This document shows positions 1 to 64,000 of a stretch of 64,000 bases of DNA, in pieces (the stretch's first letter is position 1; each line of letters starts with the position of its first letter). The notes under the pieces are model-generated. The model worked only from the letters and a program-made list of their open reading frames with translations, did no database searches and was not told the DNA's origin. The stretch comes from Terriglobus saanensis SP1PR4 (GTDB lineage Bacteria; Acidobacteriota; Terriglobia; Terriglobales; Acidobacteriaceae): positions 3,348,001 to 3,412,000 of the forward strand of contig NC_014963.1 of assembly GCF_000179915.2 (NCBI RefSeq), given 5' to 3'. The position numbers were made by a program, and so were the translations under genes.

Positions 1-3000
1 CCCGTCAACACGAACTTGTGTCTCTGGTCTCCCAGCGAAAGACTTCTGTCCAGCGAACGCGCCGCATGGAACTGACCGTCCGAAGCCGCGAAAGCGGGAA
101 TGTCATATCCCGAACGGAAGGTCGCATTGTTGTCGATGGCGCGCGACCAGGAGTAGTTCGTCATAAACGTAAGACCGCTTGCCAGACGGCGCGTCATATA
201 GATCTGCAGTGCGTGGTAACGCGTATTGCCTACGAATCCATAGGTATCGCTGATACTGCTGTACTGGGGAAACGGCTTAAGCAACTGCGAGATGGTCGGA
301 TTACCCGTACCTCCGAAGGAGGCATACGGCAATCCGGTAATTCCTGCCGATGCGAGGTTCACCGGTCCAGTCGATCCCGTAGCAGGAAGCGACAGCTTCG
401 AGCCCAGCGTCAGATACGCAGGATCCAGCTGATTGGACCACTTGCCGCGACCAGTAAGACTATCCGGCGTAAGGAAGTGTCCCTGGGAACCTACATAGCT
501 AATCGTGAGCGTCATGTCTTTGCTGATCTCACGCTGCATACCGAAGCTCCAGTTGATGAACTGCGGAGCACGGCCACCATAATAGGGATCGGCATAGGCA
601 GGCGTCTGCGCGGCTGCCGTGGAGAGAGACGTGTTGTACGTACCCAGCGATGCGTCCAGCGTAGGTGGCGCGGTATACGTAGGGTAGGGAGTATCCAGCT
701 TCCAGTATTGATTTCCGACCTGTGTCGTACTGGGATTATTGAAACTGGTCGATGGCGAAACGCTGTACCCTGCAAGCCCCGAACCTTGTCGAGAAGTCGC
801 GCTTCCACCATTCGCATTGCCATGCGTGTAGATCACTGCATAGCTTCCGCGAAAGACCGTCTTCGGGTCTGGCTGATAGGCAAAACCAATGCGCGGTCCG
901 AAGTTCTTCAGGAAGTCGTTGACTGGACTGTTGCAGTTGCACTTGCCCGCACCGTTTCCTCCAAAGGCGAGCGCGCCCTTAGCACCGATCAAAGGATTGG
1001 TCGCGTTGGGATCGAAGTAGGCGAAGCGGTTCTGCACCTCGCGGTACGTCGGGTAGTAGTCATAGCGCAGGCCAATATCCAACGTCAATTTCGAAGTAAT
1101 CTTCCAATTGTCCTGAATGTAAGGGGAGATAGGCCGAAAGCGCCCGCCCGTCTCAGGAACAGCGGAGAGAGTAAAGGTCGCAGAGTTGGGAGCGCCAGCA
1201 AGAAAGCTTGCATAGGCCTGCCCCGTGGTCGGAAGAGCCGTCGTAGAACCGTTGTATCCTGACGTCGCCGTGCTATTGAACGTAAGTTGCAGCGGGTTCA
1301 CTCCCGTCGAATTATTCAGAAAGTTGTACTGCATCCATGCAACTTCGCCGCCGAACGTAACGAGATGTCTGCCCAAGGCCCATTGCACGTTGTCAACGAC
1401 AACATAGCCCGTAGCTACAGGACGATTGCTGGAATAGCCCGCCCATCGATTGATGTTCGTATTGCCCGTAAACGTCACCGTGGGAAAAGAATCCTGCGCC
1501 TGTCCCGCTGGCAGTCCTGTGATTCCGTTCGCCGCCGCACCATACGTCGACCCCACGTCCTGGTTGTAACCGGGACCGTCGTAACGTCCGAAACCATACT
1601 TGAACTGATTCGTAATGCGTGGAGTAATCGAATACGTATGCTCGATCAAAAACACCTTTGTCTTGGGTGAGAACTGCTGCGACGAGATATACGGCGGTGG
1701 CAGACCATTCGAGGTGGAAGAGACCGTTACGGCAGCAGGGGCCGTTGTGGCTTGACGTCCCCACGCAAGCACAACCGATAATTGCTGCTTGTTGTTGATC
1801 GTGTAATCGATGCGGTTGGTCGTCGTCCAGTTGCTGAGACCGGTCTTGTAGTTCACTACGTAGTTATTCGAAATACCACCGACCGTTGGAGCCGGAAGAT
1901 ACGATTGCAGCCTCTGAGCTGCAGGCGAAAGACGCCCAGCCGGAATAATATTTCCTGGAAAGGGGGTTCTTACATAGGCGGATCCATTAAACGTTGTAGT
2001 GTCCGGATCGTAGATACAGCCGACCCGCTTCGCCGCATTGGTCGACAGACAATCGGCACCGGCAACGAGTTGCTCAGAGAAATTTCCCTGTCGCATCAGC
2101 ATCGTGGGGATCGTCTCATTCTGATAGGGAACCTGCCTGCGATAGCGATAGCCCTCGTATCCACCGAAGACAAACAGCTTGTCCTTCAAAATAGGAAATC
2201 CGAGAAAGAGGCCATACTCGTTCTGGTGTTCGCTCGGCTTCTGCGGAACGTTGGTGAGCGGGTTGTTGACCTTCTGAAAGCCCCACGTGTCGAGGCCCGT
2301 ATCGCGGAAATAATCGTAGACAGAGCCATGCAGTTTATTCGTTCCATTTTTTACAACGTAGTTCTGAACTCCCTGCCCTTCATAGATCGCGGAATACCCA
2401 ACCGTCTGTACCTGGAACTGGTTGATCGCATCCACCGCCATCGAAGTCCACACAAAGCGAGGATCGCCTTCACCCGCAGCCGAAGTAATCGGCACACCGT
2501 TGATATAGATCGAAGACACCGCACCGCGGCTGCCGCTGCCATTCACCGTTCCCGCGTTCGTGGTCAGGTTGCCATTCGTCGTCTGGCTGTTTACACCAGG
2601 AAGAAGCTGCGCAAAGTCCGTCGCGCGACGCTGGCCCCCGCCATCCTGAATGAGAGGCAAGGCCGAATACTGTTCCTGCTCGATCGTCACACCCAGAGTT
2701 GCATTCGAAGTCTCAAGCGTCGGCGGCGCATCGGTTACAGTCACCGACTCCGACGTTGCGCCCGTCGGCAACAGGACGTCTACGGAGTACGTCTGCAAAG
2801 CGTTGACGGTGATGTTCTCCTGCGTCACGCTCTTGAAACCTGAGTGCGTCACCATAAGGGTGTACTTCGCTGGGTCAAGAGAAAAAGAGAACTCACCCGC
2901 TCCTGTCGTCGTCACGATTTGCTTGGTGTTGGTTGCGTCCGCTGTGATCTGCACGGTGGCTCCCGAAACCACTCCGCCGTCCGCGTCGGTCACACGGCCG

Positions 3001-3104
3001 TTCAGACCGCCTTTGCCTGCCAGCTGTGCCCATCCTGTCGCACTCGTACCGGCAATCAAGATCAATAGAAATGGGAAGTGTTTGAAGAATTGCTTAAGCC
3101 CCAT
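1..3104 (-). CDS. TonB-dependent receptor, Oar-like, C-terminus cut by window edge
   Basis: Outer-membrane receptor expected to import oligosaccharides using TonB energy. The reading frame opens at an ATG at 3104 behind a clear AGGAGG (3112-3117), with 6-7 bases between, and runs off the left edge after about 1,034 codons. The translation starts with a signal peptide ending near GWAQ, followed by a carboxypeptidase-regulatory-like beta-sandwich (GRVTDADGGVVSGATV), a plug region with the phrase YINGVPITSAAGEGDPRF, and a long stretch of aromatic-rich beta-barrel strands (for example FVFGGYEGYRY). This order is the Oar/TonB architecture that is abundant in Acidobacteriota. It is divergent from the GH38 alpha-mannosidase at 3592, so mannose-containing glycans are a plausible cargo, but this is context only. 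Two LacI-type operators lie between them. Family assignment is firm; substrate is unknown. Confidence 0.93.
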   Translation of the reverse strand, partial: MGLKQFFKHFPFLLILIAGTSATGWAQLAGKGGLNGRVTDADGGVVSGATVQITADATNTKQIVTTTGAGEFSFSLDPAKYTLMVTHSGFKSVTQENITVNALQTYSVDVLLPTGATSESVTVTDAPPTLETSNATLGVTIEQEQYSALPLIQDGGGQRRATDFAQLLPGVNSQTTNGNLTTNAGTVNGSGSRGAVSSIYINGVPITSAAGEGDPRFVWTSMAVDAINQFQVQTVGYSAIYEGQGVQNYVVKNGTNKLHGSVYDYFRDTGLDTWGFQKVNNPLTNVPQKPSEHQNEYGLFLGFPILKDKLFVFGGYEGYRYRRQVPYQNETIPTMLMRQGNFSEQLVAGADCLSTNAAKRVGCIYDPDTTTFNGSAYVRTPFPGNIIPAGRLSPAAQRLQSYLPAPTVGGISNNYVVNYKTGLSNWTTTNRIDYTINNKQQLSVVLAWGRQATTAPAAVTVSSTSNGLPPPYISSQQFSPKTKVFLIEHTYSITPRITNQFKYGFGRYDGPGYNQDVGSTYGAAANGITGLPAGQAQDSFPTVTFTGNTNINRWAGYSSNRPVATGYVVVDNVQWALGRHLVTFGGEVAWMQYNFLNNSTGVNPLQLTFNSTATSGYNGSTTALPTTGQAYASFLAGAPNSATFTLSAVPETGGRFRPISPYIQDNWKITSKLTLDIGLRYDYYPTYREVQNRFAYFDPNATNPLIGAKGALAFGGNGAGKCNCNSPVNDFLKNFGPRIGFAYQPDPKTVFRGSYAVIYTHGNANGGSATSRQGSGLAGYSVSPSTSFNNPSTTQVGNQYWKLDTPYPTYTAPPTLDASLGTYNTSLSTAAAQTPAYADPYYGGRAPQFINWSFGMQREISKDMTLTISYVGSQGHFLTPDSLTGRGKWSNQLDPAYLTLGSKLSLPATGSTGPVNLASAGITGLPYASFGGTGNPTISQLLKPFPQYSSISDTYGFVGNTRYHALQIYMTRRLASGLTFMTNYSWSRAIDNNATFRSGYDIPAFAASDGQFHAARSLDRSLSLGDQRHKFVLT

Positions 3105-3195
3105 CGGTGAACCTCCTGAAGGAACTGCGCCTGGCGTCTCTGGTCTGATTGCCAATCGCGTTTCCCAGAATCTGAAATTCGCATAGGGAACGAAT

Positions 3196-3209
3196 CGGCA
3201 ACGTTGCCA
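3196..3209. promoter_or_regulatory. LacI-type operator, CGGCAACGTTGCCA
   Basis: The inner 12 bases GGCAACGTTGCC are a perfect palindrome with a central CG, the usual form of LacI/GalR-family operators. It lies about 90 bases upstream of the TonB receptor start. A near-identical copy lies at 3411-3424. Confidence 0.5.
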
Positions 3210-3410
3210 TTGATCCGCGCAATCCTAGTCACCCAGATTCTGATTCGTCAAGAGGAATTTCCTGGAATATAAAAATCGTTGATTCCCCTGTATTGATCGC
3301 TGTTCTCGTCTCAAGCAATGGCGTTCGCTCGGTGGACGTATCGGCTTTACCCGTTGCAAGGCTGGATATGCGAGGGGTAGATAGATAGTCCTATCTGTAG
3401 AGGGAGAAAC

Positions 3411-3424
3411 CGGCATCGTTGCCA
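3411..3424. promoter_or_regulatory. LacI-type operator, CGGCATCGTTGCCA
   Basis: It differs from the site at 3196-3209 by one base (13 of 14 identical) and lies about 170 bases upstream of the GH38 start. Two such sites in one divergent promoter region suggest one repressor controlling both genes. The cognate regulator is not adjacent. Confidence 0.5.
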
Positions 3425-3591
3425 AAAGAAGCCCCATTGCTTGATGGTGCGCAATTCGCCATTCATCGTGGGCATTTATGATGGACGGCGCAAGACCGCG
3501 CCATTTTCAGGGGAGCCGAAGTTTAGAGACTCAGCTTGTCCCACTTAGCTTTTTGGTTACCGAACCCAACCGGGTTGGAGGAACGTGTCTC

Positions 3592-6500
3592 ATGCTCCTG
3601 AAGTCTTTCGCACGCCGTCCCCTGTTCAAGCAATGCAATCGATTGCTTTTTGTCTCCTGCCTGGCACTCCCGATCTTCAGTGCGCCTCTTTTTGCGCAGC
3701 AAGGGCCTATCAATAAGGCTCCGGATATTACAACGGTACCGACGCTATATGTCGTTCCCTATGCTCATCTGGACACGCAATGGCGTTGGGAGATGCCGCA
3801 GACGATCAGCGAATATCTGCTGAAGACACTGAAAGTGAACTTCGATTACATCGACAAGTATCCCCACTACGTCTTCAACTGGACCGGCTCGAATCGCTAT
3901 CGGCTGATGAAGGAGTACTTCCCCGACGACTACGCGCGGATGATGAAGTATGTCGCGGCAGGACGATGGTTTCCGGCGGGATCCTCCGTGGAAGAAGGCG
4001 ACGTCAATCTGCCCAGCGCCGAAGCCATCTTCCGCCAGGTCCTCTACGGCAACGACTACTATCGCAAAGACTTCGGCAAGTACAGCAACGAGTACATGAT
4101 TCCGGACTGCTTTGGCTTCCCAGCTTCGTTGCCTGCAATCCTTGCGCATGCCGGCGTCAAAGGATTTTCAACGCAAAAACTGAACGCAGAATGGCAGCCG
4201 GCGCCAAAGATCGGCGGCCCGGGATCGCCCGAACAGACTCCCGAAGGTATCCCCTTCAACGTTGGTCTTTGGATCGGACCCGATGGCACCAAGGTCATCG
4301 CAGCGCTGAATCCAAGCGGCTACGGCAGCAATGTTTACACCGATTTGAGCAAGGAAAATCCTCCCGTTCCCATGCCCGTCGTCTCAGCAGAGGAGATGGC
4401 GACCCTCACCACACAGCAGAAATCCATGTTGACGCGGAATCGCACGCGCAACAATGAACCGAACTGGGTCAAGCGAATCGATCTGGACGGCAAGGTCACT
4501 GGCGTCTATGCCGACTACCACTATGTGGGCACGGGAGACATCGGCGGAGCCACGCAGGAGTTTTCCGTAAAGCTATTGGAGGCAATCGCAACCAAGAGCG
4601 AGACAACCCTTCCTCCACCGCCGCGCCCCAACTTTTTGAAGCCCACGCCACCGTCGACCGAAATGGTGCGTGTCGGCGAAGGTCCAGTGCATGTCATCGA
4701 GACCGAAGCCGACCAGATGTTCAACGACATCAAGCCCGACATGATGGCGAAGATGCCGAGCTACCAGGGCGATCTTGAATTGATCAATCATTCGGCGGGG
4801 TCGCTCACATCGCAGGCATACCACAAGCGTTGGGTCGTAAAGAACGAATTGCTTGCGGAAGCCGCCGAAGAGACTTCTGTTGCGGCAGCTCTCATGGGAG
4901 GCCGCGCTTACCCGCAGAAACGAATGAACGATGCCTGGACGCTTGCGCTTGGTGGCCACTTCCACGATACGGCCGCAGGAACTGCGACACCTCGCTCGTA
5001 TGAATTCGCCTGGAACGACGACATCATTGTTGCCAATCAGTTCGCTGGTGTGCTGACGAGCGCCACCGAAGCAGTCGCCTCGGGGATGAACACGCAGGGC
5101 GCTGGCACACCTCTAGTCGTCTTCAACTCGCTCAACATCGATCGCGAAGATCTGGTCGAAGCAAAGGTACCCTTTGCTGGCGCGGCTCCACGTGCCGTGC
5201 ACGTCAAGGGCCCGAACGGTGAAGACGTCCCTGCACAGATGCAGGACGGTAAAGTGTTGTTCGTGGCCAAGGCACCCTCCGTAGGCTTTGCCGTCTACGA
5301 CGTCTCCGCAGCCTCCGCTCCAGCGCCCAGTTCGGCGTTGAAAGTCACGGCAAACTCACTGGAAAACCCGCGCTACAAAGTAGCGTTGAACGCAGACGGC
5401 GATGTATCGAGTGTCTTCGATAAAAAGCTGAATAAGGAGCTGCTCTCCGCTCCGATTCGCATGGCCTTCTCCAACGACACGCCAAAGCAATGGCCTGCAT
5501 GGAACATGGACTTCGACCAGGAGCAGGCAGCTCCCGTGGGCTATGTCAGCGGACCGGCGAAGATTCGCATCAAGGAGAACGGTCCGGTGCGTGTATCGAT
5601 CGAGGTCGCACGCGACTCGATGGGCTCGAAGTTCGTGCAGACCATCAGCCTGTCTGCAGGCGATGCAGGCAACCGCGTCGAATTCGCGAACGTAATCGAC
5701 TGGCGCAGCAAGAAGGTCAACCTCAAAGTAGCGTTTCCTCTCTCGGCCTCCAACCCCAACGCGACGTATAACGAAGAAGTAGGGACGATCCAACGTCCGA
5801 ATGCAACAGACCGTCAGTTCGAAACCTTCTCGCATCGATGGATCGATCTCACCGATGCAAGCGGCTCTTTCGGCGCTACGATCCTCACCGAAGCAAAGAA
5901 CGCTTCGGACAAACCTTCCGACAATACGATCCGTCTGACGCTGCTCCGCACACCAGGTCTGCAGCCGACGGCCAACGGTTCCCCCGCCGCATACGCCGAC
6001 CAGGCGAATCAAGACTGGGGACATCACGAGTTTTCCTTCGGCCTCATCGGACACGCTGCAGGATGGCGTGAGGCGCAGACGGATTGGCAGGGATACCGCC
6101 TGAACGATCCGCTGCGCGCGTTCTCCACAACAAAACATGCAGGCACACTGGGCAAGAGCTTCTCGCTGGTCCAGGTCAGCAATCCGCGCGTGCGCATTCT
6201 TGCCCTGAAGAAAGCAGAAGGCAGTGACGAAACCATCGTGCGTCTGGTCGAACTGGACGGCAAGCCCGCGCAGGATGTACGCGTCTCGTTTACCGCACCA
6301 GTCGGCGCAGCGCGCGAAGTCAACGGACAGGAGCAACCTCTGGGTGAAGCCAGGATCGATGGCGGCGCTTTGGTCACGTCGTTTGTCGGCTACCAGCCGC
6401 GCACCTTCGCACTGAAGTTAGGCGCAGCCAAAGCAACCGTTCCTGCAGTCACTTCGCAGAGCGTCGATCTCAAATATGACCTGGCAACCGCCAGCAACGA

Positions 6501-7206
6501 CGATACCAAGACCACTGGCGAAGGCATGGACGGCAAGGGCAACGCCTTCCCTGCCGAGATGCTGTCCTCACAACTCTCGTTCCATGGGGTCGACTTCAAA
6601 CTTGCAGCCCCTGCCACTGGAACTCCGAACGCAGTGGTAGCAAACGGCCAGACGATTCAACTGCCTGCTGGAAAATTCAACCGCGTCTACCTTCTGGCTG
6701 CATCTGTCGGAGGCGATCAGGAGACAGAGTTCCGCGTGGGAAGCAGCGCTACAAAGGTCACTGTTCAGGACTGGGGCGGCTTCATCGGCCAGTGGGACAC
6801 ACGCCTCTGGAAGAACGAAGACCATCGCGACTGGGCCATCTCTGCCCACCATCCGGAGTGGCCGGGTGACTTCAAAGCACGTGAGGCATCTCCCGCAGCT
6901 CTTCACTATCCGGAAGACTACGTCGGCCTCCGCGAGGGATATGTGAAACCAGCCGAAGTGGCCTGGTATGTCTCGCACCATCACACCGCGGATGGTCTGA
7001 ATGTGCCCTACCAATACTCTTACTTGTTCGCCTACGCGATGGACGTCCCTGCGAATGCGAAGACACTGACCTTGCCGAAGAATGACAAGGTTCGCATACT
7101 TGCTGTCTCCGTAGCGAATGAGAATCCGACGGTCATACCGGCGCAACCTCTCGCTGATACCCTGCGACACACAACGCAACCGACCTCACAGGAGCCAGCT
7201 CAGTAG
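3592..7206 (+). CDS. Exported GH38 alpha-mannosidase
   Basis: Retaining alpha-mannosidase of glycoside hydrolase family 38, predicted to act outside the cytoplasm on alpha-linked mannose. The ATG at 3592 is chosen because GGAGGA (3577-3582) sits nine bases before it and it begins a signal peptide cleaved near LFAQ; the product is 1,204 residues. Family landmarks are visible: the zinc ligands H59 and D61 in AHLD, the nucleophile D172 in PDCFGFP, and the late zinc ligand H458 in HFHDTAAGT. After the catalytic region come the helical middle domain and the beta-sandwich domains usual for GH38. At about 1,200 residues it is longer than typical bacterial GH38 proteins (roughly 900-1,000), with an insertion around residues 340-400 and a long C-terminal extension. 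It is divergent from a TonB receptor and shares a LacI-type operator pair with it. Linkage specificity cannot be read. Confidence 0.93.
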   Translation: MLLKSFARRPLFKQCNRLLFVSCLALPIFSAPLFAQQGPINKAPDITTVPTLYVVPYAHLDTQWRWEMPQTISEYLLKTLKVNFDYIDKYPHYVFNWTGSNRYRLMKEYFPDDYARMMKYVAAGRWFPAGSSVEEGDVNLPSAEAIFRQVLYGNDYYRKDFGKYSNEYMIPDCFGFPASLPAILAHAGVKGFSTQKLNAEWQPAPKIGGPGSPEQTPEGIPFNVGLWIGPDGTKVIAALNPSGYGSNVYTDLSKENPPVPMPVVSAEEMATLTTQQKSMLTRNRTRNNEPNWVKRIDLDGKVTGVYADYHYVGTGDIGGATQEFSVKLLEAIATKSETTLPPPPRPNFLKPTPPSTEMVRVGEGPVHVIETEADQMFNDIKPDMMAKMPSYQGDLELINHSAGSLTSQAYHKRWVVKNELLAEAAEETSVAAALMGGRAYPQKRMNDAWTLALGGHFHDTAAGTATPRSYEFAWNDDIIVANQFAGVLTSATEAVASGMNTQGAGTPLVVFNSLNIDREDLVEAKVPFAGAAPRAVHVKGPNGEDVPAQMQDGKVLFVAKAPSVGFAVYDVSAASAPAPSSALKVTANSLENPRYKVALNADGDVSSVFDKKLNKELLSAPIRMAFSNDTPKQWPAWNMDFDQEQAAPVGYVSGPAKIRIKENGPVRVSIEVARDSMGSKFVQTISLSAGDAGNRVEFANVIDWRSKKVNLKVAFPLSASNPNATYNEEVGTIQRPNATDRQFETFSHRWIDLTDASGSFGATILTEAKNASDKPSDNTIRLTLLRTPGLQPTANGSPAAYADQANQDWGHHEFSFGLIGHAAGWREAQTDWQGYRLNDPLRAFSTTKHAGTLGKSFSLVQVSNPRVRILALKKAEGSDETIVRLVELDGKPAQDVRVSFTAPVGAAREVNGQEQPLGEARIDGGALVTSFVGYQPRTFALKLGAAKATVPAVTSQSVDLKYDLATASNDDTKTTGEGMDGKGNAFPAEMLSSQLSFHGVDFKLAAPATGTPNAVVANGQTIQLPAGKFNRVYLLAASVGGDQETEFRVGSSATKVTVQDWGGFIGQWDTRLWKNEDHRDWAISAHHPEWPGDFKAREASPAALHYPEDYVGLREGYVKPAEVAWYVSHHHTADGLNVPYQYSYLFAYAMDVPANAKTLTLPKNDKVRILAVSVANENPTVIPAQPLADTLRHTTQPTSQEPAQ

Positions 7207-7233
7207 AAAACTAACCAATAAAGGTTTCACGAT

Positions 7234-7257
7234 AAAGCCCCGCATCTGCGGGGCTTT
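7234..7257. terminator. Bidirectional intrinsic terminator
   Basis: A perfect 10-bp stem (AAAGCCCCGC with GCGGGGCTTT) around the loop ATCT lies between the converging GH38 gene and the dehydrogenase gene. The stem starts in A residues and ends in T residues, so it can work in both directions. Confidence 0.85.
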
Positions 7258-7270
7258 GTCGCGAAACGAT

Positions 7271-8461
7271 CTACTTTCCAAGCAGTCCATGCGGATCGAG
7301 CACGAACTTCTTAGCGGCGCCGGAGTCGAAGGCCTTGTAACCTTCCGCCGCGTCGCCCAGGGAGATCACCGTTGCGTTGACGATCTTCGCAATGGGAATT
7401 CTTCCATGCAGAATCGCCTGCATCAGCTGGCGGTTGTACTTCAACACAGGCGTCTGCCCGGTGTAGAAGCGGTGCGACTTCGCCCAGCCAAGACCGAAGC
7501 GCAGACTAAGGTTTCCTGTCTTGCCCGCTGCATCCGCCGCTCCTGGATCCTCTGTAACGTAAAGACCAGGAATGCCGATGCCACCTGCCGCACGGACAAC
7601 GGACATCAGAGAGTTCAGTACCGTCGCCGGAGCCTCCTGCCCATTCTTGCCCTGCGCCTTGGCTTCAAAACCAACGGCATCAATGGCAGCATCGACCTCG
7701 GGCTTACCCAGGATCTTTTCGATCAGCTCTCCGAGGTTGTCGCCCTCGCGCAGATCGACGGGAACGAAGCCAACATCGGCCACATGCTTCAGCCTGTCCG
7801 TATTCATATCACCGACCAGCACGACCGCCGCACCGAGAATCTGCGCGGAAGCCGCTGCGGCCATCCCTACGGGACCCGCGCCAGCGACGTAGACGGTCGA
7901 TCCAACGCCAACACCCGCCGTCACTGCTCCGTGAAAGCCTGTCGGCAGAATGTCTGACAGCATGGTGAGGTCCAGAATCTTCTCCATCGCCTGTGCCTTA
8001 TCCGGAAACGGGATGAGGTTGAAATCGGCATACGGAACGAAGACAAACTCAGCCTGCCCACCAATCCAACCGCCCATATCGACATAGCCATAGGCTCCGC
8101 CCGCGCGGCCTGGGTTCACGTTCAGACAAACACCGGTCTGCTGCTCACGACAGGTGCGGCATCGCCCACAGGCCACATTGAATGGCACTGTAACCAGGTC
8201 GCCTACCTTGATGTACTCGACATCAGAGCCCGCTTCAATCACCTCTCCTGTGATCTCGTGTCCAAGCACCATACCCGTCGGCGCGGTCGTACGGCCACGC
8301 ACCATGTGCTGATCCGAGCCGCAAATATTAGTTGAAACCACTTTCAGAATGACGCCGTGCCCAACCTTCTTCCCTGCAGGGTTCTGCATCTTGGGGAAAT
8401 CAATCGACTGCACTTCTACCTTGTTCTGTCCAAGGAAAACTACTCCACGATTTTCTGCCAT
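7271..8461 (-). CDS. fdhA: Zinc-dependent dehydrogenase, glutathione-independent formaldehyde dehydrogenase type
   Basis: NAD-dependent zinc alcohol dehydrogenase most like the glutathione-independent formaldehyde dehydrogenase of Pseudomonas putida, which oxidises formaldehyde and can dismutate aldehydes. The length, 396 residues, is near the 398 of that family. The catalytic zinc site is seen as NICGSDQH and GHEITGEV, the structural zinc site as four cysteines in CGRCRTCREQQTGVC, and the nucleotide fold as VYVAGAGPVGMAAAA. GGAGGATGT precedes the ATG. There is no signal peptide, so it acts in the cytoplasm. It sits between two mannosidase genes without sharing their orientation or promoter (GH38 side) and its role beside them is unclear; a broader aldehyde substrate is possible. 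Family call is strong, formaldehyde as substrate moderately so. Confidence 0.85.
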   Translation of the reverse strand: MAENRGVVFLGQNKVEVQSIDFPKMQNPAGKKVGHGVILKVVSTNICGSDQHMVRGRTTAPTGMVLGHEITGEVIEAGSDVEYIKVGDLVTVPFNVACGRCRTCREQQTGVCLNVNPGRAGGAYGYVDMGGWIGGQAEFVFVPYADFNLIPFPDKAQAMEKILDLTMLSDILPTGFHGAVTAGVGVGSTVYVAGAGPVGMAAAASAQILGAAVVLVGDMNTDRLKHVADVGFVPVDLREGDNLGELIEKILGKPEVDAAIDAVGFEAKAQGKNGQEAPATVLNSLMSVVRAAGGIGIPGLYVTEDPGAADAAGKTGNLSLRFGLGWAKSHRFYTGQTPVLKYNRQLMQAILHGRIPIAKIVNATVISLGDAAEGYKAFDSGAAKKFVLDPHGLLGK

Positions 8462-8735
8462 ACATCCTCCGACAACGTGCGACCTACCGGTTCAACGTTC
8501 GCTTCGGTTTAACTGCACTGGACGCCGGTTATCGCTGAGCTTCACAAAGCTGCAGCAAACCAACCGACGTGCGAGGCGATTCTACTGGATCTGTTTGCGT
8601 TGCGGCCCGCAGATCATCTTCTTCTTATTGGAGTCGCGGAATCAACAGATGTCTTCACGACAATTGCGGTGAAGTCACGCCGATATGCCTCAGCCAACAC
8701 TTCTGTGCGTTTAGCGACCGCGCTTCGGTTTCCGT

Positions 8736-11444
8736 TTACTTCGCAACGGGATCCGCAACGAGGTTCGTTGCCGGCCAAAGCTCAGGCTGTGCCGTTGTAT
8801 TCAATTCCACCAGCAACGCAGATCCCTGCGTCGGTTCCACTTCCACGTTGAAGCCATCCAGGGCAAGCGCGGGGGCGTCGCCTGTAAGGTTCTTGTTTGC
8901 CACCTCAATCGTAACGGTGCGCGCCTCGCCGGGGATCAGTGAGATGTAGTTGTCGGAATAAAAGACGGGAAGCACGCGCACACCGCCAGTCTTTTGACGA
9001 AGCTGAAGATGCGTCATCAAAGCAATGACCGATGAAGGATTGCGAAGCGTCACGGTAAAGATCGTACGATCGCCATCTTTACGCGCACTGCCTTCAACAT
9101 GCAGCTTGGCTTTGGGCAGTTGCGCCAGATCCGCGAACTGATCAGGCTTCGTGCTCTGCCAGTAGAAGTTCGTCGAGAGCAAAGAGCCGTCCGTCGCCTT
9201 GAGATCTAGTTTCACGAAGTAGACAGGAGAGATCCCCTGAGGAACATTCAGCGCCGCGACATCGGTCGTTTTGCTTCCCGCCGCGCTGTCGACCGGCAGA
9301 GTCTGATGCGTGATGACTTTGCTATCGAGGTCGTAGATCGTTGCCTGCAGGGTAAGGTTGTGCAGATCGTCCGGTTGGTTATTGACGACTTCCAGTTGTC
9401 CCGTAGCCTCATTCAGTTGCACATGAATATGCTCGCCCGCCTTCTTCACCGCGAATAACGAAGACTGCGGATCGAGATCATAGTGATAAAGCTGCCAGAC
9501 AAAACTAGGCTGCGCCGGATGACTCATCCATGTGATGATGCCCGTGGTGGTCTTGAACATCAACGCATTGCGCCCTTCGTACATCGCGCGATACGCCTCG
9601 TAGTTCGCAAGCTGCCCTTTGCGTACAAAGTCTGCAAGGTTGCGGATATGTCCGAAGCGTGCGGCCAGCTCCGTAGGATAGGTATCGCCGTGTTCCGCGC
9701 CCTTGGCCATATCGTGTTGCGCCCAGTCGTCGTTGATCGTCTCCCAGTCTCTCTCCGGCATCATGCCCTGGATCGATTCAATCGTCGGAATCGACATGGA
9801 GCCCACCTCGGTCTTGAAACTCTCATTGAAGGTGTAATAAAAACGCGGAGCACGCCAGTAGTACGGTCCATGCGAGGAGACACCGCGGCCGTCAGCGGAG
9901 TTCGACTGATAGAGACGCGATCCATCGAGCTTGCCCATCATCGCTTTGAGCATGTCGTCCAGCTCTTTCGGCGGATAGCCTTCGTTGCGCGCGCACCAGA
10001 CGGCGATAGAAGGATGGTTGCGATAACGAACAACCTTATCCGTCACATTCGCCAGATACGTCGGAATATCGGTAACGTTTGGGCCATCACTCGGGTTCGG
10101 CTGGAAGAACTCATCCCACAGCAGAATGCCGTACTTGTCCGCCATCTCGTAGAAGTCGGGGTTCGTACTCTGGCCGACCCAGTTGCGGATCATGTTCATG
10201 TTCGCGAGCGCGTGCATGTGGAACTGCGCGTCCAATCGCTCACGTGGAACACGCTTCATGCCCTCGTCCAGACCCCAGTTGCCGCCGCGCACCATCACGC
10301 GCACGCCATTGACGGAGATCGTAAGATTCTCCGAATCCGACACCTGATACTCGATCTTGCGAATGCCAAACTGCACGGTCTGCGCACTCGACTCCCTCTT
10401 GCCGGATTCAAACCGCATCGTCATCTGGTAGAGATTCTGCGGGCCGTAGCCATTGGGCCACCAGAGCTTTGGATCAGTGACATGAAGCGCGGCAACCGAC
10501 TTGCTATCCAACGAGACCACTTTCTGTTCGTTCGGCGCAACCGTGACCGGCGTACGGAAAGTAATCTCTCTTCCCTGCCCATGAAGAACACCAACGAGCG
10601 TTCCAGAGACGGGCGCACCTGTTACATTCTTGAGCGTAGTCGCAACCGTAAGGTCAGCTGTCGCGTGCGACGCCGCAAGATCAGCGGTAACAAAAGGATC
10701 CTTCACTATTACCGGCCCGGTTGAAGATAAGGTCACAGGCAACCAGATTCCGGTATCGCGGTCGCGAATCGCCGGTAGCCAATCCCAACCGATGGTAGAC
10801 AGAAACGTCGGCCCATCAATCGCGGTTTCGCCGCCGTTCAAACCTTCGCCCAGGGCGACGTTGTGTTCATGCGGTATACCGGGATGCGGCTGTGGACTGA
10901 CCAGCACTGCTAGCGTCGCATTCTGTCCCGGTTTGACCACCGCTGTGATGTCGAAGTCGCCACGGATGAATGCTCCACGCGTCGTACCAACCTGCTTGCC
11001 GTTGATCCACACCTCCGACGAGTAATTCACTCCGGCAAAGTGCAACCATGTGCGACGCCCTGCATGCGATGCAGGCACCAGGAACGAGGAGCGGTACCAA
11101 TAGCTTTTCTTGTTCAGGCTCTCCGGGATCGGTCGCATGTTTTCGCCATAGAGCGGTTCGGGGTAGACCTTGTTATTGACCAGCGTGGTCAACACCGTTC
11201 CCGGCACCGTCGCGGTGTACCAGCCGTCGGCCGTGAACTTCGCGCTGGCGACCGCAGACGCAGAAGCGGAAACCTGGGTGGCATCCTGCATCTGCCAACC
11301 GCCGATGAGCTGATCGGATTGCTGAGCTTTTGCAGTGGCAAGCGAAAGAAGGGCGGCGAGCATGGCGAGGTTCTTAAGGATCACGTTGTTTGCTTTCTGA
11401 CGAAGTGGGTTGATGTCATTTCTGAAGAACCGCAGAGATCTCAT
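8736..11444 (-). CDS. Exported GH2 glycosidase, beta-mannosidase/exo-glucosaminidase-like
   Basis: Retaining glycosidase of family 2, expected in the periplasm or outside the cell. It has the jelly-roll sugar-binding domain (WYTATVPGTVL, WLHFAGVNYSSEVWING), an immunoglobulin-like domain, and the TIM barrel with the acid/base glutamate in WCARNEGYPP (about residue 488) and the nucleophile glutamate in FKTEVGSMSIP (about 546). The arrangement resembles exo-beta-glucosaminidase and plant-type mannosylglycoprotein endo-beta-mannosidase more than lacZ-type enzymes. The start is uncertain. ATG at 11444 has an AGGCGG eight bases upstream and gives 902 residues with a signal peptide cleaved near TAKAQ. 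GTG at 11384 is an alternative; a TTG at 11489 lacks a binding site. The gene overlaps or directly follows the winged-helix regulator gene on the same strand, so they are probably co-transcribed. Confidence 0.88.
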   Translation of the reverse strand: MRSLRFFRNDINPLRQKANNVILKNLAMLAALLSLATAKAQQSDQLIGGWQMQDATQVSASASAVASAKFTADGWYTATVPGTVLTTLVNNKVYPEPLYGENMRPIPESLNKKSYWYRSSFLVPASHAGRRTWLHFAGVNYSSEVWINGKQVGTTRGAFIRGDFDITAVVKPGQNATLAVLVSPQPHPGIPHEHNVALGEGLNGGETAIDGPTFLSTIGWDWLPAIRDRDTGIWLPVTLSSTGPVIVKDPFVTADLAASHATADLTVATTLKNVTGAPVSGTLVGVLHGQGREITFRTPVTVAPNEQKVVSLDSKSVAALHVTDPKLWWPNGYGPQNLYQMTMRFESGKRESSAQTVQFGIRKIEYQVSDSENLTISVNGVRVMVRGGNWGLDEGMKRVPRERLDAQFHMHALANMNMIRNWVGQSTNPDFYEMADKYGILLWDEFFQPNPSDGPNVTDIPTYLANVTDKVVRYRNHPSIAVWCARNEGYPPKELDDMLKAMMGKLDGSRLYQSNSADGRGVSSHGPYYWRAPRFYYTFNESFKTEVGSMSIPTIESIQGMMPERDWETINDDWAQHDMAKGAEHGDTYPTELAARFGHIRNLADFVRKGQLANYEAYRAMYEGRNALMFKTTTGIITWMSHPAQPSFVWQLYHYDLDPQSSLFAVKKAGEHIHVQLNEATGQLEVVNNQPDDLHNLTLQATIYDLDSKVITHQTLPVDSAAGSKTTDVAALNVPQGISPVYFVKLDLKATDGSLLSTNFYWQSTKPDQFADLAQLPKAKLHVEGSARKDGDRTIFTVTLRNPSSVIALMTHLQLRQKTGGVRVLPVFYSDNYISLIPGEARTVTIEVANKNLTGDAPALALDGFNVEVEPTQGSALLVELNTTAQPELWPATNLVADPVAK

Positions 11445-12288
11445 GCTCCGCACCGCCTGCCCCCATGAGGACCAGAGAACGCTGCGCAAAAGGAGAATAG
11501 ACGAGAAGTGCCGTGCAGGAAAGTGCCAGTCCGAAGCTCATGTGATGCAACAGAAGGAAGGGTGAAAGTGACCAGAGCACGTCGAGTGGCAACAAAAACC
11601 GCCAGAGTTTAAGAAGCTTTTCGCCCGCCCTTGGAGCATGAAAGAGGACGGCACAGAGTACAAATGCTCGGACAGGAATCAGAACCGCAGCCGTCAGAAC
11701 GAGAAGAGCGAAGGCCTGGCTGGCTCTCGGCAAAACCGAGAAGAGATCTTCAATCTCCGCCAGATTAGCTAACGCTCCGACATAAAATCCCAGATACATG
11801 AGCTGAAGCAAAAGGAAAAGTGTTTGTACAACGGGGTGGGATATCTTCGGGAGCTCCTCTGGCGTAGCTAAAATTCGGCTGCGCGCTTTCGTTTCAGCAA
11901 CAGCTGTCTGCTCTTCCGACGATACCGCGTCCGACACGGTTTCACTCGGAGCGATCCGTTCGACGGGAGCGACAAAGCGATAGCCCCGCCTCGCCAGGGT
12001 CTCCACAAAGCGCGGATTGCTCGCCGCATCTCCCAGAGCTTCTCGAATGCGATTCACCGCGGAGTTGACGCCATGTTCGTAATCGACGAAGGTGCCGTCG
12101 GGCCAGAGTTGCCGCGAGATTTCCTCGCGCGTCAGTACTTCGCCGGGACGTTCCAGGAGCATGGAAAGCACTTGAAACGGTTGCGCATTCAAGCGCACGC
12201 GCATGCCCTGCCTGCGAAGCTCTCCCGTGACCGCATCTGCCTCGAAAACTCCGAAGCGATAGCGCCGATCTGGTAGCGAATCCGACAT
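11416..12288 (-). CDS. Membrane-anchored winged-helix transcriptional regulator (CadC-like)
   Basis: One-component regulator. Residues 10-110 form an OmpR/PhoB-type winged helix: a beta-rich start (YRFGVFEAD), helices around QPFQVLSMLLERPGEVLT, the recognition region HGVNSAVNRIREALGD and the wing GYRFVAPV. A flexible linker (about 111-150) leads to four predicted membrane segments (roughly 153-175, 192-216, 230-248, 250-266). Unlike many acidobacterial relatives it has no periplasmic propeller or TPR domain, so the sensing part is the membrane region itself. It would bind DNA on the cytoplasmic side while fixed in the inner membrane. Its stop overlaps the start of the GH2 gene downstream, which makes that glycosidase a likely regulatory partner. 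The ATG at 12288 has no strong ribosome binding site. Signal and targets are unknown. Confidence 0.85.
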   Translation of the reverse strand: MSDSLPDRRYRFGVFEADAVTGELRRQGMRVRLNAQPFQVLSMLLERPGEVLTREEISRQLWPDGTFVDYEHGVNSAVNRIREALGDAASNPRFVETLARRGYRFVAPVERIAPSETVSDAVSSEEQTAVAETKARSRILATPEELPKISHPVVQTLFLLLQLMYLGFYVGALANLAEIEDLFSVLPRASQAFALLVLTAAVLIPVRAFVLCAVLFHAPRAGEKLLKLWRFLLPLDVLWSLSPFLLLHHMSFGLALSCTALLVYSPFAQRSLVLMGAGGAEHEISAVLQK

Positions 12289-12454
12289 AGCTCGTGACCA
12301 GTGTACTCAATCGCAGCGTCGTTCCGGACAATCGGCCAAAAGAGAACTTCCGATAAATCTTTTTCCTGCAACCACTTGCGCCGTGAGAACTAGACCTCCT
12401 CCAGATGAGCTTCCGTGTCTTGTCTCGGAGACCCAAACGGAGGAGGGTTCAGAC

Positions 12455-13246
12455 ATGAAGCGACGACCATTCTCACTCTTCCCCGCTTACCTCACGTTGA
12501 GCCTCTATGTAGCTTCGAGTTGCGCGGCGGCGGAGCCAGCGCCACCCATTGTTTCGGCTTTCAATGTGTATACCCATGGCATCGAGTTACGTCTGGCTCA
12601 GCAACACCGATCCAGGATTACTTTTCTTGCTCGACATAATGAGACCGGAGAGCGGCGTGGGGAGTTCACCATCGAGCAGCTCACGCCTTCGTCCAGTGGA
12701 GCTTTACCCGGAGCGTTGCTTCACCACTGGCGTGGAACCGCATTTGCCCCCGGAGCCACGGCTGCGGAATTCGAGCAGCTGATGAAAGACTTTACTGCGT
12801 ATCCCCAATACTTCTCTCCCCAGGTCCTCCAGGCGAAGGTGCTCACATTACACGGCGATCATCTCCAGGCATGGATGCGCGTACGCCAGCGCCACATCCT
12901 TACCGTCGTAATGGATACGACCTACGACATCACGTACGCGCACTTGGGCGGGCAGCACGGATACAGCGCCTCGCAAAGCACCCGCATCTCCGAGATCGAC
13001 AATCCCGGCACCATCAACGAACGAGTCCTCAGTTCCAGCGAAGAGCATGGCTTTCTTTGGCGACAGAACACGTACTGGAGCTATGAGGAGCGCGATGGCG
13101 GACTCTACATGCAAATTGAATCGGTCTCGCTGACACGATCCATTCCACGCGGCCTCGGCTGGGTGGTTCGACCCTTCGTTGAGAGTATTCCGCGCGAGTC
13201 GCTCGAATTCACGCTTCGCTCCACCTGCAATGCACTTCGGAAGTAG
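12455..13246 (+). CDS. Exported START/SRPBCC-like protein, unknown function
   Basis: A 263-residue protein starting at the ATG at 12455, which follows GGAGGAGGG at a good distance; the longer frame from 12383 lacks such a site. It has a signal peptide (hydrophobic core LTLSLYVASSCAAAEP). The mature part has alternating strands (WMRVRQRHILTVVMDTTYDI), and the ending (SLTRSIPRGLGWVVRPFVESIPRESLEF) is like hypothetical proteins of the polyketide-cyclase/START superfamily, which bind hydrophobic ligands. No catalytic residues can be named. It is the first gene of a three-gene operon with a CDP-alcohol phosphatidyltransferase (28 bases downstream) and GtrA, so a role in handling a lipid in the envelope is reasonable but inferred. 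The fold call is moderate; it could be another small beta-rich periplasmic protein. Confidence 0.7.
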   Translation: MKRRPFSLFPAYLTLSLYVASSCAAAEPAPPIVSAFNVYTHGIELRLAQQHRSRITFLARHNETGERRGEFTIEQLTPSSSGALPGALLHHWRGTAFAPGATAAEFEQLMKDFTAYPQYFSPQVLQAKVLTLHGDHLQAWMRVRQRHILTVVMDTTYDITYAHLGGQHGYSASQSTRISEIDNPGTINERVLSSSEEHGFLWRQNTYWSYEERDGGLYMQIESVSLTRSIPRGLGWVVRPFVESIPRESLEFTLRSTCNALRK

Positions 13247-13274
13247 CCCAGAAACGCAAAAGAGAGGAATCCCG

Positions 13275-13976
13275 ATGATCAAAACGAAACCGGTCACAAA
13301 GAGTAACGCAACGGCTTTCGCCACGGTACGCAGAGTCAACCAGTCGCTCACAGCTTCCGAGGAGAAGCGCCTTCTACAGTGGATGGCGGGACGCGCGCCT
13401 GCATGGCTCACTTCAGATCAGCTCACAGCGCTTGGCCTGGGCGCACAGGTCGGAGCCGGAATCTTCTATGCCCTGTCACGCTCTCATCGGCATGCTTTGC
13501 TTCTGGTCATCCTATGCGTGCTGCTCAACTGGTTTGGAGACAGCATGGATGGAACTCTGGCTCGTGTGCGACGGCAACAACGACCACGCTATGGCTTTTA
13601 TGTCGACCATATGGTGGATGTTTTTGGCTCTGTCGCTTTGATGTGCGGTCTCGGCTTTTCAGGATTTCTGCATTGGCAAACGGCCATCGCGATGCTGGTA
13701 ACGTTTCTTCTGCTGTCGAGCGAGAGCTATCTTGCGACCTACACCTTGTCCTGCTTCGAACTATCGCAAGGCATCTTCGGCCCCACAGAGATTCGTCTTC
13801 TCTTGATCATCGGAAACCTCGCACTTCTGCGTAGTCCGTACTCCACGCTGTTCGGACACAAGATGCTGCTCTTTGATCTGGGAGGAACGATTGCCTCGGT
13901 CTGCATGTTTGTCCTGGCAATCGTCGTCACCCTCCGCCACACAGCAGAACTCTACCGGCAGGAGCCCTTACCATGA
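13275..13976 (+). CDS. CDP-alcohol phosphatidyltransferase family protein
   Basis: Integral membrane enzyme that moves a phosphatidyl group from a CDP-activated donor to an alcohol. The full family signature D-x2-D-G-x2-A-R-x9-G-x3-D-x3-D is present at residues 89-115 (D89, D92, G93, A96, R97, G107, D111, D115); these aspartates bind the metal ions. About six membrane segments surround it. The ATG at 13275 is preceded by AGAGAGGA and gives 233 residues; an extended frame from 13179 overlaps the upstream gene. The alcohol acceptor (glycerol phosphate, inositol phosphate, serine or another) cannot be told from sequence. The GtrA gene begins inside its stop codon region (four-base overlap), so the two are translationally coupled and probably act on the same lipid product. 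Confidence 0.88.
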   Translation: MIKTKPVTKSNATAFATVRRVNQSLTASEEKRLLQWMAGRAPAWLTSDQLTALGLGAQVGAGIFYALSRSHRHALLLVILCVLLNWFGDSMDGTLARVRRQQRPRYGFYVDHMVDVFGSVALMCGLGFSGFLHWQTAIAMLVTFLLLSSESYLATYTLSCFELSQGIFGPTEIRLLLIIGNLALLRSPYSTLFGHKMLLFDLGGTIASVCMFVLAIVVTLRHTAELYRQEPLP

Positions 13977-14368
13977 CGCCTTTCCTGCGCTGGTGGAAGT
14001 TCAATCTCGTGGGTGCGATAGGCATGGCGGTGCAACTCACAGCGTTGGCGTTCATCAACCACTGGATTCCGGGGCACTACCTTTATGCCTCGGCTGCAGC
14101 CATCGAGCTAACGCTGCTGCATAACTTCGTCTGGCACCTGCACTACACCTGGCGCGACCGTCGCAAAGATTCCTCGTGGCTCTCGCAGTTGATCCGTTTT
14201 CATTGCTCCAACGGCCTGGTCTCTCTGCTGGGAAATCTTGCACTGATGCGGCTTCTCGTCCATGAGGCGCATCTGCCCTTACTCATTGCGAATAGCATTG
14301 CAATTCTGTGTTGTTCCATTGTGAACTTTTGTATTGGAAACAACTGGGCGTTCGCAGCAGCTTCGTAA
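13973..14368 (+). CDS. GtrA family membrane protein
   Basis: A 131-residue protein with four predicted membrane helices and the family pattern F-N-L-V-G-A near the start and VNFCIGNNWAF near the end (family members end in a similar N-(F/Y)-x-x-x-(R/N)-x-W-x-F motif). GtrA-type proteins are thought to flip or position polyprenyl-linked sugars across the inner membrane for cell-surface glycan modification. Its ATG overlaps the stop of the phosphatidyltransferase gene by four bases (ATGA), a sign of coupled translation. No glycosyltransferase lies next to it, so its sugar-lipid partner is not visible in this window. The gene converges with the ABC transporter pair, with only ten bases between stop codons. 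Confidence 0.87.
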   Translation: MTPFLRWWKFNLVGAIGMAVQLTALAFINHWIPGHYLYASAAAIELTLLHNFVWHLHYTWRDRRKDSSWLSQLIRFHCSNGLVSLLGNLALMRLLVHEAHLPLLIANSIAILCCSIVNFCIGNNWAFAAAS

Positions 14369-14378
14369 TGGAACGCCG

Positions 14379-15056
14379 TTACTGCAACAACTGTCCGTCC
14401 CGCATATGCACACGTCGATGCGCATAAGATGCTGCTTCCTCGTCATGCGTAATCATGAGGATCGTTTGACCCAAACGTTCATTCAGATCCTTCAACAGAT
14501 TCAACACGGCAGCGGAGTTCTGGCTGTCGAGATTCCCTGTGGGTTCATCCGCCAGAAGGATGGCTGGACCATTCACAATCGCGCGCGCAATCGCCACACG
14601 CTGCTGTTGCCCTCCCGAGAGCGCACGCGGTTTGTGCTTCAGTCGTTCCGCGATTCCAAGTAAACGCAGCACTTCGTTGAACGGCGCATCGAAATCGGTG
14701 CCGTGGCCACCGATGTACTTCACAATCTTGATGTTGTCTTCTGCCGAGAGCGTAGGCAGCAGATTGTATTTTTGAAAGACGAATCCCACCGTATCCTTGC
14801 GAAGATTCGTCCGCTCCGCGTTCGTCATATGCGAGAGATCTTTACCGCCGATATGGACGCTCCCCGTAGAAGGCGGCGTAAGCCCGCCGAGGACATTGAA
14901 GAGCGTCGACTTGCCTGAACCCGAAGTTCCGACCACCGCAATAAACTCGCCCTTCTGCACTTCAAGATCGACGCCACGCAACGCATGCACATCGACCTCG
15001 CCGACGCGATAAGTCTTGGTTAACTGCCGCACTTCGATGATGGGAGTCTCATTCAT
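14379..15056 (-). CDS. ABC transporter ATP-binding protein, MacB/LolD type
   Basis: ATPase subunit of a type VII (MacB/Lol) ABC system, cytoplasmic face of the inner membrane. Walker A is GTSGSGKST (residues 43-51), the Q-loop lies in VFQKYNLLP, the signature is LSGGQQQ (146-152), Walker B is ILLADEP (about 167-172), and the switch histidine is in MITHDEE. The length of 225 residues is usual. The ATG lies inside the last codons of the permease gene (eight-base overlap) behind GGAGG in that gene, so the two proteins are made together. There is no adjacent membrane-fusion (HlyD/MacA) gene, which favours a two-component mechanotransmission or lipoprotein-type system over classical macrolide efflux. 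Substrate unknown. Confidence 0.93.
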
Positions 15057-16146
15057 AAGACAGAGCCTCCGTAGCGTCCTGACGAACTGCCTTGATTCCG
15101 GGAATGATCGCGCCGATGAGGGATCCTGCGATCGCGATGACTCCTGTAATGGGCCACCACTTGTAGACCGTCTCCTGCGTCATGCCACCCGGCGCGAAGT
15201 GCACCATCAACCATTGCGTAAGGTACGTCAGCAGAATGCCTCCGACCGTACCAATCACCGCGAGCAACAGCGTTTCGCGCAACAACATGTTGAGAATCAG
15301 GCCGGAAGAACTTCCAACGGCCTTGAGAATTCCAATCTCTCGCGTCCTCTCCAGCACCGCCGTATACATGGCCATGAAGACCACAATGAAGCCAACGATC
15401 ATGGCAATCCCAATCACCACATAAGTGAAGTTACGCAGCAGACCGAGACTGTTCACAGACAGAAGCGAGGTGTAGTACTCCAACGTATAGATTTGATAGC
15501 CGGGATACTTTGCGCGCAGCGAATCGACGATAGCCTGGGCCTGATTCGGGTCGTCCACCTTGAGGTAGATCTGACTCAAACGGTGTGTGTTGGCAGTGAA
15601 ACGCTGCAACGCTTCCAGCCTCGCGCAGATGCGCGCGAGCTTTCCGGGCTCGTAAATACCGGAAACATGCCATTCCTGGGAGATCAACTTCAGCGTGCTC
15701 CCTACCTGGAGATGTTTTTCTCTCGCATAGGGTTCGTCAATGATCAGGTCCGTATCCTGCACGGGCAGACCGCCCTGAACGAATCGGAATCCTCCACTCA
15801 TCTTTGCGAACTCATCCATGTTGAGCCCGGTGAGCGTATCGAAGAGTTCCAGCGGCTGCACGATAGTTCCCGTCACCATGACGATATGCGGCTCTGCTCG
15901 AAAGACATCGACAAGCTTGTCGCTCATGGGAGAAGAGCTCACCGTCGAAAGCGCGGAAGTTCCCGGAGGACGCACCAGAATGTCCGCACCAGTACCTCGC
16001 GCGCGACGGGCTGACTCATGCAGCGTGCCGTTGCTCACGCCCACCAGCGTGAGAATCATCGTCACTTCCACAGCGATGGCCAGAATACTCAGGAGTGTCC
16101 GAACGGGCCGATGACCGAGATTGGCAAATGTAAGTTTATTGAGCAA
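15049..16146 (-). CDS. ABC transporter permease, MacB/FtsX family
   Basis: Inner-membrane permease with the MacB topology: one N-terminal membrane helix (TLLSILAIAVEVTMILTLVGV), a large periplasmic domain (about residues 40-235), then three helices forming the FtsX domain (the phrase REIGILKAVGSSSG is the typical coupling-helix region; RETLLLAVIGTVGG follows). The start is difficult. The frame stays open back to a GTG at 16212, but that codon lies inside the terminator hairpin of the upstream TonB gene. A TTG at 16146 opens VLLNKLTFANLGHRP-like sequence just where homologs usually begin, and a perfect TATAAT lies 10-15 bases before it, so the transcript may be nearly leaderless. About 365 residues from that start. 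Overlaps the ATPase gene by eight bases. Confidence 0.85.
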   Translation of the reverse strand: MLNKLTFANLGHRPVRTLLSILAIAVEVTMILTLVGVSNGTLHESARRARGTGADILVRPPGTSALSTVSSSPMSDKLVDVFRAEPHIVMVTGTIVQPLELFDTLTGLNMDEFAKMSGGFRFVQGGLPVQDTDLIIDEPYAREKHLQVGSTLKLISQEWHVSGIYEPGKLARICARLEALQRFTANTHRLSQIYLKVDDPNQAQAIVDSLRAKYPGYQIYTLEYYTSLLSVNSLGLLRNFTYVVIGIAMIVGFIVVFMAMYTAVLERTREIGILKAVGSSSGLILNMLLRETLLLAVIGTVGGILLTYLTQWLMVHFAPGGMTQETVYKWWPITGVIAIAGSLIGAIIPGIKAVRQDATEALSYE

Positions 16147-16155
16147 GACCTGATC

Positions 16156-16161
16156 ATTATA
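16156..16161 (-). promoter_or_regulatory. Perfect -10 box (TATAAT) before the ABC permease
   Basis: TATAAT reads on the minus strand, nine bases before the TTG proposed as the permease start. Transcription would begin within a few bases of that codon. No good -35 hexamer is seen at 16-18 bases, which lowers confidence. Confidence 0.35.
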
Positions 16162-16201
16162 AGAGGTGCATCGCAACAGCGTGATGAACGTGATGAAAGA
16201 A

Positions 16202-16227
16202 GGGGGCAGCACCGAAGTGCTACCCCC
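16202..16227 (-). terminator. UUCG-tetraloop terminator of the TonB receptor gene
   Basis: On the minus strand the RNA folds as an 11-bp stem (GGGGGUAGCAC with GUGCUGCCCCC, one G-U pair) closed by a UUCG tetraloop and followed by a U-rich tail. It lies 25 bases after the TonB receptor stop. On the plus strand the same stem has a C-A mismatch, so it is built for the minus strand. Confidence 0.85.
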
Positions 16228-16252
16228 TCTTTAGAGGGCCTCTTCTCGAAGG

Positions 16253-19200
16253 CTAGAACAAGACGCGGCCTCCGACCTGGATAATGCGGTTGCTGCCGCC
16301 TGTACCGGTCACCTTGCCGAAGGTAGTGCTGTTCATCGCGGTCGAGGGAGTACCAAGGTTCGTAAGGTTGAAGACATTGGAGAACTCACCCCGCAACTGG
16401 AAGCGAAGCTCCTGATGAATCGCAAAGTCGCGGAAGAGCGAGGCATCCACATTCCGATATCCTGGACTGTCCAATTGCGCAGGGCGAGTATTTCCCAAAA
16501 GGCCCAGAGGACCCAGACCAGGACAGCCTGCATCGACACCCGGTCGGCAATATGCGGTTGTGTCGAACCACTGATTCATCATCGCAACACGCGACCGGCC
16601 ATTGTCTATGAGGTGAGCAAACTTGCCCGGCGCGATGCTCGGGCGGTTATTGCCATTGCCTGAGAAGTAGTTGTCGTTCCCCGTAGTCACGGTAAACGGC
16701 TGTCCACTGTTCGCTGTCCAGATGCCCGACACCGTCCAGCCGTTCAGCGCAATCCTGACCACACGGTTGTACTTGTCGAAGTAATCCGGCTTCCAGACGA
16801 AGGACATCGTCATCATCTGGCGGCGGTCCTGGTCCGAACGCTGGCGATACTCAAGCTGGGGATAGTTCGAATCCACAAAGCTACCGTTCAACCCGCTGCC
16901 GCTATCGAGCGCGTTGCTCTGTAGCGTCTTGCTCCAGGTGTAATAACCGCGCGCACTGACATGGTGCGTCAACCGCTGCTCAATGGAAATCTGTAGAGAG
17001 TTGTAGTTGGAGTTCTGATTGGACCGAATGATGTACACGTTGGAGTAGATCGGATTTGCCGCAGACTGACCGAAGCTGGAGTTGAGCGGCCGACGATTGT
17101 TGACGGTGGCACTGGTGTTTGCATAACCGCAAGCCTTGGTGAGATCGGTGCAGCTTGCCCCACTGGTGCCTGCTGCAGTGATGTTGAACTGCGGTCCGTT
17201 GATGTCGTTATAGAGCGGCGTCTTGCGATTGAGCGACGCAACATAGTTGGCGCTCAGAGCCAGACCTTTACCGAACTGCTGCTGAAATCCAAAGTTCATC
17301 TGGATCGTATACGGCCAACGATAATTCGGGTCGAACGCAACGACCTGGTTGAGCGGAAGGAAGGTCGCATTGCCGCTTCCACGAGAAAAGTTTAGAGCAG
17401 GGTAAGGGTTCGAACCGGTCGGGAACTCAGTCGGATCTCCGCTATACGGATGCGTCAGCGAGACCACCTTGTTATAGGTATTGCGAACGGCATAGGGAGC
17501 GAAGTTCGATGGGAACTCCCACTGGTTGCCGGAGATACCACCGAAGAACAGACCAGCCGCCCCGTGGAAAACAGTCTTCCCATCGGAGAATGGATCATAG
17601 GCAAAGCCGACGCGAGGCGATGCGTGGTTGTTCGGCGTAAAGGCACCTCCCTTTGGCACACCTGAGTCTCCGGGAAAGAGCATCCCGATGGGAGCGAGTT
17701 GCGGCCCGGTCTTTCCAATGATCGATACGTTAGGAAAGGCATGCGATTGCTGCCCCGGCACGAAGTTCGTCTGACGCACCTGCGTGTCCGTCGGCGCCTG
17801 CTGCCAGTCATAGCGGATGCCGAGATTGACCGTCAGATTCGGCAAGACGCGCCAGTCGTCCTGCGCAAAGAGGCCATAGTTAAAGTAGTTGGCGTTGGCG
17901 TAGAGCCCCGTATCCTGCCCCATGCTGACCGGGATGCCTGCAAGAAAGTCCGACAGGCCATTGGTGGTGCGCGCACTGCTTGCTCCATTCGTCGTGGAGA
18001 AGGTGAACGCCCCGTAGTTGCCCAGCGAGGTCTGCTGGAAGTCTTTTTCCAGCCCTGCCTCGCCGCCCACATATAGGGAGTGCTTGCCTCGGGTTGTAGT
18101 GACGATATCGCGAACGCCATAGACGTTCGTACCAGCCTTAGGGCCGGTGATGGCCTGTGCCAGCGTAAAGCCCTCTACGCCGCCCACACTGATGTTCGAA
18201 CGCGAAGGCGTTCCGACCACGCCGAAGTCAGAACCGAAGTCCGCCAGTGTGCCACCCGGAACCGGAATACGGCCGCCGTTCTGGCGCGTGTAGTTCACCC
18301 AGAACTGATTGATCGTTCGCGGACCGATGGTCCAGACATCACTGATGTTGGCGTTTTGCTGCTTGTTGGCGTAGTTGGAATACGACCAGGCCTGTGTGAA
18401 GCCGGTAGGATTCTGACGGACCTTATAGTTCAGCAGGAAATAACTGAGGGTCAGGCGATGCGACTTGGTGACCTGATGATCTGTCTTAATAAGGTACTCT
18501 TCGTTCTGTTCCGGCAAAGGAGAGCGCGACCGATAGGTATACTGCGTATCGCCGAAGACCGCCGGTTGTTTTGCTGGAAGGTTTTTGACAAGGTAGTTCA
18601 GGATGTTCACGGCCGTCGGATCGACCGCAGGCAGCGTGTTATTGGCATAGGGCAAACGGGTCGTCGGATTGCACACCAGGAAGTGGACGGCGGTATTCGC
18701 AGCGGCGGTCGGCGTCGTCGTGCAGCTCGCCTGTTCCGCAGCGGTAGGCGTGTTCTCAGAAAAATTGCCGGTGATCTGCGCCGGACTGGGCAGACTGCCG
18801 CTGTAATTGGCGTACTGAATAAAGCGGTACCCAGCGAAGCTGCCGAAGAAGAAGTCCTTGTCATGACGGATGGGACCGCCTACGGTCGCGCCGAAGCGAT
18901 GCTGGTTATACGGGTTCTTGGTAGCTCCCGCACCAGAATTATGCGCAATGGCGTTGAAGTTACGGTCGCGGAAGAACTCGAAGAGCGAACCATGAAATTT
19001 GTTCGTGCCATCTTTCGTGATCACACTCACCACCGCCGAGGAATAACGCCCCAGCTGCGCGCTGTAATTATTGGTGACGACGTTGAACTGGCTGACCGCA
19101 TCGGGATTCGGTACCTGGTTTCCGCTGTTCCGAAGACCCGTCATGTTGAGACCGCCGTCGAGATAGTACGATACCTGGCCGACGAAGCCGTCCGTCGATC

Positions 19201-19756
19201 CATTCACCAAGACCTTGATCTCCTGATAGCCGAGGTTGTTCACCGTGCTGACCGACTGTACCCCTGGGACGAGTTGCAGCAGGCGACTGACATCCCGGTT
19301 CACGAGCGGAAGGTTGTCGATCTCCACATTGTCTACTGTGCGTCCCAAAGTGGAACTTCCCAGGTTGACCAGAGGCACATCCGCGCTCACATTGACGGTC
19401 TCAGTGGTGGTTCCGACGTCGAGCGTGAGACTTAGTTCCGCGTTCTGCATGACGGAGAGAACGATGCCAGTGCGCTCAAGGGTCTTGAAGCCCGGGGCCG
19501 CGACCGTCACCTTATAAGGACCGAGCGGAAGGAACTCTTCACGGTAGGTACCGTCTCCTTTAGAGATAGCTGCCCGGGTGAAATTCGTATCGGTCTGGAC
19601 AAGGGTGATCGTGGCATTGGGTACTGCGGCTCCCGAAGTGTCGGTGATATTGCCGAAGACGGTGGCCGTACTGAGCTGGGCGAACGCACTCAACGCCGAA
19701 AAGGCAAAAAGCACGATTCCGAACACGGTTCGGTGTAACGAGGTTGAAACCTTCAT
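16253..19756 (-). CDS. TonB-dependent receptor, Oar-like
   Basis: Complete outer-membrane receptor of 1,167 residues. The ATG at 19756 follows AGGAGA at about ten bases and starts a signal peptide cleaved near SAFAQ; a longer frame to 19822 has no binding site. The N-terminal carboxypeptidase-regulatory-like domain (VFGNITDTSGAAVPNATI) covers about residues 30-115, the plug has NLPLVNRDVSRLLQLVPGV, and the rest is barrel ending in GGRVLF with a terminal aromatic, as outer-membrane proteins do. It is preceded on the same strand by the GH36 alpha-galactosidase gene, about 470 bases upstream, and followed by a strong terminator. Galactosides are therefore a possible cargo by context only. A sequence block upstream is shared with the TonB gene at 59352. 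Confidence 0.95.
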   Translation of the reverse strand: MKVSTSLHRTVFGIVLFAFSALSAFAQLSTATVFGNITDTSGAAVPNATITLVQTDTNFTRAAISKGDGTYREEFLPLGPYKVTVAAPGFKTLERTGIVLSVMQNAELSLTLDVGTTTETVNVSADVPLVNLGSSTLGRTVDNVEIDNLPLVNRDVSRLLQLVPGVQSVSTVNNLGYQEIKVLVNGSTDGFVGQVSYYLDGGLNMTGLRNSGNQVPNPDAVSQFNVVTNNYSAQLGRYSSAVVSVITKDGTNKFHGSLFEFFRDRNFNAIAHNSGAGATKNPYNQHRFGATVGGPIRHDKDFFFGSFAGYRFIQYANYSGSLPSPAQITGNFSENTPTAAEQASCTTTPTAAANTAVHFLVCNPTTRLPYANNTLPAVDPTAVNILNYLVKNLPAKQPAVFGDTQYTYRSRSPLPEQNEEYLIKTDHQVTKSHRLTLSYFLLNYKVRQNPTGFTQAWSYSNYANKQQNANISDVWTIGPRTINQFWVNYTRQNGGRIPVPGGTLADFGSDFGVVGTPSRSNISVGGVEGFTLAQAITGPKAGTNVYGVRDIVTTTRGKHSLYVGGEAGLEKDFQQTSLGNYGAFTFSTTNGASSARTTNGLSDFLAGIPVSMGQDTGLYANANYFNYGLFAQDDWRVLPNLTVNLGIRYDWQQAPTDTQVRQTNFVPGQQSHAFPNVSIIGKTGPQLAPIGMLFPGDSGVPKGGAFTPNNHASPRVGFAYDPFSDGKTVFHGAAGLFFGGISGNQWEFPSNFAPYAVRNTYNKVVSLTHPYSGDPTEFPTGSNPYPALNFSRGSGNATFLPLNQVVAFDPNYRWPYTIQMNFGFQQQFGKGLALSANYVASLNRKTPLYNDINGPQFNITAAGTSGASCTDLTKACGYANTSATVNNRRPLNSSFGQSAANPIYSNVYIIRSNQNSNYNSLQISIEQRLTHHVSARGYYTWSKTLQSNALDSGSGLNGSFVDSNYPQLEYRQRSDQDRRQMMTMSFVWKPDYFDKYNRVVRIALNGWTVSGIWTANSGQPFTVTTGNDNYFSGNGNNRPSIAPGKFAHLIDNGRSRVAMMNQWFDTTAYCRPGVDAGCPGLGPLGLLGNTRPAQLDSPGYRNVDASLFRDFAIHQELRFQLRGEFSNVFNLTNLGTPSTAMNSTTFGKVTGTGGSNRIIQVGGRVLF

Positions 19757-20228
19757 GCGGGTGGCTCTCCTAAAGCACTGCATTCCTACAAGTTTGTTTA
19801 GCGTTCGGCAGGCTGCATCCATAACGTCATCAAGAAAGACAAAACCTGACTCCGAGCATTCCCTTCCCTCGGTGCAAAACCAGGCACATTAGCCGTTTCT
19901 TGTCTGAGATTTCTGGGGGACGCGAACATTTGAAGTGCGGCTTAATTCCCGAACACAAACAGAGCCACACTGAACGCCAGAGCGCGAAACTGACAAGTGA
20001 CTCACCGTTTGGCACAGAAACTTCACAATAATTTTATTTAGAATCAATTACTTAGACTTCACATCGATACTTGTTACAAACCAAACAATTGCCTTTTGAA
20101 AAGCAGTTCTTTTTATTCCCTATGGGAAGATCATCGTTTTTGGTCTCGAAATAAAGGCAACGAGCAACCGCAGACCCCACCCGGGCCGGCCTGATCGATT
20201 CTGCAAAATGTTGTTTGAAGCGCCGCAG
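19757..20228. other. AT-rich intergenic promoter region
   Basis: No gene is supported in these 472 bases. The part from about 20020 to 20120 is much richer in A and T than its surroundings and holds the block at 20042-20069 that recurs before another TonB receptor gene. It most likely contains the promoter of the TonB receptor reading leftwards. Confidence 0.6.
20042..20069 (-). promoter_or_regulatory. Element shared by two TonB receptor upstream regions
   Basis: On the plus strand it reads AATCAATTACTTAGA then CTTCACATCGAT. The region before the TonB gene at 59352 has AATCAATCACTTAG, three extra bases, then CTTCCCATCGAT (62872-62900). Same orientation to the receptor gene in both cases, 150-290 bases from the start codons. 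Function unknown. Confidence 0.4.
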
Positions 20229-22475
20229 CTAGCGGCGGTTCAAGGTGAAAGCCATCGCCTGAAAGTCTCCTCGAAGCTGAACGTCGATACCACGGTGCAT
20301 GAGATAAGCTCCGCTCGCGAAGGCAGGAGTGTCGGACGAGAGCTTTCCTGAGAGCGCCTTAATGTCGTAGGTTGCGTTCTCGTCAAGACCCCGGAGATAG
20401 ATCCGCGGAAATGGATAATTCTGCGTGCTCGAATGGAGAAAGGCAAAGGTGACGGCCTGTTTTCCGTCGCGGGAGACGCTTTCGGTAACCGACGCTTCTC
20501 CTTCTCTGGGTGACATCAATCGATAGAGTGCCCCGCGCTGCACCGTCTCCCGGACCCCCTTGTACGCGGCCACCATCTGCTTGGCCGTCGCAAAATCCTC
20601 CGGCTTCCATTCGTTCAGGTTCGCCCCGATGCCGAGCGAACCCTGCATGGCGGAGAGGAAGCGGTAATCCAGCGACACAGAACGGTGATTGACCCAGTTG
20701 GGAGAGTCGGTCACCCAGGCCATCATCACCCCGGGGGTGTAAGCGTAAGTAAACCCTTCCTGCAGGAACAGGCGGTCATAGGCATCCGTATTGTCCGAAG
20801 GCCAGACCTCGTCGGTGTAATGCATTACGCCGAGGTCCACCCGGCTTCCACCACCGGAACAACTTTCAAACTCCGTATTGGGATGCTTTTTGCGCATCTG
20901 CTCCAGAATGTCGTAGAAGTTCCGTGTGAAATCCACATAGACATTCTTCTGCTCGTCCTTTGCGACCGAGGGCCAACCCGGTTCTGCCCAGTTGCGGTTG
21001 TAATCCCACTTGATGAAGGAGATATCGTTCTCGGTGAGCAGCTTATCGAGCCACTGCAGCACATAGGCATGGACATCAGGACGTGCTAAGTTCAAGACGA
21101 GCTGATTTCTACCCTCGGTCTGCGGGCGTCCCGGAAAGTTAAGAATCCAGTCGGGATGTTTCCGGTAAAGATCGCTATCAGGATTGACCATCTCCGGTTC
21201 GACCCAAAGGCCGAACTCCATCCCCAGCGAATGCACCTTATTAATGAGTGGCTTCAATCCATGGGGAAATTTCTGCGGGTTGACGTACCAATCGCCCAGA
21301 CCGGCATGGTCGTCCTTGCGCTGCCCGAACCAACCATCGTCCATCACAAAACGCTCAACCCCGAGGGTCGCCGCCTTTTCCGCGAGGGCCATCTGCCCAG
21401 GCTCGTCCACCCGAAACTCTGTGGCTTCCCACGAGTTGTAGAGGACAGGTCGCAGCTTCGGCGTCGGCGCGTGGGGTAAAAGGCTATCGACTTCAAAGCG
21501 GTGCAAAAGGCGCGATGCCTCACCTATACCGTGGCTGGAGTACCCACCATAGAAGTAAGGCGTCTGAAAGCGCTCTCCCTTCTTGACCAGATACGAAAAA
21601 TCGAAGGCGTTCGGACCACCCGTCACGCGGACCTGCTGCATCACGTCCTGTTCGATGGCGATCTGCCATGAACCGCTCCATCCAAGCGCACCGAACCAGA
21701 CGCTGCCCTCATCCTGGTCTTTCGTGGTGGCATGGTCGATCATGAACCACGGGTTATTGTGCGACCCCGTCGTCCCCCGTCTGCTCTCCAGCACCGTCAT
21801 GCCGCCGTGCACGGGCTGCTCCTGAAGATTCCACTCTCCTGCCCATCTGCCCGTGACGTAGCGCAGGCGATACTCTGTCCCGCGCGGAAGGTTCCAGGTG
21901 CCAGACGCCACCTGCTCGATCGTGAAAGGCGCTCCGGTGCGGTTCTCAATCTCCGCGGAGCGGCGGAGAATTCCAGTTTCGGAATCCATCTGGTACTGCA
22001 GCGTCACGTAAACCTCGCGCGAGATGTCCTTCATCACGATCGCAAGTTGTGCATCGCTCACTTTGTTCGAGACGTACTTAAGCACGAGGTCGCGGTTCCC
22101 ATCAGGGAACGTGATCTTCAGGTCCGGCTGCACATAAAGAGCCCCACCCCATCCAACATATTCGTGAGGCTTCGTCGTCACTGGCGGGTCGAAGGACGCG
22201 TTGCCCTGTGAAGGACGAGCCGCATCGAAGTGTTCCGTCGCAGGTAAATGCTTGCCCCAATACAGGGTCTGAACCTGTCCCTCACTGTTTACGCCGAGGA
22301 CATACGTCACATCGCCTCCATCGAGACGAAATACCTGAGTAGTCGAATCGAACCGCGCACTCGCGGCATTTGCCTGTGCCACGCCTGAGGAAGGCACAAG
22401 AAGCAAGCCACCGAGAGTTCCCGCAGCAAAAAGGTGGCTCAGGGTCTTTGTGAGGAAGCGGCGGGACGGTTTCAT
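20229..22475 (-). CDS. Exported GH36 alpha-galactosidase
   Basis: Retaining alpha-galactosidase of family 36, removing terminal alpha-galactose from oligosaccharides such as raffinose-type sugars or galactomannan side chains. The product has 748 residues, the usual length. The N-terminal beta-sandwich covers about residues 40-330. The TIM barrel carries DDGWFGQRKDDHAGLGDW (379-396), the nucleophile D491 in KWDYNR and the acid/base D561 in PSDNTD, and a small C-terminal beta domain follows. The first 36 residues are an export signal with an arginine pair (SRRFLTK) that could be a Tat signal, so it works outside the cytoplasm, unlike many GH36 enzymes. AGGAG precedes the ATG. It lies between two TonB receptor genes on the same strand, with a strong terminator upstream, and is probably transcribed from its own promoter. 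Confidence 0.94.
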   Translation of the reverse strand: MKPSRRFLTKTLSHLFAAGTLGGLLLVPSSGVAQANAASARFDSTTQVFRLDGGDVTYVLGVNSEGQVQTLYWGKHLPATEHFDAARPSQGNASFDPPVTTKPHEYVGWGGALYVQPDLKITFPDGNRDLVLKYVSNKVSDAQLAIVMKDISREVYVTLQYQMDSETGILRRSAEIENRTGAPFTIEQVASGTWNLPRGTEYRLRYVTGRWAGEWNLQEQPVHGGMTVLESRRGTTGSHNNPWFMIDHATTKDQDEGSVWFGALGWSGSWQIAIEQDVMQQVRVTGGPNAFDFSYLVKKGERFQTPYFYGGYSSHGIGEASRLLHRFEVDSLLPHAPTPKLRPVLYNSWEATEFRVDEPGQMALAEKAATLGVERFVMDDGWFGQRKDDHAGLGDWYVNPQKFPHGLKPLINKVHSLGMEFGLWVEPEMVNPDSDLYRKHPDWILNFPGRPQTEGRNQLVLNLARPDVHAYVLQWLDKLLTENDISFIKWDYNRNWAEPGWPSVAKDEQKNVYVDFTRNFYDILEQMRKKHPNTEFESCSGGGSRVDLGVMHYTDEVWPSDNTDAYDRLFLQEGFTYAYTPGVMMAWVTDSPNWVNHRSVSLDYRFLSAMQGSLGIGANLNEWKPEDFATAKQMVAAYKGVRETVQRGALYRLMSPREGEASVTESVSRDGKQAVTFAFLHSSTQNYPFPRIYLRGLDENATYDIKALSGKLSSDTPAFASGAYLMHRGIDVQLRGDFQAMAFTLNRR

Positions 22476-22603
22476 GGATCACTCCTGCGAACAAGGGAAA
22501 GTACATCCATTATGCATTTCCCGTGGAGGATGCTCCGTCCGCAAGACCCGTTCTCTCAGAGAGTGCTTCCATTTCGATGCTGCAATGAATCCGGGTCGAG
22601 AGC

Positions 22604-22643
22604 AAAAAAAAACGGAAGAGCGGGCACATTTGCCGCTCTTCCG
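22604..22643 (-). terminator. Strong intrinsic terminator of the TonB receptor gene
   Basis: On the minus strand an 11-bp stem (CGGAAGAGCGG with CCGCTCTTCCG) is followed by nine T residues. It lies just after the stop of the TonB gene at 22657 and separates it from the GH36 gene. Confidence 0.93.
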
Positions 22644-22656
22644 CTCGCGCCTGAAT

Positions 22657-25600
22657 CTACCAGTTAGCGCTGAGTCCGAAACGAAGATTTCTCTGGTCCT
22701 GCGCGGCGGCGGTAGTCGTCATAAAGCCCGAGTTACTTACGTTCGCATTGGGAGCGGAGAAATGCGGTGTGTTGGTTAGATTGAATGCTTCCGCACGGAA
22801 GGTCATCGTCAACCGTTCGTAGAGTGGGAAGGTGCGGAAGAGCCCAGCGTCGAAGTCGACCTGACGAGAAGACCTCAGAGCATTTCGGCTGGAAGTACCG
22901 AAACGGGCCGTGGTGACTGCTGCAAAGGAAGAGGGATCGTAGAGGTATTCCCCAGGGCCGCTCGTTCCATACCGCACGATGGGCTTGATCAGATCTGCCG
23001 TTTGGGTATTGTCGGGAGCATTCAACGAGGTGGTAGACGCTGTGACGGTAAACGGCCTTCCCGAAACGGCAGAGAATATTCCGTTGGCCTGCCAACCTCC
23101 GAACAGAGCGCTTGAAATCCCCGATGTGGCGAAGCGTTGTCCACGCCCAAAAGGCAAGCTGTAAGTGGATGCAAGCTGCAGGTTGTGGGGGATGTCGTAT
23201 CCGGCGCGCGCATAGTTTTTGGGAATCTGCGATGGCGTGTTGAAGGCTAACTGAGCCCAACCGTCGTTGTCGGTGAAGTTCATCGCCTTGGAATAGGTGT
23301 ATGCACCTTTAATCGTCAGACCTTTGGCCGCTCTCTTTTCGATCGATGCCTGCAGGCCGTGATAGTTCGCGTTGTAGCGACCATTCCAGGCCCAGGTGAT
23401 TGCCGTACGCTTGAGAGCCGCCGTGTTGAGCGGCTGTCCTGCCGTACCGCCACCGGGTACGCCCGCATTGACATCGATATCTACAAAGGAATGAATCGTC
23501 TGCGTTCCAACGTAAGCGATCGTGGAGAAGAGGTTCCAGGGAAGCTGACGCTGCAAGACGAGATTCCAGGATTCAACGTATCCGCGCTTGATGGAGTTCC
23601 CATCGATATAACGTTCCTGCGCCGTGCCGGGAACGGTAAGATTCGGCTGCGTGAAGTCAGGAGTAGCGATGGCCGGGATACCCGAGGACAGGGAGTTAAG
23701 TGCGGTATACGAGTTAGCCGAGGTAAAAGTGGAAGAGACCGTCAAGGGATAGAAGCCACGCAGAGGACGTGCCAGCGGAAGCGGATCGATGCTGATACCG
23801 TATCCACCACGAAGGACCGTCTTGTCGTCGAGCTTCTGCGCGAAGCCAACACGCGGAACGAAGAGCGTATGGTTCGTGGAGATTCCAAGCCCTTTGGGAT
23901 TTCCGCCGACTCCACCGAGCGCGACCTGATTGGTCGCGGGATTGAACTCTTCGATACCGCCTCGTCCCGAGCGCGTCATCATGGGGTAGAGCTCATAGCG
24001 AACGCCGATGGAGAGAGTAAGGCTTGGCGTTACCTGCCAGCGGTCCTGTGCGTATCCGGCCCACTCGTAGTTATAGGTCGTGAAGTTGGCAAATTGCAGC
24101 GTTTCTTTGTCCGATTGAGGAAGACCTAAAAGAAATGCCGCGTAGGAGTTGTACTGCGTCGTTGCAGGGCCTCCGTTGAGGCCCGTGATGCCGCCTACGA
24201 AGTTGAACTGTCCTTGCGGTCCACCGTTGCCACCGCCATCCGGTTCATAAAAGTTCATGTGGTGACGAATGACTTCAAAGCCGAAGCGGAAATAGTGCTT
24301 CGTGTGCGACCAGCCAACATTTTGCGCAATGGCGTAGGTGTCCTGGTGATAGAGGTAAGGGCGCGTGTCGGTGTCTCCACCGTACTGCGAGTAGCCGGAG
24401 ATGATGAACTGCGGAGCTCCGCTGTTAAGGATGCTGCCGTTGCCACCGTTCGTTCCCGGAATACCAAGCTGAGTGATCGGAATGGACTGACCGTATCCAA
24501 AGCCGTAGACATTGTTTCCGAGGCGGATGTAACCGAGCGTTCCATCCCAGCTAAGGTTTGGGGTGATGACTTTGGTAAAACCGAGATCTGCAACCTGTGT
24601 GACGCCATCCGACACTCCGATGTAGCCGGAACAGAGAGGGACGCCGCCCGCGTCGCCAAGTCCGGGAGGACAACCGGTAGTAGCGCGCATAAGGCTGTAC
24701 TTGGCCCAGAGGCTGGTTCGATCGGAGACGTTGTAGTTGACCTTGGTGTCGTAGTTATCGCGTGTGAGTGACTGCGAACCAGAGTTGGTGTAGTTATTGC
24801 TGGTGCCTGCGCCGTTGGGGAGAGGGATGAGCGACTGAATTTTGAGAGCGAATGGGTTCAGGCGCGCTGTGGGAATAACGTTATTGACACCTGCGCTCGA
24901 GAGACGTGAACGACCGGTGCCATCCGCGTTTCCTGTCTGCGGATCGTAAAGTGGTGAGCTGTAGGCGCTGAAGTTTCCGGCCCGCTGGTCGGCGGTGGGG
25001 ACGGTCATGACGGCCGTAGTTCCCTGCCGTTCGCGGGTTCCTTCCCAGCTCTGGAAGAAGAAGATTTTGTCGTGCTTGATGGGACCACCGATGGTGACGC
25101 CGTCGATGTTGATATTGGTGAAGGCCTGTTTGCTGCGGTTGAAGAAGTTCCTTGCGGCAACCGCCGAGTTACTGTTCATGGCAAACGCAGAGCCGTGCCA
25201 CGCGTTCGTGCCGGATTTGGTGATGACGTTGGTGACGATGCCGCCTGCCATGCCACTTTCCGCGTCGAAGTTGTTGGTCGACATATTGACGGTTTGAATG
25301 GACTCGGCCGGGGGAATGTACGCCGCGTGATCAGGCAGCCAGAGATAGATGCTCTGAAGACCGTCGACGCGTGTGTCGTTGTTATTGGTATTGACGCCAT
25401 TGACGTTGACGTCCTGTGAACGCTCCGGGCTTGTCTGGAGAGAGTTTGCGAGGACGCCGGGTGTTGCACCTGGGACAAGATTGATGAGGCTTTGAAAGCT
25501 GCGATAGTGGCCTACGGGAAGATCGGTGAGGTCGCTCGCAGTGAGCTCCGTATGGAGATCGGCCTTGTCGGTCTGCAGACCGAGAGCTTGCGCGGAGACA

Positions 25601-25989
25601 ACAACGGACTCGTCCGAGCCACCGACCTGGAGAGGAACGTCTTCGCGAAGAACTCCACCCGCGCTCACGGAGATACCATTTTTGGTATAGGCCTTGAATC
25701 CGGCAACGGTGACGTTCATGTTGTATGTGCCCTGCTGGAAATCCGGGCGAAGGTAGTGACCGGCGTCATCAGTCTTGAGCGTGATGACCTGCCCGGTGCC
25801 GGGGTTTGTAAAAATTACGGTGGCGTTGGGGATGGCCGCACCGCTGGCATCCTGTACGGTGCCGGAGATCGAGCCGTACAGAACCTGGGAGAGGAGAGTT
25901 CTACCGGAAAACAGACCGAGGACGAGCAAGAGGGTCAAGGTACATGCTCGGATACGGATCAGACCGCTTCTGACGAAAAGGCGTTTCAT
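22657..25989 (-). CDS. TonB-dependent receptor, Oar-like
   Basis: Complete outer-membrane receptor of 1,110 residues. The ATG at 25989 follows AGGAGG at four bases; the frame back to 26061 is less likely. A signal peptide (LTLLLVLGLFSGRTLLSQ) leads to the carboxypeptidase-regulatory-like domain (GSISGTVQDASGAAIPNATV), a plug with PVGHYRSFQSLINLVPGATP, and a barrel with repeated aromatic strands ending NLRFGLSANW. The barrel region has FNLTNTPHFSAPN, a phrase repeated in this family near the C-terminus. It is divergent from the Gfo/Idh/MocA gene at 26562; a LacI-type operator lies about 220 bases upstream of its start and a degenerate one (26089-26102) about 100 bases upstream. It may belong to the same regulon as the oxidoreductase clusters. 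Confidence 0.95.
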   Translation of the reverse strand: MKRLFVRSGLIRIRACTLTLLLVLGLFSGRTLLSQVLYGSISGTVQDASGAAIPNATVIFTNPGTGQVITLKTDDAGHYLRPDFQQGTYNMNVTVAGFKAYTKNGISVSAGGVLREDVPLQVGGSDESVVVSAQALGLQTDKADLHTELTASDLTDLPVGHYRSFQSLINLVPGATPGVLANSLQTSPERSQDVNVNGVNTNNNDTRVDGLQSIYLWLPDHAAYIPPAESIQTVNMSTNNFDAESGMAGGIVTNVITKSGTNAWHGSAFAMNSNSAVAARNFFNRSKQAFTNINIDGVTIGGPIKHDKIFFFQSWEGTRERQGTTAVMTVPTADQRAGNFSAYSSPLYDPQTGNADGTGRSRLSSAGVNNVIPTARLNPFALKIQSLIPLPNGAGTSNNYTNSGSQSLTRDNYDTKVNYNVSDRTSLWAKYSLMRATTGCPPGLGDAGGVPLCSGYIGVSDGVTQVADLGFTKVITPNLSWDGTLGYIRLGNNVYGFGYGQSIPITQLGIPGTNGGNGSILNSGAPQFIISGYSQYGGDTDTRPYLYHQDTYAIAQNVGWSHTKHYFRFGFEVIRHHMNFYEPDGGGNGGPQGQFNFVGGITGLNGGPATTQYNSYAAFLLGLPQSDKETLQFANFTTYNYEWAGYAQDRWQVTPSLTLSIGVRYELYPMMTRSGRGGIEEFNPATNQVALGGVGGNPKGLGISTNHTLFVPRVGFAQKLDDKTVLRGGYGISIDPLPLARPLRGFYPLTVSSTFTSANSYTALNSLSSGIPAIATPDFTQPNLTVPGTAQERYIDGNSIKRGYVESWNLVLQRQLPWNLFSTIAYVGTQTIHSFVDIDVNAGVPGGGTAGQPLNTAALKRTAITWAWNGRYNANYHGLQASIEKRAAKGLTIKGAYTYSKAMNFTDNDGWAQLAFNTPSQIPKNYARAGYDIPHNLQLASTYSLPFGRGQRFATSGISSALFGGWQANGIFSAVSGRPFTVTASTTSLNAPDNTQTADLIKPIVRYGTSGPGEYLYDPSSFAAVTTARFGTSSRNALRSSRQVDFDAGLFRTFPLYERLTMTFRAEAFNLTNTPHFSAPNANVSNSGFMTTTAAAQDQRNLRFGLSANW

Positions 25990-26211
25990 AAGACCTCCTG
26001 AAATCGAACATGGATAAAGCCGGTGGAGACAACGCGACAGAATCTGTGGTCCATCTGCCAACTGCCATCCCGGAATGGGATGTAAGAGTGAAGCGCTTGC
26101 GGCTCTTCCGGCCGCATTCCTTTTGCTCTTTTGCTACCTCTGTAGGTTTCAAAGGAAACTTCAGCAGAGCGATGCCTTACGTCTTGCGGGGGATATTGGC
26201 GTAAGTTAGCA

Positions 26212-26225
26212 TGCAACCGCTTGCA
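26212..26225. promoter_or_regulatory. LacI-type operator, TGCAACCGCTTGCA
   Basis: With flanks the site is CATGCAA-CCGC-TTGCATG (26210-26227), seven-base arms around a CG centre. The 14-base core is identical to those at 26450 and 44582 (reverse strand). Confidence 0.7.
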
Positions 26226-26449
26226 TGTAAAGAAACAATTTGCTGGAAGTGAGAGATTTCTTCCTGAGCCATTCTTAGGCGCCTACAGCCTTCAGACGGG
26301 GGCATCCCTTCCTTGGCGGCCTCAAATCCGGAGTTAGGGGGGTCAAGTATTCCTGGCTCCGATATTTGCGGACTTAGCCACGAGAAATCCACGAAAGTGG
26401 AGGCCCAGGCCACAATTCTGCTGCCTTCGCCTCAAAGAAGAGTTTGACC

Positions 26450-26463
26450 TGCAACCGCTTGCA
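26450..26463. promoter_or_regulatory. LacI-type operator inside the oxidoreductase promoter
   Basis: The core TGCAACCGCTTGCA directly follows a -35-like TTGACC (26444-26449), placing the operator in the spacer of a promoter with a weak -10 (TAGCGT, 26467-26472). Bound repressor would block RNA polymerase. The start codon of the oxidoreductase is 98 bases downstream. Confidence 0.7.
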
Positions 26464-26561
26464 TGATAGCGTCTCACCCAACGCACACGCTGCACAAACC
26501 GCGTGTGTCTGCCTCACACTCTCTTCAACGACCCCTGAGAATTTGTATCGGCGGAGGAACA

Positions 26562-27881
26562 ATGATCTCTAGACGCACCTTTATCGACGGTCTTGCTGCG
26601 GGCGCGGCGACGGTTGCAGTGGCCACATCGGCCAAAAGCTACGCGCAGATACTGGGCGCAAACGAGCGCGTCAACTTTGCCATCGTCGGTACGAACTCGC
26701 GCGCTCTTGCTCACTTGGCCGGACTGAAGGCAAATGCAGGCAAGTGCCAGATTACCCATCTGTGCGATGTGGATTCGAGGAACCTGACCAACTTTGCTGC
26801 GAAGACGAAGGCAGCACTCGGATATTCTCCTGCAACGACGGGCGATTTTCGCCAGGTTCTGGAAGCCAAGGATGTGGATGCTGTGACGGTAGCCACACCG
26901 GACCACTGGCATGCGCCGATGGCGATCCTGGGACTTCGCGCAGGCAAGCATGTCTATGTCGAAAAGCCTTCGAGCCACAATCCTCGCGAAGGCGAACTGC
27001 TGGTCGAGGCGCAGAAGAAATATGGAAAGCTGGTGCAGGTGGGCAACCAGCACAGGTCTTCCGCCCATGAAGCGAAGATGGTGCAACAGATCCACGAGGG
27101 CCGTATCGGGCACGCGTACTTTGGCAAGGCCTGGTATGCGAATACACGCGCATCCATGGGTGTCGGCAAGGTAGTGTCGGTACCACCGGAGTTGAACTGG
27201 GACCTGTGGCAGGGGCCTGCGCCCCGGTCGGAGTACAAAGACAACATCCATCCCTACAACTGGCATTGGCTGCGGCGATATGGCACGGGTGAGGCCCTGA
27301 ATAACGGAACGCATGAGACGGATGTATGCCGATGGGCATTGGGTGTGGGCTACCCGGAACGCGTGGGTGCACAGGGCGGTCGCTATCAGTTCAAGGACGA
27401 CTGGGAGTTCTACGACACGCTGGTTGTGACCTTGAAGTATCCGGACAAGATGATCAGTTGGGAAGGCAAGAGCTGCCAGGGGATGAAGTACTACGGACGC
27501 GATCGCGGCGTATTGATCCAGGGCACAGAAGGGTCTGTCATCCTGGCCCACGATGGATACGAGGTCTACGACTGGAAAGGCAATAAAACCGACGAGTACA
27601 AGCTGGGCAGGGTTGCGAAGAGCAGCGATCTGTTGAGCCAGGACGAGATGACGGATGAGCACTTCGCGAACTTTATCCGTGCCATCAGGACGGGCGAAAA
27701 GCTGCACTCGGATATCCACGACATCAACCTCTCCATCACTTCCCTGCAACTGGCCAATATTTCGTGGATGGTGAATCGAGAGCTGGACATCGACACAACG
27801 ACCGGGCATGTGAAGAACGATGCCGAGGCGATGAAGCTTTGGGGACGCTCCTACGAAAAGGGCTGGGAGCCAAAGGTGTAA
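26562..27881 (+). CDS. Tat-exported Gfo/Idh/MocA family oxidoreductase
   Basis: NAD(P)-dependent sugar oxidoreductase of the glucose-fructose oxidoreductase family, predicted to be folded with its cofactor and exported by the Tat pathway. The ATG at 26562 follows GGCGGAGGAACA and starts a twin-arginine signal (SRRTFIDGLAAGAAT). The product has 439 residues. The Rossmann fold shows the variant loop VGTNSRA (42-48), the family lysine lies in EKP (134-136), and the active-site pair is H251 and D254 in NNGTHETDVCRW. Family members oxidise or epimerise hydroxyls of sugars and glycosides, often at C3. It is separated from the downstream M81 gene by a terminator-like hairpin. A LacI-type operator overlaps its promoter, so it should be induced by a sugar effector. 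Substrate is unknown. Confidence 0.92.
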   Translation: MISRRTFIDGLAAGAATVAVATSAKSYAQILGANERVNFAIVGTNSRALAHLAGLKANAGKCQITHLCDVDSRNLTNFAAKTKAALGYSPATTGDFRQVLEAKDVDAVTVATPDHWHAPMAILGLRAGKHVYVEKPSSHNPREGELLVEAQKKYGKLVQVGNQHRSSAHEAKMVQQIHEGRIGHAYFGKAWYANTRASMGVGKVVSVPPELNWDLWQGPAPRSEYKDNIHPYNWHWLRRYGTGEALNNGTHETDVCRWALGVGYPERVGAQGGRYQFKDDWEFYDTLVVTLKYPDKMISWEGKSCQGMKYYGRDRGVLIQGTEGSVILAHDGYEVYDWKGNKTDEYKLGRVAKSSDLLSQDEMTDEHFANFIRAIRTGEKLHSDIHDINLSITSLQLANISWMVNRELDIDTTTGHVKNDAEAMKLWGRSYEKGWEPKV

Positions 27882-27896
27882 GACGGTTGCAGTTTC

Positions 27897-27922
27897 GGGC
27901 AGATCCACGGATGGATCTGCCC
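27897..27922 (+). terminator. Terminator-like hairpin between oxidoreductase and M81 genes
   Basis: A perfect 11-bp stem (GGGCAGATCCA with TGGATCTGCCC) with loop CGGA is followed by CTTCTTTC. It lies 15 bases after the oxidoreductase stop and before the next gene on the same strand, so it would lower or stop read-through into it. Confidence 0.75.
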
Positions 27923-27975
27923 CTTCTTTCGACGTGTTGCAGGTAAACAGGATTCGGAACGATAAAGGAGCTCGC

Positions 27976-29520
27976 ATGCAGCGCAGATCTTTTCTGAAGA
28001 ATGCTTCGATCGTCACACTTGGCTCCATAGCATCGCGTGCAGCTCTTGCTGCTCCTGCTGCTCCTGCTGCTCCTGCAAAGCCTCCCCGTATTGCCTTTGG
28101 CGGCATCAGCATTGAGTGCAGCACGTACAGCGAGCTACGGACGCACATGGAAGACTTCACGGTCACAAAGGGCGAAGCGCTGAGTTCGTCTCCGACATTC
28201 GCCTTTCTGAAACGCTATCCCGTCACCTTTATGCCTACGTTGAGCGCCGTGGCTGTGCCCGGCGGACAGGTGGAGCGCGCCACCTACGATGCGATCAAAG
28301 GGGACTTCTTGGCGCGTCTGACGGCGCTGCTTCCGCTGGATGGACTGTATCTTCCGATGCATGGCGCGATGTCGGTGGAAGGCATGTATGACGCCGAAGG
28401 CGATTGGATGGAGTCGGCAAGAAAGGTCGTTGGGACGAAGTGTTTGATGTCTGCAAGCTATGACCTGCATGGCAGTGTGAGCCAGCGAGTGATCGACAAT
28501 ATCGATCTATTTTCGGCCTTCCGAACCGCGCCGCATATTGATCGCGAAGAGACGATGATCCGTGCGACCGACATGCTGGTGCATTGCCTCGAGAAGAATA
28601 TCCACCCCACGCTGATGTGGGCTCCCGTGCCTGCGCTTGTTTCAGGAGAGATTAGCAGCACAGAATGGGAGCCGGGCAAGCATCTCTGGGCGCAGCTACC
28701 GGCAATGAACAAAGAACCGGGCATCCTGGATGTCTCGATGCTCGTAGGCTATATGTGGGCGGACGAGCCACGCTCGACGGCGTGCGTCGTCGTCACCGGA
28801 ACGAATCCTGCAAACGAAGAGAAGGTCGCCCTGAACCTTGCGCAGCAATACTGGGATGCACGAAAGATATTCCAATTTGGATCGGCGACCTGCACTTTGA
28901 AAGAGTGCGTTCAGCAAGCCATTGCTGCGAAGACGCAGCCTGTGATCCTTGCCGACTCAGGCGATAACGATACGGCGGGCGGCGTAGGTGACCGCGCCGA
29001 CATGCTCGAAGAGCTTCTTCGGGTGAAAGCAAAGAATGTAGTGCTTGCGGGCATCGCCGATCGAGCGGCAACCAATGCCTGCTATGCCGCGGGCGTGGGT
29101 GCGACACTTCCTCTCTCCATCGGCGCCACCCTGGATTCGCATGCCAGCAAACCGGTGAAGGCACAGGCTAAGGTGAAGTTTCTTTTGCCTGCAACGGACC
29201 CACTCCTGCGTGAAGCGGTGGTCCAAGTAGAAGGCATCACGCTGGTATTAGGCGCGCGACGTCGGCCTTATCACGACATCATCGACTTCACCCGGCTAGG
29301 ACTGGAACCGAAGTCATTCTCCATCATTGTGGTGAAGTCCGGCTATTTATCTCCCGAGTTGAAGCCAATCGCAAACCCCAGCTTGATGGCGCTCTCGGAT
29401 GGTTCCGTGATCCAGGACTATGCTCGCCTGGGCAATCACCATCGCAAGCCGCTGTATCCGTTTGTGCCGGATTTGGCCTTCACACCGAAGGTGTATCTGT
29501 CGGCACGCAGTAAAGCGTAA
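27976..29520 (+). CDS. Tat-exported M81/MlrC-like metallohydrolase
   Basis: Relative of microcystinase C (MlrC, peptidase family M81), a metal-dependent amidase-like fold; most members have unknown substrates. The ATG at 27976 follows AAAGGAG and opens a twin-arginine signal (QRRSFLKNAS) cleaved near AALAA, giving 514 residues in all. Candidate metal ligands are D163 and H165 in SYDLHGS and H187 in APHIDREE; a second conserved block is ADSGDNDTAGGVGD (about 328-341). The family usually works in the cytoplasm, so export is a notable departure. Just after the signal is an Ala-Ala-Pro repeat encoded by a 9-bp tandem repeat. It follows the Gfo/Idh/MocA gene at 95 bases but with a hairpin between, and converges with the MFS gene with six bases between stops. 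Confidence 0.85.
   Translation: MQRRSFLKNASIVTLGSIASRAALAAPAAPAAPAKPPRIAFGGISIECSTYSELRTHMEDFTVTKGEALSSSPTFAFLKRYPVTFMPTLSAVAVPGGQVERATYDAIKGDFLARLTALLPLDGLYLPMHGAMSVEGMYDAEGDWMESARKVVGTKCLMSASYDLHGSVSQRVIDNIDLFSAFRTAPHIDREETMIRATDMLVHCLEKNIHPTLMWAPVPALVSGEISSTEWEPGKHLWAQLPAMNKEPGILDVSMLVGYMWADEPRSTACVVVTGTNPANEEKVALNLAQQYWDARKIFQFGSATCTLKECVQQAIAAKTQPVILADSGDNDTAGGVGDRADMLEELLRVKAKNVVLAGIADRAATNACYAAGVGATLPLSIGATLDSHASKPVKAQAKVKFLLPATDPLLREAVVQVEGITLVLGARRRPYHDIIDFTRLGLEPKSFSIIVVKSGYLSPELKPIANPSLMALSDGSVIQDYARLGNHHRKPLYPFVPDLAFTPKVYLSARSKA
28048..28074 (+). repeat. Three 9-bp tandem repeats in the M81 gene
   Basis: Three exact copies of GCTGCTCCT, coding Ala-Ala-Pro, lie at the junction between the Tat signal and the mature protein. 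Slippage here would change linker length without breaking the frame. Confidence 0.9.
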
Positions 29521-29526
29521 GTCGGA

Positions 29527-30852
29527 TCACGCCGAGGTAGGATTTTCCGGCAGAGGTCTTGCTGGTCGGATGAGAAGCTTGAGGCAAACCGTCGCAGCAA
29601 TGGGCAGCAGACCTGCCACAAGAAATGCCGGGCGATACGAGAAGCGGTCGACCGTAACACCGATGACGAAGGTGAAGAAGACACTTGCGAGTCCCGCCGC
29701 GAATCCACTAAAACCCGTGACAGTGCCTACAACGTCCTGCGGAAAAAGATCCGAGGGCAGCGTGAGCCCCATCGTGGACCAGCTCGCGTATCCCCATAGA
29801 GCGAAGCAGATGAGAATGAGCGCACTGTGTGCGCTGTCTACGCGTGCAGCGGGAATACCAGCCAGGATGGGAACACAACTGATGACGCAGACCCAGAAGC
29901 GCGCCTGAAAAACCGTCATACCACGACGAACAAAGTAGCTGGAGAGATAGCCGCCCGTGAAGTTTCCAAGGTCTGCCGCCACAAAGGGCATCCACGCAAA
30001 GAGCGCGATTTGTTTGAGACTAAACCCGCGCGCGTCGCTGAGATACTGCGGTAGCCAGAAGACGTAGAACCATCCAATCGGATCGGTGAGTGCACGACCG
30101 AGGACGATTCCCCAGACATTGCGGTCCTTCAGAAGATAGGTCCAGCGCGAGATCCCTGTGCGCTGGATGACTTCAACGCCTTCATGACCTGCGCGAATGA
30201 GAGCGACCTCTTCCGGCGATACGCGCGGGTGACGGTCGAGAGGGTGATACACGTAGAGCCAGAGAAAGAGCCACACGAAGCCAAGTCCACCCGAAAAGAC
30301 AAAAGACCATCGCCAGCCAAAGACAATTGCGATCCACGGAATGACGATGGCTGCCAGTGCACCACCCACGCTGGAGCCGCTATCAAAGATGGCAACGGCC
30401 ACGCTGCGCTCTTCGTTGGGAAACCATTCGGCTACGGTCTTACTCGCCCCCGGCCAGTTCAAACCTTCGCCGATGCCGAGCATGAATCGCATGGCGGCAA
30501 AGCCTGCAACCGAGCGTGCGAAACCCATGGCGATATTGACCGCAGACCACCAGATGACTGCGATGGTAAGGCCGATCCGCGTTCCTACGGCATCGAGAAA
30601 GATGCCACCCAGCAACCAGGTAAGGGCATAAGAGAGTTGAAAAGCACCGATAATCTTCGCGAGGTCCGCATGCGAGAGATGGTACTGCGATGCAATCATG
30701 GGCGACAGAACGGAGAAGGTCTGCCTGCTGATGTAGTTAATCGTGGTGGAGCAGAAGAGCGTCCAGACGATCCACCAGCGTGTGCGTCCAACGCTGCTGG
30801 ATTTGCCTGAAGACGGAGCGAACGGTGCGTTGCCCGCGCCGGAAACTTTCAT
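29527..30852 (-). CDS. MFS transporter, anion:cation symporter (ExuT/glucarate) type
   Basis: Inner-membrane transporter of 441 residues with 12 predicted membrane helices in two halves. The first half carries FLDAVGTRIGL, a variant of the loop 2-3 motif of the major facilitator superfamily, and RFMLGIGEGLNWPGASKTVAEWFP, the pattern typical of the anion:cation symporter branch that includes hexuronate and glucarate carriers. Substrates in that branch are sugar acids or other organic anions, taken up with protons. AGGGGAAAGC precedes the ATG. It lies 52 bases downstream of the NagB-like gene on the same strand and is probably co-transcribed, which suggests that the carrier supplies the substrate of that enzyme's pathway. 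Branch assignment is fairly sure, the exact substrate is not known. Confidence 0.9.
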   Translation of the reverse strand: MKVSGAGNAPFAPSSGKSSSVGRTRWWIVWTLFCSTTINYISRQTFSVLSPMIASQYHLSHADLAKIIGAFQLSYALTWLLGGIFLDAVGTRIGLTIAVIWWSAVNIAMGFARSVAGFAAMRFMLGIGEGLNWPGASKTVAEWFPNEERSVAVAIFDSGSSVGGALAAIVIPWIAIVFGWRWSFVFSGGLGFVWLFLWLYVYHPLDRHPRVSPEEVALIRAGHEGVEVIQRTGISRWTYLLKDRNVWGIVLGRALTDPIGWFYVFWLPQYLSDARGFSLKQIALFAWMPFVAADLGNFTGGYLSSYFVRRGMTVFQARFWVCVISCVPILAGIPAARVDSAHSALILICFALWGYASWSTMGLTLPSDLFPQDVVGTVTGFSGFAAGLASVFFTFVIGVTVDRFSYRPAFLVAGLLPIAATVCLKLLIRPARPLPENPTSA

Positions 30853-30904
30853 GCTTTCCCCTGTCGTTCCGTATGGAAGAGTTCTATTTTAGTGAGACAG
30901 AGGG

Positions 30905-31705
30905 CTAATCAACGCTAAGATAATTTCCAATTTCCGCTGCAGCTTCCTCATCGAGATAGAGCACCGTGCCAGGGTGTTCCCGCAGGATCGTTGCAGGGCA
31001 TGCAGTAGAAATAGGCTCTTCCAGTGTGCGTCGAACGATGCTGGCCTTACGGCTTCCGGGAACGGAGACAATAAGCGTTGGAACGCGAAGGATCGTCGGA
31101 ATCGTGATGGAGATAGCCTCGGCTGGCACCTCGGCCGGGTTGGCAAACCATCCCTCCGCAGTCTGCTGTATGCGGCACGTGGCATCGAGCGGGACAACTT
31201 TAACGTCGAGCGGATCGCTGAAGTCCGCGACACCGGGATCGTTAAAGGCAAGATGCCCGTTTTCACCGATGCCGACCATGCAGATCTGCGGCGGTATAGA
31301 GCGCATCTCCTTCGCATAGGTAGCACAGACTTCCTCGAGATTAGCTGCGGTGCCATCGATCTCAAAGAACTTTTGCATGCCGACTTTTTGGGTTAGATTT
31401 CGGCGAAGATATCCGCGAAACGACGCAGGATGTTCCATGGGAAGGCCTACGTACTCATCCATATGAAAGCCCACGACCTGCTGCCAGGGTAGACCTTCTA
31501 TTCTGGTAAGAGCGTCAAGGGTCGCGAGTTGCGAGGCACCCGTCGCGAAGATAACAGATACGATTTTTCCCACTTTACCGAACCGGAGAATTTCTTTCGC
31601 AGTTGCCAAGGCCGCGGCTGCTCCCATGGCTTCCCGCGTGGGATGAACTTCCACTCTCATCTCTCCGACTTTGCCATAGCGCACTTGTGTGGCTTCGATA
31701 CTCAT
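30905..31705 (-). CDS. NagB-like protein (glucosamine-6-phosphate deaminase family)
   Basis: Cytoplasmic protein of 266 residues in the NagB/6-phosphogluconolactonase superfamily, in which NagB turns glucosamine 6-phosphate into fructose 6-phosphate and ammonia. The base D83 lies in HMDEYVGLP and the catalytic histidine H151 in GENGHLAFNDP. Differences from Escherichia coli NagB are visible: the NDGHIAFNEP block reads ENGHLAFNDP, so D141 is Asn (also found in some true NagBs) and E148 is Asp, and the segment holding R172 has no matching arginine (RIQQTAEGWF). The phosphate loop TGASQ is still close to the norm. No nagA or kinase gene is nearby. AGAGGAG lies ten bases before the ATG. Co-transcribed with the downstream MFS carrier. 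A deaminase or isomerase on a different sugar is possible. Confidence 0.85.
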   Translation of the reverse strand: MSIEATQVRYGKVGEMRVEVHPTREAMGAAAALATAKEILRFGKVGKIVSVIFATGASQLATLDALTRIEGLPWQQVVGFHMDEYVGLPMEHPASFRGYLRRNLTQKVGMQKFFEIDGTAANLEEVCATYAKEMRSIPPQICMVGIGENGHLAFNDPGVADFSDPLDVKVVPLDATCRIQQTAEGWFANPAEVPAEAISITIPTILRVPTLIVSVPGSRKASIVRRTLEEPISTACPATILREHPGTVLYLDEEAAAEIGNYLSVD

Positions 31706-32010
31706 TCTTTAGAAGCTCCTCTGAGGATTGCTGCATGGGTGGCCAGTTCTAACGGAGACGAAAGATTTCTTGAAAGCGAGGCATGGCTGCCTGCGTCACA
31801 ACAGCCAGATCCTTTGAATACGTGACTCGCGCACAGACTGTCAATCGTTTTCACGTATTCGAGAAATTTTTCTCATCGAATCGGCCGCAGAGCCAACATA
31901 ATGACAGATCCTTGCCATAAAAGTGCGATTATTCATTTAGATGGCGAATTTTGCGGAGTATATTTGTACACGGTTTACGAGAAAATATTGCTCCAAAGTG
32001 TGGTTTCAAA
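31706..32010. other. Divergent region before NagB-like and LacI genes
   Basis: No gene is supported. The region holds the palindrome at 31861-31874 and a box ACGGTTTACG (31970-31979) that resembles ACGGTTCACG at 43381-43390. A frame extension of the LacI gene from a TTG at 31951 runs through the right end but has no ribosome binding site. Confidence 0.5.
31861..31874. promoter_or_regulatory. Palindrome GAGAAATTTTTCTC
   Basis: A perfect 14-base palindrome with partly matching outer arms (ATTCG and CGAAT) about 150 bases from both divergent start codons. It could be an operator for the adjacent regulator or a short hairpin; it differs from the TGCAACCGCTTGCA sites. Confidence 0.35.
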
Positions 32011-33108
32011 ATGACGAAGCAAGCAAAGACGAAGATTGGATTGCGTGAGATTGCGGCGCTGTCCAAGGTGAGCGTGGCCTCGGTTTCTCGCGTTTTAAAT
32101 GGAAACAGCCGCGTCGATCCGGCAATCCGGAAGGTGGTTTTAAACGCGGCCGCCAAGCTGGAAGTCGATCTCTCGAAGAGAAACAAGGCCAAGACGCTGG
32201 CTTTTCTCCTGAGCAATCGGGTCATGCTCCATCCGTTTCATTCGCGCGTTCTGAGTGGCGCCGAGGCCCACTGCGCCGCAAACGGCTGGGACATGGTGTT
32301 TCTTTCGTTCAACTACTCACCGAATACTCCGCCGGAGGAGTTGCACCTGCCAAAGGTGGTGCAGCGACGCGACGTGGTGCGTGCGCTGATTCTGGCGGGA
32401 ACAAATTCGGCCAATCTTACCGATCTTCTGGACCAGAAGGGCATTCCGTACGTGGCACTGGGCAATAACATCCTGAACGCGTCGGAAGATTCGAAGAGCG
32501 ATCTGATCTTCTCCGACGACACGCAGGGTGGAGAGGACATGACGCGCTATCTGATCGGTCTGGGACATCGTCATATCTGGTTTGTCGGGAACCTGCGGCT
32601 TCCATGGTTCGCGCGTTGCTTTGAAGGACATAAGCGCGCCATGGAGCAGGCCGGGCTGGAGGTCCGTTACACGACGACGGACTCAGAAGATGACAAGGAA
32701 GTTGGGTATCTCGGGACCAAATCCTTGTTGTCACGCGGCGAACCCGTGACGGCCATCTTTGCCGGAAACGATCCGACGGCGCACGGTGCGTATCGCGCGC
32801 TGCGGGATAGTGGACGACGCATTCCGGAGGACGTCAGCGTCGCCGGATGCGATGACACAATCGGCGCGTGGCTTTATCCGGGACTGACAACCCTGCGCGA
32901 GTTTCCCGAACAACTCGGCAAGCAAATGGTGGAGCTCGTATTGAACCGCATCGCACAACCGGGACTGGAGCCTCAGCGCGTTGTCCTTCCCACGGAACTG
33001 ATACGACGAGAGTCCTGCGGCCCCATTGCTGCAACTACCGGAGCAAGCGTTAAGCTGCCTGAAGCAACCAAGCGTACCGAACGTCATGCCGTAAGTGCAC
33101 GCAAGTAA
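32011..33108 (+). CDS. LacI family transcriptional regulator
   Basis: DNA-binding repressor of 365 residues from the ATG at 32011, which starts just before the helix-turn-helix as in other members; a TTG at 31951 would add 20 residues that do not look like protein. The helix-turn-helix is LREIAALSKVSVASVSRVLN (about residues 11-30), followed by the hinge and a periplasmic-binding-protein-like effector domain with the usual blocks (LSGAEAHCAANGWDMVF, GHRHIWFVG, AIFAGNDPTAHGAYRAL, EDVSVAGCDDT). It should respond to a sugar or sugar acid. It is divergent from the NagB-like/MFS pair and upstream of a second MFS gene on its own strand (58 bases), so these are likely targets. It may or may not be the protein that binds the TGCAACCGCTTGCA sites. 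Confidence 0.92.
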   Translation: MTKQAKTKIGLREIAALSKVSVASVSRVLNGNSRVDPAIRKVVLNAAAKLEVDLSKRNKAKTLAFLLSNRVMLHPFHSRVLSGAEAHCAANGWDMVFLSFNYSPNTPPEELHLPKVVQRRDVVRALILAGTNSANLTDLLDQKGIPYVALGNNILNASEDSKSDLIFSDDTQGGEDMTRYLIGLGHRHIWFVGNLRLPWFARCFEGHKRAMEQAGLEVRYTTTDSEDDKEVGYLGTKSLLSRGEPVTAIFAGNDPTAHGAYRALRDSGRRIPEDVSVAGCDDTIGAWLYPGLTTLREFPEQLGKQMVELVLNRIAQPGLEPQRVVLPTELIRRESCGPIAATTGASVKLPEATKRTERHAVSARK

Positions 33109-33165
33109 AAGTCTGCTTCGGGGCGCGAATGCTTCTCGATATCCTTGTCCTCAGAAAGTTGCTGC

Positions 33166-34419
33166 ATGACGAAGCCTGCATCTGCTGGAATCTTTTATGG
33201 ATGGTGGATTGTAGGAGCGGCTTTCCTTAATCTATTTTGCGCCGTAGGCATTATTTACTACGGTTTCCCCGTCTTTTATCCCGCGTTCGTCACCTCTCTT
33301 GGATTTACGCGGGCAGAGGTGACACAGGGATTTTTGCTGGGTTTCCTTGTGATCGGTCTTCCCTTCGGACTTCTTGCCGGGGTGCTGATCGACAGGATCG
33401 GCACGCGTTGGGTGATTCTTTCCGGCGTAGGGCTGGTGGGACTTCCACTCATCGGAATGGGTTTCATGAACCATTTCTGGCAGTACCAGCTCCTGTGCAT
33501 CTTTGAGGTGATCGGGTACACACTGGCAGGACCGATTGCGAACCAGGTGCTGGTCGCGCACTGGTTTCATACGCAGCGCGGGCGGGCTATGGGATATGCC
33601 TACCTGGGATTGGGTCTGGGAGGCGCGGTTTCTCCACCCACGATGAACTGGCTTCTTCATCACTTTGGCTGGCGGCATGCGCTGGAGATGGTGGGTGCGA
33701 CGATTCTTCTTGTGCTGTTTCCAACCGGTTTCTGGGTAACCCACTCGAAGCCTGCAGACCTTGGGCTCTATCCCGATGGGGCACTCGTCCCTGTGCCGCG
33801 GGAGGTCCACACGGCGGCGGACCTTTCCACCCTCGGCGCAATGAAAGTGGCGTTCAAGGACAAAAACTTCTGGCTGCTCGTTGCAGGATCCGCACTCGTC
33901 ATCGGAGCCTTGAATGCCGTGATCCAGCACTTCATCTTCTTCCTGATAAGCCGCGGGTACACTTCCGCGTCCGCATCGAGATATCTATCGATGCTTCTGA
34001 TTGCGAGTCTTGGAGGGCGCGTGGTGGTTGGGTATATCGCCGATCGCTTCAAGCGAAAGAACACCATGGCCGGGTTTTACTTTCTGCTGGGCGCTGCAAT
34101 TCCACTGCTCTATCTCGCACACCAACCATTGATTGCCGCAACTTTTGCCTTACTCTTCGGCTTCTCCATGGGAGCGGACTACATGTTGATTCCCCTGGTC
34201 ACGGCCGAGTGTTTCGGCGTCGCTTCGCTGGGAAAGATCCTGGCGCTCGTCATCATGGGATATTCGATTGGCCAATGGATCGGGCCATGGGTAGCAGGGC
34301 GTATCTTCGACGCACACCACAGCTACGATCCGGCATGGAAGGTAATGTCGATTGCCGCGCTGCTGGGATCTGTGGCGATCTATAGCATCTCAAAGAAACC
34401 CGTCGTAATAGCCGAGTAG
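33166..34419 (+). CDS. MFS transporter, monocarboxylate/oxalate-formate antiporter-like
   Basis: Inner-membrane carrier of 417 residues with 12 predicted helices. The start GIFYGWWIVGAAFLN is characteristic of the monocarboxylate-porter/OxlT-like branch, and the loop 2-3 motif reads GVLIDRIGTRWV. The second half begins at FKDKNFWLLV and has GYIADRFKRKN in the equivalent loop. The ATG at 33166 is preceded by AGAAAG; the TTG at 33145 is less likely. It follows the LacI gene on the same strand at 58 bases and converges with the PQQ dehydrogenase gene, with only two bases between stop codons. Substrates in this branch are small organic anions. It might take up the acid products made by the exported oxidation operon, but this is inferred from position. 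Confidence 0.88.
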   Translation: MTKPASAGIFYGWWIVGAAFLNLFCAVGIIYYGFPVFYPAFVTSLGFTRAEVTQGFLLGFLVIGLPFGLLAGVLIDRIGTRWVILSGVGLVGLPLIGMGFMNHFWQYQLLCIFEVIGYTLAGPIANQVLVAHWFHTQRGRAMGYAYLGLGLGGAVSPPTMNWLLHHFGWRHALEMVGATILLVLFPTGFWVTHSKPADLGLYPDGALVPVPREVHTAADLSTLGAMKVAFKDKNFWLLVAGSALVIGALNAVIQHFIFFLISRGYTSASASRYLSMLLIASLGGRVVVGYIADRFKRKNTMAGFYFLLGAAIPLLYLAHQPLIAATFALLFGFSMGADYMLIPLVTAECFGVASLGKILALVIMGYSIGQWIGPWVAGRIFDAHHSYDPAWKVMSIAALLGSVAIYSISKKPVVIAE

Positions 34420-34421
34420 CT

Positions 34422-36038
34422 CTAGTTTTCCGGCAGACTCCACACATAGAGCATGTCGCCCACGCCTGTGGCGACATACTGCTTTCCATCCAGCATGTAT
34501 GTCATGGGCCCGTTGCTCATGTTCGCTCCTCCGCGCGTGTGCCACAACAGGCCGCCATTGGTTGGATCGAGTGCGAGCAGGTTGCCAAGCGCATCGCCGG
34601 TGAAGAGAACATGGCCTGCCGTAGTGAGAATCCCGGAAGAGTTGACACCCGCGCCACTGGCCCGCGTCCACTGCACTTTGCCAGTCTGGTAATCGATCGC
34701 AATCAGCTCCGAGTTGGTCGTAAGGCCAATGGAAGCTCCTCCCTGATGGTCTTCGGGTTCATTGTTCTCATCAAGAACCAGGTGCCAGTAGCTGTATCCT
34801 TTCACCGCAGAGACATAAAGCATCTTCGTCTCCGGATCGAAGCTCGGAGGCATCCAGCTGGTGGCACCGATGAAGGTTTGATGAACCAGTGCACCGTCTA
34901 ACTGGGGCTCCTTCATTGGATCGGGGATGGGTCTTCCCTTCGAATCAATGCCTGTGGTCCAGTTGCTGGGCACGAAGGGACTGGTCAGGAGGTTCTCACC
35001 CGTCTGCCTGTCGAGCAGGAAGAAGAATCCGTTGCGACTAGCCTGCGCGAGCATCTTGCGCGGCTTGCCTTTGAAGTCTCCGTCGAAGAGGATGGTCGTT
35101 TCTACGGCGTCGAAGTCGTGTGTATCGTGCGGTGAGACCTGGAAATACCAGACGATCGCGCCTGTATCTGGATTGATCGCGAGGATACAACTGGTGAAGA
35201 GGTTATCGCCCTTTCTAGCAAGACCGTCCAGCACTGGATGAGGATTGCCTGTTCCCACATAAACGAGATTGAGCGCGGCATCGTACGTTCCACTAAGCCA
35301 CATGGGACCACCACCGTGGCTCATACTCTTTGCGTCGGGCCAAGTCTCCGATCCGGGCGCGCCGGGTTTTGGAAGGCTCTCTGTCCGCCACTGTTTTGCG
35401 CCTGTCTCCCAGTCGCGCGATTCAAGAAAGTGTGGGACGTTAGCCTGGTCGCCCGAGGTCCCGATGAGTACGTGGCCCTTCACCACGATAGGTGCAGCAC
35501 TGAGGTAATAACCGAACGTCTTGTCTGCAATCTCAACGTCCCAGAGCTGTTTGCCATCTTTAGCGCGGATGCATACGAGATGCGCGTCGGGCGTTCCGAA
35601 GTAAAGCCTGTCTTGATAGAAGGCGACTCCACGTTGGCCGATATGATTTCCGACGGAGATGCGCGTGTGCTGCCAGACCTGCTGGCCCGAGCGCGCATCG
35701 ATGGCCCACACCTTATCGGGTGCGGTGAGATACATAATTCCGTTGACGACCAAAGGCGTGCCTTTGAGCTGAGGCCCATGCGTGGGAAAAGCCCAGGCGA
35801 GCGTTAACGACTTCACGTTCTCGCGATGGATCTGCTTGAGCGTACTGAAGCGTCTGCCGGAGATATCCCCGTTATAAGTTGTCCACTCTTCACCAACGGA
35901 CGGGGTGGAGTTTGTCGCGACGCTCGCAGCGACAGGGCGCTTGATTGTCTTTTGGGCGGATAGACAAGGTATGCCTCCAGCTAACAGAACTCCCGCTCCG
36001 ATGAACTTACTGGAGCGTTTCGAGATACGCAAAAACAT
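34422..36038 (-). CDS. Exported PQQ-dependent dehydrogenase (quinoprotein)
   Basis: Periplasmic quinoprotein dehydrogenase with the eight-bladed propeller fold, oxidising an alcohol or sugar and passing electrons to a cytochrome c. The ATG at 36038 follows AAGGAA and opens a signal peptide ending near PCLSAQ; the product has 538 residues. Propeller landmarks are the opening EEWTTYNGDISGRRFSTLKQI, repeated tryptophan-docking-like blocks (GTPDAHLVCIRAKDGKQLWDVEI, ALDPTNGGLLWHT) and the closing GTPLVVNGIMYLTAPDKVWAID-type strands. It lacks the adjacent cysteine pair found in classical methanol and ethanol dehydrogenases, and it has no fused heme domain. Its start overlaps the end of the diheme cytochrome c gene by 32 bases, so the cytochrome is the likely electron acceptor. 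Substrate unknown; PQQ synthesis genes are not in this window. Confidence 0.87.
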   Translation of the reverse strand: MFLRISKRSSKFIGAGVLLAGGIPCLSAQKTIKRPVAASVATNSTPSVGEEWTTYNGDISGRRFSTLKQIHRENVKSLTLAWAFPTHGPQLKGTPLVVNGIMYLTAPDKVWAIDARSGQQVWQHTRISVGNHIGQRGVAFYQDRLYFGTPDAHLVCIRAKDGKQLWDVEIADKTFGYYLSAAPIVVKGHVLIGTSGDQANVPHFLESRDWETGAKQWRTESLPKPGAPGSETWPDAKSMSHGGGPMWLSGTYDAALNLVYVGTGNPHPVLDGLARKGDNLFTSCILAINPDTGAIVWYFQVSPHDTHDFDAVETTILFDGDFKGKPRKMLAQASRNGFFFLLDRQTGENLLTSPFVPSNWTTGIDSKGRPIPDPMKEPQLDGALVHQTFIGATSWMPPSFDPETKMLYVSAVKGYSYWHLVLDENNEPEDHQGGASIGLTTNSELIAIDYQTGKVQWTRASGAGVNSSGILTTAGHVLFTGDALGNLLALDPTNGGLLWHTRGGANMSNGPMTYMLDGKQYVATGVGDMLYVWSLPEN

Positions 36039-36843
36039 TATGAATTTCCTTGTCTTGATACCGTGCCAGAAGATCGCGATGAGCATGCAAGGGATCGTCG
36101 ACCATCACCTTGACTCCGTGTTTGAGCGTCCAGGATCGATATGTTCCGGTGTTGTCCATGAGCGATACGTAGAACGGATCCAGGTGGAGTAACTCTCCGT
36201 GAACCTTCTCTCCCGAAGGGAATACTACGGTCGCGGTTTCATGCGCCAGCGTCGGATAGAGCAACCTGCCTTCGAGTTCAAGTGCCGAATATTTCTTAGC
36301 AACTCCCTTGAGGTCTCCTGATTCAGAATGGCAGTCTGCGCACCTACCCTCGCCGGAGAAGAACGTCTTCCCTTCTTCGACACTTCCGGTAAGCAGGCGC
36401 TTGGCCGCAAGACCGCGCGCCGGACCGCTGGCGGAAGCGCGATTGTCGTACGCGGTGACGATCGCATGCAGAAAGGCGCTAAGGTCAGCGATCTGTCCGT
36501 CCGTCAAATTCGGAAAGGGAGGCATGCCCTTGGCGATCCGTCCGTTACGCACGACATCGCCGATGAGATTTCCATTTTCATCATGCCGGACGAGAGAGGA
36601 GTCGATGAGGCTTGGACCGGATGCACCCTTCCCCTCCGATCCATGACACATCGCACAGGTGGCCTTGTACTGTGCCATACCTCGCGCTGCATCTTCCTGG
36701 ACAAGCGGATTTGTCTTGGGAGCACGTCGTTCCTGCGCTATGTTTGCGACCGACCCCAAAAGACAGAGGCCAAGACAAAGACCCCATACGGCCAGACGAT
36801 GCCGCATTGTGCGCGACTTTTGAAAAAATCCTGCGAGATTCAT
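36007..36843 (-). CDS. Exported diheme cytochrome c
   Basis: Periplasmic electron carrier of 278 residues with two covalent heme sites: CAMCH at 63-67 with the probable Met ligand M107 in GMPPFPNL, and CADCH at 168-172. The first domain looks like a class I cytochrome c (cbb3 subunit type). The second heme motif is followed by a beta-rich tail (GRLLYPTLAHETATVVFPSGEKVHG) that resembles domains found in PQQ-linked cytochromes of Acidobacteriota. A signal peptide with hydrophobic core follows MRHRLAVWG, so M13 (36807) is a possible alternative start to the ATG at 36843. It lies 23 bases after the Gfo/Idh/MocA gene and overlaps the PQQ dehydrogenase gene, giving a coupled dehydrogenase-cytochrome pair. 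Confidence 0.92.
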   Translation of the reverse strand: MNLAGFFQKSRTMRHRLAVWGLCLGLCLLGSVANIAQERRAPKTNPLVQEDAARGMAQYKATCAMCHGSEGKGASGPSLIDSSLVRHDENGNLIGDVVRNGRIAKGMPPFPNLTDGQIADLSAFLHAIVTAYDNRASASGPARGLAAKRLLTGSVEEGKTFFSGEGRCADCHSESGDLKGVAKKYSALELEGRLLYPTLAHETATVVFPSGEKVHGELLHLDPFYVSLMDNTGTYRSWTLKHGVKVMVDDPLHAHRDLLARYQDKEIHNVFAYLETLQ

Positions 36844-36866
36844 GACACTCCAAAAAGCGCGGTTGA

Positions 36867-38273
36867 TCAGACTAGCTCGGGAACGACGAACGGCCTTCGG
36901 TAGCCTCGATCAGCGCCGCGCAGCAAGCGGTTCGCTTCCTCATCGTTCTGCACAAGTTGAGTTTGAGGATCGAAGTCGAGCGTTCTGCCAAGACGATACG
37001 ATACGTTTGCAAGGTGCGCCAAACCTGAGGAAATGTGACCATCTTCGATAGGTGCGCGGAGATCTTCCTTCTTACGGCTGACGACACAGGCGATGAAGTT
37101 AGCGAAGTGGTCTTCAGGGCCATCGGCTTTGGATGGGCCCGGCTTCTGATCGCGCCCGAAGAAGGTTTGGTAGCCTGCGACGTTGTCGATCGCGAGATAG
37201 CCCTTAGGTCCATAGAAAATATTTCCCACAGAGTTATAACTTCCCTCCAGTGGTCCCATTCCACCTACGGCCGTTTCTCCCACCACTGCGTTTGCGGGGC
37301 GCGCCGCGCCAATACCTGCTTCGTGATTCGTCATCCAGTGGCGAACCTCGAATTCCAACAGGACGGGCTTCTTGTTGAGACGTTTGTATTCAAAGGCGCA
37401 GTTGAGAGTATTCGGCGTCTCCTGGTCGTCATCAAACATGACGTGCCCACCGATAGCGGAGATCTTGTCAGGAAAGCCAAGACCAAGTCCCCAGCGTGCA
37501 ACATCCAACTGATGAATACCCTGGTTTCCAAGATCGCCGTTGCCGTAGTTCCAGAACCAGTGCCAGTTGTAGTGGAAGTGGTTTTTAGTGAACGGTAGAG
37601 AGGGTGCAGGCCCTGTCCACAGGTCGTAATCGACGCCAGGAGGGACGGGAGAGATCGGCGTGCGACCAATGGTATCTCGCCATTTAAAACAGAGGCCGCG
37701 CGAGAGATAGACGTCGCCTAGAATCTGCTGGTCGCGGATTTTTTGTATGGCGTCCATCACTCCTACATTAGAGCGAGTCTGCGTTCCATGCTGGACGATG
37801 CGATTGTATTTTGCGGCCGCCTTGACCATCTGGCCGCCCTCCCACAAGTTATGCGAGCAGGGCTTTTCAACATAGACATCCTTACCAGCCTGGCATGCCC
37901 AGATCATCATCAGGGCGTGCCAGTGGTGTGGAGTAGCAATGGAAATAGCATCGATAGATTTATCTTCGAGTAACTTACGAATATCTTTGTAAGTCTTTGG
38001 TTGGTGTCCCAGCTTTCGCACTTTGGCTGCATGTTCGGTAAGTACGGTATCGTCGATATCGCAAAGGGCAGCGATTTCCACGTTCGGCAGCGCAGCATAG
38101 CCTTTGATATGGTTTTCGCCTCGTGCGCGCAGACCAACAATGGCGACACGTACGCGATCGTTTGCACCGACACGTTTTTGTGCGGAGCCCCACTTACCAA
38201 AACCTTCTGCAGCAGCGACTGCGGCCACTGACTTTGCGCCTGTCTTAAGAAACTCTCGTCTGCTCTCGTCCAT
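36867..38273 (-). CDS. Tat-exported Gfo/Idh/MocA family oxidoreductase
   Basis: Sugar oxidoreductase of 468 residues with a twin-arginine signal (SRREFLKTGAKSVAAVAAA), so the folded, nucleotide-bound enzyme should act in the periplasm. The Rossmann loop reads GLRARG (47-52), the family lysine lies in EKP (136-138), and the catalytic pair is in NQGIHQLDVARWGLGLG. GGGAGG lies nine bases before the ATG. It shares the overall plan of the enzyme at 26562 (same WDLWxGPAP and YNWHWxxxYGxG blocks), so the two are paralogs. It is the third gene of a five-gene operon: amidohydrolase, DUF6807, this enzyme, diheme cytochrome c, PQQ dehydrogenase. Family knowledge suggests oxidation or epimerisation of a sugar hydroxyl; how its tightly bound cofactor would be recycled in the periplasm is an open question. 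Confidence 0.92.
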   Translation of the reverse strand: MDESRREFLKTGAKSVAAVAAAEGFGKWGSAQKRVGANDRVRVAIVGLRARGENHIKGYAALPNVEIAALCDIDDTVLTEHAAKVRKLGHQPKTYKDIRKLLEDKSIDAISIATPHHWHALMMIWACQAGKDVYVEKPCSHNLWEGGQMVKAAAKYNRIVQHGTQTRSNVGVMDAIQKIRDQQILGDVYLSRGLCFKWRDTIGRTPISPVPPGVDYDLWTGPAPSLPFTKNHFHYNWHWFWNYGNGDLGNQGIHQLDVARWGLGLGFPDKISAIGGHVMFDDDQETPNTLNCAFEYKRLNKKPVLLEFEVRHWMTNHEAGIGAARPANAVVGETAVGGMGPLEGSYNSVGNIFYGPKGYLAIDNVAGYQTFFGRDQKPGPSKADGPEDHFANFIACVVSRKKEDLRAPIEDGHISSGLAHLANVSYRLGRTLDFDPQTQLVQNDEEANRLLRGADRGYRRPFVVPELV

Positions 38274-38311
38274 CTCTGCTCACCTCCCAAAGTTGAATGT
38301 ACTTAGCGCAA

Positions 38312-39310
38312 TTACGGATGCTTGGAGTATTCGCCGTACTCTTCCGCGACCTTTGCCTGACGGGAATCACCTTCGTGGATAAAGACGCGATAACTGAAGG
38401 TGATGCTTTGCCCCGGAGGGATGGTGTAACTTCCATCCTGCTTTGGATCGTTGAGAAAGTAGGAGAGTCCGAAGACATTGGCTGCAAGGAGGCCGTATCC
38501 ACGCGCATGCCAGTAGGTGGGATGGCGGAAACTTTTAGGGCTGTCGAAGACGGCGATGCCCACCTTCTGTCCATCGATCGTTCCATCCACGTTTACCCAG
38601 TTTGCGCGCTTCCCCCAGACCTGGGCTTCTCCCTGGCCTCCCTCGGAGTTGGTCATGGTTCCGTTGGTAGCTTCGAGTTCGGGTGCCACGCGCACAGCGA
38701 AGGTGCCCTCTTTGGTGTCGCCGAACTTTACCGGCTTGTCGAGAGCATGAAGGACAAAGATGCAGTCGACCATGCGTGTCTCTTTACCGCCGCTGAAGGT
38801 GAAGCTTTGGTCTTCACGTGCAAAGGTCTTTCCGTCCGGACCCACGAGATCAAAGGAGGCACGGATGAGCCCGGAAGACGCGCCACTGCGGACCTCTTCC
38901 AGTTTGCGGAAGACCATCCGACCGAAGTTAGAAGGCGTTGTGGGCGGATAGTATTTCGAATACAGACCTTCGGCCCAGAAGTTATATCCGTTGATATCTC
39001 CATGTGCGAAGTAGAGTGGTCGTTGATGCGGCTCGAAGCCTCGGTCATGCTCGTGGCCCGCAGGAATGGTCTCCATCACGGGATAGCCGCGTGTCACTAC
39101 CACTCCATTCGCGGTGCGGAGCGGCTGCAGATAGGCCTTCGCAATCTTTGGATCGAAGTGATAAGTGGTGAAGAACTTTCCGCCGATCGTAACTTCCACG
39201 GCATTTCCCTGCTGCTTGAGCGTCACTCTCTCTGCGACGCTCTGGCCAGGAGAGCACAGGACGCCAATGGCGAGGAGCGGTATCGCAAAGCGAAGCAATC
39301 GAAATTTCAT
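38312..39310 (-). CDS. Exported DUF6807 (PmoA-like) protein
   Basis: A 332-residue protein of the family once labelled methane-oxygenase PmoA and now called DUF6807; it is not a methane monooxygenase subunit. The ATG at 39310 follows GAGAGGACC and opens a signal peptide cleaved near QSVA. Family blocks include FTTYHFDPKIAKAYLQPL, GHEHDRGFEPHQRPLYFAHGDINGYNFW and the C-terminal NDPKQDGSYTIPPGQSITFSYR. The histidine- and aspartate-rich middle block could bind a metal or sugar. Members are commonly found beside Gfo/Idh/MocA oxidoreductases, as here (38 bases downstream), which suggests a role in the same sugar pathway. No reaction is established to my knowledge, and none is assigned. Confidence 0.85.
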   Translation of the reverse strand: MKFRLLRFAIPLLAIGVLCSPGQSVAERVTLKQQGNAVEVTIGGKFFTTYHFDPKIAKAYLQPLRTANGVVVTRGYPVMETIPAGHEHDRGFEPHQRPLYFAHGDINGYNFWAEGLYSKYYPPTTPSNFGRMVFRKLEEVRSGASSGLIRASFDLVGPDGKTFAREDQSFTFSGGKETRMVDCIFVLHALDKPVKFGDTKEGTFAVRVAPELEATNGTMTNSEGGQGEAQVWGKRANWVNVDGTIDGQKVGIAVFDSPKSFRHPTYWHARGYGLLAANVFGLSYFLNDPKQDGSYTIPPGQSITFSYRVFIHEGDSRQAKVAEEYGEYSKHP

Positions 39311-39369
39311 GCACGGTCCTCTCAAACTAGGGTGTTCCACGATGCTTCTAAATCTGGATACAACAACTT

Positions 39370-40284
39370 TCAGCGGAGCACGTCTGCCGCGATGGCCTCT
39401 TTTTGCTGCTGCAGAATGCGCCACATGGTTCCGGAGAAGATCAGTGCCTGGTCAGACTCTGAGACATCGCAGGCCTTCAACATCGCGTGGTAACGAGAGA
39501 GCGATCCGTCAAACTCATTCAGATCTCCGCCGAAGACGTCGGAGGCGAAGAGCAGTTTGGTGAAGGCTCCAGGCCCACCGGAGGGAGTATGAGGACTGAC
39601 GACTCCGCTCCACCAGAAGATCGAGCGGAAGAAGCGATAGTCCTCCTGTTTCTTCAGAAGAGTTGTGCCGGAGGCGTCGAAGTACAGATTCGGATCCCAG
39701 CGTCCTATCTCCGCAGCTTCGGCATAATCGGGATTGCCGAGATGCGCACCGATGAGGATGAGTTTTGGCCAGCGGCGCGCAATCAGATCGAGACGCGTAA
39801 TCCGGCTTCGATCGAAGCTGACATCTTCTGCTACTTCGGGGTGCAGACGATTCACAATCCCCGTATGGAACAGAAGGATCATGTGATATTTGTTGGCGCG
39901 CTCGTAGATTGGCCAGTAGATGGGGTCGTCGTAGTTCTTGAGAGTCCTGGTGATTTCGCCGAGTCCGAGCATTCCGGCCAGGTGAAAGCGTTCCATCTGG
40001 TTCATGATGTCAGGGTCGTCGAGGTTCACATCGCCGAAACCCACAAAGCGATTGGGATGTGCCTGGATGAATTTGCTTGCCTCGGGCAGTCCTTTGGGCG
40101 TGATCAACAGTACCGCAAGGCCATCGGCCTGGTTGAGTTTTTCGAGTAGGGTGCCGAGAACGTTGGGTTCGCCGTTGTAATGAAAATGAACGTCGATCAA
40201 CTTCGGTGCAACCGTTTGAGCTCTCACGGACAAGGCGGCGAAGAGCGATAGCAGCAACATTGCCCGTCGACGTGTCGGTCGCAT
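39370..40284 (-). CDS. Exported amidohydrolase family 2 protein
   Basis: TIM-barrel metal-dependent hydrolase of the amidohydrolase_2 group (which includes lactonases and decarboxylases). The ATG at 40284 begins a signal peptide (RRRAMLLLSLFAALSVRAQ) and gives 304 residues; the frame stays open further back, but that part is only the shadow of the IclR gene. Metal ligand candidates are the HxH in DVHFHYNG, the histidine in LLFHTG, the histidine in IGAHLG and the aspartate in LLFASDVFGG. It is the promoter-proximal gene of the five-gene exported operon. A lactonase acting on a sugar lactone made by the downstream dehydrogenases would fit, as inference. It is divergent from the IclR regulator, with an inverted repeat between. 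Confidence 0.86.
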   Translation of the reverse strand: MRPTRRRAMLLLSLFAALSVRAQTVAPKLIDVHFHYNGEPNVLGTLLEKLNQADGLAVLLITPKGLPEASKFIQAHPNRFVGFGDVNLDDPDIMNQMERFHLAGMLGLGEITRTLKNYDDPIYWPIYERANKYHMILLFHTGIVNRLHPEVAEDVSFDRSRITRLDLIARRWPKLILIGAHLGNPDYAEAAEIGRWDPNLYFDASGTTLLKKQEDYRFFRSIFWWSGVVSPHTPSGGPGAFTKLLFASDVFGGDLNEFDGSLSRYHAMLKACDVSESDQALIFSGTMWRILQQQKEAIAADVLR

Positions 40285-40300
40285 TCGATCCACCAGCCCA

Positions 40301-40375
40301 ATTTTCGCAACGATAGGACGAGCGTAGGCAGACGCTTGAGCAGTGTCAAGAGAAATTGCACACTTTTGCGAAAAT
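40301..40375. promoter_or_regulatory. Inverted repeat between amidohydrolase operon and IclR gene
   Basis: ATTTTCGCAA at 40301-40310 and its exact reverse complement TTGCGAAAAT at 40366-40375 are separated by 55 bases in the divergent promoter region. Placement fits binding sites of the adjacent IclR-type regulator, which often control the neighbouring operon and themselves. Confidence 0.45.
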
Positions 40376-40458
40376 TTTCTTAGAATCTTCCGCACTTTGA
40401 TTTCTGTTAAACGGCTGGCACGTCTGTATGCTGCTGTCTGGACTGTTTCAAACACACT

Positions 40459-41256
40459 ATGCCTGCAAAAAATCACATCGAGCTTGTCGTCAAAACATTG
40501 GCCGTATTGGAGTCTCTTGCCACGAGTGAGCGCGGAAAGGCGTTGAAGGAGATTGCCGCCGATGTTGGACTTGGAAAGAGCACTGTTTTTCGAATTCTCT
40601 TTACGCTGAAAGAAGCCGGATATGTTGAGCAGTATGCGGCCAATGGGAGCTATCGTCTGACGCTGAAGACCGGCGGTCTGGCGCGGCGTCACAGCGAGCG
40701 ACTTCGCCTGACGGATGTAGCTCGTCCTCACTTGATTCGTCTTCGGGACGACCTGGACGAGTCCGTTGCTCTGGCCGAGCGAAGAGCACAAGCGGTCGTT
40801 TTGATTGACGTTCTCGAAACCTCTCATCCGCTGCGTCTCTCTTTTCAGATCGGTGATGACTGCCCTATTCATGCGACGGCGCTGGGCAAGGCGGTGGCGG
40901 CATTCCTGTCGCCGGAGGAGCTTGCTTCTCTTCTAAAAAACTTTGCTCTACCTCAATACACAAATCGAACAAAGACCAAGGTATTGCAACTGAAGGCGGA
41001 ACTGGCGCGCACGAAGGTCAAAGGCTATTCGATCAATGATGAGGAGACTGTAACGGGCGCTCTGCTGGTCGGCGCCCCACTCTTCGACCGGAACCGTATT
41101 GTGTGTGGTGCACTAAGCGTGAACACGCCCACTGCACGGTGTTCAGAGAAACGAAGACAACAGTTGATCGCTGCGGTTGTGGAAGCGGGACAGCATATCT
41201 CCGGCGATCTTGCGGATGTCGGCTTCCTTCATCCCGTGACAAACTCCGGTAGCTAA
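40459..41256 (+). CDS. IclR family transcriptional regulator
   Basis: DNA-binding regulator of 265 residues. The N-terminal winged helix covers about residues 7-65 (VVKTLAVLESLATSERG, LKEIAADVGLGKSTVFRILFTL), followed by the GAF-like effector domain with the family blocks DDLDESVALAERR, HATALGKAVAAFL and GYSINDEETVTGALLVGAPLFD. IclR proteins respond to small acids, aromatic compounds or sugar acids. It is divergent from the exported oxidation operon at 34422-40284 and converges with the DapA-like gene. It may therefore control either or both. No clear ribosome binding site precedes the ATG at 40459. Confidence 0.93.
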   Translation: MPAKNHIELVVKTLAVLESLATSERGKALKEIAADVGLGKSTVFRILFTLKEAGYVEQYAANGSYRLTLKTGGLARRHSERLRLTDVARPHLIRLRDDLDESVALAERRAQAVVLIDVLETSHPLRLSFQIGDDCPIHATALGKAVAAFLSPEELASLLKNFALPQYTNRTKTKVLQLKAELARTKVKGYSINDEETVTGALLVGAPLFDRNRIVCGALSVNTPTARCSEKRRQQLIAAVVEAGQHISGDLADVGFLHPVTNSGS

Positions 41257-41287
41257 ATCTTTCAACGACCTCCTTTCGTGAGTGGTG

Positions 41288-42325
41288 CTACGCCAGCCAT
41301 GCATCGAGATTCTGTTTTATAAAGGCGTCATCGACGAGATGAGGATAGGCAGCGACCACGCGGTCAATCTCTTCCATTTGGCCAATAGACAAGTCCTCCT
41401 TTGGGTTAAGGCACCAGCGTCCCGCCATGAGCCCCTGACGCCGCAGGACTTCGTGAATGCCTGCGATGCAGCCGTGGAAATGATTTGCAACGTCGAAGAT
41501 GGCCCCATTCATGTCCGTCACTTTTCCGTTCCGAACGATCCACTTGAGATCGATGGGTCCGTCTGATGCCACGACTTCGCGGATCTCGCGATGCATCGCT
41601 ACTGCCGTCTGGGTCCAAACCGCCCAGTGACCGAGCAGGCCTCCGTGCATACGTACCGTCTTGCCTGCATAGGTAAACGGCGAAAGAAGGTCCAGCACGA
41701 TGTGATCGTCGTTGCCGGTATAGAGCGTAATTTGATCGCTACGGCCCGAAGCGATCACTCCGCGAAGAACGTCCTGCGTGGCGTAGCGATGGAAGGGTGC
41801 GATCTTGATGGCGATGACGCTTTCGATCTCTGCAAACCGACGCCAGAAATCGTAGGGGAAGATACGGCCACCGACTGCAGGCTGGAGATAGAAACCGAGG
41901 ATGGGCATCACTTGCCCCACAGCACGGATATGCGCGAGGATCTCGTCCACAGGGGCTTCACCCATAGCCGCCAGACTCAGGAGGGCTGTGTTGTAACCAA
42001 GGTCGCTTGCGGTGCGCGCTTCGGCCAATGCCTGTGTCGTTTTGCCACAGACGCCCGCAACCATCACCATATCGCTACCCGCGAGCGTCTCCGCAGCAAG
42101 TTCCAGCACTGGTTTATAAAGATTGAACTGCGGCTGACGAATTTCGAATTGAGTGGAGTGCACACCAACGGCCACACCGTTTGCGCCTGCCGCGCGGTAG
42201 TAGCGTGAGAGTGCGCGCTGGTGCCGCTCATCCAGCTTGCGCTCCGAGGTGAGGGCCAACGGATGTGCGGGAATCACACCGCCTGCCCGCAGCTTCTGCA
42301 TCCAGATTGATTTAGAAGCGTCCAT
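41288..42325 (-). CDS. DapA/dihydrodipicolinate synthase family lyase
   Basis: TIM-barrel aldolase or dehydratase of 345 residues in the DapA/N-acetylneuraminate lyase family. The Schiff-base lysine lies in AIKIAPF and the partner tyrosine in FYLQP, matching the family order. The usual GTTGE substrate loop is replaced by GVHSTQF, and the C-terminal part (VANHFHGCIAGIHEVLRRQGLMAGRWCL) is longer than in true DapA (about 290 residues). It is thus not lysine biosynthesis; sugar-acid lyases or dehydratases such as those for 2-keto-3-deoxy acids are better models. There is no signal peptide, so it is cytoplasmic. The ATG lies within the end of the SDR-like gene (14-base overlap), so the two are translated together and probably share a pathway. 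Confidence 0.87.
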   Translation of the reverse strand: MDASKSIWMQKLRAGGVIPAHPLALTSERKLDERHQRALSRYYRAAGANGVAVGVHSTQFEIRQPQFNLYKPVLELAAETLAGSDMVMVAGVCGKTTQALAEARTASDLGYNTALLSLAAMGEAPVDEILAHIRAVGQVMPILGFYLQPAVGGRIFPYDFWRRFAEIESVIAIKIAPFHRYATQDVLRGVIASGRSDQITLYTGNDDHIVLDLLSPFTYAGKTVRMHGGLLGHWAVWTQTAVAMHREIREVVASDGPIDLKWIVRNGKVTDMNGAIFDVANHFHGCIAGIHEVLRRQGLMAGRWCLNPKEDLSIGQMEEIDRVVAAYPHLVDDAFIKQNLDAWLA

Positions 42326-43343
42326 CGCGGCTCTCGAATTTCGTTGGCTTACCCAGGGTCACACCTCCGGCACTTAGCCAGTTGGCGGTCATCTCAAAAA
42401 GCTCGTCTTCACTTACTTCCGGCGGACCCAGAAGTTCGGTGCATAGGGAGGAATCGCTCAACAGTGCAGTGGCCGCTTCTCCGCCAGTGAACTGCGGCAT
42501 CTTTCCAAAGCGGCTGCCGAAACGCTCAGCCATCTCCCGGACGGAGATCGTCCTCTGACCTGTCACATTTAGAAAGCGGGCAGGTGACGTACATAAAGAG
42601 AAAGAGCGGAGGCAGTACGAGTTTGCGTCGCCCTGCCAGATGACGTTGGCATATCCCGTCGTGAGGTCGATCGGTTTGCCGTCCAGGACCTTCTGGCCGA
42701 TGTCGACCAGCACACCATAACGAAGATCGACGGCGTAGTTAAGACGGAAGATCAGTGTGGGCGTGCCATGAGCATTTGAGATGTATTCAAAGAGACGTTC
42801 GCGTCCCAGTGCGGATTGCGCGTATTCGCCCGTCGGCGCGGTAGGAACAGTTTCATCCGCTCCACGCCCCTGGATGGGCATGAAGGGATACACGTTGCCG
42901 GTAGAGAAGGCAACGATGCGCGAGTGGCGGAAGCGGTGCGCTGCAAGACCGGCCATCCAGACATTTGTAGCCCAGGTCATCGGTTGGTCGCCTACAGAGC
43001 CAAACTTTCTGCCTGCCATGAAGACAACATTCTCAGCGTCAGGCATGCGGGCGTAACTTGCAGGATCGAGCAAATCGGTTTCAATCAGGTCGATGCCGTC
43101 CTTATGCGCGGCAAAGACACCCTCGCGGTCTTTACGAACAACGACGATCACACGATGTTTTGCACCCGCTTCCTGGATGGCCCGCTTGATCCGAACCGCG
43201 AGGGTCGGTCCCATTTTGCCGCCAGCGCCCAGGACTAAAACGTCTCCGCTCCACCCCGAGGCTGCGGCAATATCCGCGGCAGAGGGTTGCGTCAGAAGCT
43301 CTTCGAGTCCCACTTCATTCCGAATCTGCGGCTCAGCCATCAT
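42312..43343 (-). CDS. NAD-dependent epimerase/dehydratase-like (extended SDR) protein
   Basis: Cytoplasmic Rossmann-fold protein of 343 residues in the extended SDR group. The cofactor loop is LVLGAGGKMGP (about 37-47), with a 35-residue N-terminal lead-in, and FSTGNVYPF holds the usual serine/threonine region. The expected Y-x3-K is not intact: the tyrosine in GEYAQSALGRE is followed by alanine at the lysine position. Either the enzyme uses another base, or it binds NAD and substrate without classical SDR chemistry. The second half is like sugar epimerases (TGYANVIWQGDANSYCLRS). It is the first gene of a pair with the DapA-like lyase (14-base overlap) and is divergent from the atypical Gfo/Idh/MocA gene. 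Uronate-dehydrogenase-like or sugar-epimerase-like activity are both possible. Confidence 0.82.
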   Translation of the reverse strand: MMAEPQIRNEVGLEELLTQPSAADIAAASGWSGDVLVLGAGGKMGPTLAVRIKRAIQEAGAKHRVIVVVRKDREGVFAAHKDGIDLIETDLLDPASYARMPDAENVVFMAGRKFGSVGDQPMTWATNVWMAGLAAHRFRHSRIVAFSTGNVYPFMPIQGRGADETVPTAPTGEYAQSALGRERLFEYISNAHGTPTLIFRLNYAVDLRYGVLVDIGQKVLDGKPIDLTTGYANVIWQGDANSYCLRSFSLCTSPARFLNVTGQRTISVREMAERFGSRFGKMPQFTGGEAATALLSDSSLCTELLGPPEVSEDELFEMTANWLSAGGVTLGKPTKFESRDGRF

Positions 43344-43425
43344 GATCGTTCTTCTCAGTGGAATCTATTCTGTTTATGATACGGTTCACGTTAATTGCTC
43401 CTGAACTTCTTGTCAACGAAACAAT

Positions 43426-43448
43426 CGCGTTCCTCAAGATGAGGCGCG
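43426..43448. other. Small inverted repeat in divergent leader
   Basis: CGCG-TT-CCTCA-AGA-TGAGG-CGCG forms a hairpin or dyad, nine paired bases with a two-base bulge, between the SDR-like and Gfo-like start codons. It may be an operator or a leader hairpin; evidence is limited to the symmetry. Confidence 0.3.
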
Positions 43449-43530
43449 TTCTGTCGCAAATTCGTTGGCGCGATCACCTGAACACGAAGACCGATGAAAG
43501 ATGCAAAGAAGACACGAAAGGCGGAATGAA

Positions 43531-44535
43531 ATGTTCTCAGCAAAGACCTGCTCACAACAGACACGTTCTCTTCGCAAAGCATTTGTCCTTACAGCCGTTC
43601 TGCTGGCGTATGTTCGCTCCGACGCGGCGCACGCACAGGATTTGAAACTTGGCATTCTGGGAACAGACTCTTCGCATGCGGTGGAGTTCACACGGATTTT
43701 GAATGATCCCTCAGCCATGGACCACGTTGCAGGCGCGAAGATCGTGGTGGCCTACCGTGGTGGGAGTCCTACTCTTCCGTTCAGTCGCGACCGGATCGTG
43801 AAATTTACAGAAACTCTGCAGAAGACTTGGTCCATTCCTTTCGTGCCTTCGATGGTAGATCTGTGCACGCAAAGCGATGCCATTCTGGTGCTGAGTGTGG
43901 ACACGAGTGCACGCATGCGGGAACTCGGCGAGGCGGTAAAGTGCAAAAAGCCCATTTTTATCGATAAGCCCCTTGGGGGGACGCTGGCCGATGCGCTCCA
44001 GGTGGCTAAGTTTCTCGATGAGCAGCACATTCCCTGGTTCAGTACCTCTTCCTTGCGGTACGGCCACGAACAACGTCCGGCCAATGTTGTGGGCGCGGAA
44101 ACCTGGGGGCCCGGAAAGTACATCGAAGGGTTTCCCCTGGACCTGACCTACTACGGCATTCATTCGATTGAGTCGCTCTTCAGCATCATGGGGCCGGGCG
44201 TGCAACAGGTCGCACGTACCCGCGTAAAGGACACAGACGTGATCACCGCGATCTGGACAGATGGCCGCATGGGGACCGTTCGTCTGATTCACCCGGAATC
44301 GACCTATGGCGCCGTAATCTTTCGCGAAGGGGGACACGCCGAACCCAATAACAATCTCCAGGTTGGCTACGGCCCACTGGTGACGGAGATTGTGAAGTTT
44401 GCGCGGACCTCGAAGCCTCCTGTCTCAGAACGGGAAACGCTGGAGATCTTTGCCGTGATGGATGCGGCGCAGCAGAGTCTGCAAAAAAATGGCGCATTTG
44501 TACAAGTCGTTGTGCCGGAGATAAAGAAGCCTTAG
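43531..44535 (+). CDS. Exported, atypical Gfo/Idh/MocA-like oxidoreductase
   Basis: A 334-residue protein with the two-domain plan of the Gfo/Idh/MocA family, but with deviations. The nucleotide loop reads LGILGTDSSHA in place of the usual G-x-G-x-x-G, and the EKP motif is DKP (FIDKPLGGT). A possible active-site histidine is in YYGIHSIESLF. The ATG at 43531 follows AAAGGCGG and opens a Sec-type signal peptide (VLTAVLLAYVRSDAAHAQ), unlike the Tat signals on the other two Gfo/Idh/MocA proteins here; Sec export would send it out unfolded, without bound NAD. It could bind a different nucleotide or none. It is divergent from the SDR/DapA pair and about 100 bases before the SSS symporter gene, which has its own operator. 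Confidence 0.8.
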   Translation: MFSAKTCSQQTRSLRKAFVLTAVLLAYVRSDAAHAQDLKLGILGTDSSHAVEFTRILNDPSAMDHVAGAKIVVAYRGGSPTLPFSRDRIVKFTETLQKTWSIPFVPSMVDLCTQSDAILVLSVDTSARMRELGEAVKCKKPIFIDKPLGGTLADALQVAKFLDEQHIPWFSTSSLRYGHEQRPANVVGAETWGPGKYIEGFPLDLTYYGIHSIESLFSIMGPGVQQVARTRVKDTDVITAIWTDGRMGTVRLIHPESTYGAVIFREGGHAEPNNNLQVGYGPLVTEIVKFARTSKPPVSERETLEIFAVMDAAQQSLQKNGAFVQVVVPEIKKP

Positions 44536-44581
44536 GTCTTCGCCCCATAAGCTCTATTTATGTCTCAAAATTCATTTGCTC

Positions 44582-44595
44582 TGCAAGCGGTTGCA
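44582..44595. promoter_or_regulatory. LacI-type operator before the SSS symporter
   Basis: TGCAAGCGGTTGCA is the exact reverse complement of the sites at 26212 and 26450. As at 26450, a -35-like hexamer (TTGCTC, 44576-44581) directly precedes it. It overlaps an in-frame ATG at 44595, which argues that the true symporter start is the ATG at 44634. Confidence 0.7.
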
Positions 44596-44633
44596 TGAAA
44601 GGATATATCCATGCGCCGATTGAGAGCGGACCC

Positions 44634-46187
44634 ATGGGATCTTTAGCCTGGCTCGTACTGGGCGCTTACTTCGTCTTGATGATCGGTGTCGGTTACTGGG
44701 CCCGCAAAAAGGTCAAGACCGCCAGCGATTTCTTTACCGCAGGCGGCTCTATGCCGTGGTGGTTATCGGGTATCTCGCACCACATGTCCGGGTATAGCTC
44801 CGCCGTCTTTGTGGGATACGCGGCCCTGGCGTATACCTCGGGCATCACGGTTTATTTCTGGTGGGCGTGCTCCATCGCGCTTGCGCTGATCGCCGGTCTG
44901 GGGATCTTCCCTGCGAAGTGGGCGAGGATGCGGCAGCGACTAAACGTCATCTCCCCTCTCGAATATCTGAAGATCCGTTACAACCTGCCGACACAGCAGT
45001 TGCTGGGATGGAGCGGCGCTCTCCTTAAGATCTTCGACGTAGGTGCAAAGTGGAGCGCCTCGGCGATTCTTCTCCACGCCTTTGCAAACGTCCCCTTTTT
45101 CTGGGGAGTCGTTTTGACCGGTGGCGTTACGGTCGTGTACTCCGTAATGGGCGGCCTATGGGCCGATGCGTTGACCGACCTGAGCCAGTTCGTGATTCAA
45201 CTGGTTGCCGGTATCTCCATGCTGGTGGCCGTACTGCATCGTCTGGGCGGTGTGAGCTCGTTGTGGACGATGTGGAAGTATCTTCCCGCGAACCATGTAA
45301 AGCCATTCCATGGGGACTACACTGTGGCCTTCGCCATGACCTATTTCTTCGTGAATCTGCTTTCGTATAACGGCGGAAGCTGGAGCCTGGCGCAGCGATT
45401 CATTGCTTCCTCTACAGGAAAGGACGCTCGGAAGTCTTCCCTGCTTTCAGCGTCTCTTTACCTGGTGTGGCCGCCGGTGCTCTTCTTTCCGATGCTGGCT
45501 GCGCCGGTTATCTTTCCTCACTTACAGGATCCATCTGAATCCTATGCGTTGCTTACAAAGACGCTGTTGCCTTCGGGCTTGATCGGCCTTGTGCTCGCCG
45601 GGCTCTTTGCCCACACCATGGCGATGACCTCCTCCGATGCGAATGCGGTCTCCGCAGTCATCGTGCGCGACATCGTTCCAGTACTTCGCGGTGGAAGAGA
45701 CAAACTGAGAGACGCAACCCAGTTATTACTAGGCCGCGTCTCTACGTTCTGCTTCCTTGCACTCAGCATGATTCTGGCACTCTTTGCTTCACACTTCGGC
45801 GGAGTGATTGGGCTGGTGATTCTTTGGTACGGCGCACTGATTGGGCCCATCGCCATTCCGATGTTGCTGGGGCTGCTCATGCCCTTCCGGCGCAGCGGGC
45901 CCGCTGCGGCCATCGCATGCTGGGTAATGGGAGCGGCCACGTTCGGTCTGGCCAAGATCTTTCCACCGGCACAGTGGCTCGGCATGCCTTCTCGCTACGA
46001 TAACGCCCTCGCTGTAGGCGCTCCCATGCTCGCTTCATTCCTCACCTACGTAATCGTGGGCTACCTTGCACCGCTGCACAGCGCGAGTTCGATGTACTTC
46101 CTGCAGACACTGCAGGACGATATGCCCTCAACACCTCTTAAACCAACTCCCACAGAAAATATCAGCATAAAGAAAGTGAAAGCGTGA
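44634..46187 (+). CDS. Sodium:solute symporter (SSS family)
   Basis: Inner-membrane Na+-coupled carrier of 517 residues with about 13-14 membrane helices. It opens with AWLVLGAYFVLMIGVGYWARKK and TASDFFTAGGSMPWWLSG, the typical SSS beginning, and has the sodium-site helix block AGLFAHTMAMTSSDANAVSAVIVRDI, matching the conserved pattern of sugar-transporting members. The start at 44634 is preferred to 44595 because the latter lies inside an operator. It is followed, with a GTGA four-base overlap, by the NagB-like gene, so the carrier and the enzyme are translationally coupled: the symporter probably imports the sugar or derivative that the NagB-like protein handles. SSS carriers take up sialic acids, hexoses, myo-inositol and other solutes; which one applies here is unknown. 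Confidence 0.92.
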   Translation: MGSLAWLVLGAYFVLMIGVGYWARKKVKTASDFFTAGGSMPWWLSGISHHMSGYSSAVFVGYAALAYTSGITVYFWWACSIALALIAGLGIFPAKWARMRQRLNVISPLEYLKIRYNLPTQQLLGWSGALLKIFDVGAKWSASAILLHAFANVPFFWGVVLTGGVTVVYSVMGGLWADALTDLSQFVIQLVAGISMLVAVLHRLGGVSSLWTMWKYLPANHVKPFHGDYTVAFAMTYFFVNLLSYNGGSWSLAQRFIASSTGKDARKSSLLSASLYLVWPPVLFFPMLAAPVIFPHLQDPSESYALLTKTLLPSGLIGLVLAGLFAHTMAMTSSDANAVSAVIVRDIVPVLRGGRDKLRDATQLLLGRVSTFCFLALSMILALFASHFGGVIGLVILWYGALIGPIAIPMLLGLLMPFRRSGPAAAIACWVMGAATFGLAKIFPPAQWLGMPSRYDNALAVGAPMLASFLTYVIVGYLAPLHSASSMYFLQTLQDDMPSTPLKPTPTENISIKKVKA

Positions 46188-46957
46188 CGATCACCACCCC
46201 TGGATTACTGAAGACCTCTATGAATATTCGAATTGAACCAACGCGAGAGGCTCTGGGCAAAGCGGCCGCAACGGATATCGCTCAGGCAATCCGTGAAGAG
46301 CTCCTTTCCAAGCCAACGCTGAGAATGATCTTCGCCGCGGCCCCCAGCCAAAGCGAGATGTTGCATGAGCTCATCCGCCAGCCGGGCATCGACTGGCAGC
46401 GCATTTCGGCCTTCCACATGGATGAGTACATTGGCCTTCCCGAGCGCTCTCCTCAGAGCTTCGGCATGTGGCTGCGCGATGCCATCTTCGATCGCGTCCC
46501 TCTGGCCAACTATCATCTGATCGAACCGGGAAACAAGCCAGAAAAAGTCTGCGAAGATTACGCGCAAAAGCTTGCAGAAGGTCCTATCGATATCGTCTTG
46601 CTGGGTGTCGGCGCAAATGGACATCTTGCGTTCAACGATCCCCCTGCCGATCTGGACGACCCACTCTTCGTGAAGGTAGTGGACCTGGACGATGTTTGCC
46701 GTCAACAACAGGTCGACGATGAATGCTTCGCAACGTTCGAGGACGTACCCACAAAGGCGATCTCGCTCACGATACCGACTCTCTTGCGTGGAGAAAGACT
46801 GTTCTGCTGCGTTCCCGGATCGTTCAAAGCCAGGGCCGTACGCGATATGGTCCATGAGCCGGTCAGCGGGAATTGCCCTGCTACGGCGCTTCGTACGCAT
46901 CCTCGCTGCATGGTGTATCTGGATCCTGAGTCGAGCGCGGAACTTGAGCGCGAATAA
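46184..46957 (+). CDS. NagB-like protein, second paralog
   Basis: A 257-residue cytoplasmic protein paralogous to the one at 30905. The base D80 is in HMDEYIGLP and the histidine H147 in GANGHLAFNDP. It departs further from NagB: the phosphate-binding loop (TGG/TGAS type) reads AAAPSQ, the block around D141 is GANGH, E148 is Asp, and the R172 region reads RQQQVDDECF with no arginine at that place. The lysine in GSFKA, equivalent to K208, remains. These changes suggest that the ligand may not be a standard hexosamine 6-phosphate. It starts at a GTG overlapping the symporter stop (GTGA); an ATG at 46220 is an alternative. It ends before a long terminator hairpin. Controlled, with the symporter, by a LacI-type operator. 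Confidence 0.84.
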   Translation: MTITTPGLLKTSMNIRIEPTREALGKAAATDIAQAIREELLSKPTLRMIFAAAPSQSEMLHELIRQPGIDWQRISAFHMDEYIGLPERSPQSFGMWLRDAIFDRVPLANYHLIEPGNKPEKVCEDYAQKLAEGPIDIVLLGVGANGHLAFNDPPADLDDPLFVKVVDLDDVCRQQQVDDECFATFEDVPTKAISLTIPTLLRGERLFCCVPGSFKARAVRDMVHEPVSGNCPATALRTHPRCMVYLDPESSAELERE

Positions 46958-46971
46958 AGATCCATTCTTAC

Positions 46972-47020
46972 GGCATCGGAAAGCACCTGCTCCTTCTACG
47001 AGCAGGCGCTTTCCGATGCC
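46972..47020. terminator. Long bidirectional terminator hairpin
   Basis: GGCATCGGAAAGC (46972-46984) pairs with GCTTTCCGATGCC (47008-47020), and an inner CCTGCTC (46986-46992) pairs with GAGCAGG (47000-47006), with one A-C mismatch between. It lies between the converging NagB-like and TIM-barrel genes. T tracts are short. Confidence 0.75.
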
Positions 47021-47035
47021 TGGAAAAAGGAACCT

Positions 47036-47959
47036 CTAGACGCTGGAGTATTTCTTGCAGAGCTGTTGAATTTGCGCGATCTGCGAGGGTACGCCTGCCT
47101 TGTTCAACTCTTCTCCCTCGTACGACATGTAGCCCTTGTACCCGGCATCGGCAAACATCTTCCAGACGCGATCCATGTCAATCAGCGAACCATCGTCAAA
47201 AGTATTCCGAATGTGGGTATGGCTGGCAAAGGGAACACATGCGGCAATTTGCGCATAGGAGTCCTGCGTAGGTGAAGGCGCGAAGTGCGAGATATCGATG
47301 TTAATGCCAGCATAGGGCGAGTTCACGCGGTGCATAATCTCCAGGCAGACGTCCGCGCTTTGCGAAACGCCAACGTGGTCTTCAAGACCAAGCGTGATGC
47401 CCTTCTTGCCTGAATAATCGCATGCGGACTTCATGGTATCGACGACCCATGTTGTGGCCTGCGCGAGGGTTGTGCCCGCGGGCTGCTTCCCTGCGAAGAC
47501 ACGCAAATGGGGCGCGCCGAGGCGGTCCGTCACATCGACCCACTTCTTAATCTGCGTGAGAACGTCGGCACGCTTCGCGGCATCGGCCTGGACCATGCTC
47601 GCGCCACATCCTGCGCCGGAAAAAGGCACGCCGTGTTTGTAGCCAAGATAGCGAAGGTTCTCGATGTATCCCGGCGCGGTGGACTTCATATAGTAGACCG
47701 TCATATCGACGCCATCGAGGCGCAACTCTACGGCCTTTTCAATAAAGGTTTCGAGCGTGAGAGAACCATTTTCGAACTCATGACGATAGGTGTAGGCGCA
47801 ACAACCGGAGAAGAGCCTGGGAGTCTTCGGTACGGAAGGATAGGAGGTGGCGGTTTGCGCCACAGCGGAAGGGGCTCCGACAAACTCCACACCTGCGCCG
47901 GCGAGCATACCTGCACCGACTGTCTTCAGAAACTGACGACGTGCCATTTGATTTTCCAT
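47036..47959 (-). CDS. Tat-exported TIM-barrel sugar isomerase/epimerase-like protein
   Basis: Xylose-isomerase-like TIM barrel (AP endonuclease family 2), 307 residues. The ATG at 47959 follows GGAGG and is followed by a twin-arginine signal (ARRQFLKTVGAGMLAGAGV), so the enzyme should be exported folded. Metal ligand candidates lie at the ends of the barrel strands in the usual order: glutamate in GLEDHVG, aspartate in INIDISHF, histidine in SHTHIRN and glutamate in YEGEE. Members epimerise or isomerise sugars or act on keto-sugars, and many are found beside Gfo/Idh/MocA oxidoreductases. It is divergent from a second TIM-barrel gene, with the best operator of the regulon between them. The upstream frame to 48064 crosses that operator and is not used. 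Confidence 0.88.
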   Translation of the reverse strand: MENQMARRQFLKTVGAGMLAGAGVEFVGAPSAVAQTATSYPSVPKTPRLFSGCCAYTYRHEFENGSLTLETFIEKAVELRLDGVDMTVYYMKSTAPGYIENLRYLGYKHGVPFSGAGCGASMVQADAAKRADVLTQIKKWVDVTDRLGAPHLRVFAGKQPAGTTLAQATTWVVDTMKSACDYSGKKGITLGLEDHVGVSQSADVCLEIMHRVNSPYAGINIDISHFAPSPTQDSYAQIAACVPFASHTHIRNTFDDGSLIDMDRVWKMFADAGYKGYMSYEGEELNKAGVPSQIAQIQQLCKKYSSV

Positions 47960-48054
47960 CTTTCCTCCGATGAGAACGACTCCGTGCTGCATGGATGTTT
48001 GCTGACGAAACAGCAAGAGAGAGCGGCGAGTCCCAAACATAACAAGTTCTGCCG

Positions 48055-48078
48055 TATCATGCAACCGATTGCATGATA
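48055..48078. promoter_or_regulatory. 24-bp LacI-type operator between two TIM-barrel genes
   Basis: TATCATGCAA-CCGA-TTGCATGATA has ten-base perfect arms around a CG centre; the 14-base core (48060-48073) differs by one base from the three other sites. It lies 53 bases before the right gene and about 100 before the left gene, so it can control both. Confidence 0.75.
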
Positions 48079-48126
48079 TTCTCGCGTCAATCTCTGCAAC
48101 ACACCTTCACACGTCGGAGAACATCG

Positions 48127-49059
48127 ATGGGGCTTTCGAATCGACGCAGCTTTCTGCAATCGGCAAGCGCTCTTCTAGCCAGTACCGCCTTCCCGCTACA
48201 CAGTCAGGCACGGGAGACACGGAGTTCTTCCGTCCCGCGCCTCGGCATCGTCGTGCAAGTCAAGCGTGGAGGAAGCTCCGAAGAAGTCATCAAGCATGTG
48301 CATGACCTGGGATTTCCAACCTGCCAGATCTTTTTCGACGAGTTGAATATGCGCGAAGCACAGCCGCTCCTGCTCGCGCTCAAGAAGTACGGCGTGGAAG
48401 TCTCTGCGCTCAGTGAACACAATCCGGGCCCTCGCATCTTCGACTTTTATCGCGGTCCGCTGACCATAGGCATTCTTCCCCAGGAACACCGGCGTGCCCG
48501 GATCGATGCTCTAAAGTTGGCTGCGGACTTTGCACGCACATGTGATATCCCATCCATCCACACGCATCTTGGGTTCATTCCAGAAGACCCAAACGATCCG
48601 ACCTATCCCGTGGCCGTCGAGGCTATCAAAGAAGTCGCACAACACTGTAAGGACCAGGGACGAATGCTGCTCTGCGAAACCGGCGAAGAGACCCCCATCA
48701 CCATGCTGCGCATGATTCAGGATGTTGGAACGGGGAACGTTTTTGTAAATCTGGATACAGCCAATCTCATCCTCTATGGCAAAGGAAACCCGGTGGACGC
48801 GATGGACGTCTTCGGCCATCTTGTTCGCGGCATGCACGCGAAGGATGGACTCTTTCCAACAAACCCTCGAACGTTGGGCGAAGAAGTTGCGATTGGCACA
48901 GGCCGCGTGGACTTTCCTGCCTTATTCAAAAAGCTCAAGGAAGTGAACTACGATCGCACGGTGACGATCGAGCGTGAGATCTCAGGTCCGAAACAAACCG
49001 CAGATATCCTTCAATCGAAGGTCTATCTTCAGCATCTGATCGACGTCAACTTTGGATAA
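48127..49059 (+). CDS. Tat-exported TIM-barrel sugar isomerase/epimerase-like protein
   Basis: Second xylose-isomerase-like TIM barrel, 310 residues. The ATG at 48127 has GGAG seven bases upstream and begins a signal with a twin arginine (NRRSFLQSASALLAST); the earlier ATG at 48073 sits inside the operator. Candidate metal ligands: glutamate in CETGEETP, aspartate in VNLDTANL, histidine in GMHAKDG and glutamate in IEREISG. The block GEEVAIGTGRVDFPALFKKL is common in this family. It is only distantly like its divergent neighbour, so the two probably catalyse different steps. The LacI regulator at 49141 follows on the same strand at 81 bases. Role in a periplasmic sugar conversion pathway is inferred from export and neighbours. 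Confidence 0.88.
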   Translation: MGLSNRRSFLQSASALLASTAFPLHSQARETRSSSVPRLGIVVQVKRGGSSEEVIKHVHDLGFPTCQIFFDELNMREAQPLLLALKKYGVEVSALSEHNPGPRIFDFYRGPLTIGILPQEHRRARIDALKLAADFARTCDIPSIHTHLGFIPEDPNDPTYPVAVEAIKEVAQHCKDQGRMLLCETGEETPITMLRMIQDVGTGNVFVNLDTANLILYGKGNPVDAMDVFGHLVRGMHAKDGLFPTNPRTLGEEVAIGTGRVDFPALFKKLKEVNYDRTVTIEREISGPKQTADILQSKVYLQHLIDVNFG

Positions 49060-49140
49060 TGCTCACGGCCCTCGCCTGCTTGACGCGTAACTGTTGGCCC
49101 TTTCATTTCAATTTCTATCCTGGACGCATAGACTTCTGAT

Positions 49141-50226
49141 ATGCGTCCGATCAAGACAAATCCGAGCCCCACGATCAGCGATGTAGCAAAGGCTGCCAGC
49201 GTTTCCACAGCCACTGTCTCGCGAGCCTTCAGCCGTCCGGAGATGCTGCGCCAGGAGACGGTGAACCAGGTTCGCTTCCACGCAACCAAACTTGGATATC
49301 TGCCGAACCTGGCAGCCCGCGCACTCAGCACGGGCAGGCAGGGAAATATCGCCATCCTTGTGCCGGATATTGCGAACCCGTTTTTCCCTCCCCTGCTCCG
49401 GGCGGCCCAGGCTACAGCAGACTTCGCCGGATACAGCGTCTTTCTCGGCGATTCCGATGAAGATCCAGAGAGAGAGCAGCGCCTGGTGAACAAGCTTGTC
49501 ATGCAGGTGGAAGGATTCATCCTCGCCTCCTCGCGCATGCAGAACAAAAAAATCCTCGAACTTTCAGAACGGCAGCCCGTCGTTTTGATCAATCGAGATA
49601 CGCCCGGACTGCCTCGGGTTCTGATCGACACCGTTGCCGGGATTGATGCGGCTGTCGCTCATCTTGCAGCGTTCGGCCACCAGCATCTGGTGTACATCAG
49701 TGGGCCCGCTGCCTCCTGGTCAGACCAGCAACGACGTTCGGCTGTGAGCAACGCTGCGGCCCGCCACAAAATGAAGATGCAGTCTGTTCCAGCACGACAT
49801 CCAAGCTTTGACGCGGGCAGAGAAGTCACGAGCACCGTTCTGAATATGGACGTGACCGCAGCAATCACCTTCGACGACTTTGTAGCCCACGGCTTGCTCG
49901 CGGGGCTCGCAGAACAGGGCGTTCTGGTCCCCCGCGACTTCAGCGTCATCGGGTGCGACGACGTGCTGGGAGCTTCCACCTACCCAGCGCTTACAAGTGT
50001 CTCCGCGCGATGCGATGAAGCTGGACGTATGGCGGCAGACCTTTTGATCAGTACTTTGCAGACCGGCAAGCGCGGCGATGTGCGCTGCCTATTGGAGACA
50101 TGGCTCGTGATTCGGGATACGACCGCACCTGCTCCTAAAACAGGCCGTCCAAAGTTGAAGAAGAAAGTTCTTCCGAAAAACAATCTGGGAGATCTTGCAT
50201 TCACGGGCACGCGAAGCTCTGTTTAA
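49141..50226 (+). CDS. LacI family transcriptional regulator
   Basis: Repressor of 361 residues. The helix-turn-helix is ISDVAKAASVSTATVSRAF (about residues 11-29) and the hinge region has LGYLPNLAARALSTG. The effector domain shows IAILVPDIANPFFPPLL, GHQHLVYISGP, AAITFDDFVAHGLLAGL and DFSVIGCDD. A lysine-rich tail (about 330-361) is longer than usual. It is the regulator nearest to the operators at 44582 and 48055 and follows the TIM-barrel gene on the same strand, so it is the best candidate for the TGCAACCGCTTGCA regulon. The sequence in front of its ATG has no copy of that site and no strong ribosome binding site, so autoregulation through the site is not evident unless it is co-transcribed from 48127. 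Confidence 0.93.
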   Translation: MRPIKTNPSPTISDVAKAASVSTATVSRAFSRPEMLRQETVNQVRFHATKLGYLPNLAARALSTGRQGNIAILVPDIANPFFPPLLRAAQATADFAGYSVFLGDSDEDPEREQRLVNKLVMQVEGFILASSRMQNKKILELSERQPVVLINRDTPGLPRVLIDTVAGIDAAVAHLAAFGHQHLVYISGPAASWSDQQRRSAVSNAAARHKMKMQSVPARHPSFDAGREVTSTVLNMDVTAAITFDDFVAHGLLAGLAEQGVLVPRDFSVIGCDDVLGASTYPALTSVSARCDEAGRMAADLLISTLQTGKRGDVRCLLETWLVIRDTTAPAPKTGRPKLKKKVLPKNNLGDLAFTGTRSSV

Positions 50227-50249
50227 CCGCACAGCGTCTCCGTGATCAA

Positions 50250-51602
50250 CTAAAAAATGATCCTCATCCTCGCTCCAAGCAGCGCCGTCGTATACGCGTG
50301 AGCATTGTTGGTTGGGTGGATGGACACTTCGAGATCCGGCCCGAGTTCCAGGCTCTTTGTCACCCTCACGCGATAAAACGTCTCAAAGAGACTTTCATGG
50401 TGCTTCGCTCCATGGCTTGGGTCTGTGAGCGTGAAGGATGCGCCGAACATATCGCCTCGTCGTCCGAAGGGCCGTATATGGACCAACCCCGCGTCAAACA
50501 CTCTCTTAATCGATGAGCCTTTATCCGTGGCGATCCCAATGCGCCCAAATGGAACCCAGCCGTCTTTCAGTTCATAATCCGATCCAAATCCCACCCCGGC
50601 TCCGCTTCCCTGTGTCGCCGTATCGTCACGCCACACCACGAACCGGAACAGATGCTCCTGCTGTGTTGGTGAGCCCTTCTTCCATCCCAGTTCGACGGCG
50701 TTCATATACTTTTTATCGACAAGCGTCTTAAGGTTCTTCTCCTGCCCACCTTCTGTATCCACCGTGACCGCATGAATGTAAATGCGAGGCGTGACCTGAT
50801 ACTCGAGCGCTGCGCCTCCCGCGTAGGTCCCGTCCGAGGGAATGGTCAGATTTCCATCGTTCTCTGCATTGAGAAACTGCGTTCGTTCGTCGTTGTTGTA
50901 GAGGCTAAGGCTGATGAACTCGTTGGGGTGAATCTTCCCGATATAGAAGGCCATCCTCTTTTGATAAAAATCCTGCCGATAATACAAAACATTCAGAGTA
51001 ATCGGACGCTGCGCACCCCCACCCGGCAGGCAATTGAGTACCAATCCTGAACCCAGCGAATCGCTCAAATTGAACTGCTGACTCACGCCGAGATTCGTAC
51101 CCGAACGCACCAGCAGACTGAACGAACCCGCGCTTCCGCCGTGGTCATACGCCTTCCATCCACCCGCCAGATCGAACCGCCCCGTTCCCCAGTTATGTCT
51201 TATTCCTTCAGGTGTCGAGGTGGCGTACTGGTTGACGACGGTATAGGTCGCCGCAAAGCTGAGCCCCTCTTTCTTACGAAGCTCGTTCATTGTTTTGTCG
51301 GTGGGTACGAGCAGCAGGCGAAACGGATCGCGGACGAAAAGCGGATCGGAGGGCACCCTCGACAATACGGCCACATCCTGGTCGAGGGCCTGTCCCCCGA
51401 TCGTCGAATCAGAACCTGCCTTGTCTGTGTCTCCGGCCTGCGTCTGCACCTGCACGTGCGCCGAAGCATGCGGCGACCCTGACCCCACCTGCGCTGCAGC
51501 CCCATCGCATCCCAGCATGAGTGAGGCCAGAACGGCACTGCGCACGATCCAGTCCATCGGTCGCAGCGAATTCGACCAGAGACAACTCCATTGATTTTTC
51601 AT
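50250..51602 (-). CDS. OprB-like carbohydrate-selective porin
   Basis: Outer-membrane porin, 450 residues from the ATG at 51602. The signal region (MDWIVRSAVLASLMLGCDGAAAQ) could also start at 51557. After a low-complexity linker (about 40-80) the sequence shows the OprB pattern: RKKEGLSFAATYTVVNQY, GRFDLAGGWKAYD, GKIHPNEF, many alternating strands (FRFVVWRDD, DGWVPFGRIGIATD) and a C-terminal strand ending in RMRIIF with a final phenylalanine. OprB-type porins let sugars diffuse through the outer membrane. It converges with the LacI regulator gene (23 bases between stops), and may be an alternative entry route to the TonB receptors for small sugars. Divergent from the Old Yellow Enzyme gene. 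Confidence 0.85.
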   Translation of the reverse strand: MKNQWSCLWSNSLRPMDWIVRSAVLASLMLGCDGAAAQVGSGSPHASAHVQVQTQAGDTDKAGSDSTIGGQALDQDVAVLSRVPSDPLFVRDPFRLLLVPTDKTMNELRKKEGLSFAATYTVVNQYATSTPEGIRHNWGTGRFDLAGGWKAYDHGGSAGSFSLLVRSGTNLGVSQQFNLSDSLGSGLVLNCLPGGGAQRPITLNVLYYRQDFYQKRMAFYIGKIHPNEFISLSLYNNDERTQFLNAENDGNLTIPSDGTYAGGAALEYQVTPRIYIHAVTVDTEGGQEKNLKTLVDKKYMNAVELGWKKGSPTQQEHLFRFVVWRDDTATQGSGAGVGFGSDYELKDGWVPFGRIGIATDKGSSIKRVFDAGLVHIRPFGRRGDMFGASFTLTDPSHGAKHHESLFETFYRVRVTKSLELGPDLEVSIHPTNNAHAYTTALLGARMRIIF

Positions 51603-51811
51603 AACCTGCCGTTCTTTAGCCAACGCTTCAGGACAAGCATATCGCCCTGATCTCCAATCGCTTTCCGCCGGCGCGTAGTTCGATGATCCGGCCTCCCCGA
51701 TGACTCATATCCGGTCCTGGAGATCTGGAAGAAGAACTGCTGGTTTTCTGCCAGATTCGGTCACTTATGGGACCCACGAACCTTCCTTCGCTTTGGAACA
51801 TCCAACAAGTC

Positions 51812-52945
51812 ATGGCAACCGCTCCGAACGATCTCTTCTCTCCGCTCGCGCAACGCTCGGTAACCTTTCCCAACCGAGTTGTCGTCTCGCCCATGTGCCA
51901 GTACAGCTACACCGACGGCATCTCTGACGACTGGCAGTTTGTGCATCTCGGCAGCCGCGCCGTCGGAGGAGCAGGCACAGTCTTCACCGAAGCTGCAGCA
52001 GTCAGCCCCGAAGGCCGCATCACGCTCGGCGATCTAGGGATATGGACGGACACGCACATCGCTCCGCTCGCCCGAATCAATGCCTTCGTGAAGGCCCAGG
52101 GCGCTGTTCCGGCGATCCAGCTTGCGCACGCCGGACGCAAAGCCAGCATGGCAAAACCGTGGGACGTGCCTTCGCGAGCAGTTCCAGTGAACGAAGGCGG
52201 CTGGCTGACGGTTGGGCCAACCACCGAGCGGTTTTCCGAGACCTATCCGACGCCATCAGCGCTCGACCGTTCTGGCATGGACAAAATAGTGGCAGACTTT
52301 GCCGCAGCCACACAGCGCTCTGCCGCCGCTGGCTTTCTCCTCGCAGAAGTCCACGCCGCCCACGGCTATCTCCTGCATGAATTCCTTTCTCCGCTCTCCA
52401 ACACGCGCACCGACGAGTACGGTGGCAGTCTGGAGAACCGCGCACGCTTTCCACTCGAGATTGTTCGTACGGTCAGAGCCAACTTCCCCGCTGAACTTCC
52501 GGTCTGGGTTCGTCTCTCCGTCACCGATTGGATCGATCCCTCAAAAAACATTCCGACCGGAGGCCTCACGGTAGAAGACTCCATCGCCTTCGCCAGGCTC
52601 TTGAAAGCCGAAGGCATCGATCTCGTGGACTGCTCCTCCGGCGGCAACGATCCTCGTCAGCAAATCCCCATCGGCGCGGGATATCAGGTCGCCTTCGCAG
52701 ACCGCATCCGACGCGAAGCCGGCATCCCGACGGGCGCAGTCGGCATGATCACCGCACCGGAGCAGGCAGATCAGATCGTCCGCACAGGCCAGGCAGACGT
52801 TGTTCTGCTGGCGCGAGAACTTCTCCGCGATCCCTACTGGCCCCTGCACGCTGCGGAAGCTCTTCACAAACCCGCCAGCTGGCCCGTACAGTACGAACGC
52901 GCCGCTCACGGCAAGGTGGAACGTCGCGAACCACTCAAGTATTGA
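51812..52945 (+). CDS. NADH:flavin oxidoreductase, Old Yellow Enzyme (YqjM type)
   Basis: FMN-dependent ene-reductase of 377 residues that reduces activated carbon-carbon double bonds with NAD(P)H. The YqjM-type cysteine C29 and tyrosine Y31 are in SPMCQYS, the substrate-binding histidine pair is in EVHAAHGYLLHEF, and FMN-binding blocks include AIQLAHAGRKA, RLSVTDW and TGQADVVLLARELLRDPYWP. The chosen ATG at 51812 gives the usual N-terminus (LFSPLAQRSVTFPNRVVVSPM); an ATG at 51767 adds 15 residues. It is 24 bases upstream of the thioredoxin 2 gene, and together they look like a redox or electrophile-stress pair. Physiological substrate is not known for most members. Confidence 0.93.
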   Translation: MATAPNDLFSPLAQRSVTFPNRVVVSPMCQYSYTDGISDDWQFVHLGSRAVGGAGTVFTEAAAVSPEGRITLGDLGIWTDTHIAPLARINAFVKAQGAVPAIQLAHAGRKASMAKPWDVPSRAVPVNEGGWLTVGPTTERFSETYPTPSALDRSGMDKIVADFAAATQRSAAAGFLLAEVHAAHGYLLHEFLSPLSNTRTDEYGGSLENRARFPLEIVRTVRANFPAELPVWVRLSVTDWIDPSKNIPTGGLTVEDSIAFARLLKAEGIDLVDCSSGGNDPRQQIPIGAGYQVAFADRIRREAGIPTGAVGMITAPEQADQIVRTGQADVVLLARELLRDPYWPLHAAEALHKPASWPVQYERAAHGKVERREPLKY

Positions 52946-52969
52946 TTCATCCAGAAATCGAGGTCAACC

Positions 52970-53419
52970 ATGCCCGTCGTTCGCACCTGCAGTCACTGCC
53001 AACAGAAAAACCGCATCTCGGCCAGGCATCTTAGCGCCACTGGCCGCTGCGGAGCGTGCAAGACCGAACTCCCTCCCATCGCTGAGCCCCTTGCCGTCGA
53101 CACCGCCCTGTTTGACGACATCGTCCAGAACGCCACCGTACCGGTTTTGGTGGACTTCTGGGCTAGCTGGTGTGGCCCATGCCGGACCGCAGCTCCGGAG
53201 GTCTCCCGCACAGCCGCAGACATGGCAGGTAAGGCCATCGTCCTGAAAGTAGACACAGAAGCTCACCCAGAACTTTCGGCCCGCTATCAGGTGCGCAGCA
53301 TCCCCAACTTCGTCGTCCTCTCTGGTGGACGCGCCGTCTTTCAGCAACCGGGGCTGGTAGGCCATCAACAGATGGAGCAGTGGCTCCGTTCAGCCTCGGC
53401 TCAAGGCACCACCGCATAA
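52970..53419 (+). CDS. trxC: Thioredoxin 2 (zinc-ribbon thioredoxin)
   Basis: Cytoplasmic disulfide reductase of 149 residues. The N-terminal zinc ribbon is complete (C7, C10 in CSHC and C27, C30 in CGAC) and the thioredoxin domain has the active site WCGPC (67-71), followed by the conserved cis-proline region RSIPNFVVLSGG. This combination defines thioredoxin 2, which is usually tied to oxidative stress. GAGGTCAACC precedes the ATG. It is likely co-transcribed with the upstream Old Yellow Enzyme gene. The intergenic region after it contains three consecutive hairpins. Length and motifs match the family fully. Confidence 0.94.
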   Translation: MPVVRTCSHCQQKNRISARHLSATGRCGACKTELPPIAEPLAVDTALFDDIVQNATVPVLVDFWASWCGPCRTAAPEVSRTAADMAGKAIVLKVDTEAHPELSARYQVRSIPNFVVLSGGRAVFQQPGLVGHQQMEQWLRSASAQGTTA

Positions 53420-53450
53420 ACGAAGTCAAACTCCAAAACCTAACCTGTGC

Positions 53451-53516
53451 CCCATGCATCGCGTTCTTTGCGATGTGTGGGCTATGCGCAAAGCGCATCT
53501 ATCGCTCGAAGAGCGA
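53451..53516 (+). other. Three tandem RNA hairpins after trxC
   Basis: Hairpin 1 (53451-53481): 12-bp RNA stem CCCAUGCAUCGC with GCGAUGUGUGGG (two G-U pairs), loop GUUCUUU. Hairpin 2 (53484-53498): AUGCGC-AAA-GCGCAU. Hairpin 3 (53502-53516): UCGCUC-GAA-GAGCGA. They follow each other with 2-3 bases between and no U tract. They may form a structured 3' end or small RNA; no known family is recognised. Confidence 0.4.
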
Positions 53517-53646
53517 CCCCATAACGACAACAAGCTCCAATGGCGAGATCAGAATCGTCACATACTCCGTAACGCGCGCATCGCCCAGTGCGAAAGAACT
53601 CTGGGGACAGATCGCATCACTGCTCCTGTTCGTACCAAAATGGAGT

Positions 53647-55233
53647 CTAGAGAGATACCCGTTGATTGGGCGATAGGGACAGCGTCCGCGTCGCATGGCC
53701 AGGAAGCTTCAACGAAACCTTCTGGGCCTGTTCATGAATCCCCAGCAGCGCGACCGGCTTGCCCGTCTTATCTGTAACGAGGCGCGCTACACCTGATTGC
53801 AGGCTGGCAATTAGGTGGCCGTTCAACCTAACCTCTCCGCCATGGCTCTTATAATTCACCTCGGCAACACGTCCAGCATCGGTCACGATGCGGAAGTACG
53901 CCGCCTCCGCCGCAGGATGCCCAGGTCGGATATTCCACTGCAACTCATCCGCCTCTTCGCAGACACCCACGAGACGCCAGGTGTACTCCATCATCACCAG
54001 CGATGCCGGGGAGTAGCTCGGCATATCCTGCTTCGTGAACACGCCATCGAGCGGATCGAGCTGCTGGCGAAATGTCATGTCTCGCTGCAGTGCCTCACAC
54101 CAGCGATCCATCATGAAGCTGAACTCGGCGGCGCGCCCATAGTGGTCGAACCAACGAACCGCGCGCAATGCCGTCAAGGCCTGTGATGCCCCGCCCCATG
54201 AGTTTCTAGGGATGGGCCGTACGAACTGCGGATCGTCCAACGCAACCGAAGGCAGTGGAAACGGAGCCCAGAACGCCTTCGGGTTATGGATCTGTAGCGT
54301 CCACAGCTCATCGAAGAGCTTCTGGTCTACCACGTGTTCCCCGCACATCCGACTGAGAATATCGGAGCGAACCTTAACGAAGTGGTCTTCCCCATCGAGA
54401 TCGTAGAAGGCCGCATCCTCGGGAACATAGAGTTTGGAGAGAATCAGCTCTCGAATATCTCCGGCACGATCCATCCAGCGCTGAGAATCTGCTGTCTTCC
54501 CCAGCGCCTGCGCCATCGCCGAAAGCGCAAGACGTCCGCCATACACAGTAGCCGATAGGTCCGGACAAAGCCGCGGAAGACTCGGGATCGGCGGATACCT
54601 CTTCGCGTCCTTGCCCGGACACTGCGGTGGAATACCTTTCCATCGCGGACTATTATCGTGCCCGGTGTCGTAGGTGCAGAAGCCTTCCACCAGTCCGGTG
54701 CCGCGCGTGTTGCGAAACTTCGCAAGCCACTCATCCCACTGCGAGCAGGACGTATACGCCACACGCAGCAGTTCGTCATCGCACGTCGCCCGCGCCAGTT
54801 CCCACGCCGTCGCGGCAATGGGGACCACCATCTGAATCTGTCCGAAACCTGTCTCTGTCAGCTTGTTGTTCGCGGGAAGCTGCCCGTCCGCGCGCTGCAG
54901 CTTAAAGAACGTCATGTGGCTGTTGCGCGCAACATCTTTGCGAAAATGCCGATAGACAAGCGACTCATGCGGCCCACACTCCTGCCAGATACCCGCATAG
55001 CTGGCGCCTTCGATAAGCACCGGCTTGTCATACTTCGGCATCACCTGCACGTTGTGCGCGAGGATGCTGAGCGCCTTGTCGTACGCATCCTGCCAACGCC
55101 GGTTGGACGTGCGAAACTCAGGCGCGGACCCCGAACTGTCTGGTACTTGCGCGAGAACGGGAAGGCCGCTCAGTACGGCAAGCGAAGCGACTCCCTGCTC
55201 CATAAAAACACGTCTGCTGACTCTGCTTCGCAT
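53647..55233 (-). CDS. Exported MGH1-like (alpha/alpha)6-barrel glycosidase
   Basis: A 528-residue protein starting at the ATG at 55233 (a TTG lies just before) with a twin-arginine-like signal (SRRVFMEQGVASLAVLSG) cleaved near PVLAQ. The body is an (alpha/alpha)6 toroid like mannosylglycerate hydrolase, GH63 and trehalase: WQDAYDKALSILAHN, DGQLPANNKLTETGFGQIQMVVPIAATAW, EGFCTYDTGHDNSPRW, and the late block RNSWGGASQALTALRAVRWFDHYG. A small beta domain closes the protein. Acidic residues in YDTGHDNSPRW and later blocks are candidate catalytic groups but cannot be fixed. Members of this clan act on alpha-mannosyl or alpha-glucosyl linkages. It stands alone between trxC and a long intergenic region, so its promoter is probably its own. 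Confidence 0.8.
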   Translation of the reverse strand: MRSRVSRRVFMEQGVASLAVLSGLPVLAQVPDSSGSAPEFRTSNRRWQDAYDKALSILAHNVQVMPKYDKPVLIEGASYAGIWQECGPHESLVYRHFRKDVARNSHMTFFKLQRADGQLPANNKLTETGFGQIQMVVPIAATAWELARATCDDELLRVAYTSCSQWDEWLAKFRNTRGTGLVEGFCTYDTGHDNSPRWKGIPPQCPGKDAKRYPPIPSLPRLCPDLSATVYGGRLALSAMAQALGKTADSQRWMDRAGDIRELILSKLYVPEDAAFYDLDGEDHFVKVRSDILSRMCGEHVVDQKLFDELWTLQIHNPKAFWAPFPLPSVALDDPQFVRPIPRNSWGGASQALTALRAVRWFDHYGRAAEFSFMMDRWCEALQRDMTFRQQLDPLDGVFTKQDMPSYSPASLVMMEYTWRLVGVCEEADELQWNIRPGHPAAEAAYFRIVTDAGRVAEVNYKSHGGEVRLNGHLIASLQSGVARLVTDKTGKPVALLGIHEQAQKVSLKLPGHATRTLSLSPNQRVSL

Positions 55234-55753
55234 CAAGTACCCATGTCGACCACGGTGCTACATTGCTAGACCCGGTGATTCTAAACGGGAGGAAGAGACC
55301 GGCATCCCGCGTCGGCTGGCTCCCACCTACGTAGAGATCGTAATCCTCCGAATCGGTAGCCGTCCGGGGGGGTTGTTTTCTCCAAGTAAGTCTCCGCAAA
55401 TGGCCGTGCCTCCTTCCTGCCCCGGATACCATGCTTCAAAAACCGCCGACGCAACGGCGATTAAGGGGTTTTGCTAAGCGTGAAGTTTCTACAGAGCCGG
55501 GGATGAGACAAGTGAGACAGGTACGGTTCCTGACGGTCAGGAAGTGAACAATATAGGCAATTTTTGAATTTGAAATCGGGTTCGCGATAAAACGAACGGC
55601 CTACTCCGCGGAAACCTCCTGTTTTGGCAGCGAACTTGCCTTCCTATGCAACAAGACCTGTCGCGGAATTTTAATCTTCTTCTTGTGGACAGCGTACACT
55701 TCCTCTGCTACGTTGTTGTGGCCGGCGTACACAGCCGAAGCGAGGAGGCAAGG
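55234..55753. other. Intergenic region before the VOC gene
   Basis: About 520 bases with no supported gene; open frames here are short and lack family features. It contains a 17-base palindrome (55527-55543), two copies of TGAGACA nine bases apart (55504-55519), two copies of GCGTACAC close to the VOC start (around 55691 and 55724), and a stretch at 55435-55475 where CAAAAACC can pair with GGGGTTTTG around an inner GCCG/CGGC stem. Confidence 0.5.
55527..55543. promoter_or_regulatory. 17-bp palindrome, possible operator
   Basis: TTCCTGAC-G-GTCAGGAA has perfect eight-base arms around a single G. It is about 210 bases before the VOC gene, and could be a binding site for a dimeric regulator such as a TetR-type protein; no such gene is in this window. 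Confidence 0.4.
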
Positions 55754-56581
55754 ATGAGCACAACAACGGCACAGATTTCAGACACACCCGTGAAGCTAAA
55801 GACTGGCAATTTCGTCTGGCACGAACTCAGAACCACCGACGACAAAGCGGCGGAAGACTTCTACACCCACGTCGTAGGTTGGAAGGCGAAAGGGTCCGGC
55901 GATCCCGGTGGCATGCCATATACGCTTCTTTGCGTTGGAGATCGAGAAACCGCTGGTCTCATGGAAATCACACCTTCGCTGTCCGCTGGTGGCATGAAAG
56001 CAGAGTGGGTTGGGTTCGTGGGTGTAGACGACGTGGATGCCTACGCTCATCGGCTGGAACAGGCTGGTGGTAAGTTGAAATTCCCGCCACAGGACATTCC
56101 CGCAGTCGGTCGTTTCGCTTCCGTAGAAGACCCGCAAGGGGCGGTCTTCTTCTTATTCAAGGGATCGCTCGCGGACGCGCCAACGCCTCCTCCCGAGGGA
56201 ACCCCAGGTACAGTCGGCTGGAACGAACTCGCAGCGAATGATGGCGAGTCCGCATGGCCTTTTTACTCCGGTCTCTTCGGCTGGAAAGAAGACAGCATCA
56301 TGGACATGGGCCCAATGGGTGCTTACAGAATCTTCAGCAACGGCGGAAATTCCATCGGTGGCATGATGACGCGCGATCACTCAAAATCCTCGGCACCGAC
56401 CTGGCTCTACTACATCAACGTCGGCGATATTGACGCGGCGGCAGCACGCATTCAGGAGAAGCAGGGCGTCATTCTCATGGGGCCGCATGAGGTTCCCGGT
56501 CCGGTGTGGATCATCCTCGCCAACGATCCGCAGGGAGTGATGTTCGCCGTCGTCGGTACTCGAAAGACCGCAGCCGCTTAG
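55754..56581 (+). CDS. Tandem VOC (glyoxalase-like) protein, Cfp30B type
   Basis: Cytoplasmic 275-residue protein with two vicinal-oxygen-chelate domains: residues about 18-135 (FVWHELRTTDDKAAEDFYTHVVGW) and 145-270 (VGWNELAANDGESAWPFYSGLFGW). The start of each repeat is nearly the same, showing an internal duplication. The pattern matches the actinobacterial Cfp30B-like family. Some members are hydroxylases in antibiotic biosynthesis, but most have no known reaction. Metal ligands of classical glyoxalase I are not all evident. The ATG at 55754 follows GAGGAGG. The DUF899 gene follows at 32 bases on the same strand; the two form a likely operon. Confidence 0.9.
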   Translation: MSTTTAQISDTPVKLKTGNFVWHELRTTDDKAAEDFYTHVVGWKAKGSGDPGGMPYTLLCVGDRETAGLMEITPSLSAGGMKAEWVGFVGVDDVDAYAHRLEQAGGKLKFPPQDIPAVGRFASVEDPQGAVFFLFKGSLADAPTPPPEGTPGTVGWNELAANDGESAWPFYSGLFGWKEDSIMDMGPMGAYRIFSNGGNSIGGMMTRDHSKSSAPTWLYYINVGDIDAAAARIQEKQGVILMGPHEVPGPVWIILANDPQGVMFAVVGTRKTAAA

Positions 56582-56613
56582 TTCGAAAAAGCTTTGTCCG
56601 ACAGGAGAACGAT

Positions 56614-57378
56614 ATGGTTGACCCAAGGATCCTTGTCCCGGCAACGGAACTCGCAGCAAAGAACACGGTGAGTTTTCCGAAGGAAAGCAGCGCCTATCGG
56701 GAGGCGCGCAATGCTCTGCTTGCAGAAGAGATCGAACTGCGGCGGCATATCGAACGGGTCGCAGAGTTGCGTCGCGCACTGCCACCCGGCGGAGAGATAC
56801 CGCAAAACTACGAGGTCGAAGGAGAAGCGGGGCCAACTACCTTCGACCAACTCTTCGGCGACAAACAGACACTTGCGGTCTACAGCTTCATGTTCCCGCC
56901 GCAGCGCCCGCGTCCTTGCCCGGTATGCACATCGCTGCTCTCCGCATGGGATGGTACGGCGAGGAACCTCCGCGAACGCATTGCTTTAGTGGTCTTTGCA
57001 CGTTCCCCCATCGATCGGCTTCTCGACTTCAAGAGAGAGCGAGGCTGGGTCAACCTGCAACTTTATTCCGACATTACAGGAGACTACACGCGCAACTATG
57101 TAAGTGCCGAAGATGAGGACTATCCGGGATTAAACATCTTCACACGCCGCGATGGCACGATCCGCCACTTCTGGGGCGGAGAGATGGGCGGCAGCATGGC
57201 CGACCCCGGCCAGGACCCGCGAGGCGCTCCAGACATCGATCCACTCTGGACGATCCTCGATCTCACACCCGAAGGTCGCGGTACAGACTGGTACCCAAAG
57301 CTTGAGTACACCACGCCTCCTCTCATGAAGATCGAAATGAGTGAGAGCGCCGTGCCGATTAGTGCTGGTTCCAGCTAA
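56614..57378 (+). CDS. DUF899 thioredoxin-like protein
   Basis: A 254-residue member of the DUF899 family, which has a thioredoxin-related fold. A long N-terminal helix region (YREARNALLAEEIELRRHIERVAELRRALP, residues 23-52 approximately) is the typical opening of the family. The core has LFGDKQTLAVYSFMFPP followed by CPVC, a C-x-x-C in the position of the thioredoxin active site, then LVVFARSPIDRLLDFKRERGW and the late block VSAEDEDYPGLNIFTRRDGTIRHFWGGEM. The ATG at 56614 follows AGGAG. Its reaction is unknown; a dithiol-disulfide role is suggested by the CPVC motif. Second gene of the pair with the VOC protein. Confidence 0.88.
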   Translation: MVDPRILVPATELAAKNTVSFPKESSAYREARNALLAEEIELRRHIERVAELRRALPPGGEIPQNYEVEGEAGPTTFDQLFGDKQTLAVYSFMFPPQRPRPCPVCTSLLSAWDGTARNLRERIALVVFARSPIDRLLDFKRERGWVNLQLYSDITGDYTRNYVSAEDEDYPGLNIFTRRDGTIRHFWGGEMGGSMADPGQDPRGAPDIDPLWTILDLTPEGRGTDWYPKLEYTTPPLMKIEMSESAVPISAGSS

Positions 57379-57424
57379 CGCGATCGCCCAGCGCAGCATT
57401 GCGCGCTACGAGCATCAAGCTTCC

Positions 57425-59260
57425 TTAGTGCAAGACGCCAATGTAAACCGAGTTTGCAGGCAGGCTCATCGTCGCGTCGCTCACGCCAGACTCAAAGCTC
57501 CCTCCTCCAAAGAGAAGCTCCGCCGCTTTCAAATTTTCCAGACCAGTATTTTCTTTCGGGATATGGAAGCGAACATCCTCATCCCCTGAATGGATCGCAA
57601 TCAGAAGATGTCGCCCGCCTTCTGTTCGCAGATAGACGATGCTATCGGCAGACGTATAAACAATCTGTTCTACACCGCTCCGCAGGGCGCTCTCTTTTTT
57701 CCGCAGGTTAAGCAGCTGTCTTACCCAGGTCAACATCTCTTGCGGCGCCGGATCCGGTATTGGCGTCACCTTTGCCTGTCCGCTCCTCGGGAAACCACCG
57801 AGAAAATCGTGGCGATTCTCTGGATCGTCGCCGCCTGTCATCGCGATCTCATCCCCCGAGTAAAGCTGCGGCATCCCGCGCGTCGTCAGTAGAAACGCAA
57901 GCGCCAGCTTCTGCCTGGCCACGCTCGCGCCCGGCAAACTCAGAAATCGAGAGGTGTCATGGTTATCCAGAAACGGGACGAGACGCTCCGGATGTGGGTA
58001 GAGAGAATCATGTCTGAGTACCTCAGCCAACTGGTCCATCGTTGCCTTTCCACTAAACACGTTACCCATGGCGACATGCAGCGGAAAATCGAATGGAGTA
58101 TAAAGCCCCGTATCGGCGCCGTCGCGCGTGACCCCTCCGGCAAAGGAAGAAGTAACTGTTGGATCCGGATTGAAAACCTCCCCCACGGCGGTCAGATGGG
58201 GATAGAGTTTCTGCAGCGTCGCATGAAAATCGCGCCAGAACTCGCGTCGAACATAGGGAAACGTGTCGATGCGCAAGCCATCGACACCGCCCTGCTCAAT
58301 CCACCAGATCGCATTTTGAATCAGATATTGCGAGACCACCGGGTTTTCCTGATTCATGTCCGGCAGCACATCGGCAAACCAACCCTCGGTCACATCGCGT
58401 CGATCACGCCACGGCGCATGGGGATTAACGAGCGGGAGAAAGTCGCCTTGCGCAACGTGATGATTCGCCTTCGTCCCGTGAAACCAGTCCGGCTCAGGTG
58501 AATCATTGACCCACGGATGCGCGGGTCCAACGTGATTGGGAACGGTGTCCAGCACGAGCTTCATTCCCCTGCTATGCAGGGCAGCAGCCAGTGCACGATA
58601 GTCCTTAAGTGTGCCGTAGTGCTCGTCGACGGCGTACATATCGGTCGCTCCATAACCGTGATAGCTATCGGGCTCGTGATTCTGATAAACAGGCGTAATC
58701 CAGACGGTCGTAATGCCCATGGTTTGGAGGGAATCGAGGTGCTCGATCACTCCGCGCAGATCTCCACCATGCCAGCCGCGCGGCCGCGCACGCTCTTCGA
58801 CTGCAACGGCACTCGCCGCGGGACTGTGCGCATCCGGTCCGTCGTTCGTCAGATCTCCATCCGCGAAACGATCGGTCATGATGAGATACATCGCATCCTG
58901 CGAAGAGAAGCCTGCAAAGCCATCGCTCTCTCCGCGTCGCGGCGCAAAGGTAAACGGCATCGCCGCACGTCCTGCACTTGTCTCCGCAATCACAGTGATG
59001 TTCATCGGCTTCTGCGGTGCCGCACTCAGCCACAACTCCGCCCAGTGACCGTTGGCCGAGATCTTTGCGTGATCGATAGGGACCGCAGGGCTATCCGTGC
59101 GAAAACGTGCGCCCGTAAAGTTCTCTCCCTGCACCAGCAACATCGCCTTCGGCATATTCACCCACCAGTTCGGCGGGTCGACCTTGATCATGCGCGGAGC
59201 CTGCGCAAACACCGAAGAGGATAAGAGAAGAAAGAGAGCAGCGCAGCGCTTGAAAGTCAT
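57425..59260 (-). CDS. Exported GH13 alpha-amylase family enzyme (cyclomaltodextrinase/neopullulanase-like)
   Basis: Secreted starch- or maltodextrin-degrading enzyme of 611 residues. The ATG at 59260 opens a signal peptide (AALFLLLSSSVFAQ); the frame to 59431 crosses the upstream terminator and is not used. After an N-terminal beta domain (about 22-108) the GH13 barrel shows all landmarks: DTVPNH (238-243), the nucleophile D332 in GLRIDTFPY, the acid/base E361 in VGEVFN and the third acid D435 in LDNHDTSR. A C-terminal beta domain follows. The N-terminal domain and the order of regions fit the cyclomaltodextrinase/SusA-like branch. It lies 91 bases after the TonB receptor gene on the same strand with a hairpin between, so the pair resembles a small starch-use locus. 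Confidence 0.93.
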   Translation of the reverse strand: MTFKRCAALFLLLSSSVFAQAPRMIKVDPPNWWVNMPKAMLLVQGENFTGARFRTDSPAVPIDHAKISANGHWAELWLSAAPQKPMNITVIAETSAGRAAMPFTFAPRRGESDGFAGFSSQDAMYLIMTDRFADGDLTNDGPDAHSPAASAVAVEERARPRGWHGGDLRGVIEHLDSLQTMGITTVWITPVYQNHEPDSYHGYGATDMYAVDEHYGTLKDYRALAAALHSRGMKLVLDTVPNHVGPAHPWVNDSPEPDWFHGTKANHHVAQGDFLPLVNPHAPWRDRRDVTEGWFADVLPDMNQENPVVSQYLIQNAIWWIEQGGVDGLRIDTFPYVRREFWRDFHATLQKLYPHLTAVGEVFNPDPTVTSSFAGGVTRDGADTGLYTPFDFPLHVAMGNVFSGKATMDQLAEVLRHDSLYPHPERLVPFLDNHDTSRFLSLPGASVARQKLALAFLLTTRGMPQLYSGDEIAMTGGDDPENRHDFLGGFPRSGQAKVTPIPDPAPQEMLTWVRQLLNLRKKESALRSGVEQIVYTSADSIVYLRTEGGRHLLIAIHSGDEDVRFHIPKENTGLENLKAAELLFGGGSFESGVSDATMSLPANSVYIGVLH

Positions 59261-59300
59261 ATCGTCCAATTTTTGTGGTGCGTAGGTGAGACAGAAAGTG

Positions 59301-59331
59301 AAGCACCACACGACCAGGTCGTGTGGTGCTT
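59301..59331 (-). terminator. Terminator hairpin of the TonB receptor gene
   Basis: A 15-base inverted repeat (AAGCACCACACGACC with GGTCGTGTGGTGCTT) around a single base lies 20 bases after the TonB stop and before the GH13 start. On the minus strand it is followed by CACTTTC, a weak U tract, so it may be a partial terminator allowing read-through to the amylase. Confidence 0.75.
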
Positions 59332-59351
59332 TGCCTCCGTTGGTGAATCCT

Positions 59352-62300
59352 TTAGAAAAGGAAACGCAGCGCCATCTGCATCTGGCGTTCAGATGCCTGG
59401 CGGGTTGCAGTAACACGACCGAAGTTGCCATCCGTCGGATTCGTCGTCGGATTGGTGAACTGCGGCGTGTTGGTCACATTGAAGACCTCCGCACGAAGCT
59501 CCGTCTTGATACGCTCCGTGAAATTGAGCGTCTTGAAGAGAGAGACATCGCCCGTGGCAAGACCAGGACCGAAGAACTGGTTCCGGCCCGTGTTGCCTTG
59601 TCGATTGACAGGAACGACTTTAGAAAACGCACTCGTGTCGAAATACGTGCCCGTGATACTGTGCGCGAACGTGACTGGCTTGACCGCATCGGCACGAATC
59701 GAAACGCCGCCGCCGAAGGTTGGGAAGGTAACAGAGAAGGGCGAACCCGTCTCCAGCTGGACAACGGTATTCATCTGCCAGCCCCCCACCAACAGATCCA
59801 GACCGCGATTCATGTTGTTCCCGAACATCCGTCCCTTGCCAACCGGCAGATCGAACAGAGCGCTCGAAACAAACACGTGACGCTGGTCCAGGGTGGAGTT
59901 TCCCTTGTTCAGAGTGTGGTCGTAGAAGTACAGATCGCTGACAGCAGAGAAGCCGATATAACCGTTGGTGTTGTCGATATTGTGCGACCAGGTATAGGAC
60001 GTCGTAAGCGTCAGACCCTTGGCCGCACGATAGTTCAACTGTGCCTGCAGGCTGTTGTAGTGCGAGACGCCGTCGTTCAGGTTGTAGACCACCTGTCCCA
60101 GGTTCGGGAAAGCGTTCGGTCCTGTCGAACCGAAGGGCTTGGTGTTGTAGTTATATCCGGTAGCCAGATGCGTTCCCAGATTTCCAACATACCCAACCGT
60201 AGCTACAGTGCGGTTTCCAAACTGCTGCTGCAACTGCAGATCGTACTGCTGAACCGAGGGCAGCTTCGCCGAACGATTGACCGCGAAGACGTTGATGCCT
60301 GCCGGAGGGTTAGTGCGATCGAAGTTGGGCGTGCCAGGAAGCGGCAAGGGATTCGTCGCTGCCGTGCTGATGAGCGATCCGTTCACCGCGTTCTGTCCCG
60401 TAAATGTAATACGGTAACCGCTGCTGGCAAAATAGCTTGTGCTGCCACCGAAGGGAACTTGCTGGCCCAGCTGGTTATCGATCCCACCGCGATCCAGGAA
60501 GTAGAAGATGCCGTAGCCGCCACGGAGAACCGTTTTGCCCTGACCGTAGACGTCATAGCTGAAACCGACGCGCGGTGCAAAGTTCGTATAGCGCTGATCG
60601 ATGATGGAGCGAGGCACACCGTTCTGCCCAGCCAGGTCGATGAAACCGGACGTAGGGTTCAGTGCCGCCTGCCGATTCTGCTGCTCCGTCGGATAAGTGA
60701 TCAGGTCATAGCGGAATCCGAGGTTCAAAACGAGCTTGCTGTTTACCTTCCAGTCGTCCTGTATAAACGCACCTACTTCGTAGTTGCGCGTTCCGAAGAG
60801 ACCAGTCTGCGCGCCGATGCTGTAGTTGTCCACAAAACCCGCAAGCAGTTCCGAAACTTCATAGCCGGTAAAGTCGCCGTTTCCAATCTGGAAGAAGCCC
60901 TTTCCGGAGATAGGACGGAAGAAGGCGACGTCGCGACGAATGCCGCTGCCGCCGATCTTGAAGGTGTGATGACGTAGTGTGTACGTCACTGCATCGTTGA
61001 TCTGGTAGGTGTTCTCCGGAACCACGTAGCTTCCGTAATCGCCCGTGTACTCAATCTGGTTCTGGTTACCGCCGATCAGAGCGCCGCCGCCCAGATCCGG
61101 GGTGCGATTCGCATTGACGATACCCAGGTTTGCCGAAATCGGCGTGTTGGAAAAGACCGGGCGGTTGGCAAAGGTGTAACGGTTATATCCGGCACGGAAC
61201 TCGTTGATCACGTTCGCAGAAAAAGTATGCGTCTCGCCGATCGCATAGCCACGGCCGTGAACATAGCTGACACCGGAAGCGAATCCTGCAGGCAGCGTGG
61301 AAAACCGCGAGGTGCGGGAGAAGTTGCTGTTGTCGTAGATGAACCGCGCAAACAAGCGATCCTTGCCGGTCGCGTTGTAGTCCAGACGGCCGTCGATCGT
61401 GTTGTTGTGCGTAATGTTGGTGCGGATGGTGCGGTAGTTGTTCTGTGTGCCATTCACCAGACCGGGCAGGTTGGGCAGCGGGTAGGCATTGAGATAGGCC
61501 ACTGCCGCACTGTTTAAACGCCCTGCAGGGATCTTGTTGCCTGCAAATTGCTGGCAGGTGTTTGGATCATAGATACCGCCGTTGACTACCACGGTAGGAG
61601 CGGCATTCGCGACGCCGCAAATCGACGGTGCCATCGTGGAGCCCTGTCCTAGCAGCTCGGTAAAGTCGCCGGTACGCATCAGAGCTGTAGGCACGGTAAC
61701 GATCTCAGGATTGAGAGGCTGATTCTCTCGCACACCCTGGTAGTCGCCGAAGAGGAAGAGTCGATCCTTAAGAAGCGGTCCGCCTGCCGATCCGCCAAAC
61801 GTATTGCGTTTGAAGGGGAGCACAGGCGCAACGCTTGCCCCTTGAAAACGATAGTTCGGGCTGGCGTCGAAGAGGCTGGAGCGTGCGAACCAGAATGCGG
61901 AACCGTGAATGGAGTTGGTTCCGGATTTGATCGAGCTCTGAACGATCGAACCACCCGCCCGGCCAAACTCCGCCGGAGCCGTGCTGGTGTTCACACGGAA
62001 CTCTTCCGTTCCTTCGATGTTCGGGAAGAAGTCCAGTGTGTTGACCAGTGATTCGTTGTTGTCGATACCGTCGAGGATAAAGTTGTTCGCCTGGGGACGA
62101 AGACCGTTGCTCGAAAGCGATCCACCGCCGCCGGACGCGTTACGGAACGTCTCGGCATCCCCGTTCACACCGGAGGCGCCATTGCCATAGTTTCCGCGCG
62201 TGACACCTGGCGTCAGTAGAGCCAACTGAGTGAAGTTTCGCCCATTGAGGGGGAGCTCCGTGATCTGGCGTCCCTGAATGACCTCGCCGACGGACGACGT

Positions 62301-62720
62301 GGCTGCGTCGACCAGGGGAGCTTCGGAGGTAACCTCAATGGTTGTGTTCTCGGAACCTACCGTAAGCGCAAAGCTGAGGGTCTGCACCTGAGAAACCTGC
62401 AGGTTGAAACTCTGCACCGCAGACGTAAAACCCGCCTTTGAGACAGTGACCTTATAGCTTCCGCGCGGAAGAGCGGGAGCGTTGTAGTTGCCGCTGTCGT
62501 CGGCCAGGATGGCCGTGGTGGCGGACGTTTCGGTGTTGACGATGGTGATGGACGCGCCGGGTACGACCGCTCCGGTGGAATCAGTGATGACGCCATTCAC
62601 GCGACCGGTATCTGTCTGTGCGAGAAGGCGCGACTGTGTGCCAAGGATCAAGGAGAGAATGACGACGGCCACGCCCAAAATACGGCTGACCGGGCTTCTC
62701 ATCTTATAAGGGGTGTTCAT
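59352..62720 (-). CDS. TonB-dependent receptor, Oar-like
   Basis: Complete outer-membrane receptor of 1,122 residues. The ATG at 62720 follows GGAGG at nine bases; a signal peptide (LGVAVVILSLILGTQSRLLAQ) is followed by the carboxypeptidase-regulatory-like domain (GRVNGVITDSTGAVVPGASI), a plug with QITELPLNGRNFTQLALLTPGV (the ELPLNGRNF phrase is typical of this family) and a barrel that ends MALRFLF with a terminal phenylalanine. The amylase gene directly downstream makes alpha-glucans a plausible cargo. It is divergent from the winged-helix regulator at 62973, a likely control protein. Its upstream region carries the sequence block shared with the TonB gene at 16253. Confidence 0.95.
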   Translation of the reverse strand: MNTPYKMRSPVSRILGVAVVILSLILGTQSRLLAQTDTGRVNGVITDSTGAVVPGASITIVNTETSATTAILADDSGNYNAPALPRGSYKVTVSKAGFTSAVQSFNLQVSQVQTLSFALTVGSENTTIEVTSEAPLVDAATSSVGEVIQGRQITELPLNGRNFTQLALLTPGVTRGNYGNGASGVNGDAETFRNASGGGGSLSSNGLRPQANNFILDGIDNNESLVNTLDFFPNIEGTEEFRVNTSTAPAEFGRAGGSIVQSSIKSGTNSIHGSAFWFARSSLFDASPNYRFQGASVAPVLPFKRNTFGGSAGGPLLKDRLFLFGDYQGVRENQPLNPEIVTVPTALMRTGDFTELLGQGSTMAPSICGVANAAPTVVVNGGIYDPNTCQQFAGNKIPAGRLNSAAVAYLNAYPLPNLPGLVNGTQNNYRTIRTNITHNNTIDGRLDYNATGKDRLFARFIYDNSNFSRTSRFSTLPAGFASGVSYVHGRGYAIGETHTFSANVINEFRAGYNRYTFANRPVFSNTPISANLGIVNANRTPDLGGGALIGGNQNQIEYTGDYGSYVVPENTYQINDAVTYTLRHHTFKIGGSGIRRDVAFFRPISGKGFFQIGNGDFTGYEVSELLAGFVDNYSIGAQTGLFGTRNYEVGAFIQDDWKVNSKLVLNLGFRYDLITYPTEQQNRQAALNPTSGFIDLAGQNGVPRSIIDQRYTNFAPRVGFSYDVYGQGKTVLRGGYGIFYFLDRGGIDNQLGQQVPFGGSTSYFASSGYRITFTGQNAVNGSLISTAATNPLPLPGTPNFDRTNPPAGINVFAVNRSAKLPSVQQYDLQLQQQFGNRTVATVGYVGNLGTHLATGYNYNTKPFGSTGPNAFPNLGQVVYNLNDGVSHYNSLQAQLNYRAAKGLTLTTSYTWSHNIDNTNGYIGFSAVSDLYFYDHTLNKGNSTLDQRHVFVSSALFDLPVGKGRMFGNNMNRGLDLLVGGWQMNTVVQLETGSPFSVTFPTFGGGVSIRADAVKPVTFAHSITGTYFDTSAFSKVVPVNRQGNTGRNQFFGPGLATGDVSLFKTLNFTERIKTELRAEVFNVTNTPQFTNPTTNPTDGNFGRVTATRQASERQMQMALRFLF

Positions 62721-62871
62721 AAACTAAAGCCTCCAGGAAGAAACATCGGTCCGGGTCTTTTCACGGGCCGATTGCTTCACCGGGACTAACACTCGTCATT
62801 CTGCAGAGATCACCGCAATCTTCTTCGTTTCCTTTGTCTTTCTTTTTTAGATCAACACTTTCATCAAATCA

Positions 62872-62900
62872 AATCAATCACTTAGCAGCTTCCCATCGAT
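62872..62900 (-). promoter_or_regulatory. Element shared by two TonB receptor upstream regions
   Basis: On the plus strand AATCAATCACTTAG, three bases, CTTCCCATCGAT; partner of the block at 20042-20069. It lies about 150 bases before the TonB start and 70 bases before the divergent regulator, in an AT-rich stretch. Confidence 0.4.
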
Positions 62901-62972
62901 CGATTTGTATCTCTGTAATAATGTTTATTGATCCGCTAGCCCTCCTTCCCGGGGCCTATCCGCTCTTTCTTT

Positions 62973-64000
62973 ATGACGAGTAATTCGCTCCAAGCCCGCA
63001 TCGCTTTCGGCCTGTTTGAGGCCGACCTGACTTCGGGAGAGCTGTACAAAGCGGGCTTTCGCGTAAAGCTTCAAAGTCAGCCCTTCCGCGTCCTGATGGC
63101 CCTGGTGGAACGCCCAGGAGAGGTGGTCACGCGCGAGGAGCTTCAGCTTCGCCTCTGGGGCAAAGATACGACCGTCGATTTCGACCATTCCCTCGGAACA
63201 GCGATTAATAAGATAAGAGAAGCCCTCGGGGACTCCGCCGAGAACCCTCGTTTTGTAGAAACCCTGGCGAAGCGCGGCTACCGATTCATCGCACCGGTCA
63301 CTCTCCCCCCGAACTCGGTCTCTCAGGAGACGCCCGAAGTTCTTCCCGCAGCTTCCCCAACACCGACCTCAACCGATGTGCCGCCTTTTTACCCTCCCAC
63401 CATGATCGAAGCTTCTCCGACGGGGGCACACGGAATTTCGCCAGGCGAAATTCTGTCCCGGCGGATCCAGACCCGATACCTGCTCGCCGGAGGAGTCGCT
63501 CTCGTTGTTGTAATCGCCGGAGCTTTCTTTCTCGGTGCGGGGCGGGAGCAGGTGCTCGTTCCAAAACTTCGCCAGATCACGCACGATGGCCATATTCTCC
63601 CCGGATCGCGTGCCATGGAGGCCTTCCCCGCAGTCGTTACCGACGGAGTCCACCTTTTTACCTCCGATGTGCAGGAAGGCAAAGTGGAACTCGTCCAGAT
63701 TTCGACCGTCTCGGGAGACGCAAAGCCCCTGGGGATTCCGGACGAGGTCATGGGACCGTCCGTGGGCGATATCTCGCCCGATGGATCGAGGCTCCTGATA
63801 CGGAGCCACCTCTCGAATGAATCGGAGCAACCTCTTTGGATGGTTCCCGTGGGTGGCGGATCGGCCCAGCGGGTGCCGAATGTGCTGGCGCATGACGCCA
63901 CATGGATGCCAAACGGAGAAGATGTCCTCTTCGCTGCGGAAGAGAAGCTTTTCGTCGCCCACCTTAAAGACAGATCCATCGAGGAGATGGCAAAGCTGCC
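62973..64000 (+). CDS. Winged-helix regulator with membrane segment and TolB-like domain, C-terminus cut by window edge
   Basis: CadC-like one-component regulator, open to the right edge (342 codons seen). The N-terminal winged helix covers about residues 8-105 (FGLFEADLTSGELYKAGFRV, QPFRVLMALVERPGEVVT, HSLGTAINKIREALGD, GYRFIAPV). A proline-rich linker is followed by one membrane helix (YLLAGGVALVVVIAGAFFLGA, about 167-187), and then a periplasmic domain that begins like a TolB/WD40-type propeller (QITHDGHILPGSRAMEAFPAVVTDGVHLF, GDISPDGSRLLIRS). The DNA-binding domain is clearly related to that of the protein at 11416. No strong ribosome binding site is seen at the ATG at 62973. Divergent from the TonB receptor gene, which is a likely target. 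Confidence 0.88.
   Translation, partial: MTSNSLQARIAFGLFEADLTSGELYKAGFRVKLQSQPFRVLMALVERPGEVVTREELQLRLWGKDTTVDFDHSLGTAINKIREALGDSAENPRFVETLAKRGYRFIAPVTLPPNSVSQETPEVLPAASPTPTSTDVPPFYPPTMIEASPTGAHGISPGEILSRRIQTRYLLAGGVALVVVIAGAFFLGAGREQVLVPKLRQITHDGHILPGSRAMEAFPAVVTDGVHLFTSDVQEGKVELVQISTVSGDAKPLGIPDEVMGPSVGDISPDGSRLLIRSHLSNESEQPLWMVPVGGGSAQRVPNVLAHDATWMPNGEDVLFAAEEKLFVAHLKDRSIEEMAKL

Follow-up and report, generated by a model that had tools for sequence, protein, structure and literature searches.

A five-gene locus of Terriglobus saanensis SP1PR4 proposed to serve periplasmic oxidative sugar use with two modules

In Terriglobus saanensis SP1PR4, five open reading frames, all on the minus strand at positions 34422-40284 of a 64-kb window (the whole stretch of DNA analysed), raise the question of whether their exported-type products act in one periplasmic pathway with two different oxidases or belong to two pathways whose genes have come to lie side by side.

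Gene layout and predicted export signals

The first gene of the putative operon (39370..40284, minus strand) encodes a 304-aa, exported-type metalloenzyme of the Amidohydro_2 family. It is followed on the same strand by the genes for a 332-aa, exported-type DUF6807 protein (38312..39310), predicted to form a galactose-mutarotase-like beta-supersandwich, and a 468-aa Gfo/Idh/MocA oxidoreductase with a Tat-type motif (36867..38273); these three genes are referred to here as module A. Module B, also on the minus strand, consists of the genes for a 278-aa, exported-type diheme cytochrome c with two CXXCH motifs, CAMCH and CADCH (36007..36843), and a 538-aa quinoprotein of exported type that belongs to acido-empty-quinoprotein group A (34422..36038), has a D-x-D motif and is without a Cys-Cys pair. 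The intergenic gaps are 59, 38 and 23 bases, the last of them between the Gfo/Idh/MocA and cytochrome c genes, and the cytochrome c and quinoprotein genes overlap by 32 bases. Coordinates and Pfam scores agree with the original prediction in the families, order, strand, gaps and overlap of the five genes. On the plus strand, an IclR-type regulator gene (40459..41256) is divergent, with its start 174 bases from that of the amidohydrolase gene, and an MFS carrier gene (33145..34419) is convergent, with its end 2 bases from the quinoprotein stop, as had also been predicted. A LacI-type regulator gene (31951..33108, plus strand) and a NagB-like (Glucosamine_iso) gene (30905..31705, minus strand) lie beyond the carrier gene. 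Consensus scans found one promoter-like site where 3.3 were expected and six terminator-like sites where 6.9 were expected, none of either kind above chance; we infer one transcript for the five genes.

Judged by crude N-terminal hydropathy and by motif reading rather than by a signal-peptide program, all five products are probably exported, and the earlier claim to this effect stands as a prediction from N-terminal sequence. Four of the products have strong N-terminal hydrophobic stretches, with a maximum 12-residue hydropathy of 2.1 to 2.6. The Gfo/Idh/MocA protein has the Tat-type motif SRREFLK, which is SRRDFLK in orthologues of two other genomes, but the hydropathy of its N-terminal stretch (1.26) does not exceed that of cytoplasmic neighbours.

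Predicted enzymes of modules A and B

The Gfo/Idh/MocA protein scores 67.6 and 84.4 bits against PF01408 (cut-off 24) and PF19051, respectively, over the gathering cut-off in both cases. Its closest PDB relatives are 8tdf and 8tdh, which we take to be BT2158-like entries, and its best NCBIfam match is NF058561 (BT_2158_fam), far below the cut-off of that family (150.9 vs 750 bits). By sequence it appears to be a distant relative of BT2158, a periplasmic glycoside 3-dehydrogenase according to PMC11300592: it is a Gfo/Idh/MocA protein, aligns over residues 37-359 and keeps the EKP lysine and the GxLxxxxxH region. Its partners differ, however, being DUF6807 and an amidohydrolase rather than the DUF1080 hydrolase described as a partner in 3-keto pathways (PMC9007349), and a Pfam scan of 14 proteins encoded in the window detected no DUF1080.

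The DUF6807 protein scores 251.8 bits against PF14100 (gathering cut-off 27), a family listed by Pfam as of unknown function and mentioned only in passing in the one paper found by name. A galactose-mutarotase-like fold is predicted from its AlphaFold2 model (pLDDT 88.8), which matches the beta-supersandwich of the galactose mutarotases (GalM) 3mwx and 4bze with Z scores of 17.8 and 17.6, with 239-242 residues aligned at an rmsd of 3.5 to 3.7, although further proteins with a supersandwich match equally well (7vqo in the top row, Z 18.1) and the identity with GalM is only about 10%. No mutarotase was matched in a PDB sequence search with the DUF6807 profile. GalM catalysis depends on His and Glu residues. 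The fold is not confined to enzymes, being shared, for example, by an NDH subunit.

The amidohydrolase (PF04909; 50.2 bits vs a gathering cut-off of 26.4) has residues of metal-ligand type in the pattern HxH, H, H, D, with H33, H35, H140, H181 and D249 invariant in nine aligned sequences, and its predicted fold is a TIM barrel whose best match is 3cjp (Z 22.6). A lactonase-like step, suggested earlier, is possible; lactonase-like hydrolases match the predicted fold of the amidohydrolase no better than decarboxylases do.

In module B, a widespread pair, the cytochrome c scores 62.2 bits against Cytochrom_C (cut-off 21.3), and a quinoprotein gene is located directly downstream, on the same strand, of 62 of its 64 best homologues. 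The quinoprotein scores 253.4 bits against the PQQ Pfam family (cut-off 26.7) and belongs to TIGR04528 (acido-empty-quinoprotein group A; 765.9 bits vs a curated cut-off of 650, residues 49-535), whereas its 414 bits against TIGR03075 (PQQ-dependent methanol/ethanol dehydrogenase) are below the curated cut-off of 480.05. The label of PQQ dehydrogenase given to it earlier is therefore uncertain, although the genome has pqqE, upstream of which are genes that resemble pqqB and pqqC by eye. In PQQ-dependent methanol/ethanol dehydrogenases an adjacent Cys-Cys pair sits near PQQ, and the metal ligands are Glu, Asn and Asp. The Cys-Cys pair of 6zcw, 1kb0 and 1kv9 is without a counterpart in the T. 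saanensis quinoprotein and was found in none of 35 distinct acido-empty-quinoprotein stretches. The aligned position of the Ca-ligand Glu is Gln in T. saanensis and variable across the family, in an alignment that may be shifted here because an Asp is found one residue earlier in 34 of the 35 stretches. In contrast, R136, N265, the catalytic-type D308 and D310 are invariant in all 35, so that each has the extra Asp of the lanthanide type in the form D308-x-D310, a motif described as the lanthanide mark of quinoproteins (PMC11996626). The invariance of D-x-D and of the catalytic-type Asp makes PQQ, together with a lanthanide or another metal, the most likely cofactor. The best PDB sequence match is PedH (PDB 6zcw), and the catalytic Asp, the Asn and the D-x-D Asp of the PedH/XoxF type are kept, while the Cys-Cys pair and, in this possibly shifted alignment, a Glu at the metal-ligand position are not and the TIGR03075 score is too low. 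Within TIGR04528 the T. saanensis protein has a diheme cytochrome c partner, as elsewhere in the order, but it differs in being encoded downstream of an amidohydrolase/DUF6807/Gfo-Idh set and in a genome that also has pqqE.

Distribution of the two modules

The exact five-gene set is known only from T. saanensis among the genomes examined. Its conserved synteny, put forward for checking in the original prediction, was not found: in 16 other genomes that carry an orthologue of the Gfo/Idh gene the stretch retrieved contains no cytochrome or quinoprotein, 11 cytochrome/quinoprotein loci of other genomes contain no amidohydrolase, DUF6807 or window-type Gfo/Idh, and the three xylose-use clusters described below do not have the set either. 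Module A without module B is found in another genus (L035), where the LacI (75% identical), Gfo/Idh (77%), DUF6807 (62%) and amidohydrolase (73%) genes are in the window order, and in L091 (Gfo/Idh 74%, DUF6807 61%, amidohydrolase 67%); L090 has Gfo/Idh and DUF6807, also without module B. A LacI-type gene adjoins the Gfo/Idh gene in L092 (70%) as well as in L035, and a NagB-like gene is within about 7 kb of it in both (56% and 61%, respectively). At E 1e-150 none of the 18 further genomes in the genus yielded the Gfo/Idh orthologue, so module A resembles a patchy block.

Module B without module A is accompanied in L106, L108 and L109 by an IclR-type gene (70, 77 and 75% identical), an outer-membrane-receptor-like gene, a class III aminotransferase gene (identified by eye in L109) and an MFS gene; two of these three loci, L108 (scanned) and L109 (by eye), also have enolase-superfamily and SDR genes, which fit sugar-acid use. 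IclR orthologues occur in four of 120 genomes, each of them no more than about 5 kb away from a cytochrome/quinoprotein pair, and the regulator has most likely been inherited together with module B. In L105, which has the closest cytochrome/quinoprotein pair, an MFS carrier 74% identical to that of the window lies about 2 kb from this pair, another (61%) directly adjoins the pair in L106, and carriers with 36% identity are near such pairs in two more genomes. The predicted association of regulator and carrier with the operon is thereby borne out for the cytochrome/quinoprotein pair.

Three other members of the genus (L145, L146 and L147) combine the two kinds of pair within a single xylose-use cluster of 13-17 kb on one strand, in the order cytochrome, TIGR04528 quinoprotein, ThuA, sugar-isomerase-like, Gfo/Idh, ROK, XylB, XylA, Gfo/Idh with an N-terminal RR motif and DUF6807, the last two being preceded by opposite-strand genes in L147. 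Scores in these clusters are 744.3 bits for TIGR04528 (L145), 530.3 for XylB (cut-off 380.25) and 660.1 for XylA (cut-off 533.25). Compared with the window, the clusters have the additional ThuA, sugar-isomerase-like, XylA, XylB and ROK genes and no match to the amidohydrolase, and their Gfo/Idh and DUF6807 proteins share only 25-26% and 31-33% identity with the window copies. As the L145 and L146 clusters are 94-99% identical and that of L147 80-95%, the three amount to about one case, and Gfo/Idh-DUF6807 pairs of this type occur without the cluster in 11 other loci. The occurrence of both pairs in three congeneric genomes nonetheless indicates that the combination recurs and upholds the earlier view that the quinoprotein/cytochrome pair belongs with an exported Gfo/Idh and DUF6807.

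A proposed pathway and its alternatives

We lean, by a little, towards a periplasmic oxidative sugar-use operon of two modules, in which two separate oxidases act on a sugar or glycoside; its protein families are known, and their combination is new. For its substrates, reactions and electron flow, we propose that the exported, nucleotide-bound Gfo/Idh would oxidise a ring hydroxyl of the sugar or glycoside, at C3 by analogy with BT2158, and that the mutarotase-fold DUF6807 may bind, isomerise or cleave the same ring. The amidohydrolase would hydrolyse a later lactone- or amide-like product, the quinoprotein would oxidise an aldose or alcohol product, and the cytochrome c would hand the electrons to the respiratory chain. 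Import of the resulting acid may be the task of the MFS carrier, and the IclR may sense this acid.

Such a joint pathway would not exist if a rearrangement had put two unrelated catabolic operons head to tail, with a shared strand and perhaps promoter but different substrates. This is unlikely in our estimation, although each module occurs alone, each has its own regulator type (LacI with A, IclR with B) and module A is patchy in the genus: the gap between the modules is just 23 bases, all five genes share one strand, and the xylose-use clusters with both kinds of pair would have to be a second coincidence. The reading that module A is a 3-keto-glycoside pathway resembling that of BT2158 in Bacteroides, in which DUF6807 replaces DUF1080 in opening the 3-keto-glycoside, we hold to be rather improbable. 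It accords with the closest solved relatives of the Gfo/Idh and with a predicted DUF6807 fold common among carbohydrate enzymes. DUF6807 genes, moreover, adjoin a Gfo/Idh gene in four window-type genomes, counting T. saanensis, as well as in 12 of 14 loci of another type, xylose-isomerase-like TIM barrels adjoin several Gfo/Idh orthologues, and L131, a distant locus, has DUF6807 and a Gfo/Idh of 44% identity near a GMC oxidoreductase. The low score against the BT2158 family, the sharing of the DUF6807 fold with non-enzymes and five loci (L119 and L127 to L130) whose DUF6807 copies, 38 to 55% identical, have no adjacent window-type Gfo/Idh match all speak against it.

We consider it improbable that the quinoprotein is cofactor-free, or 'empty', and that, instead of acting as a dehydrogenase, it has a structural or binding role beside the diheme cytochrome. 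Its TIGR04528 membership, sub-threshold TIGR03075 score, missing Cys-Cys pair and variable Glu position agree with this idea, as does the family's distribution: pqqE over the cut-off is missing in 35 of the 55 genomes carrying the family, nine of which have 6 to 11 copies. Four invariant pocket residues would, however, be odd in an empty pocket, T. saanensis itself has pqqE with its pqqB- and pqqC-like neighbours, and PQQ uptake has been proposed for organisms without PQQ synthesis (PMC10875860).

Going further than the two-module proposal, and doubtful as a joint claim, is the idea that DUF6807 is a carbohydrate enzyme with the mutarotase fold paired with exported Gfo/Idh proteins on oxidised sugars and that the 'empty' quinoproteins are of the lanthanide type and use made or scavenged PQQ. 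In that case both the T. saanensis operon and the xylose-use cluster found in its sister species would encode a periplasmic pathway in which the two oxidases differ in their chemistry. The two-module reading, if right, would provide testable roles for DUF6807 and the 'acido-empty' quinoproteins, of which one genome can carry eleven or more copies; both are poorly understood families that are common in soil acidobacteria, and any use of PQQ, and of a particular metal, by the latter would bear on the extent of lanthanide-dependent sugar and alcohol oxidation in soils.

Gene order, neighbours and export signals

Five genes on the minus strand run from the amidohydrolase gene, at 40284, to the quinoprotein gene, ending at 34422; successive genes are 59, 38 and 23 bases apart, and the last two overlap by 32 bases. 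The original prediction had described this layout correctly, and the products score above the Pfam cut-offs of their families: amidohydrolase, DUF6807 and Gfo/Idh/MocA (hereafter module A), diheme cytochrome c and quinoprotein (module B). As judged from sequence only, the N-terminus of Gfo/Idh combines a Tat-type motif, which is conserved in two other genomes, with a weak hydrophobic stretch, and the N-termini of the other four proteins are hydrophobic. The two heme motifs of the cytochrome imply its assembly outside the cytoplasm. Promoter and terminator scans found nothing above chance. A foreign island is unsupported by base composition (GC 0.54 to 0.57 across 30-50 kb of the window).

The plus-strand neighbours are a divergent IclR gene (40459-41256), a convergent MFS gene (33145-34419) and a LacI gene (31951-33108). 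Beyond IclR lie a DHDPS-like gene, recognized by eye and matched by no Pfam or NCBIfam model, and then an epimerase-type gene on the minus strand. NagB-like (Glucosamine_iso) genes are found on either side of the operon region, at 30905-31705 (minus strand) and 46184-46957, with scores, in the order listed, of 129.1 and 127.9 bits, far under the nagB cut-off of 236.9. No more than 8 kb away on either side of the operon is a Gfo/Idh-like gene recognized by eye (26463-27881 and 43531-44535). Both products start with an export-type N-terminus, a Tat-type motif being present in one of them, and that of 43531-44535 matched no Pfam or NCBIfam model. Further on, the divergent genes at 47036-48064 and 48073-49059 encode xylose-isomerase-like TIM-barrel proteins that begin with RR-type N-termini and whose family also adjoins Gfo/Idh orthologues in two of the genomic stretches fetched for comparison (L097 and L101) and, by eye, in two more (L096 and L104).

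Distribution of the two modules

That the genes form one conserved five-gene operon is rejected, because no examined locus outside T. saanensis SP1PR4 holds all five. The searches covered samples of 120 genomes of the order, 398 of the family, and 396 and 297 of the phylum; the fetched stretches L091, L093 to L095, L100, L102, L127, L140 and L142 end at contig ends, and L090, L103 and L104 have bounds set short. The operon combines gene modules of two known kinds, and among the loci examined its exact form is seen only here.

The Gfo/Idh protein has matches at E 1e-80 or better in 48 of the 398 family genomes, and in 17 of these, T. saanensis included, a copy is at least 58% identical, the rest being at most 42% identical. 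When the surrounding stretches were compared in the 16 other genomes, the amidohydrolase, DUF6807 and Gfo/Idh genes were found in the same order as in the window in genomes G112 (L035) and G229 (L091), and DUF6807 with Gfo/Idh in G203 (L090); within the stretches fetched, the other 13 had no DUF6807 or amidohydrolase match, and none of the 16 had a cytochrome or quinoprotein match. The window's LacI gene has a 75% identical counterpart in L035 that abuts Gfo/Idh, with nothing at the place taken by MFS, quinoprotein and cytochrome in the window, and a NagB-like gene (61%) close by; in L092, LacI (70%) and NagB-like (56%) genes are close to two Gfo/Idh copies. The 18 other genomes of the genus had no Gfo/Idh orthologue at E 1e-150. 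A separate contig search with two short patterns returned eight loci, four at 45-66% identity, one of which (L118) is on the contig of L090.

The amidohydrolase is rare, being found at E 1e-15 in six of 297 phylum genomes, T. saanensis included. More distant DUF6807 copies occur at 14 loci (L036 to L049), the second DUF6807 copy of T. saanensis among them, and 12 of these have Gfo/Idh directly upstream; being orthologous to each other, the 12 pairs amount to about one case. A 45% identical DUF6807 gene in L121 has an Amidohydro_2 gene directly after it. Four DUF6807 genes lie close together on one strand in genome G022 (L041 10213-16919), with no Gfo/Idh match within the stretch fetched.

Module B is widespread in the 120 genomes of the order: the cytochrome family occurs in 46 at E 1e-20, with as many as ten matches in a genome, and 55 have the quinoprotein family at E 1e-60, with as many as eleven (at most 12 candidates being scored per genome). 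A quinoprotein is directly downstream on the same strand for 62 of the best 64 cytochrome matches, the matched stretches being -28 to 210 bases apart, and the other two have none listed downstream. IclR orthologues (E 1e-50) occur in four of the 120 genomes, T. saanensis, G065, G033 and G055, and in the latter three a cytochrome/quinoprotein pair is found at a distance of about 5 kb, together with genes for an outer-membrane-receptor-like protein, a class III aminotransferase and an MFS carrier. Given these IclR positions and the LacI genes beside Gfo/Idh, module B most likely brought IclR along, as module A did LacI.

Several further genes were seen around these loci. An HGSNAT_cat gene is close to the quinoprotein gene of L108, and genes resembling it are in L106 (no Pfam match) and L109 (by eye); with the NagB-like genes of the window, these give a hint of amino sugars. 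Adjoining the IclR gene in L106 (16661-18481; no Pfam or NCBIfam model matched) and L109 (13884-15722) is a gene for a protein of roughly 610 aa whose N-terminus is export-like. Similar-looking proteins of 456 aa without a Pfam match are encoded in L105 (15562-16932), near the closest cytochrome/quinoprotein pair, and L139 (6187-7557), near a distant amidohydrolase homologue, each followed by an SDR-type gene (by eye in L139).

The quinoprotein and PQQ

The quinoprotein belongs to the acido-empty-quinoprotein group A (TIGR04528, 765.9 bits; NCBIfam) and scores under the PQQ alcohol dehydrogenase cut-off. In an alignment with 6zcw, 1yiq, 6zcv, 1kb0 and 1kv9, their Cys-Cys pair has no counterpart in the quinoprotein, and their Ca-ligand Glu falls opposite a Gln. 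Among 35 distinct family stretches, the Cys-Cys pair is found in none and the Glu position is variable, with Asp just before it in 34, which may reflect a shifted alignment, and Arg136, Asn265, Asp308 and Asp310 are invariant in all 35. A D-x-D motif, as formed by Asp308 and Asp310, is described as a sign of lanthanide use, and ocean acidobacterial genomes as rich in such enzymes, in PMC11996626. PMC10875860 proposes that soil bacteria possessing such enzymes but no PQQ synthesis import PQQ.

For T. saanensis, lack of PQQ synthesis is rejected as proof that the quinoprotein is empty, as its pqqE scores 498.3 bits against a cut-off of 381.35; pqqB- and pqqC-like genes were recognized upstream by eye. 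With PqqE as the sole marker of synthesis, 31 of the 120 genomes are above the cut-off: 20 have both pqqE and the quinoprotein, 11 pqqE only and 35 the quinoprotein only, a loose association (Fisher p 0.021) among related genomes that are not independent. Nine of the 35 quinoprotein genomes (of 55) without pqqE carry at least six quinoprotein copies. The literature searched returned nothing on TIGR04528 by name, nor, among the papers listed, the phrase 'empty quinoprotein', and a word find in PMC5900883 returned no PQQ, quinoprotein, pyrroloquinoline, DUF1080 or Gfo. The evidence is divided, and a functional, possibly lanthanide-type quinoprotein appears more likely than an empty one.

A putative periplasmic sugar oxidation operon

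L038 carries a partial quinoprotein match at its edge, and a comparison of DUF6807 and cytochrome positions overturned the idea that the two modules are always apart in other genomes: in three genomes of the genus (G039, G044 and G065), one cluster (L145 1841-14537, L146 4283-16990 and L147 1514-18417) contains both a cytochrome/quinoprotein and a Gfo/Idh-DUF6807 pair, in the order cytochrome, quinoprotein, ThuA, sugar-isomerase-like, Gfo/Idh, ROK, XylB, XylA, Gfo/Idh with an N-terminal RR motif, and DUF6807. In L145, on which the Pfam and NCBIfam scans were run, the quinoprotein scores 744.3 bits with TIGR04528, and XylB and XylA are above the NCBIfam cut-offs. Every called cluster gene is on one strand in L145 and L146; in L147, three opposite-strand genes precede the final Gfo/Idh-DUF6807 pair. 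The cluster's Gfo/Idh and DUF6807 proteins are 25-26% and 31-33% identical to those of the window, respectively, and the 12 pairs of L036 to L049 are 71-99 and 59-97% identical to the L145 pair; the amidohydrolase has no match in the three clusters. As L145 and L146 are 94-99% identical, the xylose cluster counts as about one further case. The two module kinds thus meet more than once, and the cluster points to sugar use, in its case of xylose.

The xylose cluster adds weight to the reading that the two modules act together in one periplasmic sugar or glycoside oxidation operon, and takes weight from two rivals. Against the joint reading count the DUF6807 genes of L119 and L127 to L130, which have no adjacent Gfo/Idh match of the window's type, and the MFS carriers at two of the IclR loci in other genomes, just 36% identical to that of the window. 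So do the 13 Gfo/Idh genomes with no DUF6807 or amidohydrolase match nearby in the stretches fetched, the two cytochromes with no quinoprotein listed downstream, and the orthology of the 12 Gfo/Idh-DUF6807 pairs. On balance, we hold joint action slightly better than an even bet; that modules A and B are merely adjacent, as unrelated neighbours, is unlikely. The other rival is a 3-keto-glycoside route for module A. The best solved relatives of the Gfo/Idh protein are 8tdf (E 3.5e-32) and 8tdh (E 1.6e-31), presumably BT2158-type enzymes, and its best NCBIfam model is BT_2158_fam, with a score far under the cut-off. In related pathways, PMC9007349 has a DUF1080 protein as the proposed or known hydrolase of the 3-keto product, and PMC11300592 describes BT2158 as a periplasmic glycoside 3-dehydrogenase required for growth on disaccharides. 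DUF1080 was absent among the 14 window proteins scanned with Pfam, and this route, drawn by analogy, seems unlikely.

Predicted folds are available for two module A proteins. The DUF6807 model, built from a 29-sequence alignment (pLDDT 88.8), matches galactose mutarotases and other beta-supersandwich proteins with Z 15 to 18, the 50 matches listed being mainly carbohydrate enzymes and including an NDH subunit; its profile gave no mutarotase link among PDB sequences, only a single chance match (E 1.2). The charged residues invariant in the alignment, R74, D89, R179, D182, D198, R207 and D256, fit a putative active or sugar-binding site. The amidohydrolase carries residues of metal-ligand type, and its model is a TIM barrel (pLDDT 84.2) whose nearest structures are the uncharacterised 3cjp (Z 22.6) and 3irs (21.3); decarboxylases (Z up to 19.5) and then lactonase-like hydrolases (Z up to 18.2) come next.

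If the modules act together, module A would oxidize and process a sugar or glycoside in the periplasm, and module B would oxidize the product or a parallel substrate, passing electrons via the diheme cytochrome to the respiratory chain; MFS may import the acid and IclR may sense it. Two separate oxidations are the best reading, since we know of no way for electrons to pass from a nucleotide-bound Gfo/Idh protein to a quinoprotein. All mechanistic steps beyond gene content and fold are inferred. Through this operon, DUF6807 and the 'empty' quinoproteins gain a link to chemistry that can be tested, which is where its value lies.
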